Source of the DNA: Candidatus Aquicultor sp. | GTDB lineage: Bacteria > Actinomycetota > Aquicultoria > Aquicultorales > Aquicultoraceae | Direction of reading: 5' to 3' | Assembly (NCBI GenBank): GCA_036504445.1 | Contig: DASXVE010000012.1 | Span: forward strand, 1 to 64,000 | DNA length: 64,000 nt | Shown here: piece after piece, positions 1 through 64,000 of the stretch | How the letters are laid out: each line of letters opens with the position of its first letter | Position numbering within the stretch: position 1 is the first letter of the stretch | Notes under the pieces: model-generated | Seen by the model: the letters and a program-made list of their open reading frames with translations, nothing else | Databases searched by the model: none | Told to the model about the DNA's origin: nothing | Translations under genes and position numbers: made by a program

Positions 1-1201
1 CGCCCTCCCGTACTTTTGCGACCAAATGCGGTGCCCTAATACGGTACCATCGCTTCTCGGCAGATTCGAGCAACTTAAACGCCATAGTAAGCCCGGCCTC
101 TCGGGAGCCGGCTCCTTTGGTGACTCTCGTTCTTAGCTTCACTGTGGCAAAGGTCGACTCGATCGGGTTGGTGGTGCGGATATGCACCCAGTGCTCACCG
201 GGAAACTCAAAGTGCGTGGTGAGCGTATCCACGTCCTTGAGAAGGCACTCGACCGCCTTAGGATATTTTGTCCCATAGTCTTGCTCAAAAAGCCCCATCT
301 CATGCAGGCAGTAATCCTTGGTCGGCGCATACATCATCTCGTGAAGTGCTGCTTTGGCCTTTGGCTGTAATCCTTTGGGGAGCTTGTCGAGTACGTTTGC
401 GATTTTGTGCACCCAGCAGCGCTCCTCTTTAGTTTCGGGCCATATATCGCGCATGGCCGTCCAGAACCCTAAGGCCCCGTCGCCGGTAGCCAAGACCGGT
501 GGTTTCATCCCGTGACGGGAAAGATCGCGAAGCAGACTTGCCCAGGATTCCTTCGATTCGCGGTAGCCGTCCTCTATTGCGATGACTTCTTTTTTGCCGT
601 CGAGGGCAACCCCGATGATAACAAGCAAGCACAGCCTCTCATCATCTAAGCGAATTGAGAGGTGAACGCCGTCCGCCCAGATGTAGACGTAGTCTTTCTC
701 AGAGAGATCGCGTTTCTTAAACTCACGGTACTCCTCAGTCCAGATACTTTTAAGCCTGGTGATACTGGTGGCTGAGAGCCCGGCGGCATCTTCGCCAAGT
801 AGAGAGCCCAGTGCCTCGGTAAAGTCCCCGGTTGAAAGCCCCTTAAGATAGAGAAGGGGGAGCAGTTCGGTGACTTTTGGGGATCGGCGCATATACGGCG
901 GCAGGATTGAGCTTGTAAACTTCTTGCCCTCCCTGCGGTCATTCACCCTGGGCGCCGATACTTCTATGGTACCGGAGCCAACTGTTACCTTACGGGGCCT
1001 GCCGCAACCGTTTCGCACTACGAGCGCACATCCTTGGCTATCGCGCAAGTGCTTGAGGGCTTCGATGTATTCGGCGACCTCCAGCTTCATGGCTTCTTTG
1101 ATCATTCGTTTTGCGCCCTCCCGTGCGAGTTCATCCAGCGTCATCTCTGCTAAGCTCTTTTCCTCTAGCCAATCAGATCCATTCGTTGTAAGATGCAACA
1201 T
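1..1201 (-). CDS. IS256-family (mutator-type) transposase, 3' end cut by window edge
   Basis: An open frame of 400 codons runs from ATG at 1201 (preceded by AAAGGAG) off the left edge with no internal stop, so nearly the whole usual IS256-family length is present. The DDE catalytic residues are visible: Asp in IWADGVHL, Asp in ATGDGALGFW, and Glu in TTNPIESTFATVK followed by the family-typical KLRTRVTKG. It would catalyse cut-and-paste or copy-out transposition of its element. The short leader between the probable element end and the start can fold: AAAAGCGT at 1202-1209 pairs with ACGCTTTT near 1247-1254, which would partly bury the ribosome-binding site. Not a pseudogene in the visible part. 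Confidence 0.93.
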   Translation of the reverse strand, partial: MLHLTTNGSDWLEEKSLAEMTLDELAREGAKRMIKEAMKLEVAEYIEALKHLRDSQGCALVVRNGCGRPRKVTVGSGTIEVSAPRVNDRREGKKFTSSILPPYMRRSPKVTELLPLLYLKGLSTGDFTEALGSLLGEDAAGLSATSITRLKSIWTEEYREFKKRDLSEKDYVYIWADGVHLSIRLDDERLCLLVIIGVALDGKKEVIAIEDGYRESKESWASLLRDLSRHGMKPPVLATGDGALGFWTAMRDIWPETKEERCWVHKIANVLDKLPKGLQPKAKAALHEMMYAPTKDYCLHEMGLFEQDYGTKYPKAVECLLKDVDTLTTHFEFPGEHWVHIRTTNPIESTFATVKLRTRVTKGAGSREAGLTMAFKLLESAEKRWYRIRAPHLVAKVREG

Positions 1202-1263
1202 AAAAGCGTGCTCCTTTCGTTTGATTGGTCTCAAAAGGAAGGGTACGCTTTTTTGCTTAAAAA

Positions 1264-1291
1264 GCCAATCCACAACTTTTAGTTATAACTC
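1264..1291 (-). repeat. Putative terminal inverted repeat end of the IS256-family element
   Basis: Read on the minus strand this stretch begins GAGTTATAACTAAAAGTTG, resembling what I recall of the ends of several IS256-family elements, and lies about 65 bp upstream of the transposase start. The other end of the element is outside the window, so the repeat and its 8-bp target duplication cannot be confirmed. Confidence 0.3.
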
Positions 1292-1400
1292 CTACGGGGT
1301 CAACGGGGGCTCGGGTTATGGGCAAATCCCACAAAATGCAACCAATGGAAGGAACAGTAGGACGCGATAAGATGTTTTAATAACATGAAAGGATACTGGT

Positions 1401-1505
1401 GTGAAAAAACTATTACTAAGTTCTTTAATTGCCTTATCAATGTGTGCTGTCTTAGTCGGTTGCTCAAGCCCAAAAACCGAAATTAAGGGTGCGTTATCAG
1501 CCTAA
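1401..1505 (+). CDS. Very short lipoprotein-like ORF (34 aa), possibly a remnant
   Basis: GTG start 8 nt after AAAGGA, encoding a basic N-terminus (KK), a hydrophobic stretch and a lipobox LVGC at residues 18-21, then only 13 further residues before TAA. This is a clear lipoprotein signal peptide with almost no mature protein. It may be a small lipopeptide, or the 5' remnant of a lipoprotein gene interrupted when the neighbouring IS element arrived. No function can be assigned. Confidence 0.4.
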   Translation: MKKLLLSSLIALSMCAVLVGCSSPKTEIKGALSA

Positions 1506-1568
1506 CAACTAATAATCGCCAGCTTCATCCGTGAGGTATCTTTGCGTGGAGAGCGTCTAGTTTGAAAT

Positions 1569-1597
1569 TTGACACCGTAACACAATCTTAATATAAT
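1569..1597 (+). promoter_or_regulatory. Consensus sigma-70 promoter of the glutamate synthase operon
   Basis: Perfect TTGACA (1569-1574), a 17-bp spacer and perfect TATAAT (1592-1597). A single GTAAC motif (1577-1581), the half-site seen in the GlnR boxes of this window, lies in the spacer, where a bound regulator would block RNA polymerase. The predicted start near 1604 gives a short leader ending in the terminator at 1627-1659. Confidence 0.85.
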
Positions 1598-1626
1598 AAA
1601 TAAACAGTTAAATACTATGGCAATGG

Positions 1627-1659
1627 CGCCAATATCCACATCGGATATTGGCGTTTTTT
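1627..1659 (+). terminator. Intrinsic terminator / attenuator in the glutamate synthase leader
   Basis: An 11-bp perfect stem (CGCCAATATCC with GGATATTGGCG, 5-nt loop) is followed by six T. It lies about 25 nt after the predicted transcription start and 100 nt before the first gene, with no clear second promoter between. Transcription of the operon therefore probably depends on read-through; otherwise a ~55-nt RNA is made. Confidence 0.8.
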
Positions 1660-1760
1660 ATTACTGGCAATAATGGCGACCTGACTTTATCGCGATAGCG
1701 CAGCTAGCTTAAGCATATCGTTGGCACATCGCCGTTTACGAGTAAATTTAGGAGGTAAGT

Positions 1761-2900
1761 GTGAAAGGTCGGATACATCGCAGAAACATTTCCGGATGCG
1801 GTTTGGCCGGCATGATGAGCGAGGACGGCAGGCTCATGAGCGGTGAAGCAATCATCCGCTCGATGGAAATCCTGCACGATCGCTCGAACGGCCTTGGCGG
1901 CGGTTTTGCCGCATACGGCATCTACCCGGATAAAAAGGATTATTATGCGTTCCACATCATGTATGATGATGTCTACGCACAGAGCCAGGCGGAAGAGCTG
2001 CTCGGCGAGTGGTTCCATGTCGAAACCGAAGAAGAAATCCCTACAAAGAAGGTTCCCGGGGTCGGCAAAGCTCCGCTCCTCTGGCGCTACTTCGTGCTAC
2101 CAAAACCAAGCAAGCTCGACGGTTGTACCGATGAGGAAGACTTTGTCATCGAGTCGGTCATGCGCATCAATACGATTATCCCGGGCGCGTTTATCTTCTC
2201 GTCGGGCAAGAATATGGGCGCGTTCAAAGCTGTTGGTTACCCTGAGGATGTCGGCCGGTTCTACCGTCTCGACGAGTACGAAGCGTACACGTGGATCGGT
2301 CACGGCAGGTTCCCGACCAACACACCCGGCTGGTGGGGCGGCGCGCACCCGTTTACCATTTTGGACTGGGCGCTCGTCCACAACGGCGAGATTTCGTCCT
2401 ACGGCATCAACAAGCGCTACCTTGAGAGCTTCGGCTACAAGTGCACGATGCTCACCGACACCGAAGTCGGCGCCTATGCGTTCGACCTTCTCTTGAGAAA
2501 ACATAAACTGCCGGTTGAAGTTGCCTGCAAGGTTCTCTCGGCCCCGTTTTGGGACGAGATCGACCGCATGAAAGAAAAAGGCGACCCGGCAGCCGACGTC
2601 TACGAGGCGCTCCGAGTGGTTTACGGCGGCATCTTGCTGAACGGGCCGTTCGCGTTTATCGTCGGCCACACCAACGGCATGATTGCCCTGGCAGACCGCG
2701 TGAAGCTTCGCCCGATGATTGCCGCGCGCAAAGACGACATGCTCTATGTCGCAAGCGAGGAGGCGGCCATCCGCGAGATTTCGCCGGAACTTGATAAGAT
2801 TTGGAACCCGAAAGCCGGCGAGCCGGTTATCGGTACGCTAAAAAACCCGGTAAAAAAAGATAGCGCTGCCGTACGGCAGCTAGAGGGGACGGTGGCGTAA
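1761..2900 (+). CDS. Glutamate synthase, glutaminase (class II amidotransferase) subunit, archaeal type
   Basis: A 379-aa protein. GTG start follows AGGAGGT at 1750. It is homologous to the N-terminal amidotransferase domain of GltB (GlxB-like): the nucleophile Cys lies in SGCGLAG near residue 14, and IGHGRFPTN (about 180) and WALVHNGEI (about 208) are the glutaminase substrate motifs. It should release ammonia from glutamine for transfer to the FMN subunit encoded directly downstream. Unlike full-length GltB (about 1500 aa), the activity is split over separate genes here: glutaminase, FMN synthase, ferredoxin, NAD(P)H oxidoreductase and GXGXG subunits. The residues before the Cys may be a propeptide, as in GltB, but processing cannot be seen. 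Confidence 0.92.
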   Translation: MKGRIHRRNISGCGLAGMMSEDGRLMSGEAIIRSMEILHDRSNGLGGGFAAYGIYPDKKDYYAFHIMYDDVYAQSQAEELLGEWFHVETEEEIPTKKVPGVGKAPLLWRYFVLPKPSKLDGCTDEEDFVIESVMRINTIIPGAFIFSSGKNMGAFKAVGYPEDVGRFYRLDEYEAYTWIGHGRFPTNTPGWWGGAHPFTILDWALVHNGEISSYGINKRYLESFGYKCTMLTDTEVGAYAFDLLLRKHKLPVEVACKVLSAPFWDEIDRMKEKGDPAADVYEALRVVYGGILLNGPFAFIVGHTNGMIALADRVKLRPMIAARKDDMLYVASEEAAIREISPELDKIWNPKAGEPVIGTLKNPVKKDSAAVRQLEGTVA

Positions 2901-4427
2901 ATGGCGCTTAAAACATACCAGCTATCCGAGATAACGATAGAGCGCGACAAGGATAAATGCATCGATTGCGGTGTGTGCGTCCGCCAGTGCGCGTTCGAGT
3001 GCCATGCATTCGACGAAGAGGGCGAAGTTTACACGCCCAACGAAGAGAACTGCGCGGGCTGCCAGCGCTGCGTAACGCTGTGCCCGACCAAGGCGCTTTC
3101 CTTAAAGAAGAACAACCACGACGTAAAAGGCAACGCCAACTGGACGGATGAAACCTTGAAATACATCTGGAAACAGGCTGAAACCGGCGGTGTTTTGCTC
3201 ACCGGTATGGGTAACCCGAAGCCGTATCCGATTTACTGGGACCACATGCTGCTCAACGCAAGCCAGGTTACCAACCCGTCCATCGACCCGCTCCGCGAGC
3301 CGATGGAGCTTCGCACCTATCTCGGCAGCAAGCCGGATAGTCTCGAAGTGGAGTGGATAAACGGCGAGCCGGTTCTTAAAACCGAGATGCGCCCGACCCT
3401 TCGCCTAAAGACGCCGATTCTCTTTTCGGCGATGTCGTTCGGCGCGGTCAGCCACAACGTGGTGCTCGCGCTTGCGATGGCATCGAAAGAGCTCGGCACC
3501 TTCTGGAATACCGGCGAGGGCGGCTTGAACAAGAGCCTATATAAGTATGGTCCGAACACGATCGTCCAAGTCGCGTCGGGTCGTTTCGGCGTACACAGCG
3601 AGTATCTCGATACCGCTGCGGCGATTGAGATCAAAATCGGCCAGGGCGCAAAGCCCGGTATCGGCGGTCACTTGCCGGGCGAGAAAGTCGGCGAGCGGGT
3701 TTCCGTTACCCGAATGATTCCGGTCGGCTCGGATGCCATTTCACCGGCTCCGCATCACGACATTTACTCGATTGAAGACCTCAGCCAGCTGATTTACAGT
3801 TTGAAAGAGGCGACAGAATATACGAAACCGATATCGGTCAAGATTTCGGCGGTTCATAACGTTGCGGCTATCGCAAGCGGTATCGCCCGCGCCGGCGCAG
3901 ACATTATCGCAATTGACGGCTTTCGCGGCGGCACCGGCGCCGCACCGACGATGATCAGGGACAACGTTGGTATCCCCATCGAGCTCGCGATTGCGGCGGT
4001 CGACACCCGCCTGCGTGAAGAAGGCATCCGCAATAGAGCATCCGTCGTAGCGGCGGGCGGTTTCAGAAACTCGGCCGACGTTATCAAAGCGATCGCGCTC
4101 GGCGCGGACGCTGTGTACCTCGGTACGGCGGCGCTCGTTGCGATGGGCTGCCATGTTTGCCAGAAGTGCTACACCGGCAAATGCAACTGGGGTATCGCGA
4201 CGCAAGATCCGTATCTCGAGAAACGGCTCAACCCCGAAGTCGCAGCCGAGCGCCTCTACAATTTGGTCAGAGGCTGGTCGCACGAAATCAGCGAGATGCT
4301 CGGCGGCATGGGCGTCAACGCGGTCGAGTCACTGCGTGGAAACAGACTACACCTGCGTGCAGTCGGTCTATCCAAGGAAGAGATGGACGTTCTTGGGATT
4401 CAGATCGCCGGCGCGCCGATGGCATAG
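2901..4427 (+). CDS. Glutamate synthase, FMN/Fe-S synthase subunit with N-terminal ferredoxin domain
   Basis: A 508-aa protein starting immediately after the stop of the previous gene, which suggests translational coupling. Residues 20-75 form a 2[4Fe-4S] ferredoxin domain (CIDCGVCVRQC and CAGCQRCVTLC). The remainder is the GltB-type FMN (alpha/beta)8 barrel, with GEGGLNKSLYKYGPN, GQGAKPGIGGHLPG, and the GFRGGTGAAP phosphate-binding loop; cysteines near 415-428 (CHVCQKCYTGKCNWG) match the GltB 3Fe-4S cluster. It reductively aminates 2-oxoglutarate with ammonia from the GATase subunit. Electrons probably come through the two downstream redox proteins. Confidence 0.93.
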   Translation: MALKTYQLSEITIERDKDKCIDCGVCVRQCAFECHAFDEEGEVYTPNEENCAGCQRCVTLCPTKALSLKKNNHDVKGNANWTDETLKYIWKQAETGGVLLTGMGNPKPYPIYWDHMLLNASQVTNPSIDPLREPMELRTYLGSKPDSLEVEWINGEPVLKTEMRPTLRLKTPILFSAMSFGAVSHNVVLALAMASKELGTFWNTGEGGLNKSLYKYGPNTIVQVASGRFGVHSEYLDTAAAIEIKIGQGAKPGIGGHLPGEKVGERVSVTRMIPVGSDAISPAPHHDIYSIEDLSQLIYSLKEATEYTKPISVKISAVHNVAAIASGIARAGADIIAIDGFRGGTGAAPTMIRDNVGIPIELAIAAVDTRLREEGIRNRASVVAAGGFRNSADVIKAIALGADAVYLGTAALVAMGCHVCQKCYTGKCNWGIATQDPYLEKRLNPEVAAERLYNLVRGWSHEISEMLGGMGVNAVESLRGNRLHLRAVGLSKEEMDVLGIQIAGAPMA

Positions 4428-4444
4428 GAAAAGGTGGAGGAGAT

Positions 4445-4879
4445 ATGAAACGAGTTTACGCGAAAGAAGAGGTATGCATCGGCTGCAGGCTGTGTGAAGT
4501 ATATTGCCGGACCGAGCATTCCAAATCTAAGAACATAATCAAAGCGCACAAGAAAGAGACGCCGCGCCCGGTCGCGCGGGTGCTCGTCGAAGAGCTGCGC
4601 CCGGTCTCATTCGCCGTCCAGTGCCGTCATTGCGACGAGCCGGAATGCGTCGAGAGCTGCATCACCGGTGCGCTCACCAAAGACGAGAGCGGCGCAGTAG
4701 TGTACAACGTAGATAAATGTGTCGGTTGCTGGACGTGTGTGCTGGTGTGCCCCCACGGCGCCCCCCAGCGCGACCTTGAGAGAAGAAAAATCGCCAAGTG
4801 CGATTTATGCCCTGACCGCGAGACGCCCGCGTGCGTCGATTTTTGCCCCAACGGGGCGCTAATTTACGAGGAGAGGTAG
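4445..4879 (+). CDS. Polyferredoxin-type 4Fe-4S electron-transfer subunit of glutamate synthase
   Basis: A 144-aa protein; ATG follows GGTGGAGGAG. It is cysteine rich, with several clusters: CIGCRLCEVYC near the start, CRHCDEPECVESC, CVGCWTCVLVC and CDLCPDRETPACVDFC. This fits three to four [4Fe-4S] clusters of the HycB/DmsB-like ferredoxin family. Placed between the FMN synthase subunit and a flavin oxidoreductase, it most likely wires NAD(P)H-derived electrons to the synthase, as in the Thermotoga/archaeal-type clusters. Confidence 0.88.
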   Translation: MKRVYAKEEVCIGCRLCEVYCRTEHSKSKNIIKAHKKETPRPVARVLVEELRPVSFAVQCRHCDEPECVESCITGALTKDESGAVVYNVDKCVGCWTCVLVCPHGAPQRDLERRKIAKCDLCPDRETPACVDFCPNGALIYEER

Positions 4880-4885
4880 GTAGGA

Positions 4886-6142
4886 ATGAGTTACGTTATT
4901 ATCGGCAACTCGGTAGCAGCCGTCGGCGCTATCGAAGCCATACGAAAAGTGGATAAAGAGATCAACATAACCGTTATCTCCGACGAACCGTATGCAGTGT
5001 ATTCTCGCCCGCTTATCTCGGAGTACCTCGCCGGTCAGGTAAAAGAAGATATGATGGGCTATCGTGCGCCCGATTTCTACGAACGAAACGGCGTTACCAC
5101 GATGCTTGGCAGGAAAATCACCGAGATCGAGCGGGCCAGGAAATCGGTCAAGCTCGACAACGGTGAAGAGGTCGCCTACAGCAAGCTGCTGATTGCGACC
5201 GGGGGAAGCCCGTTCATCCCGCCGATGAAGGGGTTAGGGCTCGGCGGGGTTATGACGTTTATTAAAATGGATGATGCTAAGAAGCTTGACGCAATGGTAC
5301 CCGAGCTCAAGCACGTCATCGTGATCGGCGCCGGTTTGATCGGCTTGAAAGCAGCGGAGAGTCTGCATCATCGTGGTGTAAAAGTCACAGTCGTTGAGCT
5401 GGCCAATCGCGTTATGGCAACCGTTCTCGATGTCGAGGCGGGCAATATCGTCCAGAAGGCGCTCGAGCAAGCCGGAATCACTATTATCACTGAAGATACC
5501 GTTGCCGAAATCATTGGCGACAGCGCCGGGATGGCGAACGGTGTAAAACTAAAAAGCGGCAAGGCGCTCGACTGCGACGCGGTCGTTGTCGCCATCGGCG
5601 TTATCCCGAACGCGGGCTTTGCTAAGGAGAGCGGCGTTGAGGCAAATCGCGGAATTATCGTCGACGACCATATGCGCACGAACCTCACAGATATCTACGC
5701 CGCAGGCGATGTCGCAGAAGGCCCCGATTATCTAAACGGCGGTGTGCGCGTGATGCCGATTTGGCCCAACGCCTACATCCAGGGCAAAATCGCCGGCTTT
5801 AACATGGCCGGTGTCGACCGCGAGTTCGGCGGAGGCCTGGCGATGAACTCAATCGAGCTCTTCGGCGTGCCGGTCATCACCGTCGGTCTGTCAAATGTCG
5901 AATCGGACGATCTCGAAGTCCTCACCAAAGTGGAAGAGAACAGCTACCGCAAGATCGTCTTGAGGGGAAGCACGGTTGTCGGCGCGGTATTTGCCGGCAA
6001 GGTTGAAAGGGCAGGCATGGTTACCGGCCTTATCCGCGACCAAATCGACGTCAGCGACATGCGCGACCGCTTGCTTGCCGATGATTTCGGCTACATCGAT
6101 TTCCCAATTGAACTGCGCAAAGAAAGGTTGGGTGTGTCGTAA
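4886..6142 (+). CDS. FAD-dependent pyridine nucleotide oxidoreductase of the glutamate synthase cluster
   Basis: A 418-aa class I pyridine nucleotide-disulfide oxidoreductase-like protein. An FAD-binding GNSVAAVGA motif lies at residues 6-14, a second Rossmann motif VIGAGLIGLKAAE near 147 binds NAD(P)H, and IYAAGDVAEG near 272 is the FAD ribityl-binding motif. No redox CxxC pair is visible at the usual disulfide position, as in NADH oxidase/rubredoxin-reductase-like relatives. Its TAA overlaps the next ATG by one base (TAATG), showing coupling. It probably supplies electrons from NAD(P)H to the ferredoxin subunit. Confidence 0.88.
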   Translation: MSYVIIGNSVAAVGAIEAIRKVDKEINITVISDEPYAVYSRPLISEYLAGQVKEDMMGYRAPDFYERNGVTTMLGRKITEIERARKSVKLDNGEEVAYSKLLIATGGSPFIPPMKGLGLGGVMTFIKMDDAKKLDAMVPELKHVIVIGAGLIGLKAAESLHHRGVKVTVVELANRVMATVLDVEAGNIVQKALEQAGITIITEDTVAEIIGDSAGMANGVKLKSGKALDCDAVVVAIGVIPNAGFAKESGVEANRGIIVDDHMRTNLTDIYAAGDVAEGPDYLNGGVRVMPIWPNAYIQGKIAGFNMAGVDREFGGGLAMNSIELFGVPVITVGLSNVESDDLEVLTKVEENSYRKIVLRGSTVVGAVFAGKVERAGMVTGLIRDQIDVSDMRDRLLADDFGYIDFPIELRKERLGVS

Positions 6143-6903
6143 TGCCGGTCAGTACACAAGAATTCGTAATTGATGCAAAGGGATTGCACTACCGCGACCT
6201 TAACGAGAAGATCCGCGAGGCCGTAAGAAACGGCGAGACCGAGATCAAGCTGGTTAACGTAAACGGGCAGCGCTATATCGGCGATGCAATCGATATCCCG
6301 GTTAACATAATAGTCGAGGGAATTCCGGGTGCCGATCTCGGCGCTTTCATGAACGGCCCGATGATTAATGTTTATGCAAACGCTCAGGACCACGTGGCCA
6401 ACACGATGAACGAGGGCAAGATCATCATCCACGGCGACGCCGGTGATGTTCTCGGATACGGCATGCGCGGCGGCAAGCTCTTTATCAAGGGCGATGTCGG
6501 CTACCGCGTCGGTATCCACATGAAGGAATATCATGAAAAAATACCGGTTGTCGTTATCGGCGGAACCGCAGGGGATTTCTTCGGCGAGTACATGGCCGGC
6601 GGCACCTTGATACTGCTCGGCCTACCTACCGGCAACAACGGTAAAGACGAGATTGCCGGTAACTATTTCGGCACCGGCATGCACAACGGTGTTATCTATG
6701 TACGCGGCCAACTCGAGCAATACAAGCTCGGCAAAGAAGTAGCGGTGCTCGAGCTCGACGACAGAGATCGCGCGCTCATCAAAAAGTACGTTACCGAGTT
6801 TGCAGAAGACGTAGGTCTTAATGCAGACGAGATACTGGCCGGCGAGTTTATCAAGATTAAAGCGGTGTCGAAGCGCCCGTACGGCAACTTGTACGCATAT
6901 TAA
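6142..6903 (+). CDS. Glutamate synthase GXGXG (GltB C-terminal) subunit
   Basis: A 253-aa protein corresponding to the right-handed beta-helix GXGXG domain that ends GltB. Repeating glycine-rich turns are visible (GDAIDIPVNIIVEG, GDAGDVLGYGMRGGKLFIKGDVG, GGTAGDFFGEYMAGGTLILLG, GNYFGTGMHNGVIYVRG). In full-length enzymes this domain is structural and helps form the ammonia tunnel. It is the last gene of the five-gene operon; about 270 bp follow before the regulator gene. Confidence 0.9.
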   Translation: MPVSTQEFVIDAKGLHYRDLNEKIREAVRNGETEIKLVNVNGQRYIGDAIDIPVNIIVEGIPGADLGAFMNGPMINVYANAQDHVANTMNEGKIIIHGDAGDVLGYGMRGGKLFIKGDVGYRVGIHMKEYHEKIPVVVIGGTAGDFFGEYMAGGTLILLGLPTGNNGKDEIAGNYFGTGMHNGVIYVRGQLEQYKLGKEVAVLELDDRDRALIKKYVTEFAEDVGLNADEILAGEFIKIKAVSKRPYGNLYAY

Positions 6904-7015
6904 AAGTGTGGCGCTAACATATTAGAATAACGAGAAAAGGCTCGCTGCACACTAGTAACAGGTCTTTCTGCTTTACTAACAGTTGCCGATATTTATTCTA
7001 GATATGCGAGTCTGT

Positions 7016-7177
7016 TACAATACAGTATCGACACAGTCCGAGTGCGACGGTCAAGCAAAGGGGAGGCCAAAGTAGTGAGTTTCCACTACTTGAAGCGGCG
7101 CAGGGTTACTGTATCGCAAATCTAGAGAAGCTGCTATGTTGATAGCGGTTAAGCCCGAAAAGGGCAAGGTAGGCTAG
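7016..7177 (+). promoter_or_regulatory. Structured leader of the GlnR-like regulator gene
   Basis: Within the 274-bp gap, a possible -10 (TACAAT, 7016-7021, no good -35) precedes a region rich in pairing: an 8-bp hairpin AAGTAGTG/CACTACTT (7070-7077/7084-7091), TACAGTA 7021-7027 complementary to TACTGTA near 7106-7112, and GCCC/GGGC (7153-7156/7162-7165) just before the AAGGTAGG ribosome-binding site. GTTAC motifs at 7014 and 7105 could be regulator half-sites. It matches no RNA family I recognise. Confidence 0.4.
7075..7125 (+). CDS. Possible 16-aa leader peptide upstream of the GlnR-like gene
   Basis: GTG start 8 nt after a strong GGGGAGG (7060-7066), encoding a short basic peptide containing LKRRR and ending at TAG 7125, 52 nt before the regulator start. 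The start codon sits in the 5' arm of the 8-bp hairpin, so its translation would open that hairpin. The ORF is too short to judge by composition. Confidence 0.25.
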   Translation: MSFHYLKRRRVTVSQI

Positions 7178-7807
7178 ATGAAATCAGTATTTGTAAAAAC
7201 CAAAAACTTCGCATTAAAAGAAAAACTTCTAGTCGATTTGGCGACACTTGGATACCGCATCCTTATCACTAATGATGAGAGCCCCGAAATCATCGTCACC
7301 GATTACCCCGAATTGACAACGCTAGGCAACGATGATCTAAAAAAGGTCGTTCTTGTCGTTATCGATGGCGGCGACTTCGACAGCAGCGGCGTTCTGGAGC
7401 GCGTAGACGATGTTATGTTTAATCCTTATACGGCAATAGAGCTCGAACTACGCATCAAACTCGCGCTTATTAAGCACGGAGGCTATGAAACCAAAGAAGT
7501 CGATGAGTTAGCCGAGAAGGTACTCACCGTTGACGGAATGACGGTCAACTTCGACAGCTACGAAGTTTCGATCGACGGCGAGCCGCTTGATCTCACATTT
7601 AAAGAATACGAACTCCTTAAATGCCTCATTACAAACCGCGGCCGTGTCTACACGCGCGACCAGCTCTTGAGTATCATCTGGGGTTACGATTACTATGGCG
7701 GAGCGCGCACGGTCGATGTCCACGTCCGGCGTTTACGCTCTAAACTCGGCGGTCATGAATCCCTCATCGAGACGGTGCGCAACGTAGGCTACCGGTTTAA
7801 GCGGTAA
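7178..7807 (+). CDS. glnR: GlnR-like OmpR-family transcriptional regulator with atypical receiver
   Basis: A 209-aa protein. The C-terminal winged helix (about residues 115-209) carries LDLTFKEYELLKCL, WGYDYYGGARTVDVHVRRLR and ETVRNVGYRF, very close to actinobacterial GlnR. The N-terminal receiver (1-105) is degenerate: the acidic pair of strand 1 is missing, though Asp42 sits where the phosphoacceptor would be. GlnR proteins are orphan regulators that work without classical phosphorylation. It lies between a glutamate synthase operon and glnA, and the window holds GTAAC-n6-GTAAC boxes upstream of glnA (7841) and a gltB homologue (22817-22876), matching the known GlnR operator. Likely the nitrogen regulator of this region; the symbol is assigned by similarity and context. 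Confidence 0.8.
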   Translation: MKSVFVKTKNFALKEKLLVDLATLGYRILITNDESPEIIVTDYPELTTLGNDDLKKVVLVVIDGGDFDSSGVLERVDDVMFNPYTAIELELRIKLALIKHGGYETKEVDELAEKVLTVDGMTVNFDSYEVSIDGEPLDLTFKEYELLKCLITNRGRVYTRDQLLSIIWGYDYYGGARTVDVHVRRLRSKLGGHESLIETVRNVGYRFKR

Positions 7808-7840
7808 TATTTCATAAAATCCCCAGAAATTAATATATCC

Positions 7841-7880
7841 GTAACATAACCGTAACATTGTACCTGTATATTCCTTAATA
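7841..7880 (+). promoter_or_regulatory. Two GlnR-type half-sites and probable -10 region of glnA
   Basis: CCGTAACATAA followed directly by CCGTAACATTG gives GTAAC at 7841-7845 and 7852-7856, exactly 11 bp apart, as in the GTnAC-n6-GAAAC GlnR box. A possible -10 within CCTTAATATA lies 18 bp after the second half-site. The same CCTTAATA lies 19 bp after the last half-site at the gltB homologue (22797, minus strand). No good -35 is seen, which suggests activator dependence. Confidence 0.65.
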
Positions 7881-7954
7881 TACGCTGTGCACGCTCGCCT
7901 ACTTTTAGTATTAGGGGTGGGCGAATTGTATATAAGTCCTTAAGGAGGAATAGC

Positions 7955-9373
7955 ATGAGTAGAACACCGAAAGATGTATTGGAGTTCGCAAAGAAGAACG
8001 AAGTTCTCTTTGTGGACCTGAAGTTCATCGACTTGCCGGGCGTTTGGCAGCATTTTGTGGTTCCGATTGCCGAGCTCGACGGAGACAGCTTTGAGGCGGG
8101 CTTTGGAATTGACGGCTCATCCATCAGGGGATGGAAAGCAATCAATGCCTCAGACATGATCATCCTGCCCGATCCGGATACCGCGATGATGGATCCGTTC
8201 AAAAAGTATCCGACCATGAGCCTTATCTGCGATATCGCAGACCCGATCACCAAAGAGCCTTACGATCGCGACCCGCGCTACATAGCGAGAAAAGCGGTCA
8301 ATTACATGAAGTCGACCGGCGTTGCCGACACCTGTTTCGTCGGCCCTGAAGCCGAGTTCTTCATCTTCGACAACGTTCGTTTCGATCAGAACTCACACGA
8401 GGGCTACTACGAGATTGATTCCATTGAGGGTACATGGAATACCGGTGCATATGAAGAGCCGAACCTCGGCTACAAACCGCGCCACAAAGAAGGATATTTC
8501 CCGGTACCACCGACCGATAGCCAGGACGATCTACGTGCTGAGATGGTTACCGTTATGCAAGCATGCGGCATCTATGTCGAGGCACAGCACCACGAAGTTG
8601 CAACGGCGGGCCAGGGCGAGATCGACATGCGCTTCGGCGAGCTCTTGAAAACAGCTGATGACCTTATGCTCTTCAAGTACATCGTTAAGAACGTGGCGTA
8701 TATGAACGGCAGAACCGCAACATTTATGCCAAAGCCGCTTTTTGGTGATAACGGTAGTGGTATGCATACCCACCAGAGCCTCTGGAAAGACGGCAAACCG
8801 CTCTTCGCCGGAAACGAATACGCCGGCATCAGCGAAATGGCGCTCTTCTATATCGGCGGTATTGTTAAACATGCGAAAGCACTCGCTGCGCTCACCAACC
8901 CGACCACTAACTCATACAAGAGGCTGGTCCCGGGTTTTGAGGCACCGGTTAACCTTGCGTATTCAGCAAGAAACCGCTCGGCGTCAATCCGCATCCCGAT
9001 GTACTCACCGTCACCGAAGGCGAAACGTGTTGAGATTCGTTTCCCAGACCCGAGCTGCAACCCGTACATGGCGTTTTCAGCAATGCTGATGGCCGGTCTT
9101 GACGGTATCGAAAACCGTATCCATCCGGGCGAGCCGATGGAGAAAGACCTCTACGAGCTTCCAGCGGAAGAGCTTGCAAAGATCCCGCAAATGCCGGGTA
9201 GTCTTGATGAGGCGCTCGACGCACTCGAAGCCGATTACCAATTCCTGCTCAAGGGCAATGTCTTCAGCGAAGATGTTATCAAAGCATGGATCGCATACAA
9301 GAGGGAAAACGAAGTCGATGCACTCAGGCTCCGCCCGCATCCGTATGAGTTCTATATGTACTACGATATCTAG
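7955..9373 (+). CDS. glnA: Glutamine synthetase type I (GSI-beta, adenylylatable)
   Basis: A 472-aa enzyme with AAGGAGG 7 nt before ATG. It forms glutamine from glutamate, ammonia and ATP. Visible signatures: [12 protein letters not shown] near 50, the metal-binding GPEAEFFIF (about 130), [10 protein letters not shown] (about 265), the ATP-binding [17 protein letters not shown] and the [10 protein letters not shown] motif. The C-terminal KDLYELP motif (about 395-401) carries the Tyr adenylylated by GlnE in GSI-beta enzymes, and the length fits that class. GlnE is encoded at 15.8 kb. GlnR-type half-sites precede the gene, and a strong terminator follows. Confidence 0.97.
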
Positions 9374-9407
9374 GATTCAGTGCGATAAGCATGACAAAGG
9401 ACGCTTC

Positions 9408-9436
9408 AAAGGGCCGCTGGCAGCGGCCCTTTTTTG
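9408..9436 (+). terminator. Terminator of glnA
   Basis: GGGCCGC (9411-9417) pairs with GCGGCCC around a TGGCA loop, followed by a run of T. It lies 35 bp after the glnA stop and before the convergent ATPase gene. Confidence 0.9.
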
Positions 9437-9470
9437 TTTCAAGACGGCTTTACTATTCTTAGCTACTTAT

Positions 9471-11828
9471 CTAAGACGGGCTTTTCTGTTTTATCCACTC
9501 GCCTACCAACCGCCATTCAACCTCCATAAGAAAGCCCGCAGCTATAATCCCGGCCGATATCTGATACAGCACTTGCGTCGACGGAAACTCGAGGGCTAAG
9601 AAAGTGCGGATAGCTGGAACGATGAGCACTACGGCGAGCGCGGCTACCATCGACGCAACCAGCATAGCCCGCCAGAAGGTAAGCGGCCGCACTACAATCG
9701 TAAGCACCCAAAGACCGAGAATAATAAGCGTTAACGTCGCGGCGGTTTGCATTTGAGCGGTGCTCAGGCCAGGGGACAATCGTGCCAATGTGTAAGAAAT
9801 AAGCGCCGTAAGGCCAACCGTTAGACCTATGGGTATGGCGAAATGAAGCACACGGTTAATAAAGCCTGGCCGGTAGCGTTGTTTGCTCGGGGCAAATGAC
9901 AGCACAAATGCAGGAATACCGATGGTTATCGCGTCGATCAAAGTAAGCTGTCGCGGTAGAAACGGAAACGGCCAAAGTAACAATGCGATAGCAATAGTTA
10001 TGAGCGTAACGTAGACGGTTTTGGTCAAGAAAAGGTTGGCGACCCGCTCGATATTTGCGATAACGCGCCGCCCCTCGGCAACAACGCCGGGAAGCGTCGA
10101 GAATTTGCCGTCAAGCAAAACGATCTCGGCAACCGATTTCGTTGCCGGTGCGCCAGACCCCATAGCGATCCCAAGGTCCGCATCTTTGAGCGCCAGCACG
10201 TCGTTTACTCCGTCTCCCGTCATGCCGACCACGTGACCCTTAGATTGAAGCGCTTTGACCATCTGCTGCTTCTGTTGAGGGGTTACGCGGCCGAAAATCA
10301 CACGCTCATTCAATACCCTAGCGAGCTCTGCAATATCCGAGGGGAGTTGCCGGGCATCAACCGGTTCGCCAATGTTGTTTAGCCCTGCTCGTGAGGCTAC
10401 CGTAGCGACCGTGCTGGGATTATCTCCAGAGATTATCTTTATAGCGACACCCTGATCATCGAAATAGCGCAGGGTGGCTGCAGCATCCGGGCGTACTTTT
10501 TCTTCAAGGACAACGAGGGCAACCGGCTTAATATTATCCGGCAGTTTCTCATCTTCAAGAGCTTCACTGCTTTTGGCAAGCAAGAGGACCCGCAAACCGG
10601 TTCCGGCGAGAGCGTTGACACGGTTGAGCACGGATTCATCTACATTAGCACCACTTAGCAGCACCTCGGGAGCTCCGAGAAGCCAGGTTCCGTGCCCGGT
10701 AAAGCTCGCACCGCTCCATTTCCGTGCGGATGAAAAGGAGACGGAACCCACCTCCTGCCAGCCCCCGGGTGCCGGTATGGCTGCAGCAATTGCCCCCAGT
10801 GTAGGATTTTGATAAGCCGCTTCTGCAGCCAAAGCGCCAAGGGCTTGGCATGCTTCATCGTTGCCGTTATCTAATAGCTCTAAGCGACTAAAAGACAGGA
10901 TGCCTTCGGTAATTGTCCCGGTCTTATCAAGGCACAACACATCGACTCTCGCCAGCACCTCGACCGCCGGTAGCTGCTGTACCAGGACGTTCCTGTGTCC
11001 AAGCGATATAATGCTTACCGCAAATGCCGCGCTGGTAAGAAGAACCAGCCCCTGAGGAATCATCCCGATAATGCCGGCGGCCGACCCAGTGACAGCGGCG
11101 CTAAACGATATATGCGCTTGAAGTTGGCTCACCAGCAGGACGAGCGATGTAGGAATAATTATCCACGTTACATAGCGCAGGATAGTGTTAATACCGTTTT
11201 GCAGCTCCGAGCGCACCGGGCTGAAGTAACGCGCCTCGGCCGCTAGCTTTCGTGCATACGCATCGGTGCCTACTCTGTTTGCCTTGATTAAGCCGGTCCC
11301 GGCAACCACGAAACTTCCCGATAGCACGGTATCACCGGGGGCTTTAGTAACCGGCAGCGATTCACCGGTAAGAAGCGATTCATCAACCTCAAGATTTTGG
11401 GAGTGTAAGACTATCCCGTCAACCACAATCTGATCGCCCGGTCTTAGTTCAAGCACATCGTCGAGCACTACATCGCTCATGGCGATCTCAAAGCTTTTCC
11501 CATCACGGATAACGCGGGCTTTTGGGGCGCTAAGTAGCGAGAGCCGGTCGAGCGTCCATTTTGCCCGCACTTCTTGTATAGTGCCGATCAACGTGTTAGC
11601 GACGAGAACAAGGCCGAACAAAGCATCTCTGATCGAGCCAAATAGAAGGATTACAACAAGCAGTGCACCAAGAATCGCATTAAACAGCGTAAAGACATTA
11701 GAACGAATAATCTCGGCGTAAGAGCGGCTCGTCGTCTCCTTGACGGCGTTAACCTTGCCACGTTGCATGCGTTCTCTAACTTCGGCTTCGGTGAGGCCGT
11801 TAATCGGATTGTTACTCTTTGGTTCCAT
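9471..11828 (-). CDS. P-type cation-transporting ATPase, CtpE-like
   Basis: About 785 aa from the ATG at 11828; an in-frame TTG at 11846 is possible, neither with a strong ribosome-binding site. Hallmarks: the actuator LTGES, the phosphorylation motif CLDKTGTITEG with catalytic Asp near 300, and MTGDGVNDVLALKDADLGIAMG in the hinge. N-terminal pairs of membrane helices are followed by six more at the C-terminus. The N-terminal GLTEAEVRERMQRGKVN and FTLFNAILG segments resemble actinobacterial CtpE (reported as a calcium uptake ATPase). Substrate is therefore possibly Ca2+, by similarity only. It stands alone, convergent with glnA. Confidence 0.88.
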   Translation of the reverse strand: MEPKSNNPINGLTEAEVRERMQRGKVNAVKETTSRSYAEIIRSNVFTLFNAILGALLVVILLFGSIRDALFGLVLVANTLIGTIQEVRAKWTLDRLSLLSAPKARVIRDGKSFEIAMSDVVLDDVLELRPGDQIVVDGIVLHSQNLEVDESLLTGESLPVTKAPGDTVLSGSFVVAGTGLIKANRVGTDAYARKLAAEARYFSPVRSELQNGINTILRYVTWIIIPTSLVLLVSQLQAHISFSAAVTGSAAGIIGMIPQGLVLLTSAAFAVSIISLGHRNVLVQQLPAVEVLARVDVLCLDKTGTITEGILSFSRLELLDNGNDEACQALGALAAEAAYQNPTLGAIAAAIPAPGGWQEVGSVSFSSARKWSGASFTGHGTWLLGAPEVLLSGANVDESVLNRVNALAGTGLRVLLLAKSSEALEDEKLPDNIKPVALVVLEEKVRPDAAATLRYFDDQGVAIKIISGDNPSTVATVASRAGLNNIGEPVDARQLPSDIAELARVLNERVIFGRVTPQQKQQMVKALQSKGHVVGMTGDGVNDVLALKDADLGIAMGSGAPATKSVAEIVLLDGKFSTLPGVVAEGRRVIANIERVANLFLTKTVYVTLITIAIALLLWPFPFLPRQLTLIDAITIGIPAFVLSFAPSKQRYRPGFINRVLHFAIPIGLTVGLTALISYTLARLSPGLSTAQMQTAATLTLIILGLWVLTIVVRPLTFWRAMLVASMVAALAVVLIVPAIRTFLALEFPSTQVLYQISAGIIAAGFLMEVEWRLVGEWIKQKSPS

Positions 11829-12105
11829 AGTTATATATACCGCCAAGCAGCAAGATGTAAAAAACGTATGGCGTACAGGGGGTTCTCACGCGAGCACATC
11901 TAGTTTTAGTGCGTGCATTGAACCATATGTCAACGCCAACCACCATACTATCATATTAAAGCGCCTTTGTAGCCGTCAAAGAAGACCGCTTTTGTCCTAT
12001 AATCTGTAAGCTTGGCATGGAATTTCGTATAATGCTTGTTAGGCTTTATTTTGTCTTCAAATAAGGCTTAGGGTTAACAGTATTAAAGCGCTAGAAAGGT
12101 TGGCA

Positions 12106-12585
12106 ATGAAAGGTCAAAAACAATCAAAAGATCAAACAAAAGGGCAATCGGGGAAGCACACAAAGAAACCGTCTAAGGATAAGAAAAGCGTATTATCTCG
12201 GCGTACCACAACTATCCTTATAGCAATAGCGGCCGTATTAATCCTTGGCTCGGGATTGGGCGTAACGCATGTAACCATCGCCTCGCGCTATAAAGATTAC
12301 ACGGAACCCGCGCCGACTTGGTGTGCTGTATGCCATAAAGAGCCCACGTCACATAACGAGCAATGGGCCGCCACCAACCACGGAACCGCCGCTTTGTTTA
12401 ATAAAGACTACTGCATGAATTGTCACGAGGACAAATACTGCAAAGATTGCCATAAGAAAAAGCCGGTTTCACATGATAGCAATTGGCGGGCGAATCATAT
12501 AGCGCGGGCACAGCAAGACGGTCGAGGTTGCTATGAGTGCCACACAGCCGCTTACTGCCAGAAATGTCATCAGGCCGCGAAGTAG
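12106..12585 (+). CDS. Membrane-anchored pentaheme cytochrome c
   Basis: A 159-aa protein from ATG 12106, 6 nt after AGAAAGG. A strongly basic N-terminus (about 1-30, Lys/Gln/Ser rich) is followed by one membrane helix (about 33-53) and a short extracytoplasmic domain with five CxxCH heme-binding sites: CAVCH, CMNCH, CKDCH, CYECH, CQKCH, plus several extra His that could be distal ligands. The arrangement suggests an N-terminally anchored quinol-linked or shuttle cytochrome, reminiscent of NapC/NrfH-type proteins, but I cannot place it in a named subfamily. No partner reductase or cytochrome maturation gene is adjacent. Confidence 0.85.
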   Translation: MKGQKQSKDQTKGQSGKHTKKPSKDKKSVLSRRTTTILIAIAAVLILGSGLGVTHVTIASRYKDYTEPAPTWCAVCHKEPTSHNEQWAATNHGTAALFNKDYCMNCHEDKYCKDCHKKKPVSHDSNWRANHIARAQQDGRGCYECHTAAYCQKCHQAAK

Positions 12586-12594
12586 GTTAGCACT

Positions 12595-12933
12595 TTAGAG
12601 TGCGTCCTCACCACGCTCACCGGTTCTGATGCGCACGACTTCTTCAAGAGGATTTACAAAGATTTTGCCGTCGCCGAGCTCGCCGGTGTGGGCTATCGTT
12701 TCTACTATCGAGACGACCTCATCAACGCGCTCGTCAGGCACGGCGAGTTCGATCTTCACTTTAGGGATAAATCGGACTTCGCTCGACGCCCCGCGGGAGG
12801 TTTCTATGTGACCTTTCTGCCTGCCAAAACCGGTAACTTCTTTTACGGTTAGGCCTGAAATATTAGCGTTGATAAGCGCCTCTTTTACTGAATCAAGTTT
12901 GAAGCTCTTAACTATCACTACAACCATTTTCAT
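12595..12933 (-). CDS. glnB: PII nitrogen-regulatory protein lacking the T-loop tyrosines
   Basis: A 112-aa protein from ATG 12933 (MKMVVV), with GAGG 8 nt upstream; longer in-frame extensions are unlikely. PII signatures are clear: VTGFGRQKGH, PKVKIELAVPDERV, GDGKIFV and the C-terminal IRIRTGERGEDAL. In the T-loop the segment corresponding to ELYRGAEYMVDF of E. coli GlnB reads ETSRGASSEVRF, so both Tyr46 and Tyr51 (the uridylylation/adenylylation site) are Ser. The ATP- and 2-oxoglutarate-binding regions look intact, so it may signal by ligand binding alone. It is a single gene without amtB next to it. Confidence 0.92.
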   Translation of the reverse strand: MKMVVVIVKSFKLDSVKEALINANISGLTVKEVTGFGRQKGHIETSRGASSEVRFIPKVKIELAVPDERVDEVVSIVETIAHTGELGDGKIFVNPLEEVVRIRTGERGEDAL

Positions 12934-13241
12934 CCGGGCTACCTCATCCACAGCAACAGTACTTGGAGTTAGAATGTTAAAGCAAAAAAGCGAATGATTC
13001 AATCGTCGCTTAGTGCTGTTTGAATAGGGCTCAATCTTATAGTAACAAATACTTTGCAAGAAGTTCTCTACTCTACATTCAGCCGCTTGTATGCTCCAAG
13101 AAATATCTTACGCAGCGATATTTGTTCCTACGTTTTTCTCCTCGTCAAGTGCTCTGTCGCCCTATGAGCATTGCCTCTGCCGGATATTCAAACGTTTATT
13201 ACGTATTCATACCAGGAATAGAAAAGAGATAGTAACGCTGA

Positions 13242-13330
13242 TGCCACAAGAAAGACGGCATGAGGCCAAGCGCCTAAGAATGGCGGTGGCAAATCTGGTT
13301 TAGCACAGTAAACCGTACATATGAGGAGGG
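13242..13330 (+). promoter_or_regulatory. Hairpin-rich leader upstream of the S-layer-like gene
   Basis: In the gap 12934-13336, TGCCAC (13242-13247) can pair with GTGGCA (13286-13291), enclosing AGGC/GCCT (13263-13266/13272-13275). A second hairpin GGTTTA/TAAACC (13297-13302/13309-13314) lies 10 nt before the GAGGAGGG ribosome-binding site. I recognise no riboswitch consensus. The rest of the gap, which should also hold the minus-strand glnB promoter, shows nothing else clear. Confidence 0.35.
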
Positions 13331-13336
13331 TTAAAA

Positions 13337-15646
13337 TTGGTTGGTAAAGAAATTGAGAAAGTAAGGTTGAGACGCTTTGGTCTTTGGCGCTTAACTCTAC
13401 TAGGGGTGTTTCTATTGCTTGCGCTAGCCCTGGGTGGCGTCGCAATGGCGGCCGGAACACCCCAACCGGTTGGTATTGGAATGGGTGATAGCGGATTCCT
13501 GGTAAATCCAACGATCGACTATGTAACAAATCCGATAACCGCGAGCACCCAGGCTTTGGTTGCGGTAACGGGCACCGCAACGCCGATGTCTCTGGTAAGA
13601 ATCACTTTAGTGGATAACGTTCAGCATAACGTTGAAGTATCCACTCAAGCGGATATTAACGGTACATATACGGCGTATCCAATAAACACAGCCACGCTTA
13701 AGAAGGGTACGGTACAGGTATCTGTCCAATCTGTATTCGGGACCTTCAGTGGGGTATATGGCCCCGTCAATGTCACAAAAGAGCAGTGCTTCGCGATTGC
13801 GTCGATTCCCGCTTGGATTAATCTCAATAACAAAAATGCGGTTGAGGTAACTGGCACAGCCGAAGCCGGTGAAATCGTCGATGTTGCGCTTTACGACAAA
13901 ACGTTCGATCAAGCCGGCGACACGAGCGGTTATGCGTTACTGGAGACCACCACTGCCAATAACGGCGAGTTCTCGATGATTTTCGACGTCTCATCGTTGG
14001 CAGACGGAACGATTACCGCCGACGGGGTGGCCGGTTTCGGTACCGACAGCAACTGGAATCTCATCCCAGAAGAAGATTTCACGTATGAAAAGCCCATCAA
14101 GAAAGATACAGTCGCACCCATAGTTACCGTTTCGGCGCCCGTATCGGGCAGCATAATGGAGAGTGATTCTCCGGCGCTTAGCTACACAGCTACCGATGAG
14201 GATGGCGAAGGAATAAAATTCATTACTCCAAGGATCACGCTTGATGGGATATGTGATATTGCCCCTGATACGGGGTTCATCACAGCTGACGGCCGGCCGC
14301 TAAGCGACGGAGAGCACACTCTTGTGCTTGCTGCATCCGACGCAGCAGGGAACGAAACAGTAAAAAACATCCCGTTTATAGTCGACCTTAAATATCCCGA
14401 CATTATGTCGACCAGCCCAAACAATGGAGCCTTAAGCGTCGCTGTTGATACGACGATCAGGGTGACATTCAGTGAGGGAATCGTTCCGGGCAGGGGCTTT
14501 AATGGGATAACGCTTGCATATTACGGCGCAGATGGAAAGCCGGCGGCCGTGTCCGCGAGTAAAACCGTAGATACAAGTAATCCGGCAATACTGGCAATCG
14601 ATCCTAATGCAAACCTCGCAGAAGAAACCACGTACACTATATCTATCCCGGTCAACGCCGTAGCTGACGTTGCCGGCCGCACCTACCGCGGGCTTCTTAA
14701 TGAACAGGACGAGACGTGGGGCATTTACACCTTTACGTTTAAAACCGGAAAACAGCCCGTAACGCCCCCATCGGGGAACGGAGGCGGTAATAACGGTGGC
14801 GGCGGTAGCAGCGCCGGCAATCTCGATAGTGCGCCTGCGGCCCCAAAAAACTTAAGGGCGTCATCAACCGATTTACTTATATCGCTTGAGTGGGATGATA
14901 ACACCGAAGCAAATCTGGCCGGGTATATCGTATACCGAGCCCTAAAGGGAAGCACCAGCTTTGCCAGGCTCAATACTGTCCTACTGCCTGTAGCCGAATA
15001 CCAGGATGCCTCAGCAAAAGCCGGTGTGGTATACACCTATACTGTCACCGCCGTGAGCAAGGGCGGTGACCACAGCGGCACATCAGCTCAGGTGGACGGG
15101 TCGCTTACAGCAGTCAAGGGTGAGAGAATTTTTCGCGATGTTACACCCGGTTCGGCATGTGAACAAGCCGCAACACGCCTGGTAGCGATTGGGGCGATTA
15201 GCGGCTATACCGACGGCACATTCAAGCCCAATCAAAACATTACGCGCGCCGAATTTGCAAAAATGGTTGTTCTTGCAATGGGTTGGGCTCTCGAAGACAC
15301 ATCACACGCGTCGTTTTCAGATTGCACCAGCGATAACTGGGCCTTCCGTTACATCGGGACCGCCAAAGCGCACGGAGTGCTCACCGGTTACCCGGACGGC
15401 ACATTCAGGCCGAAATACACCATAACAAGAGCCGAAATCGCAAAAATCGTTGCGCTTATTCTCAGCCTCAAGCGGGGCACCAGCGAACTTACCGACATTG
15501 ACGGGCATTGGGCACGAGAGTACATCAACTCATGCGCATCGGGCGGCATTATCACCGGTTACACAGATCGCTCGTTCAGGCCGAGCAATCTTGCGACCCG
15601 CAGCGAAGCCGCATATATGGTCGTTCGTATGCTCGATAAGAAGTAA
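13337..15646 (+). CDS. Secreted surface protein with Ig-like, FN3 and three SLH domains
   Basis: A 769-aa protein. TTG start 6 nt after AGGAGGG. The N-terminus is basic with a long hydrophobic signal peptide cut near AMA-AGTP (about residue 38). Then come beta-rich Ig-like segments (about 45-330), a Big_5-like domain (about 350-480) including YPDIMSTSPNNGA and TIRVTFSEGI, a Gly/Asn-rich linker (GNGGGNNGGGG), an FN3 domain with NLAGYIVYRA, and three S-layer homology repeats in the last about 175 residues (GYTDGTFKPN, GYPDGTFRPK, GYTDRSFRPS). SLH repeats bind pyruvylated cell-wall polymers, so the protein is probably part of, or attached to, the S-layer. Confidence 0.88.
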   Translation: MVGKEIEKVRLRRFGLWRLTLLGVFLLLALALGGVAMAAGTPQPVGIGMGDSGFLVNPTIDYVTNPITASTQALVAVTGTATPMSLVRITLVDNVQHNVEVSTQADINGTYTAYPINTATLKKGTVQVSVQSVFGTFSGVYGPVNVTKEQCFAIASIPAWINLNNKNAVEVTGTAEAGEIVDVALYDKTFDQAGDTSGYALLETTTANNGEFSMIFDVSSLADGTITADGVAGFGTDSNWNLIPEEDFTYEKPIKKDTVAPIVTVSAPVSGSIMESDSPALSYTATDEDGEGIKFITPRITLDGICDIAPDTGFITADGRPLSDGEHTLVLAASDAAGNETVKNIPFIVDLKYPDIMSTSPNNGALSVAVDTTIRVTFSEGIVPGRGFNGITLAYYGADGKPAAVSASKTVDTSNPAILAIDPNANLAEETTYTISIPVNAVADVAGRTYRGLLNEQDETWGIYTFTFKTGKQPVTPPSGNGGGNNGGGGSSAGNLDSAPAAPKNLRASSTDLLISLEWDDNTEANLAGYIVYRALKGSTSFARLNTVLLPVAEYQDASAKAGVVYTYTVTAVSKGGDHSGTSAQVDGSLTAVKGERIFRDVTPGSACEQAATRLVAIGAISGYTDGTFKPNQNITRAEFAKMVVLAMGWALEDTSHASFSDCTSDNWAFRYIGTAKAHGVLTGYPDGTFRPKYTITRAEIAKIVALILSLKRGTSELTDIDGHWAREYINSCASGGIITGYTDRSFRPSNLATRSEAAYMVVRMLDKK

Positions 15647-15807
15647 CCGGCAATAAGAAATCAGGCAGTAATCGGTAATGATGCTGCCGGTAATGGAATA
15701 ACCGGAATTGCACTCGATGATTCACATGCGCAATTCGCAACCACCAGCTTACATAGTCTATAATATCGAGGTGATACTTCTGCAACTATCTTAAGGTGCC
15801 GATAGAA

Positions 15808-18702
15808 ATGATTATGGATGCAGCACTTAAACAAGCAGCTGAATTAACACCTGACCCCGAGCGGGCGTTTAAAAACCTGGAGCGGTTTGCGGTATCCGCG
15901 CCTGACGTTCTTGAAAGGAACTCATCCAGTATTGGCGCCATCGCCAGGCTGTTTGCGTACAGCCAGTTTCTCGCCGAATATTCGTTTACACATCCAAACG
16001 ATCTTGTAGAAGCGCTGCTCGCAATGAACCAACCGGTTCTAAGAGACTATATCATGTCATCATCGCGGTCAGAACCCATCATGCGACTTGTTGGCTCACC
16101 AAACGGCAGCGGCACTAAAACTGACGCACCAAGATTTGTTAATAACAGCAGCACCCAAACCGGCACCGGGAGCATGCCTAAAGCCGCTACGCCATTACCG
16201 CACAGCTTCAAACAGAACGCACTTAAGTTCGTGCGCGATATCAAGTACCGCTATCTTCTGCGAATAACACTTCGCGACATCATGGGCTTGACGGATATCA
16301 GTCTGTGCATGTTCGAGCTCAGCGAGCTTGCGGAGGCTATCGCCCAAATCGCACTCGATCTCTCGCACGCAATGATTCGCGAGCGCTTTGGTATGCTTGA
16401 CGACAATTCGTACTGCATACTGGCACTCGGCAAACTCGGCGCCGGAGAGCTCAATTACAGCTCCGACATCGACATTATGGCCGTCTATAAATCAAGCGAC
16501 GGTCTCTCGACCGGCACCATCTCGGCAAACGGCCTGCTTGTAAACAGAATCGAGCCGCACGAGTATTATTGCCGGCTCACCGAAACGCTTACCAATCTGC
16601 TGCAAGCCCAAACCGAGAATGGCTTTGCGTATCGCGTAGATCTGCGCCTGCGTCCGAACGGGCGCAAAGGGGAGCTCGCGCTTTCAGAAGATGCGTATGC
16701 TATGTATTACGAATCGTGGGGACAAACCTGGGAGCGCATGGCGCTTTTACGCGCCCGCCCTATAGCCGGCGACATTACTCTCGGCCGGAATTTAATCGAA
16801 GCGATCACACCGTTTATCTGGCACCGTTCCTCGGATTTCTATGAGATAGAAGAGATCCGAGAGCTTAAAAAGAAGATCGATACCGTGTTTGACGCAAACG
16901 ATATCAAGCGTGGCTACGGCGGTATCCGCGAGATCGAGTTTTTCATACAAACATTCCAGCTTCTCTACGGGGGAGAGCGCGAACGTTTGCGCACGCATCA
17001 GCTCCATATCGCGCTTAAAGAGCTGCTTCAAGAACGATTCCTCATAGACGAGGACGTAGACACGCTTGCCCAGAGTTATCTGTTCTTGCGGCATGTAGAG
17101 CACGTGCTCCAAATGAGAGATAATCTGCAAACGCATACGCTTCCCGCGCAACCGGATGAGCTTGATATTGTTGCTCGCAAACTCAACTTCGGCGGTCAGA
17201 AAGAATTCTTGTCCGAGCTTAAGCTCAAGCGCCTTATGGTGCGCGACATGTATAACTCGCTGCTCGGCGGCCCCGAGATCAAGCATGAAACAGACGTATT
17301 TCTGGAGGACGAGCTTGCCGACAATGAGATCCGGGACTATCTTGCGTTCAAGGGCTTTAAAAATCCCGATCAGGCGCTTAATAATATCAAGGCGCTCAAC
17401 GAGCAGGTGCAATTTGAGAAAACCATCAGAGAGCGCACGCTTCTCAGAAAATCGATCCCTATGTTCCTTGATGAAAGCCTGCGAGTCGAAAACAAAGACC
17501 GGGCGCTTAGCATGTTTACCACTTTTATTCAAAAGGTCGGCGAGCATGAGTCATATATCGACCTGTTCTCCACACGTCCGGACACAGTAGAAATCATCAT
17601 ACGAACCTTCTCCGACAGCAAGTATTTCTCTCGCGCCCTGCTCAGTTTGGATAATCTCGAGAGCATCTTCGAATATCCCGACATCCGCATGGACTACGCA
17701 GCCGTAAAAGAACGTCTCGCCGGTATGCTCGAGTACAGCCGTGACCCCATGGCCTCAGTGCGCGAGTTTAAAACAATCGAGGAGTTGCGCGCGGGGTTAC
17801 TCTTCCTGAAAGGGATCCTCGACATAGACGGTCTTTCCGATAAGCTCAGCATACAGGCATCAACAATTGTGCGCACAGTTTTGCAGCACTTGGGTGGCAA
17901 CAATGGCTTTGCTGTTATCGGGCTCGGAAAATTTGGCGCCGCCGAGATGAATATCGGCTCCGACCTCGACCTTATATTTATCGCCGATAATCCTGAGGCC
18001 GAGCGATTAGCCGAAGAACTCATAAAATTCCTCGCTGAATACACCGATCGCGGCATCGTCTATGAGATCGATATGCGGCTCAGGCCCGATGGCTCAAAAG
18101 GCATTCTCGTGAATACTATTGAAGGGTACAGGAACTACTACCTTAAAGCGGCTCACCCGTGGGAGATACAGGCGCTTCTAAGAGCCCGCTCGATCGCCGG
18201 CGACAGAAGCCTCATACGCGCGTTCAATAAATTAAAGAAGCAGGCTATAACGCTCAGGGGTGGGGAGAATAACGGTGCCGATATGCGGGCCATGCGCCGT
18301 AGAATTATACAGGAAGTATCGAGAGAATCGTCCGGTTACGACATAAAGCTCGGCCCCGGTGGGGTTGAGGAGATCGAGTTTCTAATCCAATATCTTCAGC
18401 TCAAACATGCCTCCCAGCATCCGGATATTATAACGCATCGTACGACCACTGCGCTGAATCGGCTCACAGAACACGGCATAATCAACGCCGACGCAAAACG
18501 TTACCTCAGCCATACGTATGCGTTTATGCGGACAATCGACACGTTGCGAAGGATTAACGACGAGCATGTGCTCAAACCCAACTCCGAACTAGCCGACGTT
18601 ACCGCCCGCTTCTTCGAATTCGGCTCTCGAGACGAACTGTTTTTCGAGCTAAAGGATGCCCGCAAGAAAATTGATGCTCTCGCGACCAGGTATTATATCT
18701 AA
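15808..18702 (+). CDS. glnE: Bifunctional glutamine synthetase adenylyltransferase/deadenylase
   Basis: About 964 aa, the usual two-domain GlnE length. ATG 15808 is preferred because AAGGTG lies 9 nt upstream; an in-frame GTG at 15796 overlaps that site. Two nucleotidyltransferase domains are seen, each with a GlnE signature: LGKLGAGELNYSSDIDIM (about 210-230, deadenylylating half) and GLGKFGAAEMNIGSDLDL (about 705-722, adenylylating half), both with RLRPNG/RLRPDG following. Linked helical regions carry GYGGIREIEFF and GPGGVEEIEFL. It should modify the Tyr of the GSI-beta enzyme at 7955-9373; the PII input partner here is atypical. Confidence 0.95.
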   Translation: MIMDAALKQAAELTPDPERAFKNLERFAVSAPDVLERNSSSIGAIARLFAYSQFLAEYSFTHPNDLVEALLAMNQPVLRDYIMSSSRSEPIMRLVGSPNGSGTKTDAPRFVNNSSTQTGTGSMPKAATPLPHSFKQNALKFVRDIKYRYLLRITLRDIMGLTDISLCMFELSELAEAIAQIALDLSHAMIRERFGMLDDNSYCILALGKLGAGELNYSSDIDIMAVYKSSDGLSTGTISANGLLVNRIEPHEYYCRLTETLTNLLQAQTENGFAYRVDLRLRPNGRKGELALSEDAYAMYYESWGQTWERMALLRARPIAGDITLGRNLIEAITPFIWHRSSDFYEIEEIRELKKKIDTVFDANDIKRGYGGIREIEFFIQTFQLLYGGERERLRTHQLHIALKELLQERFLIDEDVDTLAQSYLFLRHVEHVLQMRDNLQTHTLPAQPDELDIVARKLNFGGQKEFLSELKLKRLMVRDMYNSLLGGPEIKHETDVFLEDELADNEIRDYLAFKGFKNPDQALNNIKALNEQVQFEKTIRERTLLRKSIPMFLDESLRVENKDRALSMFTTFIQKVGEHESYIDLFSTRPDTVEIIIRTFSDSKYFSRALLSLDNLESIFEYPDIRMDYAAVKERLAGMLEYSRDPMASVREFKTIEELRAGLLFLKGILDIDGLSDKLSIQASTIVRTVLQHLGGNNGFAVIGLGKFGAAEMNIGSDLDLIFIADNPEAERLAEELIKFLAEYTDRGIVYEIDMRLRPDGSKGILVNTIEGYRNYYLKAAHPWEIQALLRARSIAGDRSLIRAFNKLKKQAITLRGGENNGADMRAMRRRIIQEVSRESSGYDIKLGPGGVEEIEFLIQYLQLKHASQHPDIITHRTTTALNRLTEHGIINADAKRYLSHTYAFMRTIDTLRRINDEHVLKPNSELADVTARFFEFGSRDELFFELKDARKKIDALATRYYI

Positions 18703-19041
18703 ACACCCATCACGAATATCTCTTTGCATTAGTATTACTTATTGTTACATGCTTTAATATCCGGTAGTATAAGCATATATTATATTAAGAGGAAGCATAC
18801 TATAAACTATGCTTATAAGATAAACGAGTGACAAATAGTAGATTCTTATAATAGCTGCAAACCGGTAAATAAGAGGCACTTATAATTACTTGTCGACCAA
18901 TCTTTTTGCCTTAAAATGGAAGCAAAAAGTTGCTTTAATAGCAAAACCTAATACTATATACTCGTATGAAAACCAAACGCTATGCTATAATAAAATGCAG
19001 TTTGTTGACTAAAGTTACTACGTCGGGGGTACCAACAGTAT
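18703..19041 (+). other. AT-rich intergenic region between glnE and the acetyltransferase
   Basis: No gene is visible. It contains a 7-bp hairpin AAGCATA/TATGCTT near 18793-18815 with a further AAGCATA copy near 18772, several TATAAT-like words, one lone GTTAC near 18744, and TTGACT near 19004. There is no strong intrinsic terminator after glnE and no promoter I can choose with confidence. Confidence 0.5.
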
Positions 19042-19587
19042 GTGGTTAAACACCGCAACATAATTAGAGCAGAGACAGATAAAGGCAATGCACGGCAACA
19101 TAACGATTGGAAATACGAGATGCAGCCAGACATCCGATTAGACACCGCGGAAAAGAACGATTTACGAAATTTGGTTAGCATAATAAGTAAGCGAAGCAAC
19201 GCTGAAAACGAACAAGAGTTTGGCTATGAATGCCGAGCTAAAGCGCTTATATCTATAATGTGGAACCCCGATATTGCGACTCTCTATGTGATCCGTGACG
19301 GCGAGCAAACGATAGGAATGTTAATCATGCATCTGTTAATTAGCGCCGTTCAAGGAGGCAGGTGCGGGTGCATAGAAAGCCTCTATATTCCCCCCGAGTA
19401 CAGAAACCCAAGAAGCGGACGGCAAGTAACATCGCACATCAAAGCCATAGCAGCAGAAAAGGGGCTCAAGCAGGTGACGTTGATCGTGGATAAAAGCGAG
19501 GCCCCGGCGATTGAGTTCTATAAAAGCTGTGGTTTTAAAGACACGAGTCGTAGTGGTTTAGAGCTACAAATCCTCGACGGACAGTAG
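19042..19587 (+). CDS. GNAT-family N-acetyltransferase
   Basis: Up to 181 aa from GTG 19042. A later ATG at 19120 (MQPDIRLD) would give 155 aa and begins at the domain itself; neither start has a strong ribosome-binding site. GNAT features: VIRDGEQTIGMLIMHL (strands 2-3), CIESLYIPPEYRNPRSGRQ, where the acetyl-CoA pyrophosphate loop R-N-P-R-S-G-R replaces the usual R-x-x-G-x-G/A, and ILE-like VDKSEAPAIEFYKSCGFKD at the C-terminus. The substrate is unknown. It sits just upstream of the second glutamine synthetase on the same strand but has its own gap and promoter in between. Confidence 0.75.
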   Translation: MVKHRNIIRAETDKGNARQHNDWKYEMQPDIRLDTAEKNDLRNLVSIISKRSNAENEQEFGYECRAKALISIMWNPDIATLYVIRDGEQTIGMLIMHLLISAVQGGRCGCIESLYIPPEYRNPRSGRQVTSHIKAIAAEKGLKQVTLIVDKSEAPAIEFYKSCGFKDTSRSGLELQILDGQ

Positions 19588-19624
19588 TCAGACTTTAAAT
19601 AGCCCACGGAGAATTCAAAGTATT

Positions 19625-19653
19625 TTGACCCGCTATTGATTATCTTGCATAAT
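19625..19653 (+). promoter_or_regulatory. Promoter of the second glutamine synthetase gene
   Basis: TTGACC (19625-19630), 17-bp spacer, CATAAT (19648-19653). The predicted leader begins near 19660 and contains AGTTTCCACTACTT (19665-19678), a 14-mer also found in the hairpin of the GlnR-like leader (7078-7091). No GTAAC tandem is seen here, unlike glnA. Confidence 0.65.
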
Positions 19654-19695
19654 AGAAGTTGCCTAGTTTCCACTACTTAGTGATTGAGGTGTTAT

Positions 19696-21024
19696 GTGGG
19701 CGTGAGAACAGATCAAGAGTATGTATTGAGGCAAGTAAAGGAAAAGGACGTTAAGTTTATCAGGTTCTGGTTTACCGATGTTCTAGGCTTCCTAAAGAGT
19801 TTTGCGGTAAGTCCGGCTGAACTTGAAACGGCGTTTGAAGAGGGCATGGGCTTTGACGGATCATCTATTGAAGGATTTGCCCGCATCGAAGAGTCGGATA
19901 TGGTTGCGAAACCGGATCCAAACACATTTACCCTGCTTCCGTGGTCGGGGGAGACCAACGTGGCGCGAATGATCTGCGATATACAGCAACCGGACGGTTC
20001 GCCGTTCGATGGCGACCCGCGCCATGTATTGAAGAAGAACCTCGATAGAGCCGCAGCTATGGGCTATACCATGTATGTCGGCCCCGAGCTCGAATTCTTC
20101 TATTTTAAGGATTCAAACGGCACCGAGGTGGTTGATAAAGGCGGGTACTTCGATCTCACACCGCTCGATCTCGCGACGCCGTACAGGCGTGAAACGATAT
20201 TCGCGCTCGAGAGTATGGGGATCACGGTCGAGTATTCACACCATGAGGTCGCCCCGAGCCAACATGAGATCGATCTTCGCTATACCGATGCTTTGGCTAT
20301 GGCCGATAACGTAATGGCATATCGTCTGGCGGTAAAAGAAATCGCCCAGGTAAACGGAGTCTATGCAACCTTTATGCCGAAACCGATCTTTGGGGAAAAC
20401 GGCAGCGGTATGCACGTTCACCAGTCGCTCTTCAAGGGTGATTCGAACGCGTTCTATGACGAGCACGACCCGGCGCACTTATCCGATGTCGGCAAAGCGT
20501 ATATCGCCGGTATCCTGAAGCACGCAGCGGAGATCACGCTTGTTCTCAACCAATGGGTAAACAGCTATAAACGCCTGGTTCCCGGTTATGAAGCGCCGGT
20601 TTATTTGTGCTGGAGCCGCCGCAACCGGAGCGCGCTTGTGCGCGTTCCGATGTATAAGCCGGGCAAGGAATCTGCAACCAGGGTTGAATTGAGAAGTCCC
20701 GACCCGGCGTGTAACCCGTATCTCGCGTTTTCGGTCATGCTTGCAGCCGGTCTCGAGGGTATCGAGAAAGGATACGAGCTACCGCCCGAAGCGAGCGATA
20801 ACATCTACGAAATGACCGAAAAAGAGCGTAGCGCCGCAGGTATTACTACATTACCTGAGGATCTTAACGAAGCAATAAAGCTCGCGGAGAAGAGCGAACT
20901 TATGCATAAAGCGCTTGGCGAGCACGTCTTCGAGTACCTGCTCCGCAATAAGAGATCTGAGTGGGATAGCTATAAGGCGCAGGTCACGGAGTATGAGCTA
21001 AAGCGTTATTTAGAGATACTCTAA
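19696..21024 (+). CDS. glnA: Glutamine synthetase type I (GSI-alpha)
   Basis: 442 aa from GTG 19696, 5 nt after GAGGTG; an in-frame TTG further upstream overlaps this site and is rejected. Typical signatures: [58 protein letters not shown]. At the position of the adenylylation motif it reads DNIYEMTEKE, as in the short GSI-alpha enzymes, which are not controlled by GlnE but usually by feedback inhibition and repressor proteins. It is about 30 aa shorter than the GSI-beta paralogue at 7955-9373. The organism therefore has two differently regulated glutamine synthetases in one 14-kb region. Confidence 0.95.
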   Translation: MGVRTDQEYVLRQVKEKDVKFIRFWFTDVLGFLKSFAVSPAELETAFEEGMGFDGSSIEGFARIEESDMVAKPDPNTFTLLPWSGETNVARMICDIQQPDGSPFDGDPRHVLKKNLDRAAAMGYTMYVGPELEFFYFKDSNGTEVVDKGGYFDLTPLDLATPYRRETIFALESMGITVEYSHHEVAPSQHEIDLRYTDALAMADNVMAYRLAVKEIAQVNGVYATFMPKPIFGENGSGMHVHQSLFKGDSNAFYDEHDPAHLSDVGKAYIAGILKHAAEITLVLNQWVNSYKRLVPGYEAPVYLCWSRRNRSALVRVPMYKPGKESATRVELRSPDPACNPYLAFSVMLAAGLEGIEKGYELPPEASDNIYEMTEKERSAAGITTLPEDLNEAIKLAEKSELMHKALGEHVFEYLLRNKRSEWDSYKAQVTEYELKRYLEIL

Positions 21025-21053
21025 GCACGTCAACATACGGTTATGCAGATAAC

Positions 21054-21084
21054 AAAAAGGCACCGGATATCCGGTGCCTTTTTT
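21054..21084 (+). terminator. Bidirectional terminator between glnA2 and the gltB homologue
   Basis: A near-perfect palindrome: AAAAAGGCACCGG and CCGGTGCCTTTTTT around a short AT centre, with A and T runs on either side. It can serve both convergent genes. Confidence 0.9.
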
Positions 21085-21130
21085 ATTGTTGCCCAAGAAC
21101 CGCTAAGAGAACCTGCGATCAACCCCTAGT

Positions 21131-22768
21131 CTACAGCATGAGGTCTAAATCGGCAATAATCTCGGAATACGCCTGACCGTCGATAATTCTGAATGCTTCC
21201 TCGCGATATGCATCCATGACGTACGGTATACCGGATATCTGCGCAGCTTCTTCGGTGAGCGACATGAGGTCCCTGCGGCTGACGGACGGTATCGAATAGT
21301 TTCTGGTACCGGCCATGAGCTGCTGTAAGCCGACTTTAAGCTTGTCGGCAAAAGTATAGATTGCGATTGCGCCGGATGGCATCTTGTTAACCGTGTCTTT
21401 TCCGTATTTTGCAACAAGCTCTTCGTAGCTTACGAAAATTTCCTCCATTGTCGAGCCGAACTGTGCGACCGACTTAGGCAGGCTTGCGGCGCCTTCCTGG
21501 AGCCAGAGGCCGATGTTCTTGCCGACCATACCGGGAATCATAAGCGCGCGGCCCATGCAGACCGCTTTGAAGTACGGCGCGCCCATTGCAAGGACTTTAA
21601 ATATGTGGTCCTCGGCTGAGAAGCCGCCGCCCATAGCTAAATCAGGAACAAACGCACCGTTTTCACGGAGACGCTCGACGAGTTCATAGGTCATTGCTTG
21701 CAGGTAGAACGTTGGAACGCCCCACTCTTCCATCATACGCCACGGGCTCATGCCGGTACCGCCGGGAGCGCCGTCGATCGTAACGAGGTCAAGTTTGGCG
21801 TCCGATGCCCATTTAAGCGCCATAGCAAGCTCGCGCATAGGATATGCGCCGGTCTTTAAGCTGACACGCTTTGCACCGAGTTCACGCAGGCGGTCGACCT
21901 CACGCATGAACGCTTCCTGGTCGATAAAGCCGAGGCGTGAGTGACGCTCAAATTGTTTGATCGCCCCGTCTTTAAATGCCTTCTGATTTGCCTCAATCGA
22001 TGGGTCGGGGGTTATAAGATAGCCGCGTTTCTGCAACTCAAGTGCTCTTTCAAGCGAGTTGATCTTAATCTCGCCGCCGATACACTTGGCGCCCTGTCCC
22101 CACTTGAGCTCAATCGTCTCAACGCCGAGCTTATCCATAACATACTCAGCTACACCAAAGCGCGTATCTTCAACGTTCATTTGAACGATAAGGTCACCGT
22201 AACCTTCGTTCCATTTCTTATAGATTTCCACACGACGACGCATCTCCGGAGACTCAACAACTTTACCGTTTTTAAACTCCGCATTTGGGTCGATACCGCA
22301 AACATTCTCACCGCAGACGAGGGAGATTCCGGAAATAGCTGTTCCAGCAGCAAAGTGCTCCCAGTTGACGCGGGCGATATCGGTCGAGCCAAGGGCTCCG
22401 GTAAAGATCGGCATGCGCATCTTCACTTTGTTGGTTACGCCGTACTGTGTCTCGGTGTTAACCATAGGGAAGAGCGTGTTGTCAGGATCGCCGATTTGTC
22501 CTTCAGGAAGGCCTTTGGCACCGAACGCGTATCCCATGATATTGAGATGCGAGTAATCGACCGGATACTCTTTGTCGCCACCGGCGGTAATCATACCGTA
22601 CGGGCCCGGGTAGATTACCTCTCTACCGCGGAACGAGGACTTGAAAACCTCGCAGTTTCCCCGGCAGCCATCCTCGCATCGAGTACACAGGCCTGAACCG
22701 GGAACAACGCTTCGTGACCTGTTAGACGTCATCGTAGCGTCGTTAGAATTCGGACGTTGAAGATTCAT
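21131..22768 (-). CDS. Stand-alone FMN-binding glutamate synthase family protein
   Basis: A 545-aa protein, ATG 7 nt after AAAGGAG. It resembles the central FMN barrel of GltB: LKWGQGAKCIGGE, VTIDGAPGGTGMSPW (phosphate-binding loop) and MGRALMIPGMVG. It has neither an amidotransferase nor a GXGXG domain. The N-terminus has a compact Cys motif C-x2-C-x3-C-x3-C (CTRCEDGCRGNC, about residues 28-39), unlike the 2[4Fe-4S] domain of the operon copy at 2901-4427. Family members are often annotated as glutamate synthase, but the ammonia donor and true substrate are unknown. An array of six GlnR-type half-sites lies just upstream, so it is clearly linked to nitrogen control. Confidence 0.85.
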   Translation of the reverse strand: MNLQRPNSNDATMTSNRSRSVVPGSGLCTRCEDGCRGNCEVFKSSFRGREVIYPGPYGMITAGGDKEYPVDYSHLNIMGYAFGAKGLPEGQIGDPDNTLFPMVNTETQYGVTNKVKMRMPIFTGALGSTDIARVNWEHFAAGTAISGISLVCGENVCGIDPNAEFKNGKVVESPEMRRRVEIYKKWNEGYGDLIVQMNVEDTRFGVAEYVMDKLGVETIELKWGQGAKCIGGEIKINSLERALELQKRGYLITPDPSIEANQKAFKDGAIKQFERHSRLGFIDQEAFMREVDRLRELGAKRVSLKTGAYPMRELAMALKWASDAKLDLVTIDGAPGGTGMSPWRMMEEWGVPTFYLQAMTYELVERLRENGAFVPDLAMGGGFSAEDHIFKVLAMGAPYFKAVCMGRALMIPGMVGKNIGLWLQEGAASLPKSVAQFGSTMEEIFVSYEELVAKYGKDTVNKMPSGAIAIYTFADKLKVGLQQLMAGTRNYSIPSVSRRDLMSLTEEAAQISGIPYVMDAYREEAFRIIDGQAYSEIIADLDLML

Positions 22769-22806
22769 TCTTTACACTCCTTTGTATGTTTTATTAAGGG
22801 GCTTCT

Positions 22807-22876
22807 GTGACTATATGTTACATACATGTTTCCGGCATGTTACAAACAAGTTACGGCAATGTTACGTCCATGTTAC
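22807..22876 (-). promoter_or_regulatory. Array of six 11-bp GlnR-type half-sites upstream of the gltB homologue
   Basis: On the plus strand GTTAC or GTTTC starts at 22817, 22828, 22839, 22850, 22861 and 22872, each exactly 11 bp after the previous. Read toward the gene (minus strand) this is five GTAAC and one GAAAC, mostly followed by AT; a GTGAC at 22807 is off by one base. This equals three consecutive GTnAC-n6-GAAAC-type GlnR boxes. TTAATA, a possible -10, lies 19 bp downstream (22797-22792). Confidence 0.85.
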
Positions 22877-23015
22877 ACAAGTTAGCGACTACGCGCAATG
22901 TAATACAGCAGATCGTTTTAATAAGAGTCATATTTTATGCTAGGTAGAGTGCAGTGCCAGCACATAACGCCGTTGAATCGGACACTCCATCCCCACTGAA
23001 AATTTGCCCTCACCC

Positions 23016-23042
23016 TTGATAAACAGTAAAATTAGTTATAAT
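23016..23042 (+). promoter_or_regulatory. Probable polA promoter
   Basis: TTGATA (23016-23021) and TATAAT (23037-23042) with a 15-bp spacer, somewhat short. The predicted start near 23049 excludes the longer in-frame polA start at 23004 and supports TTG 23067. Confidence 0.5.
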
Positions 23043-23066
23043 ACGCAGAAAAGGACAGACTCGCGC

Positions 23067-25808
23067 TTGAAAAAGAAAATTATCCTAATTGACGGCAATA
23101 GCTTGGTGTACAGGGCTTTTTTCGCCTTGCCTACGACGCTTACCAACTCAAAAGGCCAGGTCACAAACGCAGCGTACGGCTTTACCAGTATGCTTATTAA
23201 GCTTCTAAAAGATGAAAAACCCGACGTCGTTATTGCGGCGTTCGATAGGGCCGCTCCCACGTTCCGCCATGAAGAGTTTGAAGAATACAAAGCGCACCGC
23301 GCCCCCGCTCCGAACGAGCTTATCAGCCAGTTCCCGGTGGTCAAGTCCATCCTAAAGGCGCTTAACATCCCCATCTTCGAGATGGACGGATTTGAGGCGG
23401 ATGATATCCTGGCCACCCTCGCCTCAAGAGCCGAAGCGGAAGACGACACAGTCTTTGTGGTGACCGGCGACCGGGATGCGTTCCAGCTCGTCGACGACCA
23501 CATCAAGATCATGACCACCCGCAAAGGTATATCCGATATCGTTGTTTACGATCGCGAGAAGGTCGAAGAGAAGTACGGCGTCACACCCGAGCAGGTCGTC
23601 GACTATCTTGCGCTTAAAGGAGATCCGTCGGATAACATCCCGGGCGTGCCCGGTATCGGCGAAAAAACTGCGGCCAAACTCATACAGCAGTACGGAAACC
23701 TTGAGAACATCCTGGATAACCTCGATTCAATAGAAAACAAACGCTGGCGCGAAATGCTCTCGGAGCACATCGACGAGGCGCGACTCTCGAAACGCCTGGC
23801 GACGATGGAGCGTGACGTTCCAATTGAAGTCAATTATGACGAGTGCTTGCTCGGTAACTGGAATGAAGAGGAAATCCGTGCGGTCTTTTCCGATCTGGAG
23901 TTCTTCAGCCTTCTTGACCGCTTTTTAAAGCAGGTAAACAAGGGTATAAAAGGTGCGGTGTGCGGTAACACGGGCTCATCAGCCGACTCTCGCGGCATAC
24001 CAGAGATCGAGGTAAAAAGCAGCGTTCAGCTTGCGAGCGAACCGGTAGATATAACCAATCAGGCTGCGCTCGATAAGCTTACCGCCGAACTTGATGTCGC
24101 TACATCGTTCGCCGTATCGATTCTTACGAGCGGCACCGGCAACATCGACAAGCGCATCGAAGCTTTTGCAGTAGCTGTTGATGATAAAGCATACGTTATC
24201 ACAAGGAATGAAAGCGCCGGTAATGAAGGTCGCCTTTTCGACTTAGAACCACAAAACGAGAGCGGTATAGCGCTCGACCATGCACTATCAACCCTCAAAC
24301 CGTATCTGGAAAACAGAGCCGTAACAAAGATCGCGCACGATGTGAAAACGCTCCTGCTTACATTTTGGAATGAAGGCATAAAACCCGAAGGCTTCTCGTT
24401 TGATACGATGATCGCCGCCTATCTACTCAACCCTGAGCGGTCTGACTATCCGATAGCCGAGCTTGCAGCTATTCACCTAGGTGCATCCATTCCCGATGAC
24501 GATATACGCGCCCGCTTCGCTCATGAAGCAATCGCCAGCTACAAGCTTAAAGACAAGCTCGAAGAGCAGCTCAAAGAGAAAAGGCAGATCAAGCTATTCG
24601 AAGAGGTAGAGATGCCGCTCGTTCCCGTGCTTGCAACGATGGAGCACCAGGGTGTCGGTCTGGATATCGACTACCTCGAAGACCTTGCCAAAGAAGTCGA
24701 CCTATTCCTCGAAAACATAGAGAATGAAATATACTCGCTCGCTGAGCAGGAGTTTAATATAAACTCACCGCAGCAGCTGGGTTTTATCCTGTTTGAAAAG
24801 CTCGGGTTGCCGAAGTCGAAGAAAACCAAGACCGGCTACTCGACCGACGCCAACGTGCTCAACAGGCTCCTCACCGTGCACCCGATCGTCGAGAAGATTA
24901 TCGCCTATCGTGAACTCGCCAAACTGAAATCAACCTATATCGATGCTTTGCCGAAGATTATCAGCCCGGATGACGGCAGGCTTCATACATCGTTCAACCA
25001 GACGGTAACAACCACCGGACGCCTCTCAAGCAGCAACCCCAACCTGCAAAACATCCCGGTGCGAACCGAACTGGGGCAGCGCATTCGCGAGGCGTTTATC
25101 CCTACGAACCGGGGCGATGTATTTCTTTCCGCCGATTACTCGCAGATCGAGCTCAGGCTTTTGGCGCATTATTCCGGCGAACCGGTGCTTATAAAGGCAT
25201 TTCAGGAAGACCGCGATATCCATGAGGCCACGGCCGTTGAAGTATTCGGCGTTCAACCGGAGCAGGTTACCTCGCAGATGCGCCGCATAGCAAAGGTGGT
25301 CAACTTCGGCGTGCTTTACGGCATGAGCCCATTCGGCCTCTCCGAGCGCCTCGGTATGTCGGTCGGCGATGCCCGCAAGTTCATAAGCCGCTACTTCGAG
25401 CGCTTGCCGAAAGTGGAAGAATTTATTCAAAAAACCATCGCCGAGGCGAGCAAATGCGGCTATGTCGAGACGCTTCTCGGGCGCCGTAGGTACATCCCGG
25501 AGCTCAAGAGCACTAATAATAATTTACGTAGTCTGGGTGAGCGCTTTGCGGTTAACGCACCGCTGCAAGGAACTGCGGCAGATATAATCAAGCTCGCCAT
25601 GGTGCGCATCGACAAACAGCTCGCCGAACAAGAATTGCAGACAAAAATGGTGCTCCAGGTGCACGATGAACTCATCTTTGAGGTGCCGGAGAACGAGCGC
25701 GAACGCGCCGAAAAGCTCATCAGACTACTCATGGAAAACGCCTATCCGCTCGATGTTAAGTTGAAAATTGATGTTGCGATGGGTATAAACTGGAAAAATG
25801 CGAAGTAA
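23067..25808 (+). CDS. polA: DNA polymerase I
   Basis: 913 aa from TTG 23067 (LKKKIILIDGNSLVYRAFF), chosen over 23004 because the promoter lies between them. The N-terminal 5'-3' exonuclease domain (1-300) shows DGFEADDILATLA and GDPSDNIPGVPGIGEKTA. The middle domain (about 330-500) is 3'-5' exonuclease-like and apparently degenerate: the acidic Exo motifs are not clear. The C-terminal polymerase domain has motif A DYSQIELRLLAH, motif B RIAKVVNFGVLYGMSPFGL and motif C VHDELIFEVP. It serves in Okazaki fragment processing and repair synthesis. The next gene on this strand is rpsA, after a structured RNA. Confidence 0.97.
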   Translation: MKKKIILIDGNSLVYRAFFALPTTLTNSKGQVTNAAYGFTSMLIKLLKDEKPDVVIAAFDRAAPTFRHEEFEEYKAHRAPAPNELISQFPVVKSILKALNIPIFEMDGFEADDILATLASRAEAEDDTVFVVTGDRDAFQLVDDHIKIMTTRKGISDIVVYDREKVEEKYGVTPEQVVDYLALKGDPSDNIPGVPGIGEKTAAKLIQQYGNLENILDNLDSIENKRWREMLSEHIDEARLSKRLATMERDVPIEVNYDECLLGNWNEEEIRAVFSDLEFFSLLDRFLKQVNKGIKGAVCGNTGSSADSRGIPEIEVKSSVQLASEPVDITNQAALDKLTAELDVATSFAVSILTSGTGNIDKRIEAFAVAVDDKAYVITRNESAGNEGRLFDLEPQNESGIALDHALSTLKPYLENRAVTKIAHDVKTLLLTFWNEGIKPEGFSFDTMIAAYLLNPERSDYPIAELAAIHLGASIPDDDIRARFAHEAIASYKLKDKLEEQLKEKRQIKLFEEVEMPLVPVLATMEHQGVGLDIDYLEDLAKEVDLFLENIENEIYSLAEQEFNINSPQQLGFILFEKLGLPKSKKTKTGYSTDANVLNRLLTVHPIVEKIIAYRELAKLKSTYIDALPKIISPDDGRLHTSFNQTVTTTGRLSSSNPNLQNIPVRTELGQRIREAFIPTNRGDVFLSADYSQIELRLLAHYSGEPVLIKAFQEDRDIHEATAVEVFGVQPEQVTSQMRRIAKVVNFGVLYGMSPFGLSERLGMSVGDARKFISRYFERLPKVEEFIQKTIAEASKCGYVETLLGRRRYIPELKSTNNNLRSLGERFAVNAPLQGTAADIIKLAMVRIDKQLAEQELQTKMVLQVHDELIFEVPENERERAEKLIRLLMENAYPLDVKLKIDVAMGINWKNAK

Positions 25809-25915
25809 ATTAGTAAACTAATAGTATTAATTCGCAAATGCACATTGCCAAATCGCAGGATTTCACTTAAGCTATAAGAGCAATTAAAGTATAGAGCGTT
25901 TCATCTAGAGGCATA

Positions 25916-26065
25916 GTTGCTAGTCAAGCGGCCCCGGTCGCATGGATAGAAAGGAAAAGCGTAATTTGCAGGCACGATAGCCAAGGAGGACTTTTCCGCA
26001 GCTCGAGAGAGCGAATCCATAGTCACATAAAGGCTCACTAGCAACCACCTCCGGTGGATTTTTTG
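25916..26065 (+). ncRNA. Candidate structured RNA with terminator upstream of rpsA
   Basis: Nested pairing: P1 GTTGCTAGT/ACTAGCAAC (25916-25924/26037-26045); hairpin GCGGC/GTCGC (25928-25932/25937-25941); P2 ATGGAT/ATCCAT (25942-25947/26015-26020); within it P3 GGAAAAG/CTTTTCC (25953-25959/25991-25997) and the hairpin GCTC-GAGA-GAGC (26001-26012). P1 abuts a terminator CCACC-TCC-GGTGG (26045-26057) followed by a T run. An exposed AAGGAGGA (25983-25990) has no start codon behind it. It is either a leader controlling rpsA, encoded 38 nt downstream, or an independent small RNA. It matches no family I recognise. Confidence 0.55.
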
Positions 26066-26102
26066 TTTTTATGAGGCGCTCTAATTGGGAGGTTTTCTAT
26101 TA

Positions 26103-27587
26103 ATGTCCGAAAAAGAATCAGTTGAAGTGCACGAGAGCTACATGACCATTAATGAGGACGGGATGCTCGTACCAGATTACGACATGACCATTAAGGTCTT
26201 TGATGATGGAGACATCGTCACCGGCGAGGTCGTGAAAGTTGATCGAGACGAGGTGCTCGTCGATATCGGCTACAAATCGGAAGGCGCGATTCCTGTACGC
26301 GAGCTATCGATCAGGGCAGACGCCAATCCGCATGATATTGTAAAAGTGGGTGACCACATCGAGGCGCTCGTCCTTCAAAAAGAAGACAAGGACGGACGCC
26401 TGATTCTTTCTAAGAAGAGAGCGGATTACGAGAAATCTTGGGAGAGAATCGACGGAATTTCGAAATCCGGCGAAAAGATCTCAGGTATCGTTATTGAAGT
26501 CGTCAAGGGCGGTTTAATTCTTGACATCGGTCTTAGGGGTTTCTTACCGGCATCTCTCGTAGATACCAAGCGCACTAAAGACCTTCACCAGTTTATGGGC
26601 CAAGATCTCGAGTGTAAGATTATCGAGATGGACCGCAACAGGAACAACGTCGTACTTTCCCGCCGCGCCGTTCTCGAAGAAGAGAAGAAGCACGAGAAGG
26701 GCAAAATTCTCGAGAAAATCGTTCAAGGCGCAGTTCTCTCAGGTAAGATTTCAAGCATCGTCGATTTCGGTGCCTTTGTCGACCTTGGCGGGATCGACGG
26801 TCTTATCCATATCTCCGAGTTGAGCTGGAATCACATCGACCATCCATCTGAAGTCGTAGCGGTCGGCGACGATGTTAACGTTCAGGTTTTGAGCGTTGAA
26901 TTAGATCGCGAGCGTATCTCACTTGGCCTACGCCAAACACAGGAAGACCCGTGGAAAGAAAAAGCAGGCAAGTATGAGGTCGGCAAGATTGTTAACGGCA
27001 AAGTAACCAAAATCGTGCCGTTTGGTGCGTTTATCGAGCTTGAGGAAGGCCTCGAAGGCCTTATCCATATCTCCGAGCTTTCGCATCGTCACGTCGAAAT
27101 GCCGGAAGAGGTTGTTAAGGCCGGCGAGCTGGTCGACAGCAAGATCGTCGGCATCGACCTCGATAAGAGAAGAATTAGCTTAAGCATTAAGCAGACGCAG
27201 GACGCTCCGGTTGAGGAAAAAATTGAAGCCGAAGTTGTTGAAGAAGTATCTGCAGAGGAAATAGTCGAAGTGACCATTGAGGTTGAAACTGAGGTGCTCG
27301 TCGAAGCTGAAGTCGAAGAGCCCGAAGTAGCCGAAACAGTAGAAGTGGCGGAAGCAGTTGAGCTAGTTGTGGCAGCTGAAGAGCAAGAAGCCGCTACTGC
27401 GGACGCAATCGAAGATATCGCCGAAGTAGCTGCTGCCGGGGAAGCCACTGAAGTGGAAGCTGAGGAAGCCGTGGCAGAGGATGCTGAAATCGTCGAGCAT
27501 GGAGTTGCCGCCGATCCGGACTCGCTCGAAGTGGTTCTGCAGCAAATGAAAGTGAAGCATTCAAAGAAAGCTCCAGCAGCAGAATAG
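26103..27587 (+). CDS. rpsA: 30S ribosomal protein S1
   Basis: 494 aa from ATG 26103, 9 nt after GGGAGG (the in-frame TTG at 26085 overlaps that site). Four S1 RNA-binding domains are visible, starting near [63 protein letters not shown] and [21 protein letters not shown]; the last two carry the canonical GLIHISEL motif. A long Glu/Val/Ala-rich tail (about 370-480), presumably disordered, ends in a basic KVKHSKK segment. It binds mRNA during initiation on the 30S subunit. S1 genes are often autoregulated, which makes the structured element upstream notable. Confidence 0.96.
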
Positions 27588-27663
27588 GCGCAAAAAGCGC
27601 GTAAAATTTACAGCCGATTACGGCCGGCATGGTGAAAACCTTTGCCATTTACGGTATTCTTTA

Positions 27664-27696
27664 AGATGGGCTCTGTAAGACAGAGCCCATCTTTTA
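27664..27696 (+). terminator. Terminator of rpsA
   Basis: AGATGGGCTCTG pairs with CAGAGCCCATCT around a TAAGA loop, followed by TTTT. It lies about 75 bp after the rpsA stop and before coaE. Confidence 0.88.
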
Positions 27697-27723
27697 CGTT
27701 AACGGACCCATTGTTTAGGTAGT

Positions 27724-28350
27724 ATGGACGGATTGATTAGTATGAAGATCATTGGCGTAACAGGATCAATAGGATCGGGCAAATCAACGGTAGCCGCACT
27801 TCTTAGAGACAAGGGTGCGTTGCTTATCGACGCCGATAACATCGCCCGCGAGGTGGTTGAGCGCGGTCAACCCGCTTTTAGTGAAATCGTCGAGCGGTTC
27901 GGCGAGGACATCGTTGATAAAAGCGGCGCCATAAAGCGGCGCCAACTGGGGAAGATAGTATTTGAAGATCCCCAAAAGCGTGAGGCTCTTAACAAAATCG
28001 TTCACCCGGCGGTTATGACCGAGATCGACCGGCGGCTTCAACGCATGGAGGCCGAATACGGTGACGACCAGGTTGTAGTCCTTGATGTGCCGCTTCTTAT
28101 CGAGGTGGGATATCATGCCCGCTGTGTTCTCGTCGTTATAGTTACGGCAACCAGGCATATCAGGTGCGAGCGTCTTCTACAAAAAGGCTTGTCAAAAGAA
28201 GAGGCCGAGGCAAGAATCGAGGCGCAGGGGAATAAAGAGGCGCTTCAGCACGAGGCGGATGTTATTATTGAGAACAATGGATCGCTCGAAACCTTAAAGA
28301 CGGCGGTTGATGCTTTATGGCGCCGCATTACAAGCACACACTGCGAGTAA
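27724..28350 (+). CDS. coaE: Dephospho-CoA kinase
   Basis: 208 aa; ATG 27724 or ATG 27742 (MKIIGVTG, the usual family N-terminus), the latter giving 202 aa. The P-loop GSIGSGKSTVA lies near residue 14, followed by DADNIAREVVERG and LDVPLLIEVG, all CoaE signatures. It phosphorylates dephospho-CoA in the last step of CoA synthesis. The position after rpsA and before uvrB/uvrA is typical of actinobacteria. Confidence 0.94.
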   Translation: MDGLISMKIIGVTGSIGSGKSTVAALLRDKGALLIDADNIAREVVERGQPAFSEIVERFGEDIVDKSGAIKRRQLGKIVFEDPQKREALNKIVHPAVMTEIDRRLQRMEAEYGDDQVVVLDVPLLIEVGYHARCVLVVIVTATRHIRCERLLQKGLSKEEAEARIEAQGNKEALQHEADVIIENNGSLETLKTAVDALWRRITSTHCE

Positions 28351-28412
28351 TATGTGGAGGCAGATATAAGACTGCCATTAAACTAGAATTCATCGTGGCT
28401 TAGGAAGTAGCA

Positions 28413-29012
28413 ATGAGATTACTACGCGCTATTGCGATTGTCATTATATTAGTAACGGTAGGTCTGGTCTGGTTTCAGAAGGCATTTCCTCTGGACTGGG
28501 ACCGCGTACTCTATCCGCTTGAATATGAAACATCGATAATGGAGGCGAGTCAAAAGTACTCCATCGATCCGTACCTCGTATGCGGCATTATTTATGTCGA
28601 AAGCAAATTCAACCCATCGTCTGAATCGGGTGCAGGCGCTATCGGCCTTATGCAGATCATGCCGGCGACAGGTAAGTGGATTGCAAATAAGCAGGGCAAG
28701 GCGGATGCTCAAATCACTCTAGACGATCCGATCACCAGTATAGACATGGGCACCTGGTATTTCAGGTACTTGAGCACGAAATATAATAACGAGAAACTGG
28801 CTTTGGCAGCATACAATTCGGGTTATAAGAACGTAGATCGGTGGCTGAAAGAGCGAGGTACCGGCAATATAGACGACATGGTAGCAAATATTCCCTTCGA
28901 GGAAACCCGCGCATTTATCGTAAGAGTAAAGAGCGCGCAAAAAATGTACGAAAAACTCTACCCCGGAGAGTTTGATAACCTGTCTTCCCGCGCAAATCGC
29001 CTCGATAAATAG
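28413..29012 (+). CDS. Membrane-anchored lytic transglycosylase (SLT domain)
   Basis: A 199-aa protein with an uncleaved N-terminal anchor or signal segment (RAIAIVIILVTVGLVWF). The SLT domain spans about 45-180: catalytic Glu in IIYVESKFNP, then SGAGAIGLMQIMPATG, and LALAAYNSGYKNVDRWL, the Slt70/MltE-type motifs. It should cleave peptidoglycan between MurNAc and GlcNAc outside the membrane, in wall turnover or to let envelope structures pass. It is in the same direction as coaE upstream and the PilZ gene downstream. Confidence 0.92.
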   Translation: MRLLRAIAIVIILVTVGLVWFQKAFPLDWDRVLYPLEYETSIMEASQKYSIDPYLVCGIIYVESKFNPSSESGAGAIGLMQIMPATGKWIANKQGKADAQITLDDPITSIDMGTWYFRYLSTKYNNEKLALAAYNSGYKNVDRWLKERGTGNIDDMVANIPFEETRAFIVRVKSAQKMYEKLYPGEFDNLSSRANRLDK

Positions 29013-29151
29013 TAAACAAACCGTTAAAGCATACATGTTAATGCTTAAGCATAACCGCCAAGGTGACGATGGATATATTACTATGGCTTTAGCATCAAAT
29101 GCAGCTTCCAATATGCACGAAAGTAAAATATGACCGGAATTTGCCGAGCTC

Positions 29152-29901
29152 GTGAGGCCCGGCACTGTGGTCAAAATAGAGTCTGGCGGCACGAGCGCTC
29201 TTTACAGGATTTCAATGGCGATGGCCGATAAGACCATCATCTGTAAGGCTATTGACCAACCCCTGACCGAAAACTGTGAAGTCGGCCTGCCGATCAGCAT
29301 AGTGCTTGCCAACGAAGAAGGAAGCTGCCTTATCCCTGCCCGCATTATCGGCATAAGCGAGAAAGGCGAGATAGTTGCGGCATCACCAAGCGGCCCTATC
29401 CAAAAAGCCGAGCGAAGAATCTTCCCCAGGGTTAAGATCGATAGCGGCATAGTACTTAGATTGCAGTTCGACCGCTGTAACAGCCGCTATAAGTGCATGC
29501 AGGTGTACGATATAAGCGGCAGCGGCATTGGTGTCAATGTATACGCGAAAAACCCCATACACCTCGGAAACACCGTACAAATTGAGATTGAGCTGTTAAG
29601 CCGTCAAAACAAAATCATCGCGGCCGGCAAAGTCGTCCATTGTACGGTCAGAAATGCAACTTCGCGCGAGTATCAGCTTGGAATCAAATTTAGCCAGATA
29701 AGCTCGGAAGATCAGCAAAAACTGGTGAAGTTCGTGGCCGAAGAGCAGCATCGCTATGAAGCACACGAAAAGCAGTGCCAACAACGCGAGCAGCTGGAAG
29801 AGCAAGCCCGCAAACGGGCCAAAGAGCGCAAGAGCGCTCGCAATAAGCCAGTTACTAAAGGTCCTGCTAAACCCGGTGGTAGCGGTTCACGAGCCAGCTA
29901 G
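29152..29901 (+). CDS. PilZ-domain protein (YcgR-like), predicted c-di-GMP receptor
   Basis: 249 aa from GTG 29152, the only start in the open frame; the ribosome-binding site is weak. An N-terminal YcgR-N-like beta domain (1-80) is followed by the PilZ domain (about 85-195) with the c-di-GMP contact motifs RRIFPR (R-x3-R type) and DISGSGIGV (D-x-S-x2-G). The C-terminal tail (about 200-249) is long, coiled-coil-like and highly basic (QQREQLEEQARKRAK), ending in a Gly/Ser tail. It probably couples c-di-GMP to motility or envelope functions. The pilus locus of this window at 53-64 kb carries a c-di-GMP riboswitch. Confidence 0.85.
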   Translation: MRPGTVVKIESGGTSALYRISMAMADKTIICKAIDQPLTENCEVGLPISIVLANEEGSCLIPARIIGISEKGEIVAASPSGPIQKAERRIFPRVKIDSGIVLRLQFDRCNSRYKCMQVYDISGSGIGVNVYAKNPIHLGNTVQIEIELLSRQNKIIAAGKVVHCTVRNATSREYQLGIKFSQISSEDQQKLVKFVAEEQHRYEAHEKQCQQREQLEEQARKRAKERKSARNKPVTKGPAKPGGSGSRAS

Positions 29902-29995
29902 TTTTACCCCTCATTTCACATAAAGTAGGTTATCACCTACCACACAACCTCTTACTAAGTGCAAATTTGCGCAAAATCCCGTAAAATACACTGTT

Positions 29996-32020
29996 ATGAG
30001 TAGTTTTAAGATTGAAGCCCCCTACGAGCCTAAAGGCGACCAGCCAAACGCAATCAAAACCCTCGTTGACGGTGTATCTGCCGGCATCGATTATCAAACG
30101 CTGCTTGGCGTTACCGGCTCGGGCAAGACATATACAATGGCAAAAATTATAGAAAATATCGGCAGGCCGTCGCTTATAATTGCGCCGAACAAGACGCTTG
30201 CCGCGCAGCTCTGCAACGAGTTTAAGTATTTCTTCCCGACTAACGCGGTCGAATACTTCGTGAGCTACTACGATTACTACCAGCCTGAAGCATACCTCCC
30301 GCATACTGATACGTATATCGAGAAGGATTCCTCTATCAATGAGGAGATCGATAAGCTTAGGCATGCCGCGACGAGTTCGCTTTTCACGAGGCGAGACGCA
30401 ATAATCGTAGCGTCCGTCTCGTGCATTTACGGCTTGGGTTCTCCGGAGGATTACAAGTCGACCACCGTATTCTTAACGGTGGGCGAGGACTACAACATCG
30501 ACGAGATACTCAAGAAACTGGTTAAGATCAAATACCAGCGCAATGACATCAACTTTTCGCGCGGCACGTTCAGGGTACGGGGCGATGTCCTCGAGGTTTT
30601 TCCGGCATACGATGAGATAGCGATCCGTATCGAGTTTTTCGGGGATACTGTCGAGCGAATTATTACAATCGACCCGCTGACCGGCGAGTTGTTGAGCGAG
30701 CACGATCATATGTCGGTATACCCGGCGACCCACTTCGTAACTATCGAAGAGAAGATCGAGCGGGCACTGATTTCTATTGCCGACGAGCTGGACGAACGGT
30801 TATTTGAGCTTCGCGACCAGGGCAAATTGCTCGAGGCACAGCGTCTGGAACAGCGTACGAAATACGACCTCGAGATGATTCGAGAAGTCGGCTACTGCAA
30901 CGGCATCGAGAACTATTCGCGCCACTTTTCAGGCAAAGCGCCGGGTGAGGCGCCGGATACGCTTATCGATTACTTCCCGAAAAACTTGCTAGTACTCATC
31001 GACGAGTCGCATATCACGGTACCGCAGCTCAATGGCATGTATAACGGCGACCGGTCGCGCAAGCAGACACTGGTCGATTTCGGTTTTCGCTTGCCGTCGG
31101 CGGTGGATAACCGGCCGCTAAAATTTGAAGAGTTTATTGCTAAGGTACCCCAGATTGTTTTTGTAAGCGCGACCCCGGGTCCTTTTGAGATGGAAAACTC
31201 AAAACGCATAGCGGAGCAGATTATTCGACCGACCGGGCTTATCGACCCTCAAGTTATCGTGCAGCCGACGAAAGGGCAAATCGACGATCTGTTGGACAAG
31301 ATCCGCGACCGCGTGCAGCGAGGCGATCGAACGCTTGTTACGACACTTACCAAGAAAATGTCCGAAGACCTGACCGATTATCTGCTGGAAATGGGCGTTA
31401 AGGTGCGGTACTTGCACTCGGATATCAATACGCTTGAGCGGGTGAAGATATTAACCGATCTGAGGCTTGGCGAGTTCGACGTGCTAGTCGGCATCAATCT
31501 GTTGCGCGAGGGCCTTGACCTGCCCGAGGTCTCACTGGTTGCAATTCTCGATGCGGATAAGGAAGGATTCCTGCGTTCCGAGCGTTCGCTTATCCAGACA
31601 ATCGGGCGTGCCGCTCGTAACGTGAGCGGCCAAGTTATCATGTATGCCGATACCTATACCGATTCGATGAAGCGGGCGATAAACGAAACGAACAGGCGCC
31701 GTAAACTGCAGATGGAGTACAACCGCGAGCATGGTATCGAGCCACAGTCAATCCGTAAGGCTGTTACCGATATCATCCAAATGGCGGTCGCAGAGAGCGG
31801 GAAGTTGTATAAGACACACCATGATAGCGATACCATTCAGAAGATGCCGCCGAGCGAGCTGGAGGCGATCATACAGGCTATCGAAGAGGAGATGCGCTCT
31901 GCTGCAGAGCGGCTTGATTTCGAGCAAGCGGCGCTTCTGAGGGATGAGATTTTCGAGCTTCGTAAAGACCTCGATGCCATAAGCGCCGTGAAACGGCCGA
32001 AGCTCAAGGTGATTAAGTAG
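29996..32020 (+). CDS. uvrB: Excinuclease ABC subunit B
   Basis: 674 aa, the normal UvrB length. Walker [14 protein letters not shown] lies near residue 36, the DNA-clamping beta-hairpin [12 protein letters not shown] near 92, the DEAD-like DESHITVPQ near 340, helicase motif [11 protein letters not shown] near 540, and the C-terminal UVR motif ([22 protein letters not shown] in parts) binds UvrC. It verifies lesions in nucleotide excision repair with UvrA, encoded at 40.3 kb rather than adjacent. Confidence 0.98.
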
Positions 32021-32059
32021 CAAGCCCAGCACCTAGAGGCAGCGTAATGCAGCAAAGTA

Positions 32060-32785
32060 TTACATGTTTTCGCTGATGAATGTGAAGGTTTCTGCCAGGT
32101 CATCATAGCGAAGCGAGGCGTACGGATCAAGCGGTGTCGGTAAATCGTTTACGATTACGAGCCGGCCGTCGCTTTCAAGCGCGTATAGCGGCATAGATGC
32201 AGCCGGCTGTACGACCAGGGAAGAGCCAAGAACGAGCACCAAATCGGCCCTCGACATATACGATACGGCATCCTCTATGGCCTCGAATGGCAATGATTCA
32301 CCATAGAAGACAATCTTGGGTTTAAGCACGCCGTTGCAGGAATCGCAAAGCGGAACATCTGCTGCGGCGAGCTTACCAACAACCGCGCAAAAATCGTACT
32401 CGCGCTGGCATGATATGCAGAAATGAACCTGCGGCGAGCCGTGCAGCTCGATAACCTTTTGCGAACCGGCCTTCTGGTGTAGAAGGTCTATGTTTTGGGT
32501 GACGACCGCTTTAATAATCCCCTTAGCTTCCAACCGCGCAAGTTCGGTGTGAACGAGGCTCGGCTCCTTAGCGTCGAGGTTATAGATCATATCTTTGGTC
32601 TCTCCGTAGTAAAATGCCGGATTTTCATAAAAATAATCGATGTCGAAGATTTTGTCGGCATTCTTTTCTTTGTACAGCCCGTCTTTACCTCGGAAGTCTT
32701 TGATGCCCGAGAGCGTAGAGATACCGGCGCCGGTAAACGCCACAGCGAAATTTGAAGTTTGCAACATTTCAGCAAGTTCGTTCAT
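32060..32785 (-). CDS. cobB: Sir2-family NAD-dependent protein deacylase
   Basis: 241 aa. NAD-binding GAGISTLSGIKDFRG lies at residues 18-32, the catalytic TQNIDLLHQKAG and the His in ELHGSP near 115-121, and a structural zinc site from two Cys pairs (CISC near 126, CDSC near 150). The later LGSSLVVQPAA is the usual NAD ribose contact. It removes acetyl or related acyl groups from protein lysines. Convergent with uvrB, separated by only about 40 bp. Confidence 0.93.
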   Translation of the reverse strand: MNELAEMLQTSNFAVAFTGAGISTLSGIKDFRGKDGLYKEKNADKIFDIDYFYENPAFYYGETKDMIYNLDAKEPSLVHTELARLEAKGIIKAVVTQNIDLLHQKAGSQKVIELHGSPQVHFCISCQREYDFCAVVGKLAAADVPLCDSCNGVLKPKIVFYGESLPFEAIEDAVSYMSRADLVLVLGSSLVVQPAASMPLYALESDGRLVIVNDLPTPLDPYASLRYDDLAETFTFISENM

Positions 32786-32948
32786 AAGTTTAAGTATAGC
32801 AAAGCATCTTTGTTTTCAGGCAATTCATGCAAAAATAGTAAAGATAATTTGATGGCTTGTTGTCGAAATATTGTGTTGCCGGTAGCAGCAGTATTAGCAA
32901 GCTAAGCGTTAGTTTCGGCCGCAAATGATAGGGGAATGTCTATATTAA

Positions 32949-33824
32949 TTACTCTACGGAATACGTGCCGCCTGATTCTTTAATAAACCCTTCCTTAACC
33001 AGCTCATCGAGCACGTGTCGAGCCTTTTCCTTATCGATTTTAAGCTGCTTGGCAACGTTCGCCGAGGACGCGTTGCCGCGGTCGAGTACCGCCCGCAGAG
33101 CCTTCGCACGAAGCTGCCGGTGCGAACCCTCATACGGGGATTGCCGGGTATGATGGACGCTTTTTCTACTGGGATTTACGCGCGTTTTCTTAAGCATAGA
33201 CCCGTAATCAAGAATCGCGTAGTACCAGTCACGGGGGTTCTCCGTATCAAGCGTGTGCTCGATCAACGGCATCAGCTCTTTGTCTTTAACGTCGGTTCTA
33301 TCATTAAAGAAAAAGTGGATATACACAGCCCGGATGTTGGTTTCGATATAGGGTACCGCTTTATTAAAGGCAAACGCCAAGACTTGAGCGGCGGTTGCCG
33401 GGCCGATGCCGGGCAGCGAACGGAGCGCATCAAAATCAGAGGGCAAATGGCCGTTAAACTTCTCCATTACGGCCTCAGCGGCTGATTTGAGCGCTATTGC
33501 CCGGCGGTTATACCCCAAACCCTGCCAGATTTGCAGCACATCGCGAAGCGGGGCAGCGGCTAGTTCGGCAAAACCGGGGAAAGCGGTGATGAATTCGCGG
33601 TATTTGGTGAGTACTCGCGGTACCTGCGTCTGCTGCAGCATAACCTCGGAAACCAGAACCTTATAAGGGTCATCCGTCTCGCGCCACGGAAGCACCCGTC
33701 CGTGCTCCGCAAAATATGCCCAAATGCACTCGCGAAAGAGATCGAGCGCAGCATTGGTTAGGCCGCGCGTGCTAACCAGGTTAATTATCTCATATTCAAG
33801 CTGCCGGTAATGTTCAACGTTCAT
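32949..33824 (-). CDS. MutY-like HhH-GPD DNA glycosylase without Fe-S cluster, fused to a winged helix
   Basis: A 291-aa protein. The MutY signature PWRETDDPYKVLVSEVMLQQTQV (about 44-66; quoted in parts elsewhere) and helix-hairpin-helix LPGIGPATAAQVLAF (about 137-151) are present. The four-Cys Fe-S loop of MutY/Nth is absent: after DYGSMLKK the chain continues with basic residues. At the catalytic Asp position it has Glu (YIETNIRAV). The last about 65 residues look like a winged-helix domain (KALRAVLDRG, ANVAKQLKIDKEKARHVLDELVKEGFI). It probably removes adenine opposite 8-oxoG or acts on another mispaired base; the exact substrate is uncertain. Confidence 0.8.
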   Translation of the reverse strand: MNVEHYRQLEYEIINLVSTRGLTNAALDLFRECIWAYFAEHGRVLPWRETDDPYKVLVSEVMLQQTQVPRVLTKYREFITAFPGFAELAAAPLRDVLQIWQGLGYNRRAIALKSAAEAVMEKFNGHLPSDFDALRSLPGIGPATAAQVLAFAFNKAVPYIETNIRAVYIHFFFNDRTDVKDKELMPLIEHTLDTENPRDWYYAILDYGSMLKKTRVNPSRKSVHHTRQSPYEGSHRQLRAKALRAVLDRGNASSANVAKQLKIDKEKARHVLDELVKEGFIKESGGTYSVE

Positions 33825-33827
33825 CGA

Positions 33828-33850
33828 TGCCTACTGTCGCACAGTAGGCA
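33828..33850 (-). promoter_or_regulatory. Hairpin directly before the MutY-like start codon
   Basis: A perfect 9-bp stem, TGCCTACTG/CAGTAGGCA with 5-nt loop, ends 3 nt before the ATG at 33824 on the minus strand. The only Shine-Dalgarno-like word (GTAGGC) lies in its 3' arm. No T run follows, so it is not a terminator; it could limit translation. Confidence 0.45.
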
Positions 33851-33956
33851 TGATATTTCAAATCGAAAACTCCGGCACGCAAGAAAGATACGAAAGTATG
33901 CATGCAAGACGGGCTGGGATTGCATGCATCGCGCTATTACTGCGGATAAAAAAACT

Positions 33957-33984
33957 AAAAAGAAAAGGGGCCGATTACGGCCCC
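33957..33984 (-). terminator. Terminator of the rubrerythrin gene
   Basis: Read on the minus strand, GGGGCC pairs with GGCCCC around a short loop, followed by TTTTCTTTTTAG. It lies about 55 bp after the rubrerythrin stop. Confidence 0.8.
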
Positions 33985-34036
33985 CTCTGGATGCTTCAAC
34001 CGGTCAGCTATGCTGCCGATTATGATTGCGCTTTTA

Positions 34037-34534
34037 CTAATCGATCTTCTTGAACATTTTCTTTGCAGCACCACAAACAGGGCATTTATCAGGCGCCTCG
34101 TTAATGTGAACATGGCCGCATACCTGGCAGACATAGTAATCGACAAATTCCGGGTTTTCCATATTATCAAGCATTGCCTGGTAGAGCAACGCATGTTCTT
34201 TCTCGACGACGTTTGCGTTTCTAAAACTTATCTTGGCCGCCGTTTGTCCTTCTGCTTCGGCTTCATCGATCATCGGCGGATACATTTGCTCGAACTCGTA
34301 TGTTTCTCCGGCAATTGCCGTCTTTAAGTTCGTCGTTGTTTCCCCGATAGAGCCGGTTGCATTGAGGTGCTTAAGCGCGTGGACTGTCTCGCTATCGGCC
34401 GCCGCGCGGAAGAGCTTTGCCGCTTGGGCGTAGCCCTCATCGTCGGCTTTATGTGCAAACGCCAAGTAACGTCTATTCGCCTGGGATTCACCGGCAAAAG
34501 CCTGTTTTAGATTTTCGAGTGTTTTTCCGTCCAT
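34037..34534 (-). CDS. rbr: Rubrerythrin
   Basis: 165 aa, ATG 7 nt after GGAGG. The N-terminal ferritin-like four-helix domain carries the di-iron ligands (FAGESQANRRYLAFA, a second Glu in AGETYEFEQMYP, EKEHALLY), and the C-terminal rubredoxin-like domain binds one iron through CQVCGHVH and CPVCGAAK. It reduces hydrogen peroxide in anaerobes with electrons from rubredoxin or related donors. Its presence supports an anaerobic or microaerobic lifestyle. Monocistronic, with its own terminator. Confidence 0.96.
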   Translation of the reverse strand: MDGKTLENLKQAFAGESQANRRYLAFAHKADDEGYAQAAKLFRAAADSETVHALKHLNATGSIGETTTNLKTAIAGETYEFEQMYPPMIDEAEAEGQTAAKISFRNANVVEKEHALLYQAMLDNMENPEFVDYYVCQVCGHVHINEAPDKCPVCGAAKKMFKKID

Positions 34535-35287
34535 TAAATTCCTCCTTCAAATACTTACACAGAGTGCCATATGTTTTTATATCACGATCATCAACCGGGC
34601 GGTCGGTTGCCAAGCACTTAAAAGGATATATACCACCTTAAAGCTTTTTCAAAACCTAACCTCCAAAGAAACTCAAGCCTATTTGATAACCGGCAGCCTC
34701 TTTTGAATATACTAGGCGACTGCTCTGAATAGTACCTTAATTCTTATGGCATCACTATGCAAATGTATTACCGGAGCCACGAAAATATAACGATGGGCCA
34801 ACCATACGAGAAATATTTTAAACATTTTATCGTGAAAGCTTTCACTATCTTGAGTGCCTTGACCTGCAGGTGTACCACCCGGGGTAATCCGCTCGTAATA
34901 TTTAGGGCAAAGACGCATAGTAGAACAAGTTAGCAATATGTAAAATAGGGTATAAGCAATACCTGGTTCTGTTACAAACTACTTTGCGAATAAGAGACAT
35001 GTCATAGCAAGATACAGCGCCTAAAATGTTTACAAAAGCTTGACAATAAAGTAATATTACGATGATAATAGTAAGTATAAGCAGGCTAAAAAGGCTCAAA
35101 GCACCAAATCGCAATAATCTTAGTAATATCCACCAACCGTTATGCGAACCTTAAGAAACAGAAAGCTCAGTAGATGCGTAAAAGTTACAAATCGTAGATG
35201 TTAATGCTTTAGCATGCCATCGTTTATAAGCACTGTCCCATAAAAAAAGAGGATGCAATTTGTTTGTCAGCAAAGGGGGTGAAACAG
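34535..35287 (+). other. 750-bp intergenic region with promoter of the octaheme cytochrome gene
   Basis: The only strong signal is a promoter TTGACA (35040-35045), 18-bp spacer, GATAAT (35064-35069), giving a leader of about 210 nt before the cytochrome start. A 14-bp perfect palindrome GTGAAAGCTTTCAC (34832-34845) may be an operator. Minus-strand ORFs here (34712-34936, 34902-35114) have no ribosome-binding site or recognisable domain and are not called. The left end should contain the divergent rubrerythrin promoter. Confidence 0.6.
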
Positions 35288-37621
35288 ATGACAAAGAAGC
35301 TCTTAATAGCTTTAGTTGCTTTGGCAGTCTTGCTTGCTTTGTCGAGCACCGCTTTTGCACGGATTGAGCCCAACACACTACCCGGTAATCCACCGAATCC
35401 TACGAAAGGTAATATCGTTGCCAACACATACAACAAAGTATCAGGCACGGTTAACCTGAACGGTAACGGCGATTACAAGGACTACGTGCAAGGTATGCAG
35501 GTAGATTCCCTTGTCTATTCGGATGGTTATGGCTTAAGCACACATGTATACGGTACCTGGAACAGCCCATATACGTACGGTGTGGATGGCTATAACTACA
35601 ATGATCCCCAGGATTACGTGGTGGACAGTGCTCAAATCCGCAAAGACGGGCATGCTGTTGACGCAACGCATCTACCAGACACCTTCATTTCGGGTCCACA
35701 CGGCGGCTACCTCACCTCAACACACCGTTGCCGTGAGTGCCATGCAGTCCACCGTGCAGCCGGCAAATTCAAACTCTTGCGTTCCGATACCAGGTTTGAG
35801 TCGTGCGACTGGTGCCATGGTACCGGTGCCGGCTCAGGCTTTAATATCCAGATGGACAACAATGATTTATATACCACTGAATATAACGTCGGCCACACTA
35901 TGGGCTACGGCATTGACAACGGCAAGTGGAGAGCGCCTGATGATACCTACCCGGCGTTTTCGCCTAACTATTACATGGGTGGTTTCTCGTGCTTTGACTG
36001 TCATAGCCCGCATGCTAACCCGGCAAGGCTGATGGGTTTTGATAATCAAGGCAACATAAAAGGTATGGCATGGGCGGATAATGGTAATTATAGTAGTACG
36101 CTCGCCTACAATGGAGAGACACGGTACTACAGCATTATCAACCCGGGACATAACAGCGTAAGCGACCAACCCGGGCACAAAGTCATATGCGTCGATTGCC
36201 ATAAGAAGGGTATGGACATTGATACTGGACAATGGACCAGCGGTTACCTATCAGCGGTTCCTCTCTACATGTCGGGTAGCTGGTTGCTGCTTAAAAACCC
36301 GGACCGCGAAATCGCTGAACATAGTGAAACGGTTAACTATTACAAGGTCGGCGATGCAGAAGGGCAAGTAGGATCAATTGTTACCACCGATATAGTAGCC
36401 GGTCAAGAAATCAGCGATATGGTATTTGGCTATACCGATCCGGCTACTCGGCAGATTACCGGGGGTATGCTTCACCAGTATGATAGAACCAACGGGTATC
36501 CTGTCAATAAAATTCCTATCGATTGGAATAGCCCAATGGGTATTGCTAAAGAAGCTACCGGAACAGCCGCATATACCACTCGCACCTACCTTGCGTCATT
36601 ACCATCTCACACAGGTGTATGGACAGTCTCTGAGTTCTGTGCCGACTGCCATGATGGTAATACCGGTATATCGACGGTTCCAGCCCCGCTCTTCAGTGAG
36701 GATCGTGCGCTTCGTGCCCAGATGCAATCTGGTGACAACCAGGGCCATAACGTTGTCGGCGATACTACCAACTGGAAGGGCAGCTACGATGTAGGCTACG
36801 GCCACGATGAGAACCCTCGCCACTGCGGCAGGCAGATGCAGTTCAATCCGGAGGATGTAAACGTATTCGGACCGCACTGCAGAAACTGCCACAAGGGATC
36901 GAGCGGTTGTGGTAGGTGCCATAGTTACGCGTTTTTCTCAACAGCTCTCGGTGGGAAATCAACGGCAATATATACCACAAATCTCGGATTTGCCGCGGAT
37001 AACGCCCACGATAGGCTCAGTTATGATCTTACGTTCCCGGGTGTCCAAGGCCAAACCACGTATGCGGAAACGCAGACAACCATGGGCGCGTTGAACATGC
37101 TTATTGATGGTGATCCCAATAATATGCACGTTCCTGGAGACTTGACCGATGATTCAAGCTTTATGTTTAAGAGGTCTCGCACAATTGCCTGGTATTCTAA
37201 CTGGCGGGAAAGCGCAGCTGCAGCTACCATGACCTATGATGCAAGCGGCACCCTCACATCGGTTGGTACAGGCTCAACATGTGGTGATGATGGCTTCAGT
37301 TGGCCGCACAGGACGTTGGGGTGGAAGATGCTCAAAGACGACCTCTTTGGTCTGAACTTTGACGGTACACCGGTCGGTATTGGCGGAACAAGATCAATAG
37401 ATCCTGATGGACCTACTGGGCCAAAACCGGTGACAGCCTTCGCCGTACATGATCTCGATAGCGTCTGCTTAGACTGCCACAACCCAACTGTATGGAGAGC
37501 TACGTCAGCAGGTAATTACACGGATGTAGTTGTACGGGGTACTGATAGCTTTGGTAGACCAATCGATACTAATTCGTACGACAACCACAACGATGAGCTT
37601 CTTACCAGAGGCTTACCGTAA
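35288..37621 (+). CDS. Secreted octaheme cytochrome c
   Basis: 777 aa from ATG 35288, 6 nt after GGGGGTG. A signal peptide (KKLLIALVALAVLLALSSTAFA) is followed by a large extracytoplasmic protein with eight CxxCH sites: CRECH, CDWCH, CFDCH, CVDCH, CADCH, CRNCH, CGRCH, CLDCH. Hemes are widely spaced between long Gly/Asn/Tyr-rich stretches, unlike compact nitrite reductase-type octahemes. No membrane helix or anchor at the C-terminus is seen, so the protein is probably periplasmic or wall-associated. It may serve in extracellular electron transfer or respiration; no known family can be named. Own promoter and terminator, so monocistronic. Confidence 0.88.
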   Translation: MTKKLLIALVALAVLLALSSTAFARIEPNTLPGNPPNPTKGNIVANTYNKVSGTVNLNGNGDYKDYVQGMQVDSLVYSDGYGLSTHVYGTWNSPYTYGVDGYNYNDPQDYVVDSAQIRKDGHAVDATHLPDTFISGPHGGYLTSTHRCRECHAVHRAAGKFKLLRSDTRFESCDWCHGTGAGSGFNIQMDNNDLYTTEYNVGHTMGYGIDNGKWRAPDDTYPAFSPNYYMGGFSCFDCHSPHANPARLMGFDNQGNIKGMAWADNGNYSSTLAYNGETRYYSIINPGHNSVSDQPGHKVICVDCHKKGMDIDTGQWTSGYLSAVPLYMSGSWLLLKNPDREIAEHSETVNYYKVGDAEGQVGSIVTTDIVAGQEISDMVFGYTDPATRQITGGMLHQYDRTNGYPVNKIPIDWNSPMGIAKEATGTAAYTTRTYLASLPSHTGVWTVSEFCADCHDGNTGISTVPAPLFSEDRALRAQMQSGDNQGHNVVGDTTNWKGSYDVGYGHDENPRHCGRQMQFNPEDVNVFGPHCRNCHKGSSGCGRCHSYAFFSTALGGKSTAIYTTNLGFAADNAHDRLSYDLTFPGVQGQTTYAETQTTMGALNMLIDGDPNNMHVPGDLTDDSSFMFKRSRTIAWYSNWRESAAAATMTYDASGTLTSVGTGSTCGDDGFSWPHRTLGWKMLKDDLFGLNFDGTPVGIGGTRSIDPDGPTGPKPVTAFAVHDLDSVCLDCHNPTVWRATSAGNYTDVVVRGTDSFGRPIDTNSYDNHNDELLTRGLP

Positions 37622-37661
37622 TAGCTTGGGAGCTCCAAAGCTAATTACGAACATCACACAC

Positions 37662-37697
37662 AAAAAAGGCCCGTTTTCCAACGGGCCTTTTAATTTT
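37662..37697 (+). terminator. Terminator of the octaheme cytochrome gene
   Basis: AAAAAAGGCCCGTT and AACGGGCCTTTT around a TTCC loop, with further T residues. The A and T runs on both sides let it also serve the convergent rarA gene. Confidence 0.9.
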
Positions 37698-37699
37698 AC

Positions 37700-39166
37700 C
37701 TACACCTGCTTCTTCCTAAGCCGGTTCAAACGTTCCCTGATTGTTTTTTCATACCCATTATTGCTCGGGCGGTAGTACACCTTGTCTTTTAGGTTGTCGG
37801 GCAGATAGTTCTCCTCAACGTAGTGCTCAGGGAAGTTATGCGGATACTTATAATCTTTGCCGTGGCCGAGCTTTTTCGCAAGCTTCGTCGGTGCGTTTCG
37901 CAAGTGATTGGGGACGGGGGCCACGCGCTCGGTTTGCACATCGCGCATCGCCTCGTTGATTGCCGCATAGGAAGCGTTAGATTTAGGGGCGCTGGCAAGG
38001 TATGTTGCACACTGCGCGAGATTGATGCGCGCCTCGGGCATGCCGACGAAGTTAATGGCATCGACCGTAGCAATTGCTATAAGAAGCGCATGAACATCGG
38101 CGTTTCCAATATCTTCAGATGCAAAAATCACCATGCGGCGTGCGATAAATTTGGGATCTTCGCCGCTTTCAAGCATCCGCGCAAGGTAATAAACCGCGGC
38201 ATCCGGGTCGCTCCCGCGCAAGCTTTTAATAAAAGCGCTGATAATATCATAATGAGCATCACCGGCCCTGTCATACTGAAGTTGCTTCCTATTAATTGCG
38301 TCTTCAGCTATCGCAAGCGTTATTCGTGGTACAGCTTGTTGACTCGCGCCATCCTCAATACCGTTGCTCGCACCTGTTGTCTTTTCGGCGCTTACACCTA
38401 CAGCGTCTTTCTTACCCTTTGTAACTTTAGGGCCTTTGCTCTTACTGTCTCCAGCACCAGGTACAGTATCGCTTTTTACATCAGCCTCAATTGCACCGGC
38501 AATGCTGTTTGCCGCAATTTCCAATGCAGTCAGGGCAACCCTGGCATCGCCGTTAGAGTTCTTTGCGATATGTTCGAGCGCACCATCGTCGGTTTGAACA
38601 CCGAGTTTACCTAAACCCCGATCTTCGTCGGTGAGCGTTCGCTTCAGAATCTCAATTATATCCTGGTCGGTGAGCTGTTCCAGCCTGAAAAGCCTGGAGC
38701 GCGAGAGGATAGGCGCATTTACCTCGAACCCAGGGTTTTCGGTGGTGGCACCGATCAAAATGATCGTGCCTGCCTCGATATGCGGCAAAAAGGCGTCTTG
38801 CTGCGCTTTGTTGAACCGGTGAATCTCATCGACAAACAATATCGTCTGCTGGCCTGTGAGCTGCTTGCGCTCCGTAGCCTCCTTGACCACTTTGCGGATA
38901 TCGGCAACACCGCTGGTTACCGCGGAGAATTCTATAAAATATGCCTTTGTCGCAGTCGCAATAATGCGGGCGATTGTCGTTTTGCCGGTCCCCGGCGGCC
39001 CCCAGAGGATGATCGAGTTAAGGCGGTCGCTCTCGATAAGCTTCTTGAGCAGACCGTTTTCCCCCAACAGGTGTTCCTGCCCGACAAACTCGCTAATGGT
39101 TCGCGGTCGCATTCGTTCGGCAAGCGGGGTATGCGAGGTGTTTACGGTTGAAAATAGACTGTCCAT
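37700..39166 (-). CDS. rarA: Replication-associated recombination protein A (AAA+ ATPase)
   Basis: 488 aa from ATG 39166 ([21 protein letters not shown]); a longer frame upstream starts in the neighbouring non-coding sequence and is rejected. Walker [14 protein letters not shown], Walker [17 protein letters not shown] and sensor [11 protein letters not shown] are the RarA/MgsA signatures, followed by the tetramerisation region with [19 protein letters not shown] Lys/Gly/Ser-rich insertion of about 60 residues (around 210-270, with [11 protein letters not shown]) interrupts the region between the ATPase lid and the C-terminal domain. It acts at stalled replication forks. Confidence 0.93.
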
Positions 39167-39482
39167 GCCTACAATTGTACTGGTATGACGGGTAAAATAC
39201 CAGCAGGATACGACCGGATATATATACTCAGCATAGGAATGTGATGCTTTGTAGCTAGGAGCTCTTGCCGCGGAAGCCTTTGTCCATAGCAAATCGGGCA
39301 TAGTAATGGTTAACTATATTAAGGGCAAACGCTTCAGTAAGCCGCCTGGGGAACGAGTGTATATACCAGAAAACCGCTTGAAGGTTATAGATAGGTTCGC
39401 TGTGCAAAAATAAGCTTGCTATATCAAAAATGCGGGTATAAAGAAGAAACAATAAGGCCGGCGCGAAATATTGGTGAACTCT
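39167..39482 (+). other. Intergenic region between rarA and the lipoprotein gene
   Basis: No gene is supported. A minus-strand frame (39255-39500) lacks a ribosome-binding site, overlaps the lipoprotein start and shows no recognisable domain. No clear promoter or terminator stands out. Confidence 0.4.
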
Positions 39483-40127
39483 ATGTGGAATGCAAACCAT
39501 TTTACTGTGAAAACAAATGGACGCAAGGCAACATTATGGCTTTTAGCTGCCTTAATTGCCGCACTCGTCGTGCTCCCGGGTTGCCGCCTGTTTTCCGTGC
39601 CCAAGCCCCATGGGTCGAACGGAAGCACGACAACCACGGTTAACGCCAAGCACGAAGAAGGGCGGATTACGCCGACGCGCGAGATGGACCAGTTTTTCAA
39701 AGCCATCAAACCTGCCGAGCGTGTTATATTTATTCAAACCGCAACGGATACCGCTCTGCCGGATGATAACGAGCAGGTTCCGCTGAGCGTCTATGATATC
39801 AGCGAGCGCATGTACTGGAGCGTCACCCAGGCCGTTCTCTCTGCAACCGCAGACCCCGGCCGTCATACTCAATGGATAGACAAGATATACACGCTTCGCT
39901 GGTATAAAAAAGGCTATAAGAAAGCGGGCGAGCTCAGAATTGATACCGGCACCGGTGAAGTAACAATAACATATCCGAAAATAAAAATCGGCGATACCGG
40001 TAAGCCGCGGAAGCTGTACTTGCAACCCAAGGATAATGAGCTTATCAAAGGCGCTGCAGAGCTTAACCGCAAGCATAATCCCCATTCCGATACTGAAACC
40101 GCATCACCCGGCGGCCGGTTGATTTAG
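39483..40127 (+). CDS. Predicted lipoprotein of unknown function
   Basis: About 214 aa from ATG 39483; TTG 39471 and GTG 39474 are alternatives and all have weak ribosome-binding sites. A signal peptide with lipobox VLPGC (Cys near residue 34) is followed by a Ser/Thr-rich linker (GSNGSTTTT) and a globular region with RVIFIQTATDTALPDD, SERMYWSVTQAVLSA and LRIDTGTGEVTITYPK. I do not recognise the family. It lies upstream of uvrA in the same direction but with a separate 160-bp gap, so it is probably not co-regulated with it. Confidence 0.7.
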   Translation: MWNANHFTVKTNGRKATLWLLAALIAALVVLPGCRLFSVPKPHGSNGSTTTTVNAKHEEGRITPTREMDQFFKAIKPAERVIFIQTATDTALPDDNEQVPLSVYDISERMYWSVTQAVLSATADPGRHTQWIDKIYTLRWYKKGYKKAGELRIDTGTGEVTITYPKIKIGDTGKPRKLYLQPKDNELIKGAAELNRKHNPHSDTETASPGGRLI

Positions 40128-40288
40128 CATATAATGAATCGTTGGCATATCTAGCTAAAAGAGGGGAGCAAGCCCGGCACAGCGCGCAAAATAACCGAAC
40201 ACCTGTGCCCTAAATTTGCCTCAACTGATATAATATAGAACGAGAGACATAATTTAACATTTAGGAAGCAGGGCAGGAAATACTACAC

Positions 40289-43183
40289 ATGCACGAAGAT
40301 AAAATCATTATACGTGGAGCTAGAGAGCACAACTTAAAAAACATCAACCTTGAGCTACCGAGAAACAAAATTATCGTTATGACGGGGCTGAGCGGTTCGG
40401 GCAAATCATCGTTGGCAATCGATACGATCTACGCCGAAGGCCAACGCCGCTATGTTGAGTCGCTGTCCGCATACGCGAGGCAATTCTTGGGTCAGATGGA
40501 CAAACCGGACGTCGATCACATCGACGGGCTTTCGCCTTCCATTTGTATCGACCAGAAATCGACATCGAAGAACCCGAGGTCGACGGTCGGTACTATCACC
40601 GAAATCTACGACTACCTGCGTTTGCTCTATGCGCGAATCGGCATTCCGCATTGTCCGCAGTGCGGCAAAGCGATTGCCCAGCAGACATCGCAGCAAATCG
40701 TCGAGCAGGTATTAAAGTATCCGGAAGGTACGAAGTTCCAGGTCTTAAGCCCGGTTGTCCGTCGTCGTAAGGGTGAATACCGTGAGCTGTTCGAGCGTCT
40801 GCGCAAGGATGGTTTCGCCCGTGTTCAGGTTGACGGAAAAGTATACGGCCTTGAAGAAGATATAAAACTCGACAAGCAAGAGTGGCACAATATCGATGTC
40901 ATAGTCGACCGCCTCGTGATAAAAGACACCATTCAGCGGAGGCTCGCCGATTCTATGGAAACGGCGGTAAAGCTCTCCGATGGTATTGTGGCAATCCAGA
41001 TCGTCGGAGCCCGAATAGACGAAGAAACCGGCGAAGGCATAGACGAGCGCCATGACTTCAGCACCCATTTTGCCTGCATCGACTGCGGCATCAGCTTTGA
41101 GGAGCTCGAGCCGAGGATGTTCTCGTTTAACAACCCGTACGGCGCATGCCGTGAGTGTTCAGGTTTAGGCTCGATGATGGTTGTCGACCCGGAGCTTGTC
41201 ATTCCTGATGAAAACTTAAGCATTAACGAAGGCGCGATTCACCCGTTTTTCTCCACGCGCATGGATTTCTATCCCAAGATGATCCGCGCGGTCTGTGAGG
41301 AATTCGGCATCGATATGGATACACCCTGGAAGGACCTATCGGATGAAGCCCAGCGCACCATATTGCTGGGCACCGATGGACGTGCGGTCTACGTGAAGTA
41401 TCGCAGCATGACCGGGCGAACGAGGTCGTATCATGCGGTGTTCGAGGGCGTTCTGCGCAACCTCGCACGCAGGTATCGCGAAACAGAGAGCGACTATTCG
41501 CGCGCACAAATCGAGCAGTACATGTCGATGCAGCCGTGCCCCGCGTGCCACGGCGCGCGCTTGAAACCCGAGAGCCTTGGCGTTACTATCGGCGGGCTGA
41601 ACATACACGAGCTGTGTGAGAAATCATCGAAGCGGGCCCTCGAATTTATCCAAACCGTCAAGCTTACCGACCGCGAGCATATGATTGCCGACCGCGTCCT
41701 CAAAGAGGTGCGCGAGCGTCTGCAGTTCTTAATCGACGTAGGTCTCGATTACCTGACGATTAATAGGGCGTCAGCGACACTTTCCGGTGGCGAGGCGCAA
41801 CGTATTCGCCTGGCGACTCAGATCGGAAGCGGCCTGGTAGGCGTGCTATACGTTCTGGACGAGCCCAGTATCGGCCTGCACCAGCGTGATAATCGCAGGC
41901 TGATCCAGACGCTGAAGCGCTTGCGCGATTTGGGCAATACACTTATCGTTGTCGAGCACGACGAAGAAACGATGCTTGAGGCCGACCATATCGTCGATAT
42001 CGGGCCGCATGCCGGCGAGCACGGCGGTAAGATTATCGCCACAGGTACCATAAAAGACATCATGCGTAACAAACACTCGATAACCGGTCAGTTCTTAAGC
42101 GGCAAGAGGAAAATTGAAGTGCCGCGCGAGCGCCGCACACCCAACGGCAAATGGCTTACGATTAAGGGTGCAACCGAACATAACTTGAAGGGTATCGACG
42201 CCGAGATACCGATCGGCCTCTTTGTAGGCATAACCGGCGTGTCGGGCTCGGGCAAGAGCACGCTCGTAACGGATATCCTGTCGAAGGCGCTCAATCGCAA
42301 GTTCTACCGCTCACGAGAATTGCCTGGTAGGCATAAGGGTATCGAGGGGTTGGAATACCTCGATAAAGCAATCGAGATCGACCAGTCGCCGATCGGGCGC
42401 ACACCAAGGTCGAACCCGGCCACCTACGTGAAGCTCTTCGACGACATCCGCAACCTGTTCAGCCAGGTGCCCGAAGCGCAGGTTCGCGGTTACAAGCCGG
42501 GGCGGTTTAGCTTTAATATCAGAGGCGGTCGCTGTGAGGCCTGTAACGGCGATGGCACGATTAAGATAGAGATGCACTTCCTGCCGGATATCTATATCCC
42601 GTGCGAGGTGTGCAAAGGTAAGCGGTACAATAATGAGACGCTCGAAGTTAAGTATAAAGGCAAAACCATCGCCGACGTGCTCGATATGAGTGTCGAAGAG
42701 GCACTAGGGTATTTCGAAAATATACCGAAGATAAAGCGCAAACTGCAAACGTTGTTCGATGTGGGATTGGGTTACGTTAAGCTGGGACAACCCGCGCCGA
42801 CGCTTTCGGGCGGCGAGGCGCAGCGCGTCAAGCTTGCAGCCGAGTTGTGTAAGATTGCAACCGGGCGCACCTTCTATATCCTGGATGAGCCGACGACCGG
42901 CCTGCATTTTGCCGACATCGAGAAGCTGCTCATGGTGCTCGACAGGCTGGTAGCCCAGGGCAACACCGTGCTCGTAATCGAGCACAACTTGGACGTTATC
43001 AAGACATGCGATTGGCTTATCGATCTCGGCCCGGAAGGCGGCGAGGGCGGTGGGGAGATTATCGCCGCCGGTTCACCCGAATACGTGGCGGATGTCAAGA
43101 AGTCATATACGGGCATGTTCTTGAAGCCGCTTCTTGAGAAAGAAAAGGCGCTGGCGGAAAGCACGGTAGCATTTCGCGTTTAG
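40289..43183 (+). CDS. uvrA: Excinuclease ABC subunit A
   Basis: 964 aa, slightly long at the C-terminus but within the family range. Two ABC ATPase halves: Walker [12 protein letters not shown] (about 32) and [11 protein letters not shown] (about 650), each with an LSGGEAQR signature (about 492 and 836). Zinc sites: CPQC with CIDC/CREC in the first half, and CEACNGDG with [10 protein letters not shown] in the second. It scans DNA for damage and loads UvrB (29996-32020). Confidence 0.98.
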
Positions 43184-43324
43184 GGCTAGCGCTCTGTTAC
43201 TTTAATGTGGTAAACTGATAAATCATCGGGCAATTATAGCTAGGTTCAGGCCTCTTATCAGCAGGTCTGCCGAAAGCTTAATTATTATGCCGTTAGAAAC
43301 TGGCAAAAAGGACAAGGGAGCACC

Positions 43325-44197
43325 ATGTTAAGTATCGCTTTACCAAAAGGAAGTCTCGAAGAGCAGACGTTACTCCTCTTCGCGCAAGCCGATCTCGAGG
43401 TAAAAAAAGAATCTCGCGGATACAATCCGACAATAAAAGACCCGAGGATCAGCAAGGTCAAGATCCTGCGCCCGCAAGAGATACCGATATATGTTGCGGA
43501 CGGATATTTTGATTTAGGAATTGCAGGCCACGACTGGATAACTGAGACAGGGGCCGACGTTATCGAGGTTGCCGATATGCCGTACGCAAAAACCGGGACC
43601 GGCGTCATCAAGCTTGTCGTTGCCGTACCGGAGGACTCACCGATTACGCGCCCGGAGGACATCCCAGCCGGAAGCCGCGTAAGTACCGAGCTGCCCAACG
43701 TCACCAAGCAATATTTTGAGAAGCTCGGCATACCGGTGAAGATACTGTTCTCATACGGCGCCACCGAGGCAAAAGTGCCGGAGCTCGTCGATGTTGTCGT
43801 CGATCTGACCGAGACAGGTTCGACGCTTCGCCGCAATCGTCTTAAAATAATCGGCACCATACTGACCTCGACGACCAGGCTTATGGCGAATAAGGCCGCA
43901 TGGGAAGACCCGGAAAAACGCCAGGGAATAGAAGAGATAAAGACTTTGCTTCTCGGCGTCATCGAAGCCCGCGGCAAGGTTCTCATCAGCATGAACGTCC
44001 CAGAAGCAAGGCTCGATGACGTTGTGTCGGTGCTGCCGGCTCTTAAAAAGCCGACCGTATCGCAACTCTACAACACCGATTACCTCGCAATCGAAACCGT
44101 TGTCGAGAAATCGGGCGTCAATATCCTTATCCCGCAGCTCAAATCGATGGGCGCGGAAGATATCCTAGAATTGGGAATCTCGAAGATCATTAGGTAA
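43325..44197 (+). CDS. hisG: ATP phosphoribosyltransferase, long form
   Basis: 290 aa; ATG shortly after AAGGGAGCA. The N-terminal catalytic domains show LPKGSLEEQTLLLF, VADGYFDLGIAGHDWI and the PRPP-binding VDLTETGSTLRRN. The extra about 80 C-terminal residues (from VLISMNVPEARLDDVVSVLPAL) form the ACT-like HisG_C domain that binds histidine for feedback inhibition, so no HisZ is needed. It catalyses the first step of histidine biosynthesis, yet no other his gene is adjacent, so the pathway is dispersed or elsewhere. Confidence 0.96.
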   Translation: MLSIALPKGSLEEQTLLLFAQADLEVKKESRGYNPTIKDPRISKVKILRPQEIPIYVADGYFDLGIAGHDWITETGADVIEVADMPYAKTGTGVIKLVVAVPEDSPITRPEDIPAGSRVSTELPNVTKQYFEKLGIPVKILFSYGATEAKVPELVDVVVDLTETGSTLRRNRLKIIGTILTSTTRLMANKAAWEDPEKRQGIEEIKTLLLGVIEARGKVLISMNVPEARLDDVVSVLPALKKPTVSQLYNTDYLAIETVVEKSGVNILIPQLKSMGAEDILELGISKIIR

Positions 44198-44266
44198 GCG
44201 AGTCAACGCCTGAGCAGGACGATTGTGAACCTCTGTATGCTTGGCAGTCAAGTTTGCAAAGTCTTT

Positions 44267-44418
44267 TATAATAGAGGTATCTAGATTACTAAGTCTGTGT
44301 TAGGACTTGTATTGCAGGCACAATTAGTGTAAATGTGTATGTAACTTAATGGAACGGTAATTGGCATGTTACTAGGCCGCGATACGCGGGCATCCAGCCA
44401 ATGGATGCCCGCTTTTTT
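44267..44418 (+). promoter_or_regulatory. Attenuator-like leader of pabB
   Basis: TATAAT at 44267-44272 (no good -35) precedes a 110-nt leader with hairpin AAGTC/GACTT and an element CCGCG-ATA-CGCGG (44377-44389) that overlaps the 5' arm of a strong terminator: GCGGGCATCCA/TGGATGCCCGC (44386-44396/44402-44412) then six T. The two are mutually exclusive. No Trp-rich leader peptide or T-box motif is visible. The terminator ends 16 nt before the pabB start. Confidence 0.6.
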
Positions 44419-44433
44419 ATTTCTGGAGAACCG

Positions 44434-45900
44434 ATGGGACGATACGCCCCCTGCATTATCGTAGAAGAGCTCGATTATATAGAGGACCCGACCACCACGT
44501 TTGAGGCACTTATTAACGATATCATGCCGTTTTTGCTCGAAAGCGCGCTCGTTATGGAGCGATACGGCAGGTATTCGATTATGGGAAGCAACCCCGACGT
44601 AATTATTCGCTCGAAGAACGGAATGACCGAAGTAACGAGGGGAAACACGACTGAGATATATAAGGATGGTCCGCTCAAGGTAATCGATGAAGAAACCGAG
44701 CGGTTCGGTCACCTTAAAAACCTCGAAGATACTGAAGGTTTATCGTTGCCGTTCACCGGCGGGGCCGTAGGCTATTTTGGATACGATCTGAACCGGCAGA
44801 TAGAGCGCATGCCGAATATTGCTGTAGACGACCAGCAAATACCGGATATCTATCTGGGACTCTATCGAGAGGCGATTGTCGTCGATCACGCTGAGCATAA
44901 AGGCTATGCCGTGGCATATGTACCGAAGAGTACCAAGAAGGGCCTATGCGAGGCCAAGACACGGCTACAGTGCTTAATTGAAAAAATTCCTCTTGGCGCA
45001 AGTGAAAACGGTGAGTTACGGCTACGCGTAACAGGGAAGCTACAATCCACAAATTCTGATGCTGTCGCTTCCAACCTTTCTTCAAATTTCACCCGTACCG
45101 AGTACCGCCAAATGATTGAGGCGGCCAAGCGCTATATCTACGAGGGAGATATCTTCCAGGTCAATCTGTCCCAGCGTTTTACTGTTGACCTCCACACCGG
45201 CCACTGGCCTCTTTACAAATGCCTTCGCGCGGCCAACCCCGCACCGTTTGCGGCATTTTTGGGATATGGAGAGTTCTCCATATTAAGCTCGTCACCTGAG
45301 CGATTCATGTTTGTAGACGGCCGCCATGTTGAAACGCGGCCGATAAAAGGTACCCGCCCGCGCTTCGCCGACGCCGCCAGCAACAAAGCATCAATACAAG
45401 AGCTCAAAGATAGTGAAAAGGACGCCGCAGAGCATGTAATGATAGTCGATGTAAAACGGAACGACCTCGGGCGCGTATGCGTGACGGGAAGCGTTTGTGT
45501 ACCCGAGCTAATGGTTTTGGAGAGCTATAAATCGGTACACCATCTGGTCTCAACCATCGTCGGGCAGCTGCGCGCGGATGTCGGGGCCATGGACCTGTTG
45601 CGAGCGAGCTTTCCTGGAGGATCGATAAGCGGTGCGCCGAAGATTCGGGCTATGGAGATAATCGAAGGGCTCGAGCCGCATCGCAGAAATCTCTATACCG
45701 GTTCAATCGGTTATATCAGCACAAATGGTAAAATGGATACCAACATAGTAATCCGTACGTTAACCGCTCTGGGGGACAAAGCATATTTTCAGGTTGGCGG
45801 CGGTATCGTGGCCGACTCAGACCCCGATGCGGAATATATTGAAACGCTGGATAAAGGGCGTGCGATTTTTGAAGCACTCGGGATGGATGTAGACGATTAG
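44434..45900 (+). CDS. pabB: Aminodeoxychorismate synthase component I
   Basis: 488 aa from ATG 44434, 5 nt after CTGGAG; the upstream in-frame ATG at 44401 lies inside the terminator and is rejected. The chorismate-binding domain (about 215-480) contains ETRPIKGTRPR, where Lys marks PabB (TrpE has PIAGT), plus KNDL-type VDVKRNDLGRVC and FPGGSISGAPKIRAMEII. With a PabA glutaminase encoded elsewhere it makes 4-amino-4-deoxychorismate for folate. pabC follows 12 nt downstream. Confidence 0.9.
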   Translation: MGRYAPCIIVEELDYIEDPTTTFEALINDIMPFLLESALVMERYGRYSIMGSNPDVIIRSKNGMTEVTRGNTTEIYKDGPLKVIDEETERFGHLKNLEDTEGLSLPFTGGAVGYFGYDLNRQIERMPNIAVDDQQIPDIYLGLYREAIVVDHAEHKGYAVAYVPKSTKKGLCEAKTRLQCLIEKIPLGASENGELRLRVTGKLQSTNSDAVASNLSSNFTRTEYRQMIEAAKRYIYEGDIFQVNLSQRFTVDLHTGHWPLYKCLRAANPAPFAAFLGYGEFSILSSSPERFMFVDGRHVETRPIKGTRPRFADAASNKASIQELKDSEKDAAEHVMIVDVKRNDLGRVCVTGSVCVPELMVLESYKSVHHLVSTIVGQLRADVGAMDLLRASFPGGSISGAPKIRAMEIIEGLEPHRRNLYTGSIGYISTNGKMDTNIVIRTLTALGDKAYFQVGGGIVADSDPDAEYIETLDKGRAIFEALGMDVDD

Positions 45901-45912
45901 AGAGGCGCATGC

Positions 45913-46746
45913 ATGAAGATATACCTCAACGGCGATTTTGTAGATGCCAACGAAGCAAAGGTAAGCATATTTGACGCCGGGTTTCTGTACGGCGCAGGCC
46001 TCTTTGAAACGATGCGTGCTTACAATGGTACTATATTTGCGTTAGATCGCCATTTAGACCGGCTTACAACAGCCGCCCGGATCCTTGAGTTTCCTTCGAT
46101 TCCGTCTGCGGCTGAGCTGCAAGGCGTATGCAATGAAGTAATTACGGTAAATAAGCTATCAGATGCACGAGTGCGACTCACCGTGTCCTGGGGCGAATCG
46201 GCTTATGACCATGCGACCGTAGCAATTAGCGCTTCACCGTATAGCGGCTACGAAAGGGAGCTATACGAAAACGGCATGTCGGCGATTACCCTGCCCGGTT
46301 ATCGCTGCTCGAACACCCTGCTCGCCACAGTCAAATCTACGAGTTATTTCGCATCGGTACTAGCAAGAAAAGAAGCGGTTGCGACTGGTTGCGACGAGGC
46401 GCTTCTCACAAACGAACACAGTCACATTACGGAAGGTTCAATCAGCAACGTCTTTGCGGTAGTCGATGGCGTTATTTCTACGCCTCGCGTCGCAGATGGG
46501 TTGCTACCGGGTGTTACCAGGGAAGTTGTAATCGAAGTCATCGCGGATTCGGGCTACGAATTAATCCAGCGCAGCATCCATAAGGATGAGCTGTTTCGCT
46601 TTGACGAGCTTTTCCTAACGAATTCCCTCATGGAGATTATGCCGCTCACGCAAGTAGATGGAAACCGGATTGGCGCAGGTAGTCCTGGCCAAATAACGAT
46701 AGATATATCCAGGCATTTCAAGGGCTATGTAAGAACGACTATTTAG
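45913..46746 (+). CDS. pabC: Aminodeoxychorismate lyase (class IV PLP enzyme)
   Basis: A 277-aa fold-type IV PLP enzyme: FDAGFLYGAGLFETMRAYNG at the N-terminus, the PLP Lys in ATVKSTSYFASVLARKEA (about 140-157), EGSISNVFAVVDG and DGLLPGVTREVV. Branched-chain aminotransferases share this fold, but the position directly after pabB supports 4-amino-4-deoxychorismate lyase, producing p-aminobenzoate. Note FLTNSLMEIMPLTQVDG near the C-terminus, as in PabC/D-amino acid transaminase relatives. Confidence 0.82.
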   Translation: MKIYLNGDFVDANEAKVSIFDAGFLYGAGLFETMRAYNGTIFALDRHLDRLTTAARILEFPSIPSAAELQGVCNEVITVNKLSDARVRLTVSWGESAYDHATVAISASPYSGYERELYENGMSAITLPGYRCSNTLLATVKSTSYFASVLARKEAVATGCDEALLTNEHSHITEGSISNVFAVVDGVISTPRVADGLLPGVTREVVIEVIADSGYELIQRSIHKDELFRFDELFLTNSLMEIMPLTQVDGNRIGAGSPGQITIDISRHFKGYVRTTI

Positions 46747-46800
46747 CCTGTTGCCCTATCAACCGTTTGGTTATTCATCCCAGTCCCAAGCGTCGCAATT

Positions 46801-49452
46801 TTACCCCTGTGTCGTCACATAGATAATAACTTTAGACCCCGGAGCGGCATCCGTTCGCGCTGCCGGATTCTGGTTGCTAACCATGCCCATACCGTACCGC
46901 CGGATGCTCTGACGCTTGGTATCGTTGTAGATAACAACGATAAAACCCCTGGATTCAAGCATATTTCGAGCGGCCGCTTCACTTCTTCCAATAACGTTGG
47001 GAACTGTAGTGTTGCTAATGGTACTGCTTGTACTCGTACCGCTTACGATAATCTTAACGGTAGCGCCTTTTTGTGCTTGGTATCCACCGGACGGGTCTTG
47101 GTTGATCACCTGGCCCACCGGCACATCGCTTACCTGCGATTCCTGCGATACTAAGAATCCTTCGTTCTGAAGATTATTTGTAGCCTGATCCGCGGTCATA
47201 CCGACGACATTCGGTACGGATACCTGCGCCGTATTGCCATCGCCATTGCCCGTATCGGGAGTTTGCGCCGGTAGTTTGTTCGTAGTGCCGCTTACCGTTA
47301 TCGAAATAATCGCGCCTTCTTTAACAGCGGTTTCAGCGGCAGGATTTTGCTCGATAACCTGCGCCAGCGGTACTGTTGCATCAATTTTCGTAAATATTGC
47401 CGATCCAAGCTTAGCCGCGGTTAGAGCGGCTATCGCATCGGCTTGCGTCATACCCACCAGGTTCGGAACCTGAATAGCCTTATGAAGCGTGCACGTTTTA
47501 AGGCTGCGCGGGCGATATTTACGCACGAATACGTGTTTGCTTACTTTCGGGCAGAACTCATTTGCGATACCGTTACTCTCGTCGCAGAGCGAAACATACG
47601 TTAACGAGCCGGGCGGCGCGTCGGGAAAGTCATGCTCCGGCACGCCTTTGAGCGCCTTCTTCATAAAAGCAGCCCAAATCTGTGCCGGGAAGGTACCGCC
47701 GGCAACCTTGATACCGTGAACATTGCGCATCGGATCTTCCTTGGCCTGGTAACCGACCCAGACTGACGCGACAAGGTCGGGTGTATAACCGACGAACCAC
47801 GCATCTCTGTAATCCTGTGTCGTTCCGGTTTTACCGGCGACCGGCCTGCCGATGCGGGCGCGTGCGCCGGTACCGCTCTGCACGACACCTTTGAGGATAT
47901 CATTGACCAGCGCGGCGACCGCCTGATCGACCCCCGGTTTCGGTTGCACTTTATGATCGTAAATTACCTGCCCGTTCGGCATAATAATTTTCTGGACGCC
48001 GAACGCCGGATTATGTGCACCGTTATTCGCGAACGTCGAGTAGGCCGATGCCATCTCCAGCGGGGTAAGACCCGGACGCAAGCCGCCGAGCGTGATGGAG
48101 GGATTCGGATTAATAGGGCTCGTTATGCCAAGCTTTCTCGCAGCTTCGATGGTTTTTTCCACGCCGACCTTCATTATGAGACCTGCGTATACGACGTTAA
48201 TCGACATGGCCGTCGCCCTTCGCAGGCTTACAAAGCCGGAACCGGACTCACCGGAGTAATTGTGCACGACCCAGGGTTTCGTGCCGGGCACATGAATTGT
48301 TAGCGGCGATGACGCTTGGAAGCCGTCGTCCGGCGAAACACCGTTCATTAGCCCCGCAGCTAGAGTAATCGGTTTAAATGACGACCCGGGCTGCCTTAAG
48401 CCCTGCGCCGCGTTATTAAACTTGCTCTTATTGAAGTTCTTACCGCCGACCATCGCCTTAACCGCACCGGTTTTCGGGTCGATTGCGACAAGCGCCACAT
48501 CCGGGTCGCGCGGGCTCGGCAAATATTTCTTCCAGGATGTATCCGCATATTCCTGGAGTTTCGTATCGAGCGTCGTGTAAATCTTCAGCCCCTGCGAATA
48601 CACGTCTTTCTCGTCAAAACCGAGTTTCTTGAGCTCGGTCTTTATCCATTCGGCATAGTACGGGGCAATACCGTTATATCTCTGCTTTGTCGATGCGAGT
48701 ACGATCGGATGCTTTTTCATAGTTTCCGCTTCCGGCTTTTTCACCGACCCCTGTTGCGCCATGAGATCGATTACCAGGTTGCGTCGCTGCATTGCACCGA
48801 CCGGGTCTTTGTATGGGTTGTATAGTTCCGGCCCCTTGATAAGGCCGGCGAGCAGAGCGCTCTGCTCGATAGTGAGTTTGCTTGCGGGAACACCGAAGTA
48901 CGATTCGCTCGCCGCCTCGATTCCATACGAACGATTTCCAAAGTAAATGGTGTTGAGATACTTTTCGAGGATTTGCGCTTTCGTATAATTGCGCTCGAGT
49001 TCCATAGCTAAAAAAGCCTCGCGAACCTTTCTAACAATCGTCTTTTCAGGGCTAAAGTACGCATTCTTAACGTATTGCTGGGTGATGGTAGAGCCGCCCT
49101 GCGACGCTCCACCGGTGCGGATATCCCGAACCAACGCACCGACGATACGAATCAAATCGATGCCGCTATGCTCGTAAAAACGTTGATCCTCAACTGCTAT
49201 AACCGCTTTTTGCAGGTTTGGTGAGATTTGCGCGAGCGGAACAATAGTACGGTTTTCATGGTAAAGCTTTGTTATCTGCGTACCATCGGCCGCATAAATG
49301 TAGGAAGTTTGGTTTTTGACCACGCTTTTTACATCACCGATATTAGGTAGATCGCGAGTCACGCCGTTGACAAACCAGGCCAGCGCACCGACCATGACTG
49401 CTACAAATACGGCGAATGCAATAAGGAATTTCTTTCCGCGAGATAGCGCCAA
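46801..49452 (-). CDS. Class A penicillin-binding protein with C-terminal PASTA repeats
   Basis: 883 aa. One N-terminal membrane helix (about 8-30), then glycosyltransferase domain GT51 (AVEDQRFYEHSGID, GGSTITQQYVKN, with catalytic Glu in VEDQRF), and a transpeptidase domain with the SxxK Ser in PGSSFKPI, SxN in SINVVYAG and KTGTTQDYRDAWFVG. The tail has about three PASTA repeats (PNLVGMTQADAIAAL, PNVVGMTADQATNNL, PNVIGRSEAAARNML). It polymerises and cross-links peptidoglycan; PASTA-type PBP1 enzymes are typical of Gram-positive bacteria including actinobacteria. Confidence 0.95.
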   Translation of the reverse strand: MALSRGKKFLIAFAVFVAVMVGALAWFVNGVTRDLPNIGDVKSVVKNQTSYIYAADGTQITKLYHENRTIVPLAQISPNLQKAVIAVEDQRFYEHSGIDLIRIVGALVRDIRTGGASQGGSTITQQYVKNAYFSPEKTIVRKVREAFLAMELERNYTKAQILEKYLNTIYFGNRSYGIEAASESYFGVPASKLTIEQSALLAGLIKGPELYNPYKDPVGAMQRRNLVIDLMAQQGSVKKPEAETMKKHPIVLASTKQRYNGIAPYYAEWIKTELKKLGFDEKDVYSQGLKIYTTLDTKLQEYADTSWKKYLPSPRDPDVALVAIDPKTGAVKAMVGGKNFNKSKFNNAAQGLRQPGSSFKPITLAAGLMNGVSPDDGFQASSPLTIHVPGTKPWVVHNYSGESGSGFVSLRRATAMSINVVYAGLIMKVGVEKTIEAARKLGITSPINPNPSITLGGLRPGLTPLEMASAYSTFANNGAHNPAFGVQKIIMPNGQVIYDHKVQPKPGVDQAVAALVNDILKGVVQSGTGARARIGRPVAGKTGTTQDYRDAWFVGYTPDLVASVWVGYQAKEDPMRNVHGIKVAGGTFPAQIWAAFMKKALKGVPEHDFPDAPPGSLTYVSLCDESNGIANEFCPKVSKHVFVRKYRPRSLKTCTLHKAIQVPNLVGMTQADAIAALTAAKLGSAIFTKIDATVPLAQVIEQNPAAETAVKEGAIISITVSGTTNKLPAQTPDTGNGDGNTAQVSVPNVVGMTADQATNNLQNEGFLVSQESQVSDVPVGQVINQDPSGGYQAQKGATVKIIVSGTSTSSTISNTTVPNVIGRSEAAARNMLESRGFIVVIYNDTKRQSIRRYGMGMVSNQNPAARTDAAPGSKVIIYVTTQG

Positions 49453-49711
49453 GGTTCAGCCTCCGAATGCTATGATTGCTGCTTCTTCCATTACTATAAC
49501 TATATCTAGATTGCCATAAATATGCGCATTTTGCTAGAGAGGGCACTATGCTTGTGGGTGGACGCTTGCATATATAGTTTAAGTATAGCAAGTATGCGCC
49601 CGTCGCGTAACAGCGTTTTATATGGGCGAAAGCCAAAGTACACATTCTGTATTAATGGCGTCTTCTGTGATAGGATAGTGCTGATAAAATGTCACCGGGG
49701 AGGTGAGTGGA

Positions 49712-49939
49712 TTGCGCGAGCAAGTTGAAGCAGCATTAGCACGCATACGGCCGGCTCTTCAGGCTGACGGTGGTGACATCGAGCTTGTGGACGTTACCGA
49801 CGAGGGTATCGTTCAAGTCAGATTGCAGGGTGCATGCGCCGGGTGCCCAATGTCGCAGATGACATTGACCCATTATGTTGAGCAAACTCTAAAGGAAATG
49901 GTTCCCGGAGTGACGGCAGTACAGCCCGTCATGGGGTAA
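49712..49939 (+). CDS. NifU-like C-terminal domain protein (Fe-S cluster scaffold)
   Basis: 75 aa from TTG 49712, 8 nt after GGGGAGG; the GTG at 49703 is too close to that site. The whole protein is a NifU C-terminal domain: IRPALQADGGDIELVDV, then the CxxC in GACAGCPMSQMTL that holds a transient [4Fe-4S] cluster, and MVPGVTAVQPV. Such stand-alone Nfu proteins pass clusters to apo-enzymes, and the window encodes several Fe-S proteins. Confidence 0.92.
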   Translation: MREQVEAALARIRPALQADGGDIELVDVTDEGIVQVRLQGACAGCPMSQMTLTHYVEQTLKEMVPGVTAVQPVMG

Positions 49940-50076
49940 TCCATCGCCTTTATGTAGAGTTAATAAAGCCAGTAGCCGTAATTAGTGAATTCGAGCTAAT
50001 TTGAGCTATAGAATGCAAGCAGCCGGGGTGCAGGCCTCGGCTGCTGATTTATATTTTGAAGTAGGAGCGAAACAAT

Positions 50077-51300
50077 ATGAAAAAGCCGGAGATTTTGTCC
50101 CCGGCAGGGAACATGGAGCGGCTTGAATACGCCCTGGCCTACGGCGCCGATGCCGTCTATATCGGCGGTCGTGAGTTCAGCCTGCGCGCCAAAGCCAGCA
50201 ATTTCTCAATCGAGGATATCCGGAAAGCGGTCGCGGTAACGCACGCAGCGGGGAAAAAGCTCTATGTGACCATCAACATTTTTGCGCGCGACGACGATTT
50301 CGAAAAACTGGAACCGTATACCGTCGATTTGGCGGATGGCGGGGTCGACGCGGTTATAGTCGCCGATCCAGGCGTTCTGCATACGATTAAGCGCGTAGCG
50401 CCGGGTTTGCGCGTGCACATCAGCACGCAGGCGAATACAACCAACACCGCTGCCGCCGAGTTCTGGGCGGCTCAGGGCGCAGCTCGCGTCGTGCTTGCAC
50501 GGGAGCTCAGCGCATCCGAGATGGCTGAGATATCAGAAAACGCCGGCGTTCAAACTGAGGCGTTTATCCACGGAGCCATGTGTATTTCGTATTCCGGCAG
50601 GTGCCTGATGAGTAAGTTCTTTGCCGACCGGGACGCAAACCGAGGCGACTGCGCGCACTCCTGTCGCTGGAAGTATCACCTGGTAGAGGAGACGCGCCCC
50701 GGCGAATATCACGAAGTGCAGCAAGACGAACGCGGCACATATTTTTTCAACTCGAAGGATCTCGCGCTCATCGGCCGCATACCCGAGCTTATGCGCTGCG
50801 GCCTGAGCAGCCTCAAGATTGAAGGCAGGATGAAGGGCACGCACTATGTCGCCGCAATTACTAAAATATATCGACAGGCAATCGACCGCTACTTTGCCGA
50901 CCCGGACAATTACGAGCCCGACCCGGAGTGGTTTGAAGAGATGGAAAAAGTAAGCCACCGGCAGTATTCGACAGGATTCTTCCAAGGAGATAAAGGAGAA
51001 GAATTACTTGATTATGCCCGTTACGAAAAATCCCACGATTTTGTCGGTCTTGTGGACGGCTACGATGCGGAAAAGAAAATGGTAACGGTATCGGTTAGAA
51101 ACAGGCTCAGGATTTCCGAACCAGTAGAAATATTAAGCCCGAACGGCCTGGTAAAAGACTATTATATACCTGGGATGTTCCAGATAGGAAAAGCGGGCCA
51201 GCTCGAGCCGGTCGATGTTTCGCACGCAGGATATCGCGTATGTATCCCGTCGGAAGCGCCGTGGCCCGAATTTGCAATTCTGCGGCGAAGGGTAGATTGA
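50077..51300 (+). CDS. U32-family peptidase-like protein
   Basis: A 407-aa protein. N-terminal KPEILSPAGNMERLEYALAYGADAVYIGG and the family signature EAFIHGAMCISYSGRC (about 163-178), followed by conserved Cys in RGDCAHSCRWKY. This is the U32 pattern, with a C-terminal beta domain (VGLVDGYDAEKKMVTVSVRNR). Some relatives (TrhP/RlhA) act in tRNA or rRNA hydroxylation rather than proteolysis, and the conserved cysteines fit that view; the true activity is not known. It probably starts the operon with the YqeG-like and aroE genes downstream. Confidence 0.88.
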   Translation: MKKPEILSPAGNMERLEYALAYGADAVYIGGREFSLRAKASNFSIEDIRKAVAVTHAAGKKLYVTINIFARDDDFEKLEPYTVDLADGGVDAVIVADPGVLHTIKRVAPGLRVHISTQANTTNTAAAEFWAAQGAARVVLARELSASEMAEISENAGVQTEAFIHGAMCISYSGRCLMSKFFADRDANRGDCAHSCRWKYHLVEETRPGEYHEVQQDERGTYFFNSKDLALIGRIPELMRCGLSSLKIEGRMKGTHYVAAITKIYRQAIDRYFADPDNYEPDPEWFEEMEKVSHRQYSTGFFQGDKGEELLDYARYEKSHDFVGLVDGYDAEKKMVTVSVRNRLRISEPVEILSPNGLVKDYYIPGMFQIGKAGQLEPVDVSHAGYRVCIPSEAPWPEFAILRRRVD

Positions 51301-51339
51301 TTGCCGCTTGATTGCTAAACTCTATGTTGAGGTGACTAC

Positions 51340-51891
51340 GTGCTAAAGAAGCTTTATCCGGACCAGTACTTCGAATCAATATACAGGATTGACTTAGCTC
51401 ATCTGAAATCGCACGGTATCAAGGGCCTAATCCTTGATCTCGACAACACGATCATCGCCCGCAATAGCTTGGTTGCAACCGAAGAGCTAAAGACGTGGCT
51501 GCAAACCATTAAAAATGAAGGCTTTAAGGCCTGCATCGTCTCAAACAACTGGAAACAGCGCGTATCAACGATTGCCGAACAGATAGGGTTACCGCTGGTT
51601 GCGAGGGCTACAAAACCGCGGAAAGCGGCTTTCCGGCGGGCCATGGAAGCGCTCGGCACTACCATTAGCGATACGGTTGTCATTGGCGACCAGATATTTA
51701 CCGATATTTTTGGCGGAAACCGCGTTGGCCTGCGCACGATTCTCGTCGTGCCGGTAAGCAACCACGAGGCATTTCATACCAGATTTCTCAGGCGCCTTGA
51801 GAGCCGGGTCATCAAACGCTGGAACGACCACATCGGCAACCTAATGGAGCAGGAGGGCACCGTACGCCCGGATCGCCAGGGAGTGGGCTAA
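51340..51891 (+). CDS. yqeG: YqeG-family HAD phosphatase
   Basis: 183 aa; GTG start 5 nt after GAGGTG. HAD motif I GLILDLDNTIIARN (nucleophile Asp near residue 30), motif II VSNNWKQR, Lys in TKPRKAAFRRAM and motif IV VIGDQIFTDIFGGNRVG. This is the YqeG/GEP4 type, whose yeast member dephosphorylates phosphatidylglycerophosphate; the bacterial substrate is not settled. aroE begins 2 nt after its stop, as is common in Gram-positive genomes. Confidence 0.88.
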   Translation: MLKKLYPDQYFESIYRIDLAHLKSHGIKGLILDLDNTIIARNSLVATEELKTWLQTIKNEGFKACIVSNNWKQRVSTIAEQIGLPLVARATKPRKAAFRRAMEALGTTISDTVVIGDQIFTDIFGGNRVGLRTILVVPVSNHEAFHTRFLRRLESRVIKRWNDHIGNLMEQEGTVRPDRQGVG

Positions 51892-51892
51892 T

Positions 51893-52789
51893 ATGCGCAA
51901 GATCACCGGAACTACCGCCGTCACCGGCATAATCGGCTATCCGCTTACATACACGCTATCGCCCCTCATGCACAACCGCGCCTTTGACGTGCTCGATTTA
52001 AACTACAGGTATCTACCGTTTATCGTCCGAGTTGAAGAGTTAGCCCCGGCAATCGCCGGTGTTAAAGCGCTGAATATTCACGGCATTAACGTGACCATGC
52101 CGCATAAAGAAACGGTTATCCCGTTTCTTGATGAGCTTACCGAAGAATCCCGCATCATGGGGGCAGTCAACACAATTCTCAACAGCGAAGGCCGTTTGAT
52201 CGGCTACAATACCGACGGTGACGGGTTTCTGAAATCCCTTGAAGAGGAATCGTTCAGCCCGGAAGATAAAAGCGCAATTATTCTAGGTACAGGAGGCGCG
52301 GCGAAAGCTGTTGCCATTGCTCTGGCGCGCGCCGGAGCGCACGAAATCGCGATTATCGGGCGCTCAAAAGCCAAGGCGGAAGCGATTTCAGAGCAAATTC
52401 AGGCAAATATTAAGGAAATATATGTTAAAACGCTTACTTTTAGCGACAATCTGGCCGATATTTTTCAACATGGAGAACTAGTCGTTAACGCAACACCTGT
52501 AGGCATGAATGAAAGCGGAGATCTCCTACCGGTTCCTTTAGAGTTTATTAACGAATCGCAGTTTGTGTACGACCTCATATATGTACCACTAGAAACACCA
52601 CTATTACGCCTAGCACGACAAAAAGGAGCACGAACAGCGAACGGCCTCGGAATGCTTTTGCATCAGGCCGCGATTGCTTTTTTTGTTTGGACCGGGATTT
52701 CCGCCCCAGTTGAAGATATGCGACAGGCGCTGCTCGAAGAACTAGAGAGCGGAGATCGGCCATATAATGTTTCGGAGAAAGATCGGTGA
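51893..52789 (+). CDS. aroE: Shikimate dehydrogenase
   Basis: 298 aa. Shikimate-binding segments TGIIGYPLTYTLSPLMHN and NVTMPHKE (catalytic Lys near 67) and GAVNTIL, then the NADP-binding GTGGAAKAVAIAL and IIGRSKAKAEA, ending with YVPLETPLLRLARQKGARTANGLGMLLHQA. It reduces 3-dehydroshikimate in aromatic amino acid synthesis. Its last 23 nt overlap the start of the following pilB gene, suggesting coupling of this operon to the pilus genes. Confidence 0.96.
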   Translation: MRKITGTTAVTGIIGYPLTYTLSPLMHNRAFDVLDLNYRYLPFIVRVEELAPAIAGVKALNIHGINVTMPHKETVIPFLDELTEESRIMGAVNTILNSEGRLIGYNTDGDGFLKSLEEESFSPEDKSAIILGTGGAAKAVAIALARAGAHEIAIIGRSKAKAEAISEQIQANIKEIYVKTLTFSDNLADIFQHGELVVNATPVGMNESGDLLPVPLEFINESQFVYDLIYVPLETPLLRLARQKGARTANGLGMLLHQAAIAFFVWTGISAPVEDMRQALLEELESGDRPYNVSEKDR

Positions 52790-54431
52790 GTTCCTGCTGG
52801 ATGCGGGAATCATCACAGAAGACCAACTAATTGAAGCAATAGAAACCTCAGAAGGTAGTGCAGTTGATCGGCGCCTTGTCGATTTGGGCTACTGTTCCGA
52901 ACAAGATATAGCCAAAAACCTCGCCAAACAGCTGCATTTAGATTACGTCGACCTCACCGAGAACGAAGTCGACATGCAAGCCGTAGGGTTGCTCTCCAAC
53001 GAACACATCCACCGCTATAACGTCCTTCCAATAGGATTTAATAACGAGCGCCTCGTGGTGGCGATGGCCGACCCTACAAACCTGTTCACGCTCGACGATC
53101 TCCATGTTATGACCGGCTACAATATCGAACCGGTCGTCATCACCGAGACCGATTTGCAAGTCTCAATTAATAAATACAGCACCAATGACAGTATTGTAGA
53201 GCGGGCAATCGAGAGCATAAGCGAAGAGACGGATGGGCTGAACGTGAGTCGTGTGGAAGAGAGCGAAGGTGAAGAAGCGCCGGTCGTAAAGCTGGTAAAC
53301 ATGCTGATCACCGAAGCCGTACGCGACCGCTCCAGCGATATCTTCATCGAGCCGCAAGAGCACGATATCCGGGTTCGCTGCCGTATCGACGGCGTTCTGC
53401 ATGAGCTTATGCGCTCACCAAAGCAAATACAGTCCGGCATGATTTCAAGGATAAAGATCATGGCCGGCCTCGATATCGCCGAGCGCCGCCTGCCTCAGGA
53501 CGGTCGTTTCGGCCTCACCATCGATAAGCGACCGATCGATTTCCGTGTCGCCACGTTGCCGACCATTCACGGCGAGCAGGTCATCCTACGTGTTTTAGAG
53601 AAAGACAACATAATGCTTAACCTCGACGACCTGGGATTCCTACCGGAATCGCTCGAGCGGTTTAAAGAATCGTTCAGTAAACCGTACGGGGCAATTCTCA
53701 TTACCGGCCCGACCGGAAGCGGAAAGACGACGACGCTCTATGCCGTGCTTAACATGCTAAATGGCGCCGATCGCAATCTCATTACCGTGGAAGACCCGGT
53801 AGAGTACCGGTTAATGAACATAAATCAGGTCCAGGTTAATACGAAAACCGGCTTAAGTTTTGCAAGCGCGCTCCGCTCAATCCTTCGCCAGGACCCCGAT
53901 ATCGTCATGATCGGCGAGATAAGGGACGAGGAAACGGCGATTATAGCGGTAGAATCGGCGCTTACCGGCCACTTAGTTCTCTCAACGCTTCACACCAACA
54001 ACGCGCCGTCTGCGCTTACGCGCCTGGTCGAGATGGGGATAGAACCGTTTTTGGTTTCGTCGGCTGTAGATTGCGTGGTTGCACAGCGGCTCGCCCGCAA
54101 ACTGTGCACTCGCTGTCACGAAGCCTTCACTCCATCGGAAAAACAGCTGATCGAAGCGGGTTATACGATTGATGGTTCTGAGCCGACCGAGCTTTTCAGG
54201 GCTCGCGGATGTAAGCATTGCGGCAATACAGGGTATCGCGGCAGAATCGGCCTGTACGAGGTTATGTCGATGTCTGAGAGCATCGAACGGCTCCTCGTTG
54301 CCGGGTCAACGGCCGAGGACATAACTAATATTGCCCGTGGCGAAGGCATGAAAAGCCTTCGAGACGACGGGCTTGAAAAGGCACGCATAGGCCTCACGTC
54401 AATTGAAGAGGTCGCGCGTGTGACGATGTAA
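52767..54431 (+). CDS. pilB: Type IV pilus extension ATPase PilB (copy 1) with MshEN-like domain
   Basis: A 554-aa protein starting inside the end of aroE. The N-terminal domain (about 1-145) has two MshEN-like motifs, KIGEFLLDAGIITEDQL and RLVDLGYCSEQDIAKNLAKQ, matching the family pattern known to bind c-di-GMP. The GspE/PilB ATPase follows: GPTGSGKTTTLYAVL (about 313), Asp box and Walker B PDIVMIGEIRDEE, then LVLSTLHTNNAPSA. A zinc module of two Cys pairs (CTRC and CKHC) flanks the C-terminal part. It powers pilus assembly. Confidence 0.94.
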   Translation: MFRRKIGEFLLDAGIITEDQLIEAIETSEGSAVDRRLVDLGYCSEQDIAKNLAKQLHLDYVDLTENEVDMQAVGLLSNEHIHRYNVLPIGFNNERLVVAMADPTNLFTLDDLHVMTGYNIEPVVITETDLQVSINKYSTNDSIVERAIESISEETDGLNVSRVEESEGEEAPVVKLVNMLITEAVRDRSSDIFIEPQEHDIRVRCRIDGVLHELMRSPKQIQSGMISRIKIMAGLDIAERRLPQDGRFGLTIDKRPIDFRVATLPTIHGEQVILRVLEKDNIMLNLDDLGFLPESLERFKESFSKPYGAILITGPTGSGKTTTLYAVLNMLNGADRNLITVEDPVEYRLMNINQVQVNTKTGLSFASALRSILRQDPDIVMIGEIRDEETAIIAVESALTGHLVLSTLHTNNAPSALTRLVEMGIEPFLVSSAVDCVVAQRLARKLCTRCHEAFTPSEKQLIEAGYTIDGSEPTELFRARGCKHCGNTGYRGRIGLYEVMSMSESIERLLVAGSTAEDITNIARGEGMKSLRDDGLEKARIGLTSIEEVARVTM

Positions 54432-54447
54432 CGACAGCAGGCATCGC

Positions 54448-56127
54448 ATGTTAGCAAAATCAGACGAGATTCTTGCCGGGCTTCTCAATAAAAAGGGGAT
54501 GCTGTCGGAGGAGCAACTGGCGGAAGCTCAAGAAAAAGTAAATAGTGATAAATCGCTTGCGGAAGTGCTGATCGAAGACGGTATGATCGACGCCGAAATC
54601 GTCACCGAACTTCTCGACGCCGGCGATTTCAATGTCGTTGATCTGGCCGAATACCAGGTCAACCCGGCAGCCGTAACTGTGTTGTCGGAGACTTTCGCAC
54701 GCCGGTATAACGTGCTGCCGATCGATTTCGAGCGTAATCGGCTGGTTGTCGCGGTATCAGATACGTCAAACGTTGTCGTGCTCGACGATCTTCATATAAT
54801 TACCGGCTATGAGATAAAACCGGTAATCGCCCTCTGCTCCGATATCGAGACGGGCCTTAATCGCTACTACAAAGCATCGGATGTCATGAGAAACGAGGTC
54901 ACCTCGACGTGCCTTGAGAAGGATAACAAAGAGTTGGCCTCTATTGGCAATATCCGCGAAGTTTCGGAAGACGCGCCGGTTATCAAGCTGGTAAACATGA
55001 TCGTGGTGCGGGCTGTCAACGAGCGCGCAAGTGATATCCACATCGAACCGCAAGAGCGAGACTTGCGCATTCGCTACCGCATCGACGGTGTTCTTCACGA
55101 GGTCATGCGCTCACCGAAACAGATTCAACCCGGTATCGTTTCGCGCTTTAAAATCATGGGCGGCCTCGATATCGCCGAGACGAGAATGCCGCAGGACGGG
55201 CACTGCAATCTCTTAGTCGGTGGAAATGTCATCGACTTTCGTGTTTCCAGCTTGCCGACGATTTACGGCGAGCGGATCGTCCTCAGGATCCTTCGCAAAG
55301 AGAGCATCTTGCTTGATCTTGACGACCTGGGGTTTTCGCCAAATAACTTTGATAGATTCAAAGACGCGTTTACCAAACCGTACGGCGCCATTCTTGTTAC
55401 CGGCCCAACCGGAAGCGGTAAGTCGACAACGCTGTATGCCACGCTTAACGTGCTCAACAACAGCTCGAAAAACATTATCACGGTCGAGGACCCGGTCGAG
55501 TACCGCCTGCCCGGCATCAACCAGGTACAGATAAATCCGAAGTCGGGTCTTACATTCGCCCGCGTCCTCAGAGCGATGCTCCGCTCATCGCCGGATATAG
55601 TCATGGTCGGTGAGATGAGGGATAAAGAAACAGCACAGATAGCCATCGAGGCGGCACTGACCGGCCACCTGGTGCTCTCAACACTTCACACCAATGACGC
55701 ACCGGGCGCGGTGAGCAGGCTGACCGAAATGGGCATCGCTCCATTTTTAACCGCTTCGGCGATAGAGTGCGTGCAGGCACAGCGTCTGGCTCGCCGGCTT
55801 TGTCCCGATTGCCGGGAAGAATACACCCCGGCCAGAGAAGGGCTCGAGCGCATCGGGTTCCCGCTGGACAAGGGTAAAATGCCGAAGCTGTACCGGCCTA
55901 ACGGCTGTCCAAAATGCAACGACACCGGGTATAAGGGAAGGGTCGGTATCTACGAAATCATGCCGCTTACCGACACGCTCAAAAAGCTGTGCGTGGAGAG
56001 AGCAACGGCAGATGAGATCAAGCGCGTCGCCATCGGGGAAGGCATGATTACGCTGCGCCAGGACGGCTTTGAAAAAGTGCGCCAGGGCGTCACCTCGCTT
56101 GAAGAAGTTATGCGTGTTATCGTATAG
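54448..56127 (+). CDS. pilB: Type IV pilus extension ATPase PilB (copy 2)
   Basis: A 559-aa paralogue of the preceding gene, 16 bp downstream. The ATPase core is intact: GPTGSGKSTTLYATL, PDIVMVGEMRDKET, LVLSTLHTNDAPGA, with Cys pairs CPDC and CPKC. The N-terminal MshEN-like region is much more divergent (EILAGLLNKKGMLSEEQL, SLAEVLIEDGMIDAEIV), so it may have lost c-di-GMP binding. The tandem pair may form a mixed hexamer or serve different conditions. It could also be named gspE; pilT, pilC and pilin neighbours favour a type IV pilus. Confidence 0.92.
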   Translation: MLAKSDEILAGLLNKKGMLSEEQLAEAQEKVNSDKSLAEVLIEDGMIDAEIVTELLDAGDFNVVDLAEYQVNPAAVTVLSETFARRYNVLPIDFERNRLVVAVSDTSNVVVLDDLHIITGYEIKPVIALCSDIETGLNRYYKASDVMRNEVTSTCLEKDNKELASIGNIREVSEDAPVIKLVNMIVVRAVNERASDIHIEPQERDLRIRYRIDGVLHEVMRSPKQIQPGIVSRFKIMGGLDIAETRMPQDGHCNLLVGGNVIDFRVSSLPTIYGERIVLRILRKESILLDLDDLGFSPNNFDRFKDAFTKPYGAILVTGPTGSGKSTTLYATLNVLNNSSKNIITVEDPVEYRLPGINQVQINPKSGLTFARVLRAMLRSSPDIVMVGEMRDKETAQIAIEAALTGHLVLSTLHTNDAPGAVSRLTEMGIAPFLTASAIECVQAQRLARRLCPDCREEYTPAREGLERIGFPLDKGKMPKLYRPNGCPKCNDTGYKGRVGIYEIMPLTDTLKKLCVERATADEIKRVAIGEGMITLRQDGFEKVRQGVTSLEEVMRVIV

Positions 56128-56199
56128 CGACTTTTCCTTAAGCTCGCAGGTCAATGTTCCGATAGATAAGTATATTATGCGTTTAACTGGAGGTTTAGT

Positions 56200-57264
56200 G
56201 TGCTGGACATCAATGATCTTTTAATTCAAGTACTCGAGCGCAAAGCGTCCGATTTGCACATAACGGTCGCCACGCCGCCAACCGTACGAGTTCATGGAGA
56301 GCTTGTACGTCTCGATTATCCGCCGCTCACACCGCAGGATACCAAGGAGCTTATCTACAGTATCCTGACGCAAGAGCAGCGCGAGCAGCTTGAGCGAAAC
56401 TTGGAGTATGATTTCTCGTATTCGCTTCCCGGTCACGCACGCTTTAGGGTAAACGCATATTACCAGAGAAACAGTGTAAGCGCGGCCTTCAGGATTATCC
56501 CTATGGATATTAAGAAGCTTGAGGACCTGGGTTTGCCGGCATCCCTTGAGATGCTGGTGCGCAGGCCGAGGGGTTTAATCCTTGTTACCGGCCCGACCGG
56601 TAGTGGTAAATCGACTACGCTGGCATCGCTTATCAACATTATTAATGAAAGCAAGGCATTCCATATTATGACGATTGAGGACCCGATAGAGTATCTGCAC
56701 CGTCATAAGAAATCGATCGTCAACCAGAGGGAAGTCGGTTCAGACACCAAATCCTTCACGAATGCGCTCAAATACGTGCTGCGCCAGGACCCAGACGTGA
56801 TTCTTGTCGGCGAGATGCGCGACATGGAAACGATATCCGCGGCGCTTACCGCGGCGGAAACCGGCCACCTGGTCTTTGCGACACTTCACACCCAGGATGC
56901 GCCGCAGACAATCGACAGAGTCATCGACGTATTCCCGCCGCATCAGCAGCAGCAAATCCGCATACAGCTCGCAGGAACGCTGCAAGGCATCGTTTGCCAA
57001 CAACTTTTACCGACTACCGATGGCCACGGCAGGGTTTGCGCGTACGAGATTCTGGCGCCAACACCCGGTGTCCGCGCCATGATTCGTGAGGCGAAAACCC
57101 ACCAGATATATAACGCTATGCAGACAGGTCAGAAAAACGGCATGGTAACGATGGATCAATGTCTGAGCGATCTGTATCGACGGGGCATGATCTCGTTTGA
57201 AACAGCTGTTAACAAATCGTCGAACCCGAGCGATGTAGAGCAAATGCTCGGGCGAACCGCGTAA
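56200..57264 (+). CDS. pilT: Type IV pilus retraction ATPase
   Basis: 354 aa, GTG start after GGAGG. PilT/PilU family: short N-terminal domain (RKASDLHITVATPPTVRVHG), Walker A GPTGSGKSTTLASLI near 128, Walker B VILVGEMRDMETI, HLVFATLHTQDAPQTIDRVID, and the C-terminal part RAMIREAKTHQIYNAMQ with the retraction-associated AxRxLIRE-like motif. It depolymerises the pilus, giving twitching motility or DNA uptake. Confidence 0.95.
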   Translation: MLDINDLLIQVLERKASDLHITVATPPTVRVHGELVRLDYPPLTPQDTKELIYSILTQEQREQLERNLEYDFSYSLPGHARFRVNAYYQRNSVSAAFRIIPMDIKKLEDLGLPASLEMLVRRPRGLILVTGPTGSGKSTTLASLINIINESKAFHIMTIEDPIEYLHRHKKSIVNQREVGSDTKSFTNALKYVLRQDPDVILVGEMRDMETISAALTAAETGHLVFATLHTQDAPQTIDRVIDVFPPHQQQQIRIQLAGTLQGIVCQQLLPTTDGHGRVCAYEILAPTPGVRAMIREAKTHQIYNAMQTGQKNGMVTMDQCLSDLYRRGMISFETAVNKSSNPSDVEQMLGRTA

Positions 57265-57306
57265 TAGTAATTGAAGAGAACATTTTACCAACGGATGGTG
57301 TAAGAG

Positions 57307-58518
57307 ATGTCAAGCACATACACATACAGGGTTCGGGATTTTAAAGGTAACCAGCTAAGCGGAAAAATCGAGGGCGATAATGCAACCATGGTGTCCGCCA
57401 AACTACGCCAAATGGGCTACATCGTCATCGACCTCAAAGAACAGGGTATCGCTCAAAAAGAAATCACTCTGCCGTTCGGCAATAGGGTAAAGTTAAAAGA
57501 CCTCACCGTCTTCAGCCGTCAGTTCGCAACCATGATCAACGCGGGTCTCTCGCTTACGAGGTGCCTGTCGGTTCTATCCGATCAAACCGAGAGCAAAGCC
57601 TTAAGCAAGATAATCGGTGAGCTGCTCAAAGACGTGGAGCAGGGCAAGTCGTTATCCGAATCGATGGCCAAGCACCAAGCGGCGTTCCCGCCGATATTTA
57701 TCAACATGGTGAAAGCGGGCGAGACCGGCGGCGCACTCGACGAGGTACTGATGCGTGTTGCCGAGCATTTCGAGAAGGAAACCGGCATACGTTCGAAGAT
57801 TAAATCTGCGATGGCATATCCTATGGCGATGTTTTCGTTCTCGATTCTTATCACCTTTGTTCTTATTACCTTTATCGTGCCGATTTTCGTCAACATGTTT
57901 AGTACGATGGGCGGTTCGCTACCGCTTCCCACGAAAATACTGCTGATGCTCAGCAACTTTATAAATGGCGCCTGGTTTATTATTATACCGGCGTTATTCG
58001 GCTTGTTTTACCTGTTTAAGCTATACGGCAAGACCACAAACGGCAGGGAAAGAATAGACAGCGTTAAGCTTGTCCTGCCGGTTCTTGGCATGTTAACCAA
58101 GAAGATGGCCGTATCAAGGTTCAGCCGTACCTTAAGTACGCTTATGTCGAGCGGTGTACCGATTCTCTCGGCGCTCGACATCGTTGCCGACAGCGCGGGC
58201 AATGCGGTCATCGCCAACACCGTCAGAGGCGCTCGTTCGAGCATTAAGGATGGCGAAACCATCGCCAAACCGCTCTCGGAAGGCACTGTGTTTCCGCCGA
58301 TGGTCGTGCAGATGATCTCAATCGGTGAGGAAACCGGCGCTCTTGACGAGATGCTCGGCAAGATCGCGGATTTCTACGACCGTGAAGTAGAGGCAACCGT
58401 TGACGCTTTAACCTCGATCATCGAGCCGCTCATGATCGTGGTCATGGGTGTTCTTATCGGTGGCATCATCGTCAGCCTCTATATGCCGATGTTCCAGATT
58501 ATCTCGTTGATTAAGTAA
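57307..58518 (+). CDS. pilC: Type IV pilus inner-membrane platform protein
   Basis: A 403-aa protein. T2SSF/PilC family: two homologous cytoplasmic helical domains (LTVFSRQFATMINAGLSLTR near 60 and ISRFSRTLSTLMSSGVPILSAL-type segment near 270), each followed by ETGGALDEVL or ETGALDEML, and three membrane helices (about 165-195, 215-240, 375-400). It links the PilB/PilT motors to the growing pilus. Last gene before the riboswitch. Confidence 0.95.
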   Translation: MSSTYTYRVRDFKGNQLSGKIEGDNATMVSAKLRQMGYIVIDLKEQGIAQKEITLPFGNRVKLKDLTVFSRQFATMINAGLSLTRCLSVLSDQTESKALSKIIGELLKDVEQGKSLSESMAKHQAAFPPIFINMVKAGETGGALDEVLMRVAEHFEKETGIRSKIKSAMAYPMAMFSFSILITFVLITFIVPIFVNMFSTMGGSLPLPTKILLMLSNFINGAWFIIIPALFGLFYLFKLYGKTTNGRERIDSVKLVLPVLGMLTKKMAVSRFSRTLSTLMSSGVPILSALDIVADSAGNAVIANTVRGARSSIKDGETIAKPLSEGTVFPPMVVQMISIGEETGALDEMLGKIADFYDREVEATVDALTSIIEPLMIVVMGVLIGGIIVSLYMPMFQIISLIK

Positions 58519-58673
58519 AAAGCAGGCAAAACTACGTGCAGGCCAAAGGTCGCATTATTCGAGTTCGCTTGGCAATGAGGTTAGTTAATAACTGGTAATA
58601 TACTGGGAATAATTACTATATTAGCGCTAAAGATTTTTGCCCAGCTACCGATATTAATATTACAACTGGTCTT

Positions 58674-58762
58674 TCACAGCGAAAAAGGCAAACCCATCGC
58701 GAGGTGGGGACGCAAAGCCACGGGGCTCACAGGAGTCAGCCGGGTTGCCGTATAAGTGAAAC
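58674..58762 (+). ncRNA. Cyclic di-GMP-I (GEMM-I) riboswitch
   Basis: The aptamer core is very close to consensus: AAAGGCAAACC, a stem capped by a GCGA (GNRA) tetraloop, GGTGGGGACGCAAAGCC, a second stem with the tetraloop-receptor arm and GCCGGGTTGCC closing P1 (58685-58750). Flanking TTTCAC (58672-58677) and GTGAAA (58756-58761) extend P1. It is followed by a terminator at 58795-58834 and the pilin gene at 58878, so c-di-GMP most probably controls transcription into pilA. Whether the ligand turns expression on or off cannot be told from sequence alone. Confidence 0.95.
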
Positions 58763-58794
58763 TGAGAAATCCTTTCAAAAACTTATGCAGGCGC

Positions 58795-58836
58795 AGGCTG
58801 TGGCGTTAAGGTTCACAGCTTGGGCCTTTTTTCGTT
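58795..58836 (+). terminator. Expression-platform terminator of the c-di-GMP riboswitch
   Basis: CAGGCTGTG pairs with CACAGCTTG (one G-T pair), then GGCC and a T run (58829-58834). It lies 45 nt after the aptamer and about 40 nt before the pilin start. Confidence 0.82.
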
Positions 58837-58877
58837 GGCAGAACCAGAATAGGACCTAATAATAGGGAGGTGAAAGA

Positions 58878-59243
58878 ATGAGAAACATCCGAAACGAAAA
58901 GGGTTTTACCCTTATCGAGTTGATGGTTGTTATCCTTATTATCGGTATTTTGGTTGCTATTGCGGTTCCTGTTTTTAATTCCGCAAGGCAGAGTGCCTAT
59001 CAAAGGACATGCCAGGCTAACCTGAGAACCCTTGACGGGGCTATCCAGACTTGGAAAGCATCAGGTGGCAATGCGTATCCGTCAACGATTGCGGAGGCCA
59101 CGACAGATTTAGTGCCCGACTATATAAAAGCGTGGCCGAGTTGTCCGGAGAAGACCACCGAGAATGGCGTTTACAAGATATTGAGTGGTGGCGGTTCAGT
59201 TCCGCCAGTATTCACGTGCCCGAACGGTCACAGCTATCCGTAA
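58878..59243 (+). CDS. pilA: Type IV pilin
   Basis: 121 aa; ATG 7 nt after GGGAGGTG. A short leader (MRNIRNEKG) is cut before Phe by the prepilin peptidase: KGFTLIELMVVILIIGILVAIAVP is the N-terminal methylated hydrophobic helix with Glu5 (stated by motif only). The mature pilin is short (112 aa) with a C-terminal domain holding two Cys (SCPEKTT, FTCPNGH), which may form a disulfide or bind metal. The preceding riboswitch and following terminator show it is expressed as its own unit. Confidence 0.96.
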   Translation: MRNIRNEKGFTLIELMVVILIIGILVAIAVPVFNSARQSAYQRTCQANLRTLDGAIQTWKASGGNAYPSTIAEATTDLVPDYIKAWPSCPEKTTENGVYKILSGGGSVPPVFTCPNGHSYP

Positions 59244-59273
59244 ACTAACCGGCACATGGATGCCGATTATGGC

Positions 59274-59300
59274 AAAAGGGCGACAGTAATGTCGCCCTTT
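59274..59300 (+). terminator. Terminator of the pilin gene
   Basis: AAAAGGGCGAC and GTCGCCCTTTTG around an AGTAAT loop. It lies 30 bp after the pilin stop and before the membrane protein gene, whose frame runs through it only if an upstream start is used. Confidence 0.88.
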
Positions 59301-59366
59301 TGTTTTGCCTTTATTCGCCGATACAAGAAATGTTGGAGTCATACGGTAGATAAGGGGTTAGATAAA

Positions 59367-61553
59367 GTGACGGCAACCAAAGCGAGCATAAGGCAATCCG
59401 CTATAGAAGCGCACAGTGAAGGACACCATCAAAATAGGCGAGGCACGTCCAATACGTCAAGTTTCGCGGAACGGGTGCTTAAGATACTTCTGTATGTTGT
59501 TTTAGCTATCGTACCCCTTATAGTATTTCCATCCTCGCTCGATCAAGCCTTTGCCATTAAATATCTGCTTTTAAAAGCAATCACCATAGCGGCGATCTGC
59601 GTATACTTAGTAGCTCTGCTCGCCCGGGGCGGGCGGCTCAGGCTTAGCGGGCTGGAAGTTCCGTTCCTGGCATTTCTTGGGCTTGCCGCCATATCAACCG
59701 CACTTTCAATTAATACGCCGACAAGCCTTGAGGGCGCATATCTGCGCTATGACGGGCTTTATAGCTATCTAATTATGGCGGCGCTGTTGTTTCTAGCCAG
59801 TCAGGTAATAAAGACGGCGGATGATTTGCGGCGTTTTGCTTCGTTTGCCGTTGGGTCGGCGGCGCTCGTGTCCTTGTACGGGTTATTGCAACGGGCGGGA
59901 ATCGATCCCGTTCGGTGGGGATATGTTTCATTTGGCATCGGTCGCAGCTTTGCAACGCTTGGAAATCCCATTACACTTGGCGGATATCTAACGATTATGC
60001 TGCCGGTTGCAATATCACTGGTAAAGCAATGCAAGTCACAGGTAGAAAGGTATCTTTGCGGTATGGCATCGATTTTAATTGGGCTATGCCTATTGGCAAC
60101 GGGGAGTAGAGGGGCGTTAATCGGCGTTCTTTGTGGGATGGTCGTGTATATTGTTTTAACACGGCAGCGGAACGTGTTTGCAGTCAGAACAACGGATTTC
60201 CGCGAAGAATCCAATGCGATACGATTGGCGCCTGCTAGACAGGCACAAAGTGAGGTGCAATTATCGCCCTCAGTAGGAGCGTCGCAGCCTACGAAAGAAG
60301 CTCCGTTGTTGAGAATACCGCGTGCGGTGCGATTGTCGCCGGTGCTTGTCGCGTTGGTCGTGCTGACTTTTGCGCTTGCCGCCACCACTGTTGCGGTACC
60401 GGCGTTTAACATGCATACAACGCTTACGGATGCTTCGAGTATAAATACACGTTTGCTGATGTGGCAGAGCGCTGCCCGGATGGCTATTGATCGGCCGTTA
60501 ACCGGTTTTGGACCGGATTCGCTTGGAATCGTATTTCCACAATATGAACTCGAAGAGCTTGCAAAGCTGGTTCCCGACCAGAATCAAGATAATGTGCACA
60601 ACGCGTTTCTGCAGATGGCAGTAACGCTCGGCTTTCCAGCACTGCTGGTGTTCGTTTTTATAGTTGCGTTTGTTATCCTGAAAAGCAAAGACCGTATTCT
60701 TTTGAATGTCGGGGGAACGGCCGTTGAGGCGGGGTTGCTTGCAGGTATCGTCGGTTTTATTATCCAGAGCTTAACGAATGTAACCGGCATTATGCCGGCC
60801 GCGTTTCTCTGGCTTTTTTTGGGGGCGCTTGCGGCGCCGTTTGCAACCGGTTCGGTTGCGGTAAGGCCTGCGTCCGGCTATCTGCGTTATCCCGCTATAA
60901 TCGCTGTTTGCATTATGGGCATTGTTGGCATGTTGGCGTCCGTACACCCGTTTTTAAGCGATATGGCGCTTGGGAAGGCGCGCATGGCGGAGCAAAACGG
61001 CGACTTGCAGCAAGCCAGAATATACTACAAAACAGCAATAGCGCATAGTAAGAACGACACAAAACCGTATCGAGAGCTTGGGATAATGCTTACCGATACC
61101 GGCGCTCAGCAAGGGAATATCGTGGCCTGGCTTGAAGGTATCGAGTATCTCGAGAGAGGCGTCCAGCGGTCGCCGAATGACCAGCAGAATTTAATACTAC
61201 TCGGACAAGGGTATCTTTATGGTGGTAAAGCTTTCGACCGCATGTATCTGAAAGATGCGGAACGATATCTTAAGCAAGCGGTGTACTTGCGGCCGAATTC
61301 GTATATCGCAAACGGCATGCTGGGGGCGGTTTATCTGGAAACCGGGCGTTTAACCGAGGCAAAAGCGCAGATAGATATAGCGCTCGACATTAACCCTAAT
61401 GATTCTCAAGCCATGTTTTGCCTGGGCCGATATTATGAGATGACGGGGCAGCGGGATAAAGCGTTAGCTGAATATAAGCATGTTCTTTCGCTGGCTCCGG
61501 GGTTCGAGAAGGCGCAAGTCGCGTACAAAGGGTTGGTTGCGGATGAAAAATAA
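59367..61553 (+). CDS. O-antigen ligase-like (Wzy_C) membrane protein with TPR domain
   Basis: 728 aa from GTG 59367, 7 nt after AAGGGG; longer in-frame starts lie in the pilin terminator and are rejected. About 10-12 membrane helices (55-590) with the Wzy_C/O-antigen ligase segment: YGLLQRAGIDP, GRSFATLGNPITLGGYL, RLLMWQSAARMAIDRPLTGFGPDSL, and HNAFLQMAVTLGFPALLV. A C-terminal extracytoplasmic TPR region (about 575-728) follows. Located between pilA and pilD, it is a candidate pilin O-oligosaccharyltransferase (PglL/TfpO type), though O-antigen-like polymerase is possible. Confidence 0.78.
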   Translation: MTATKASIRQSAIEAHSEGHHQNRRGTSNTSSFAERVLKILLYVVLAIVPLIVFPSSLDQAFAIKYLLLKAITIAAICVYLVALLARGGRLRLSGLEVPFLAFLGLAAISTALSINTPTSLEGAYLRYDGLYSYLIMAALLFLASQVIKTADDLRRFASFAVGSAALVSLYGLLQRAGIDPVRWGYVSFGIGRSFATLGNPITLGGYLTIMLPVAISLVKQCKSQVERYLCGMASILIGLCLLATGSRGALIGVLCGMVVYIVLTRQRNVFAVRTTDFREESNAIRLAPARQAQSEVQLSPSVGASQPTKEAPLLRIPRAVRLSPVLVALVVLTFALAATTVAVPAFNMHTTLTDASSINTRLLMWQSAARMAIDRPLTGFGPDSLGIVFPQYELEELAKLVPDQNQDNVHNAFLQMAVTLGFPALLVFVFIVAFVILKSKDRILLNVGGTAVEAGLLAGIVGFIIQSLTNVTGIMPAAFLWLFLGALAAPFATGSVAVRPASGYLRYPAIIAVCIMGIVGMLASVHPFLSDMALGKARMAEQNGDLQQARIYYKTAIAHSKNDTKPYRELGIMLTDTGAQQGNIVAWLEGIEYLERGVQRSPNDQQNLILLGQGYLYGGKAFDRMYLKDAERYLKQAVYLRPNSYIANGMLGAVYLETGRLTEAKAQIDIALDINPNDSQAMFCLGRYYEMTGQRDKALAEYKHVLSLAPGFEKAQVAYKGLVADEK

Positions 61554-62196
61554 CATGTTATGGGTAAAAGTAGCAGCGCTTATCGCAGCAATTATAGTTA
61601 TTTCAGTCTTATCGACGGCAATCTATTGCCACACGGCGGCTACAAATCTATACTTAGCGGCTACCCATGAGCAGGAAGAGGGCAGGCTGTTGGAGGCTCA
61701 ACGTGGTTATGAGCAGGCCCTAGGCTACAACCCGTGGCATGCCGATGCGGCGTACCAGCTCGCCACGATTTTCCGGGACCGTCACAATCCCGAGGAAGCG
61801 TTACGCTTGATGAAACGAGCGGTTTCGCTAAACAGGCACAATGCCGATTATTATCTCGGCCTTGGATATTTATATCTGCATCAGTTCAAGGACAAGAAAA
61901 GCGCGGAGATAAACTTTAAAAAAGCCTACAAAGAGAACAGCAAGAACTACTATGCTTGTATTATTTTAGGCCAGCTGGCAGAGGAAAAATCGCAGCCAAA
62001 AACGGCGATTTCCTTTTATGAAACGGCGATTGATAGCGAACCGAAGCTTATCCTTGCATATAAGAGGATGGCCGAACTCTACGGTAAAGAGGGTATGGCT
62101 CCCCTGGCGCAGAAATACTGGGATGACGTCCGAGAGATTAACCCGCGTGATAAAGATGCGCGCGCCCACCTCAGTATGGGCCGGGTGGCGAGGTAA
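61543..62196 (+). CDS. Membrane-anchored TPR protein
   Basis: 217 aa from ATG 61543, whose start overlaps the end of the previous gene by 11 nt, so the two are coupled. One N-terminal helix (VKVAALIAAIIVISVLSTAIY) is followed by about four tetratricopeptide repeats (AQRGYEQALGYNPWHADAAYQLA, YLGLGYLYLHQFKDKKSAEINFKKA in parts, SFYETAIDSEPKLILAYKRMAELYG). It probably serves as an assembly or interaction factor next to the O-antigen-ligase-like protein or the pilus; precise function unknown. Confidence 0.78.
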   Translation: MKNNMLWVKVAALIAAIIVISVLSTAIYCHTAATNLYLAATHEQEEGRLLEAQRGYEQALGYNPWHADAAYQLATIFRDRHNPEEALRLMKRAVSLNRHNADYYLGLGYLYLHQFKDKKSAEINFKKAYKENSKNYYACIILGQLAEEKSQPKTAISFYETAIDSEPKLILAYKRMAELYGKEGMAPLAQKYWDDVREINPRDKDARAHLSMGRVAR

Positions 62197-62201
62197 GAAT
62201 T

Positions 62202-63005
62202 ATGGTCTACATACTGTTGATTCTGTTTTTCATGGTCGGGTCGATTATCGGTAGTTTTTTAAATGTCTGCGCCTATAGGATCCCCAGAAGTGAATCGATT
62301 ATGTTTCCCGGATCGCATTGTCCGGCATGTGGCGGCGCTATTGCGCCGTACGATAATATCCCGATTGTAAGCTATTTACTGCTTCGCGGTACGTGCAGGC
62401 ACTGCCGCGGGCGTATTGGCATCCGATACCCATTGGTGGAGTTGACTACCGGCGCTCTCTGGGCGGCTGTTTACTACCGGTTTGGGCTTAGCTCGCAGCT
62501 TGCAGGCGCACTGTTTTTTGTAACGGTGCTCACGGTGCTATCGGCTATCGATTACGACACAAAAACGCTTCCCGATAAGCTCTTGCTGCCGTCAATCGGC
62601 TTAAGCGCACTTGCCTTACTCCTCTATCCCATACAAATTGATGCGCTGCCCTTAATCGCCGGATCAGGCGTCTTGCGAGCGATGTTTGGTTTTGTTGCCG
62701 GAGGCGGCTTGCTCTTAATCGTTGCGTTACTAGGAATGCTCGTGTTTAAGCGCGAGGCGATGGGTGGGGGAGACATCAAACTTGCCGCCTTTATGGGGCT
62801 CTATTTGGGCGGTTACGTGGTTCTTGCCATATTCATCGGGACATTCCTGGGAACACTGGCGGGCACAGCGCTAATGGCCCGAGGTAAGGCAGAATCTAAA
62901 AGCTCAATGCCGTTCGGCCCGTTCCTCGCGGCCGGCGCAATTGTAACGATTTTTATCGGCCCTCAGCTCTGGTTGGGCTACCTCAAATTTGCCGGTTTAG
63001 CATAG
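62202..63005 (+). CDS. pilD: Prepilin peptidase / N-methyltransferase
   Basis: 267 aa. Typical PilD: N-terminal FFMVGSIIGSFLNVCAYRIPR, two Cys pairs (CPAC and CRHC) of the cytoplasmic methyltransferase loop that bind zinc, catalytic Asp residues in SAIDYDTKTLPDK and GGGDIKLAAFMGLYLG, and about 7-8 membrane helices. It cleaves the pilin leader at Gly-Phe and methylates the new N-terminus. Starts 6 nt after the TPR gene. Confidence 0.96.
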   Translation: MVYILLILFFMVGSIIGSFLNVCAYRIPRSESIMFPGSHCPACGGAIAPYDNIPIVSYLLLRGTCRHCRGRIGIRYPLVELTTGALWAAVYYRFGLSSQLAGALFFVTVLTVLSAIDYDTKTLPDKLLLPSIGLSALALLLYPIQIDALPLIAGSGVLRAMFGFVAGGGLLLIVALLGMLVFKREAMGGGDIKLAAFMGLYLGGYVVLAIFIGTFLGTLAGTALMARGKAESKSSMPFGPFLAAGAIVTIFIGPQLWLGYLKFAGLA

Positions 63006-63142
63006 CGAACTAATCCTAAAGTATGTTCTCAAGTTACCGATGATAAAAAAAGACGGCTGTCGATTACGTATTTTTCGACAAGCCAGGCCCCGTCCCAAAA
63101 AGACGAAGCAATATACGAAGCTTATTATGTAGGAGGTTAGTT

Positions 63143-64000
63143 GTGGGCGCATTGACTTTGGGCAGAGGGGCTGCCCCAGTCGGTCTCGATATTAGCAGTA
63201 GCACGTTTCGACTTGCTCAGCTAAAGCCGACCGACGACAAACCACTCCTTGTAAATTATGCGCGGATGAAAACCGCTGACGGCCTTATTGATGAGGGAGA
63301 AATCGTCGATATTGAAGGCGTCTCTAAAGCGCTTGCCGCTTTCTGGCGAGAGTACAAAATTCCTGAAAAGCGAGTCGTCATCGGCGTTGCCAACCAAAAG
63401 GTCGTTGTTAGGGTTATTGAGATGCCGTACATGAGCGAGTCGGAGCTGAGAAGCGCTCTTCAGTATCAAATCAGCGACTACATCCCGATCCCGGTCGAAG
63501 AGGCGATTATCGATTTTCAAATTCTGACTGATAACGAAGCAAACAAGCAAAGCGGGAAGATGGATGTTCTCGTTGCTGCAGCGCGTAAGGACATGATTGA
63601 AAACGCTATTGCAGCAGTAAAGGGCGCCGGGCTTAAACCGGTGATTGTGGATATCTCATCGCTGGCATTCGCGCGTGCGGTTCTGGAAGCAGAACCGGAA
63701 CGGGTTTTGCGGGAACCGGACGAGGATAAAGGCGCAACCGCTCTCGTAAACATAAGTTCGACATTAACCGACATCATCATCGTTGAGGATGGCGTGCCTC
63801 GTTTTACACGTATCAGCGGTACCGGCGGTCGGGTCTTTACCGACGCGATAGTCGAGCAGCTTGGTGTATCTGTTGACGAGGCGGAAGAGCTGAAGATGGC
63901 TGTAGGATTACCACAGGTTGGCGACAAAATGTTACAGCCGGTAAGCGATGATCCGAAGATAAGACAATACTATAGCAAGGTCCAAGGGATACTCGAGTTG
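63143..64000 (+). CDS. pilM: Type IV pilus assembly protein PilM (3' end cut by window edge)
   Basis: 286 codons visible from GTG 63143, 5 nt after AGGAGGT. Actin-like PilM: VGLDISSSTFRLAQLK (phosphate 1), VVIGVANQKVVVRVIEMPYMSESEL, ALQYQISDYIPIPVEEAIIDF, VDISSLAFARAV, and IVEQLGVSVDEAEELK. It forms the cytoplasmic ring of the alignment complex with PilN and PilO, which are expected just outside the window. Confidence 0.95.
   Translation, partial: MGALTLGRGAAPVGLDISSSTFRLAQLKPTDDKPLLVNYARMKTADGLIDEGEIVDIEGVSKALAAFWREYKIPEKRVVIGVANQKVVVRVIEMPYMSESELRSALQYQISDYIPIPVEEAIIDFQILTDNEANKQSGKMDVLVAAARKDMIENAIAAVKGAGLKPVIVDISSLAFARAVLEAEPERVLREPDEDKGATALVNISSTLTDIIIVEDGVPRFTRISGTGGRVFTDAIVEQLGVSVDEAEELKMAVGLPQVGDKMLQPVSDDPKIRQYYSKVQGILEL

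Follow-up and report, generated by a model that had tools for sequence, protein, structure and literature searches.

GlnR has been studied so far in Streptomyces, mycobacteria and their kin. Its boxes in actinobacteria are direct repeats of the form gTnAc-n6-GaAAc, as described for S. coelicolor, A. mediterranei and M. smegmatis (PMC10704036), and GTnAC-n6-GTnAC (a-a) pairs are the common form in S. venezuelae (PMC10704036). The consensus usually occurs as two boxes; S. coelicolor amtB carries three, and a complex with RNA polymerase contains four GlnR protomers (PMC5826061, PMC10704036). The extra box at S. coelicolor amtB made activation more prompt (PMC5826061). GlnR can also repress, as reported for gdhA in S. 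coelicolor and ald in A. mediterranei (PMC4140684, PMC5826061).

Here, we describe an array of six phased half-sites upstream of a gltB-like gene in a 64,000-nucleotide stretch of DNA (the window). The window holds a cluster of nitrogen genes from an actinobacterium closely related to Candidatus Aquicultor, the nearest loci being L031 and L032. Very probably, this array is an operator of the GlnR type. What makes the locus interesting is less its count of six than the long arrays found throughout the family and the apparent exchange of NrpR for another regulator.

A gltB-like gene in a nitrogen cluster

The cluster includes the following genes:

1761-6903: glutamate synthase genes in separate pieces
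12595-13059, minus strand: PII gene
15796-18702: glnE
19684-21024: second glutamine synthetase gene
21131-22768, minus strand: gltB-like gene, 545 aa, encoding a free-standing FMN-barrel protein akin to the synthase domain of glutamate synthase (Pfam and AlphaFold2)

The gene downstream of the array had been introduced as a gltB homologue. Its kinship with the FMN-barrel domain holds, but the name is loose, as the protein has neither the glutaminase nor the GXGXG domain. Pfam Glu_synthase covers residues 282-411 only, which is part of that domain. The AlphaFold2 model (mean pLDDT 68.8) has FMN-dependent barrel enzymes as its best PDB fold matches; a sequence search of the PDB returned no match, and the fold search gives the FMN-barrel class only. 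With a partial Glu_synthase domain and an FMN-barrel fold, 'glutamate synthase' is therefore not an established name for this protein, and we call it gltB-like. It is followed in the window by polA. The cluster also encodes a P-type ATPase between the glnA and PII genes (9471-11846; best NCBIfam match to the proton-efflux type, below cut-off) and a 769-aa protein that combines S-layer homology domains with Ig-like ones (13337-15646).

Six half-sites in phase

22817-22876, minus strand: array of six half-sites at an exact 11-bp pitch, gapless (sequence and chance estimate)
22876-22872, 22865-22861, 22854-22850 and 22843-22839, minus strand: GTAAC half-sites in gene sense
22832-22828, minus strand: GAAAC half-site in gene sense
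22821-22817, minus strand: GTAAC half-site in gene sense
22807-22811, minus strand: GTCAC, a possible seventh GTnAC half-site by sequence, out of phase because the next half-site is 10 bp away instead of 11

Read directly on the plus strand, the words are GTTAC at 22817, 22839, 22850, 22861 and 22872 and GTTTC at 22828, gapless and at the exact 11-bp spacing given in the preliminary description, whose interval began at 22807 and so marks the minus-strand GTCAC. All six half-sites fit the GlnR box (GTnAC / GaAAC with 6-bp spacers) at exact pitch; the 5-bp words are near-perfect and the spacers differ from one another. The same description took the array for three successive GTnAC-n6-GAAAC boxes. 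In gene sense, the order is a-a-a-a-b-a rather than an alternating a-b-a-b, and a single adjacent pair (22843-22828) forms a literal GTnAC-n6-GAAAC box, the remaining pairs being GTnAC-n6-GTnAC or in reverse order.

Such a run is highly improbable by chance. At the half-site frequency measured in the window (0.0022 per position and strand), runs of six are expected ∼6e-10 times per 2.57-Mb genome. None of 60 windows simulated with an order-3 Markov model gave a run of more than 2; the window itself has one run of 2, at glnA, and one of 6. Scored as an 11-bp chain, the array reaches 55.8, the maximum of the window; ten simulated windows never exceeded 31.2. A scan of the window for further phased arrays left only glnA and the gltB-like gene standing out by score and context together. 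The array at the gltB-like gene was seen only in the window's species and has no phylogenetic footprint of its own.

The signal comes from the phasing of the half-sites rather than from the isolated motif. Loose GTNAC-n6-GNAAC sites with one mismatch allowed number 48 in the window against 37 +/- 6, which is near chance. A genome-wide search with this motif had been expected to reveal nitrogen genes, yet it gave 46 sites against 47 in the reversed control. Searches of the genome for GTNAC-n6-GNAAC or GTAAC-n6-GTAAC stay at control level and are therefore useless alone for defining a regulon. Exact sites on contigs C11, C24 and C34 were rejected for their unconvincing promoter context, and an exact site on contig C30, just upstream of a gene for a GlnR-like paralogue, may be real.

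A conserved box at glnA and long arrays at amtB across the family

7830-7834, plus strand: TTAAT, weak third half-site of glnA
7841-7856, plus strand: GTAAC-n6-GTAAC box preceding glnA, conserved in position in G002, G003, G004, G006, G008 and G009
7867-7872, plus strand: TATATT, -10 hexamer exactly 10 bp past the last glnA half-site, a spacing shared by seven glnA promoters
7955-9373, plus strand: glnA, type I glutamine synthetase, adjoining the regulator gene

The proposal that the array upstream of the gltB-like gene is a GlnR-type operator gains support from glnA, where the GTAAC-n6-GTAAC box is present at all seven readable loci (the window and six genomes), each time exactly 10 bp ahead of the -10 hexamer. 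The amtB promoters carry longer rows. Among ten family genomes, amtB1 has eight phased half-sites in nine and nine in G002 (six in G011, from another family), and amtB2 has four to six. The amtB arrays likewise end 10 bp ahead of a -10-like hexamer. Column entropy in the amtB1 arrays is 0.31 bits at half-sites against 1.22 in the more variable spacers, a contrast that leans toward this result as the arrays were picked by half-site score.

Both amtB promoters of the window's own genome lie on contig C25. A gapless 11-bp array of eight half-sites precedes amtB1, followed by 10 bp and TATTAT (L249 1960-2041), and one of six half-sites precedes amtB2, followed by 10 bp and TACAAT (L249 3913-3972).

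Eight or nine half-sites at amtB1 and four to six at amtB2 show that this family ordinarily builds long arrays without gaps. The array at the gltB-like gene had been thought unusual for covering three boxes; that view does not survive the eight and six half-sites at the genome's own amtB promoters or the three-box amtB promoter known from S. coelicolor (PMC5826061).

A GlnR-like regulator and other candidate binders

7178-7807, plus strand: GlnR-like OmpR-family regulator, 209 aa, the likely binder; winged helix-turn-helix domain with GlnR recognition-helix sequence, degenerate receiver

That a GlnR-like protein is encoded at 7178-7807 was anticipated in the preliminary description, and GlnR structures are indeed its best sequence matches in the PDB (8hig, 116 bits; 8hih, 113 bits), ahead of RegX3 as the best non-GlnR match (89 bits). 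The protein has the winged helix-turn-helix domain expected of GlnR, with a match to PF00486, and this DNA-binding domain is 57-59% identical to that of GlnR against 41% to that of RegX3. Its recognition-helix region reads GGaRTVDVHVRRLRsKLG, compared with GGTRTVDVHVRRLRAKLG in 8hig/8hih. In the fold search KdpE and MtrA come slightly ahead of 8hih, and the GlnR DNA-binding domain is matched at 1.7 A over 99 columns. The other half of the protein resembles, by its sequence, the atypical receiver of GlnR: it gave no match to the Pfam receiver domain, and in an alignment of nine family members it is poorly conserved and keeps neither the acidic pair nor the Thr/Ser and Lys positions of a typical phosphorylation pocket. 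The gene is an orphan with no adjoining sensor kinase gene, its neighbours being glnA and the gene for the glutamate synthase GXGXG subunit. NCBIfam gives no equivalog above cut-off, so that 'GlnR-like' is our own reading. That the protein would bind GlnR boxes and control nitrogen genes is supported by comparison between genomes, through the conserved glnA box and the amtB arrays.

Ten regulators in the genome carry an OmpR-type DNA-binding domain. Eight have ordinary receivers, and seven of these are at most 43% identical to GlnR in the DNA-binding domain; the exception, own_C3, is 51-55% identical. A second GlnR-like regulator with a degenerate receiver is encoded on contig C30 (L163 1550-2242), with its own GTAAC-n6-GTAAC box immediately ahead of the probable start (L163 2231-2246), and is possibly autoregulated. 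Its DNA-binding domain is 71% identical to that of the 7178-7807 protein, and it could also bind the array at the gltB-like gene. The 97%-complete assembly G007 has amtB arrays; neither an orthologue of the 7178-7807 protein nor the glutamate synthase locus was found in it, which leaves room for another binder.

NrpR and an apparent exchange of regulators

In methanogens, NrpR represses under nitrogen excess. Five members of the family (G001, G002, G003, G006 and G008) carry nrpR (PF01995) and, immediately after it in the same operon, the gltB-like gene at 85-88% identity. A 21-bp palindrome, GGTAAACGGTTRCCGTTTACC or a near match, stands 25-27 bp before nrpR in all five. These palindromes (L137, L138, L140, L141 and L142) are candidate bacterial NrpR operators. 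In the window genome, whose completeness is rated at 100%, PF01995 has no match and matches to the palindrome stay at control level, so that both the NrpR protein and the palindromic operator expected for NrpR control of the gltB-like gene are absent there. The gene order is gltB-like, nrpR, polA in G003 and gltB-like, array, polA in the window.

Absence of the array from related genomes that conserve the gene had been named in advance as grounds for abandoning the operator. The five relatives show that very pattern, with the gene conserved at 85-88% identity and the array missing. Since the gene belongs to an nrpR operon in these five relatives, we take the pattern to reflect a regulator swap rather than to speak against the operator.

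Across the 34 Actinomycetota loci that could be scored, an 11-bp array precedes the gltB-like gene in 22 of 28 genomes that lack NrpR and in 0 of 6 that have it (Fisher p 0.0007, uncorrected for kinship). In G011, which belongs to another family and lacks NrpR, four half-sites precede a gltB-like gene of 46% identity. At Coriobacteriia-type loci, arrays beside the gltB-like gene mostly read toward a divergent glnA2, not toward the gltB-like gene. The arrays between these divergent genes (L053-L091) are GTAAC-n6-GAAAC-n6-GAAAC-like, and in many a conserved TTTCGGCTATY adjoins the first half-site; a search of the literature library used here found nothing on GlnR regulons in Coriobacteriia.

A strict mutual exclusion of NrpR and GlnR-type arrays was considered and dropped, because phased arrays occur upstream of nrpR in family members. 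Four of the five NrpR-bearing members have such an array, reading away from nrpR (p 0.003-0.007; p 0.053 in G003). These arrays lie at L141 63-89 and L142 3-29 and also in L138 and L140; the one in G002 is followed by 10 bp and TATAAT. In G001 and G002, the gene divergent from nrpR is cut by the contig end.

A tree of the gltB-like proteins joins the window's protein to those of the NrpR-linked family members (98/94) and does not settle the branching order among them. Loss of nrpR in the window lineage is thus the likelier reading, though not a proven one. Apparently, the gltB-like gene has been swapped from NrpR to GlnR-type control, a direction that we infer.

Proposed mechanism and alternatives

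The best explanation, to which we assign a probability of about three in four, is that the array would serve as the operator of a GlnR-type regulator that sets transcription of the gltB-like gene by nitrogen, NrpR having been replaced. The binder would be an atypical response regulator of the GlnR type; the 7178-7807 protein is the most likely candidate, and its C30 paralogue a possible one. It would bind head to tail on successive 11-bp half-sites, each about one helical turn, so that three dimers, lined up along one face of the DNA, would fill the six sites. Bound in this way, perhaps cooperatively, the array would set transcription of the gltB-like gene according to nitrogen status. The cooperative loading or graded nitrogen sensing suggested in the preliminary description was put too strongly, and the gltB-like array lacks the 10-bp step to a -10 hexamer found at amtB and glnA. 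This control would have replaced that by the repressor NrpR, which close relatives encode in the same operon as the gltB-like gene.

Two candidate -10 hexamers bear on the direction of control:

22810-22815, minus strand: TATAGT, the better candidate (-10 matrix score 4.2)
22791-22796, minus strand: TAATAA, the alternative candidate, a weak match (score 1.8)

The geometry of half-site, 10 bp and -10 hexamer, a rule drawn here from 27 family promoters (glnA and amtB), breaks down at the gltB-like gene: the -10 matrix built from those promoters (median score 8.3) finds no strong hexamer 10 bp past the last half-site. TATAGT lies one base past that half-site and 12 bp past GAAAC 22832-22828, and scores below nearly all of the 27 reference hexamers. 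TAATAA scores below all of them and lies exactly 10 bp past the off-phase GTCAC, the spacing seen at glnA and amtB. About 0.9% of window positions reach a -10 score of at least 4, and a promoter scan of 22700-23100 gave two matches, near chance.

Activation under nitrogen limitation is somewhat favoured, since the half-sites point the same way as the gene, which is also their orientation at glnA and amtB; moreover, the relatives' gltB-like gene belongs to an nrpR operon, so that the expected state would be expression under limitation. Repression, in which a GlnR-type protein would cover the gltB-like promoter when nitrogen is short, falls below even odds but comes close to activation in likelihood, given that the array stops right at the best -10 candidate and departs from the 10-bp spacing of the amtB and glnA promoters. 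GlnR is a documented repressor, with S. coelicolor gdhA and A. mediterranei ald as precedents (PMC4140684, PMC5826061).

The nitrogen link itself would be indirect if the array were bound by another OmpR/PhoB-type response regulator, such as a PhoP-like phosphate regulator or an MtrA-like one. PhoP competes with GlnR at S. coelicolor amtB (PMC5826061), 11-bp direct repeats are usual for the whole OmpR/PhoB family, and the genome offers ten regulators with such a domain, own_C3 among them, while the amtB arrays of G007 stand without a detected 7178-7807 orthologue. We nevertheless consider such a binder unlikely, as the same half-sites precede amtB, and glnA beside the regulator gene, all of them nitrogen genes, and the half-site is GTTAC/GTAAC. 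The PHO box is built of GTTCA-type 11-bp direct repeats, and all six words here are GTTAC or GTTTC. It is very improbable that the array is no operator but a mere curiosity of the sequence, either the remains of a tandem repeat or an element of DNA structure. A structural element would also fit the 11-bp pitch, and no relative keeps the array at the gltB-like gene. Against this reading, the spacers differ from one another between near-perfect words, and words and pitch recur before the family's glnA and amtB with the spacers free to vary.

A bolder extension of the GlnR-type operator reading is tentative. The half-site count may be set promoter by promoter (two or three at glnA, four to six at amtB2, six at the gltB-like gene and eight or nine at amtB1) and tune the switching by a GlnR-type protein that loads head to tail as an extended row, the gltB-like gene having moved from NrpR into this system. 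If so, the count would set how early and how strongly each gene switches on as nitrogen falls, and the window lineage would have lost nrpR and the palindrome and gained the array.

Comparison with known systems

The eight or nine gapless half-sites kept at amtB1 across the family, together with the 10-bp step to the -10 hexamer, offer a testable system for the role of extra regulator copies. At the gltB-like locus, one nitrogen regulator has apparently been replaced by another, with both states visible in close relatives.

The array compares as follows with known GlnR operators, among which three-box sites had been described before. Like actinobacterial GlnR boxes, it consists of 5-bp half-sites with 6-bp spacers, repeated head to tail at an 11-bp pitch before nitrogen genes. 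Unlike them, it runs through six gapless half-sites (eight or nine at amtB1) where four are usual, it shows no a-b-a-b alternation, and it comes from a lineage distant from the model genera Streptomyces and Mycobacterium. S. coelicolor amtB, with its three GlnR boxes, likewise has six half-sites in all (PMC5826061); there the target is amtB, whereas here the six sites stand before a gltB-like gene and the family's amtB1 carries at least eight. In the GlnR-RNA polymerase complex 8hih, GlnR DNA-binding domains lie head to tail on consecutive half-sites (PMC10704036). The 7178-7807 protein matches its GlnR chain in sequence and fold, and the complex places four protomers on four sites against the six half-sites of the gltB-like array. 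Finally, NrpR (PF01995), known from methanogens, is encoded in one operon with this gltB-like gene in five family members; it is absent from the window genome, where the array occupies the place of nrpR.
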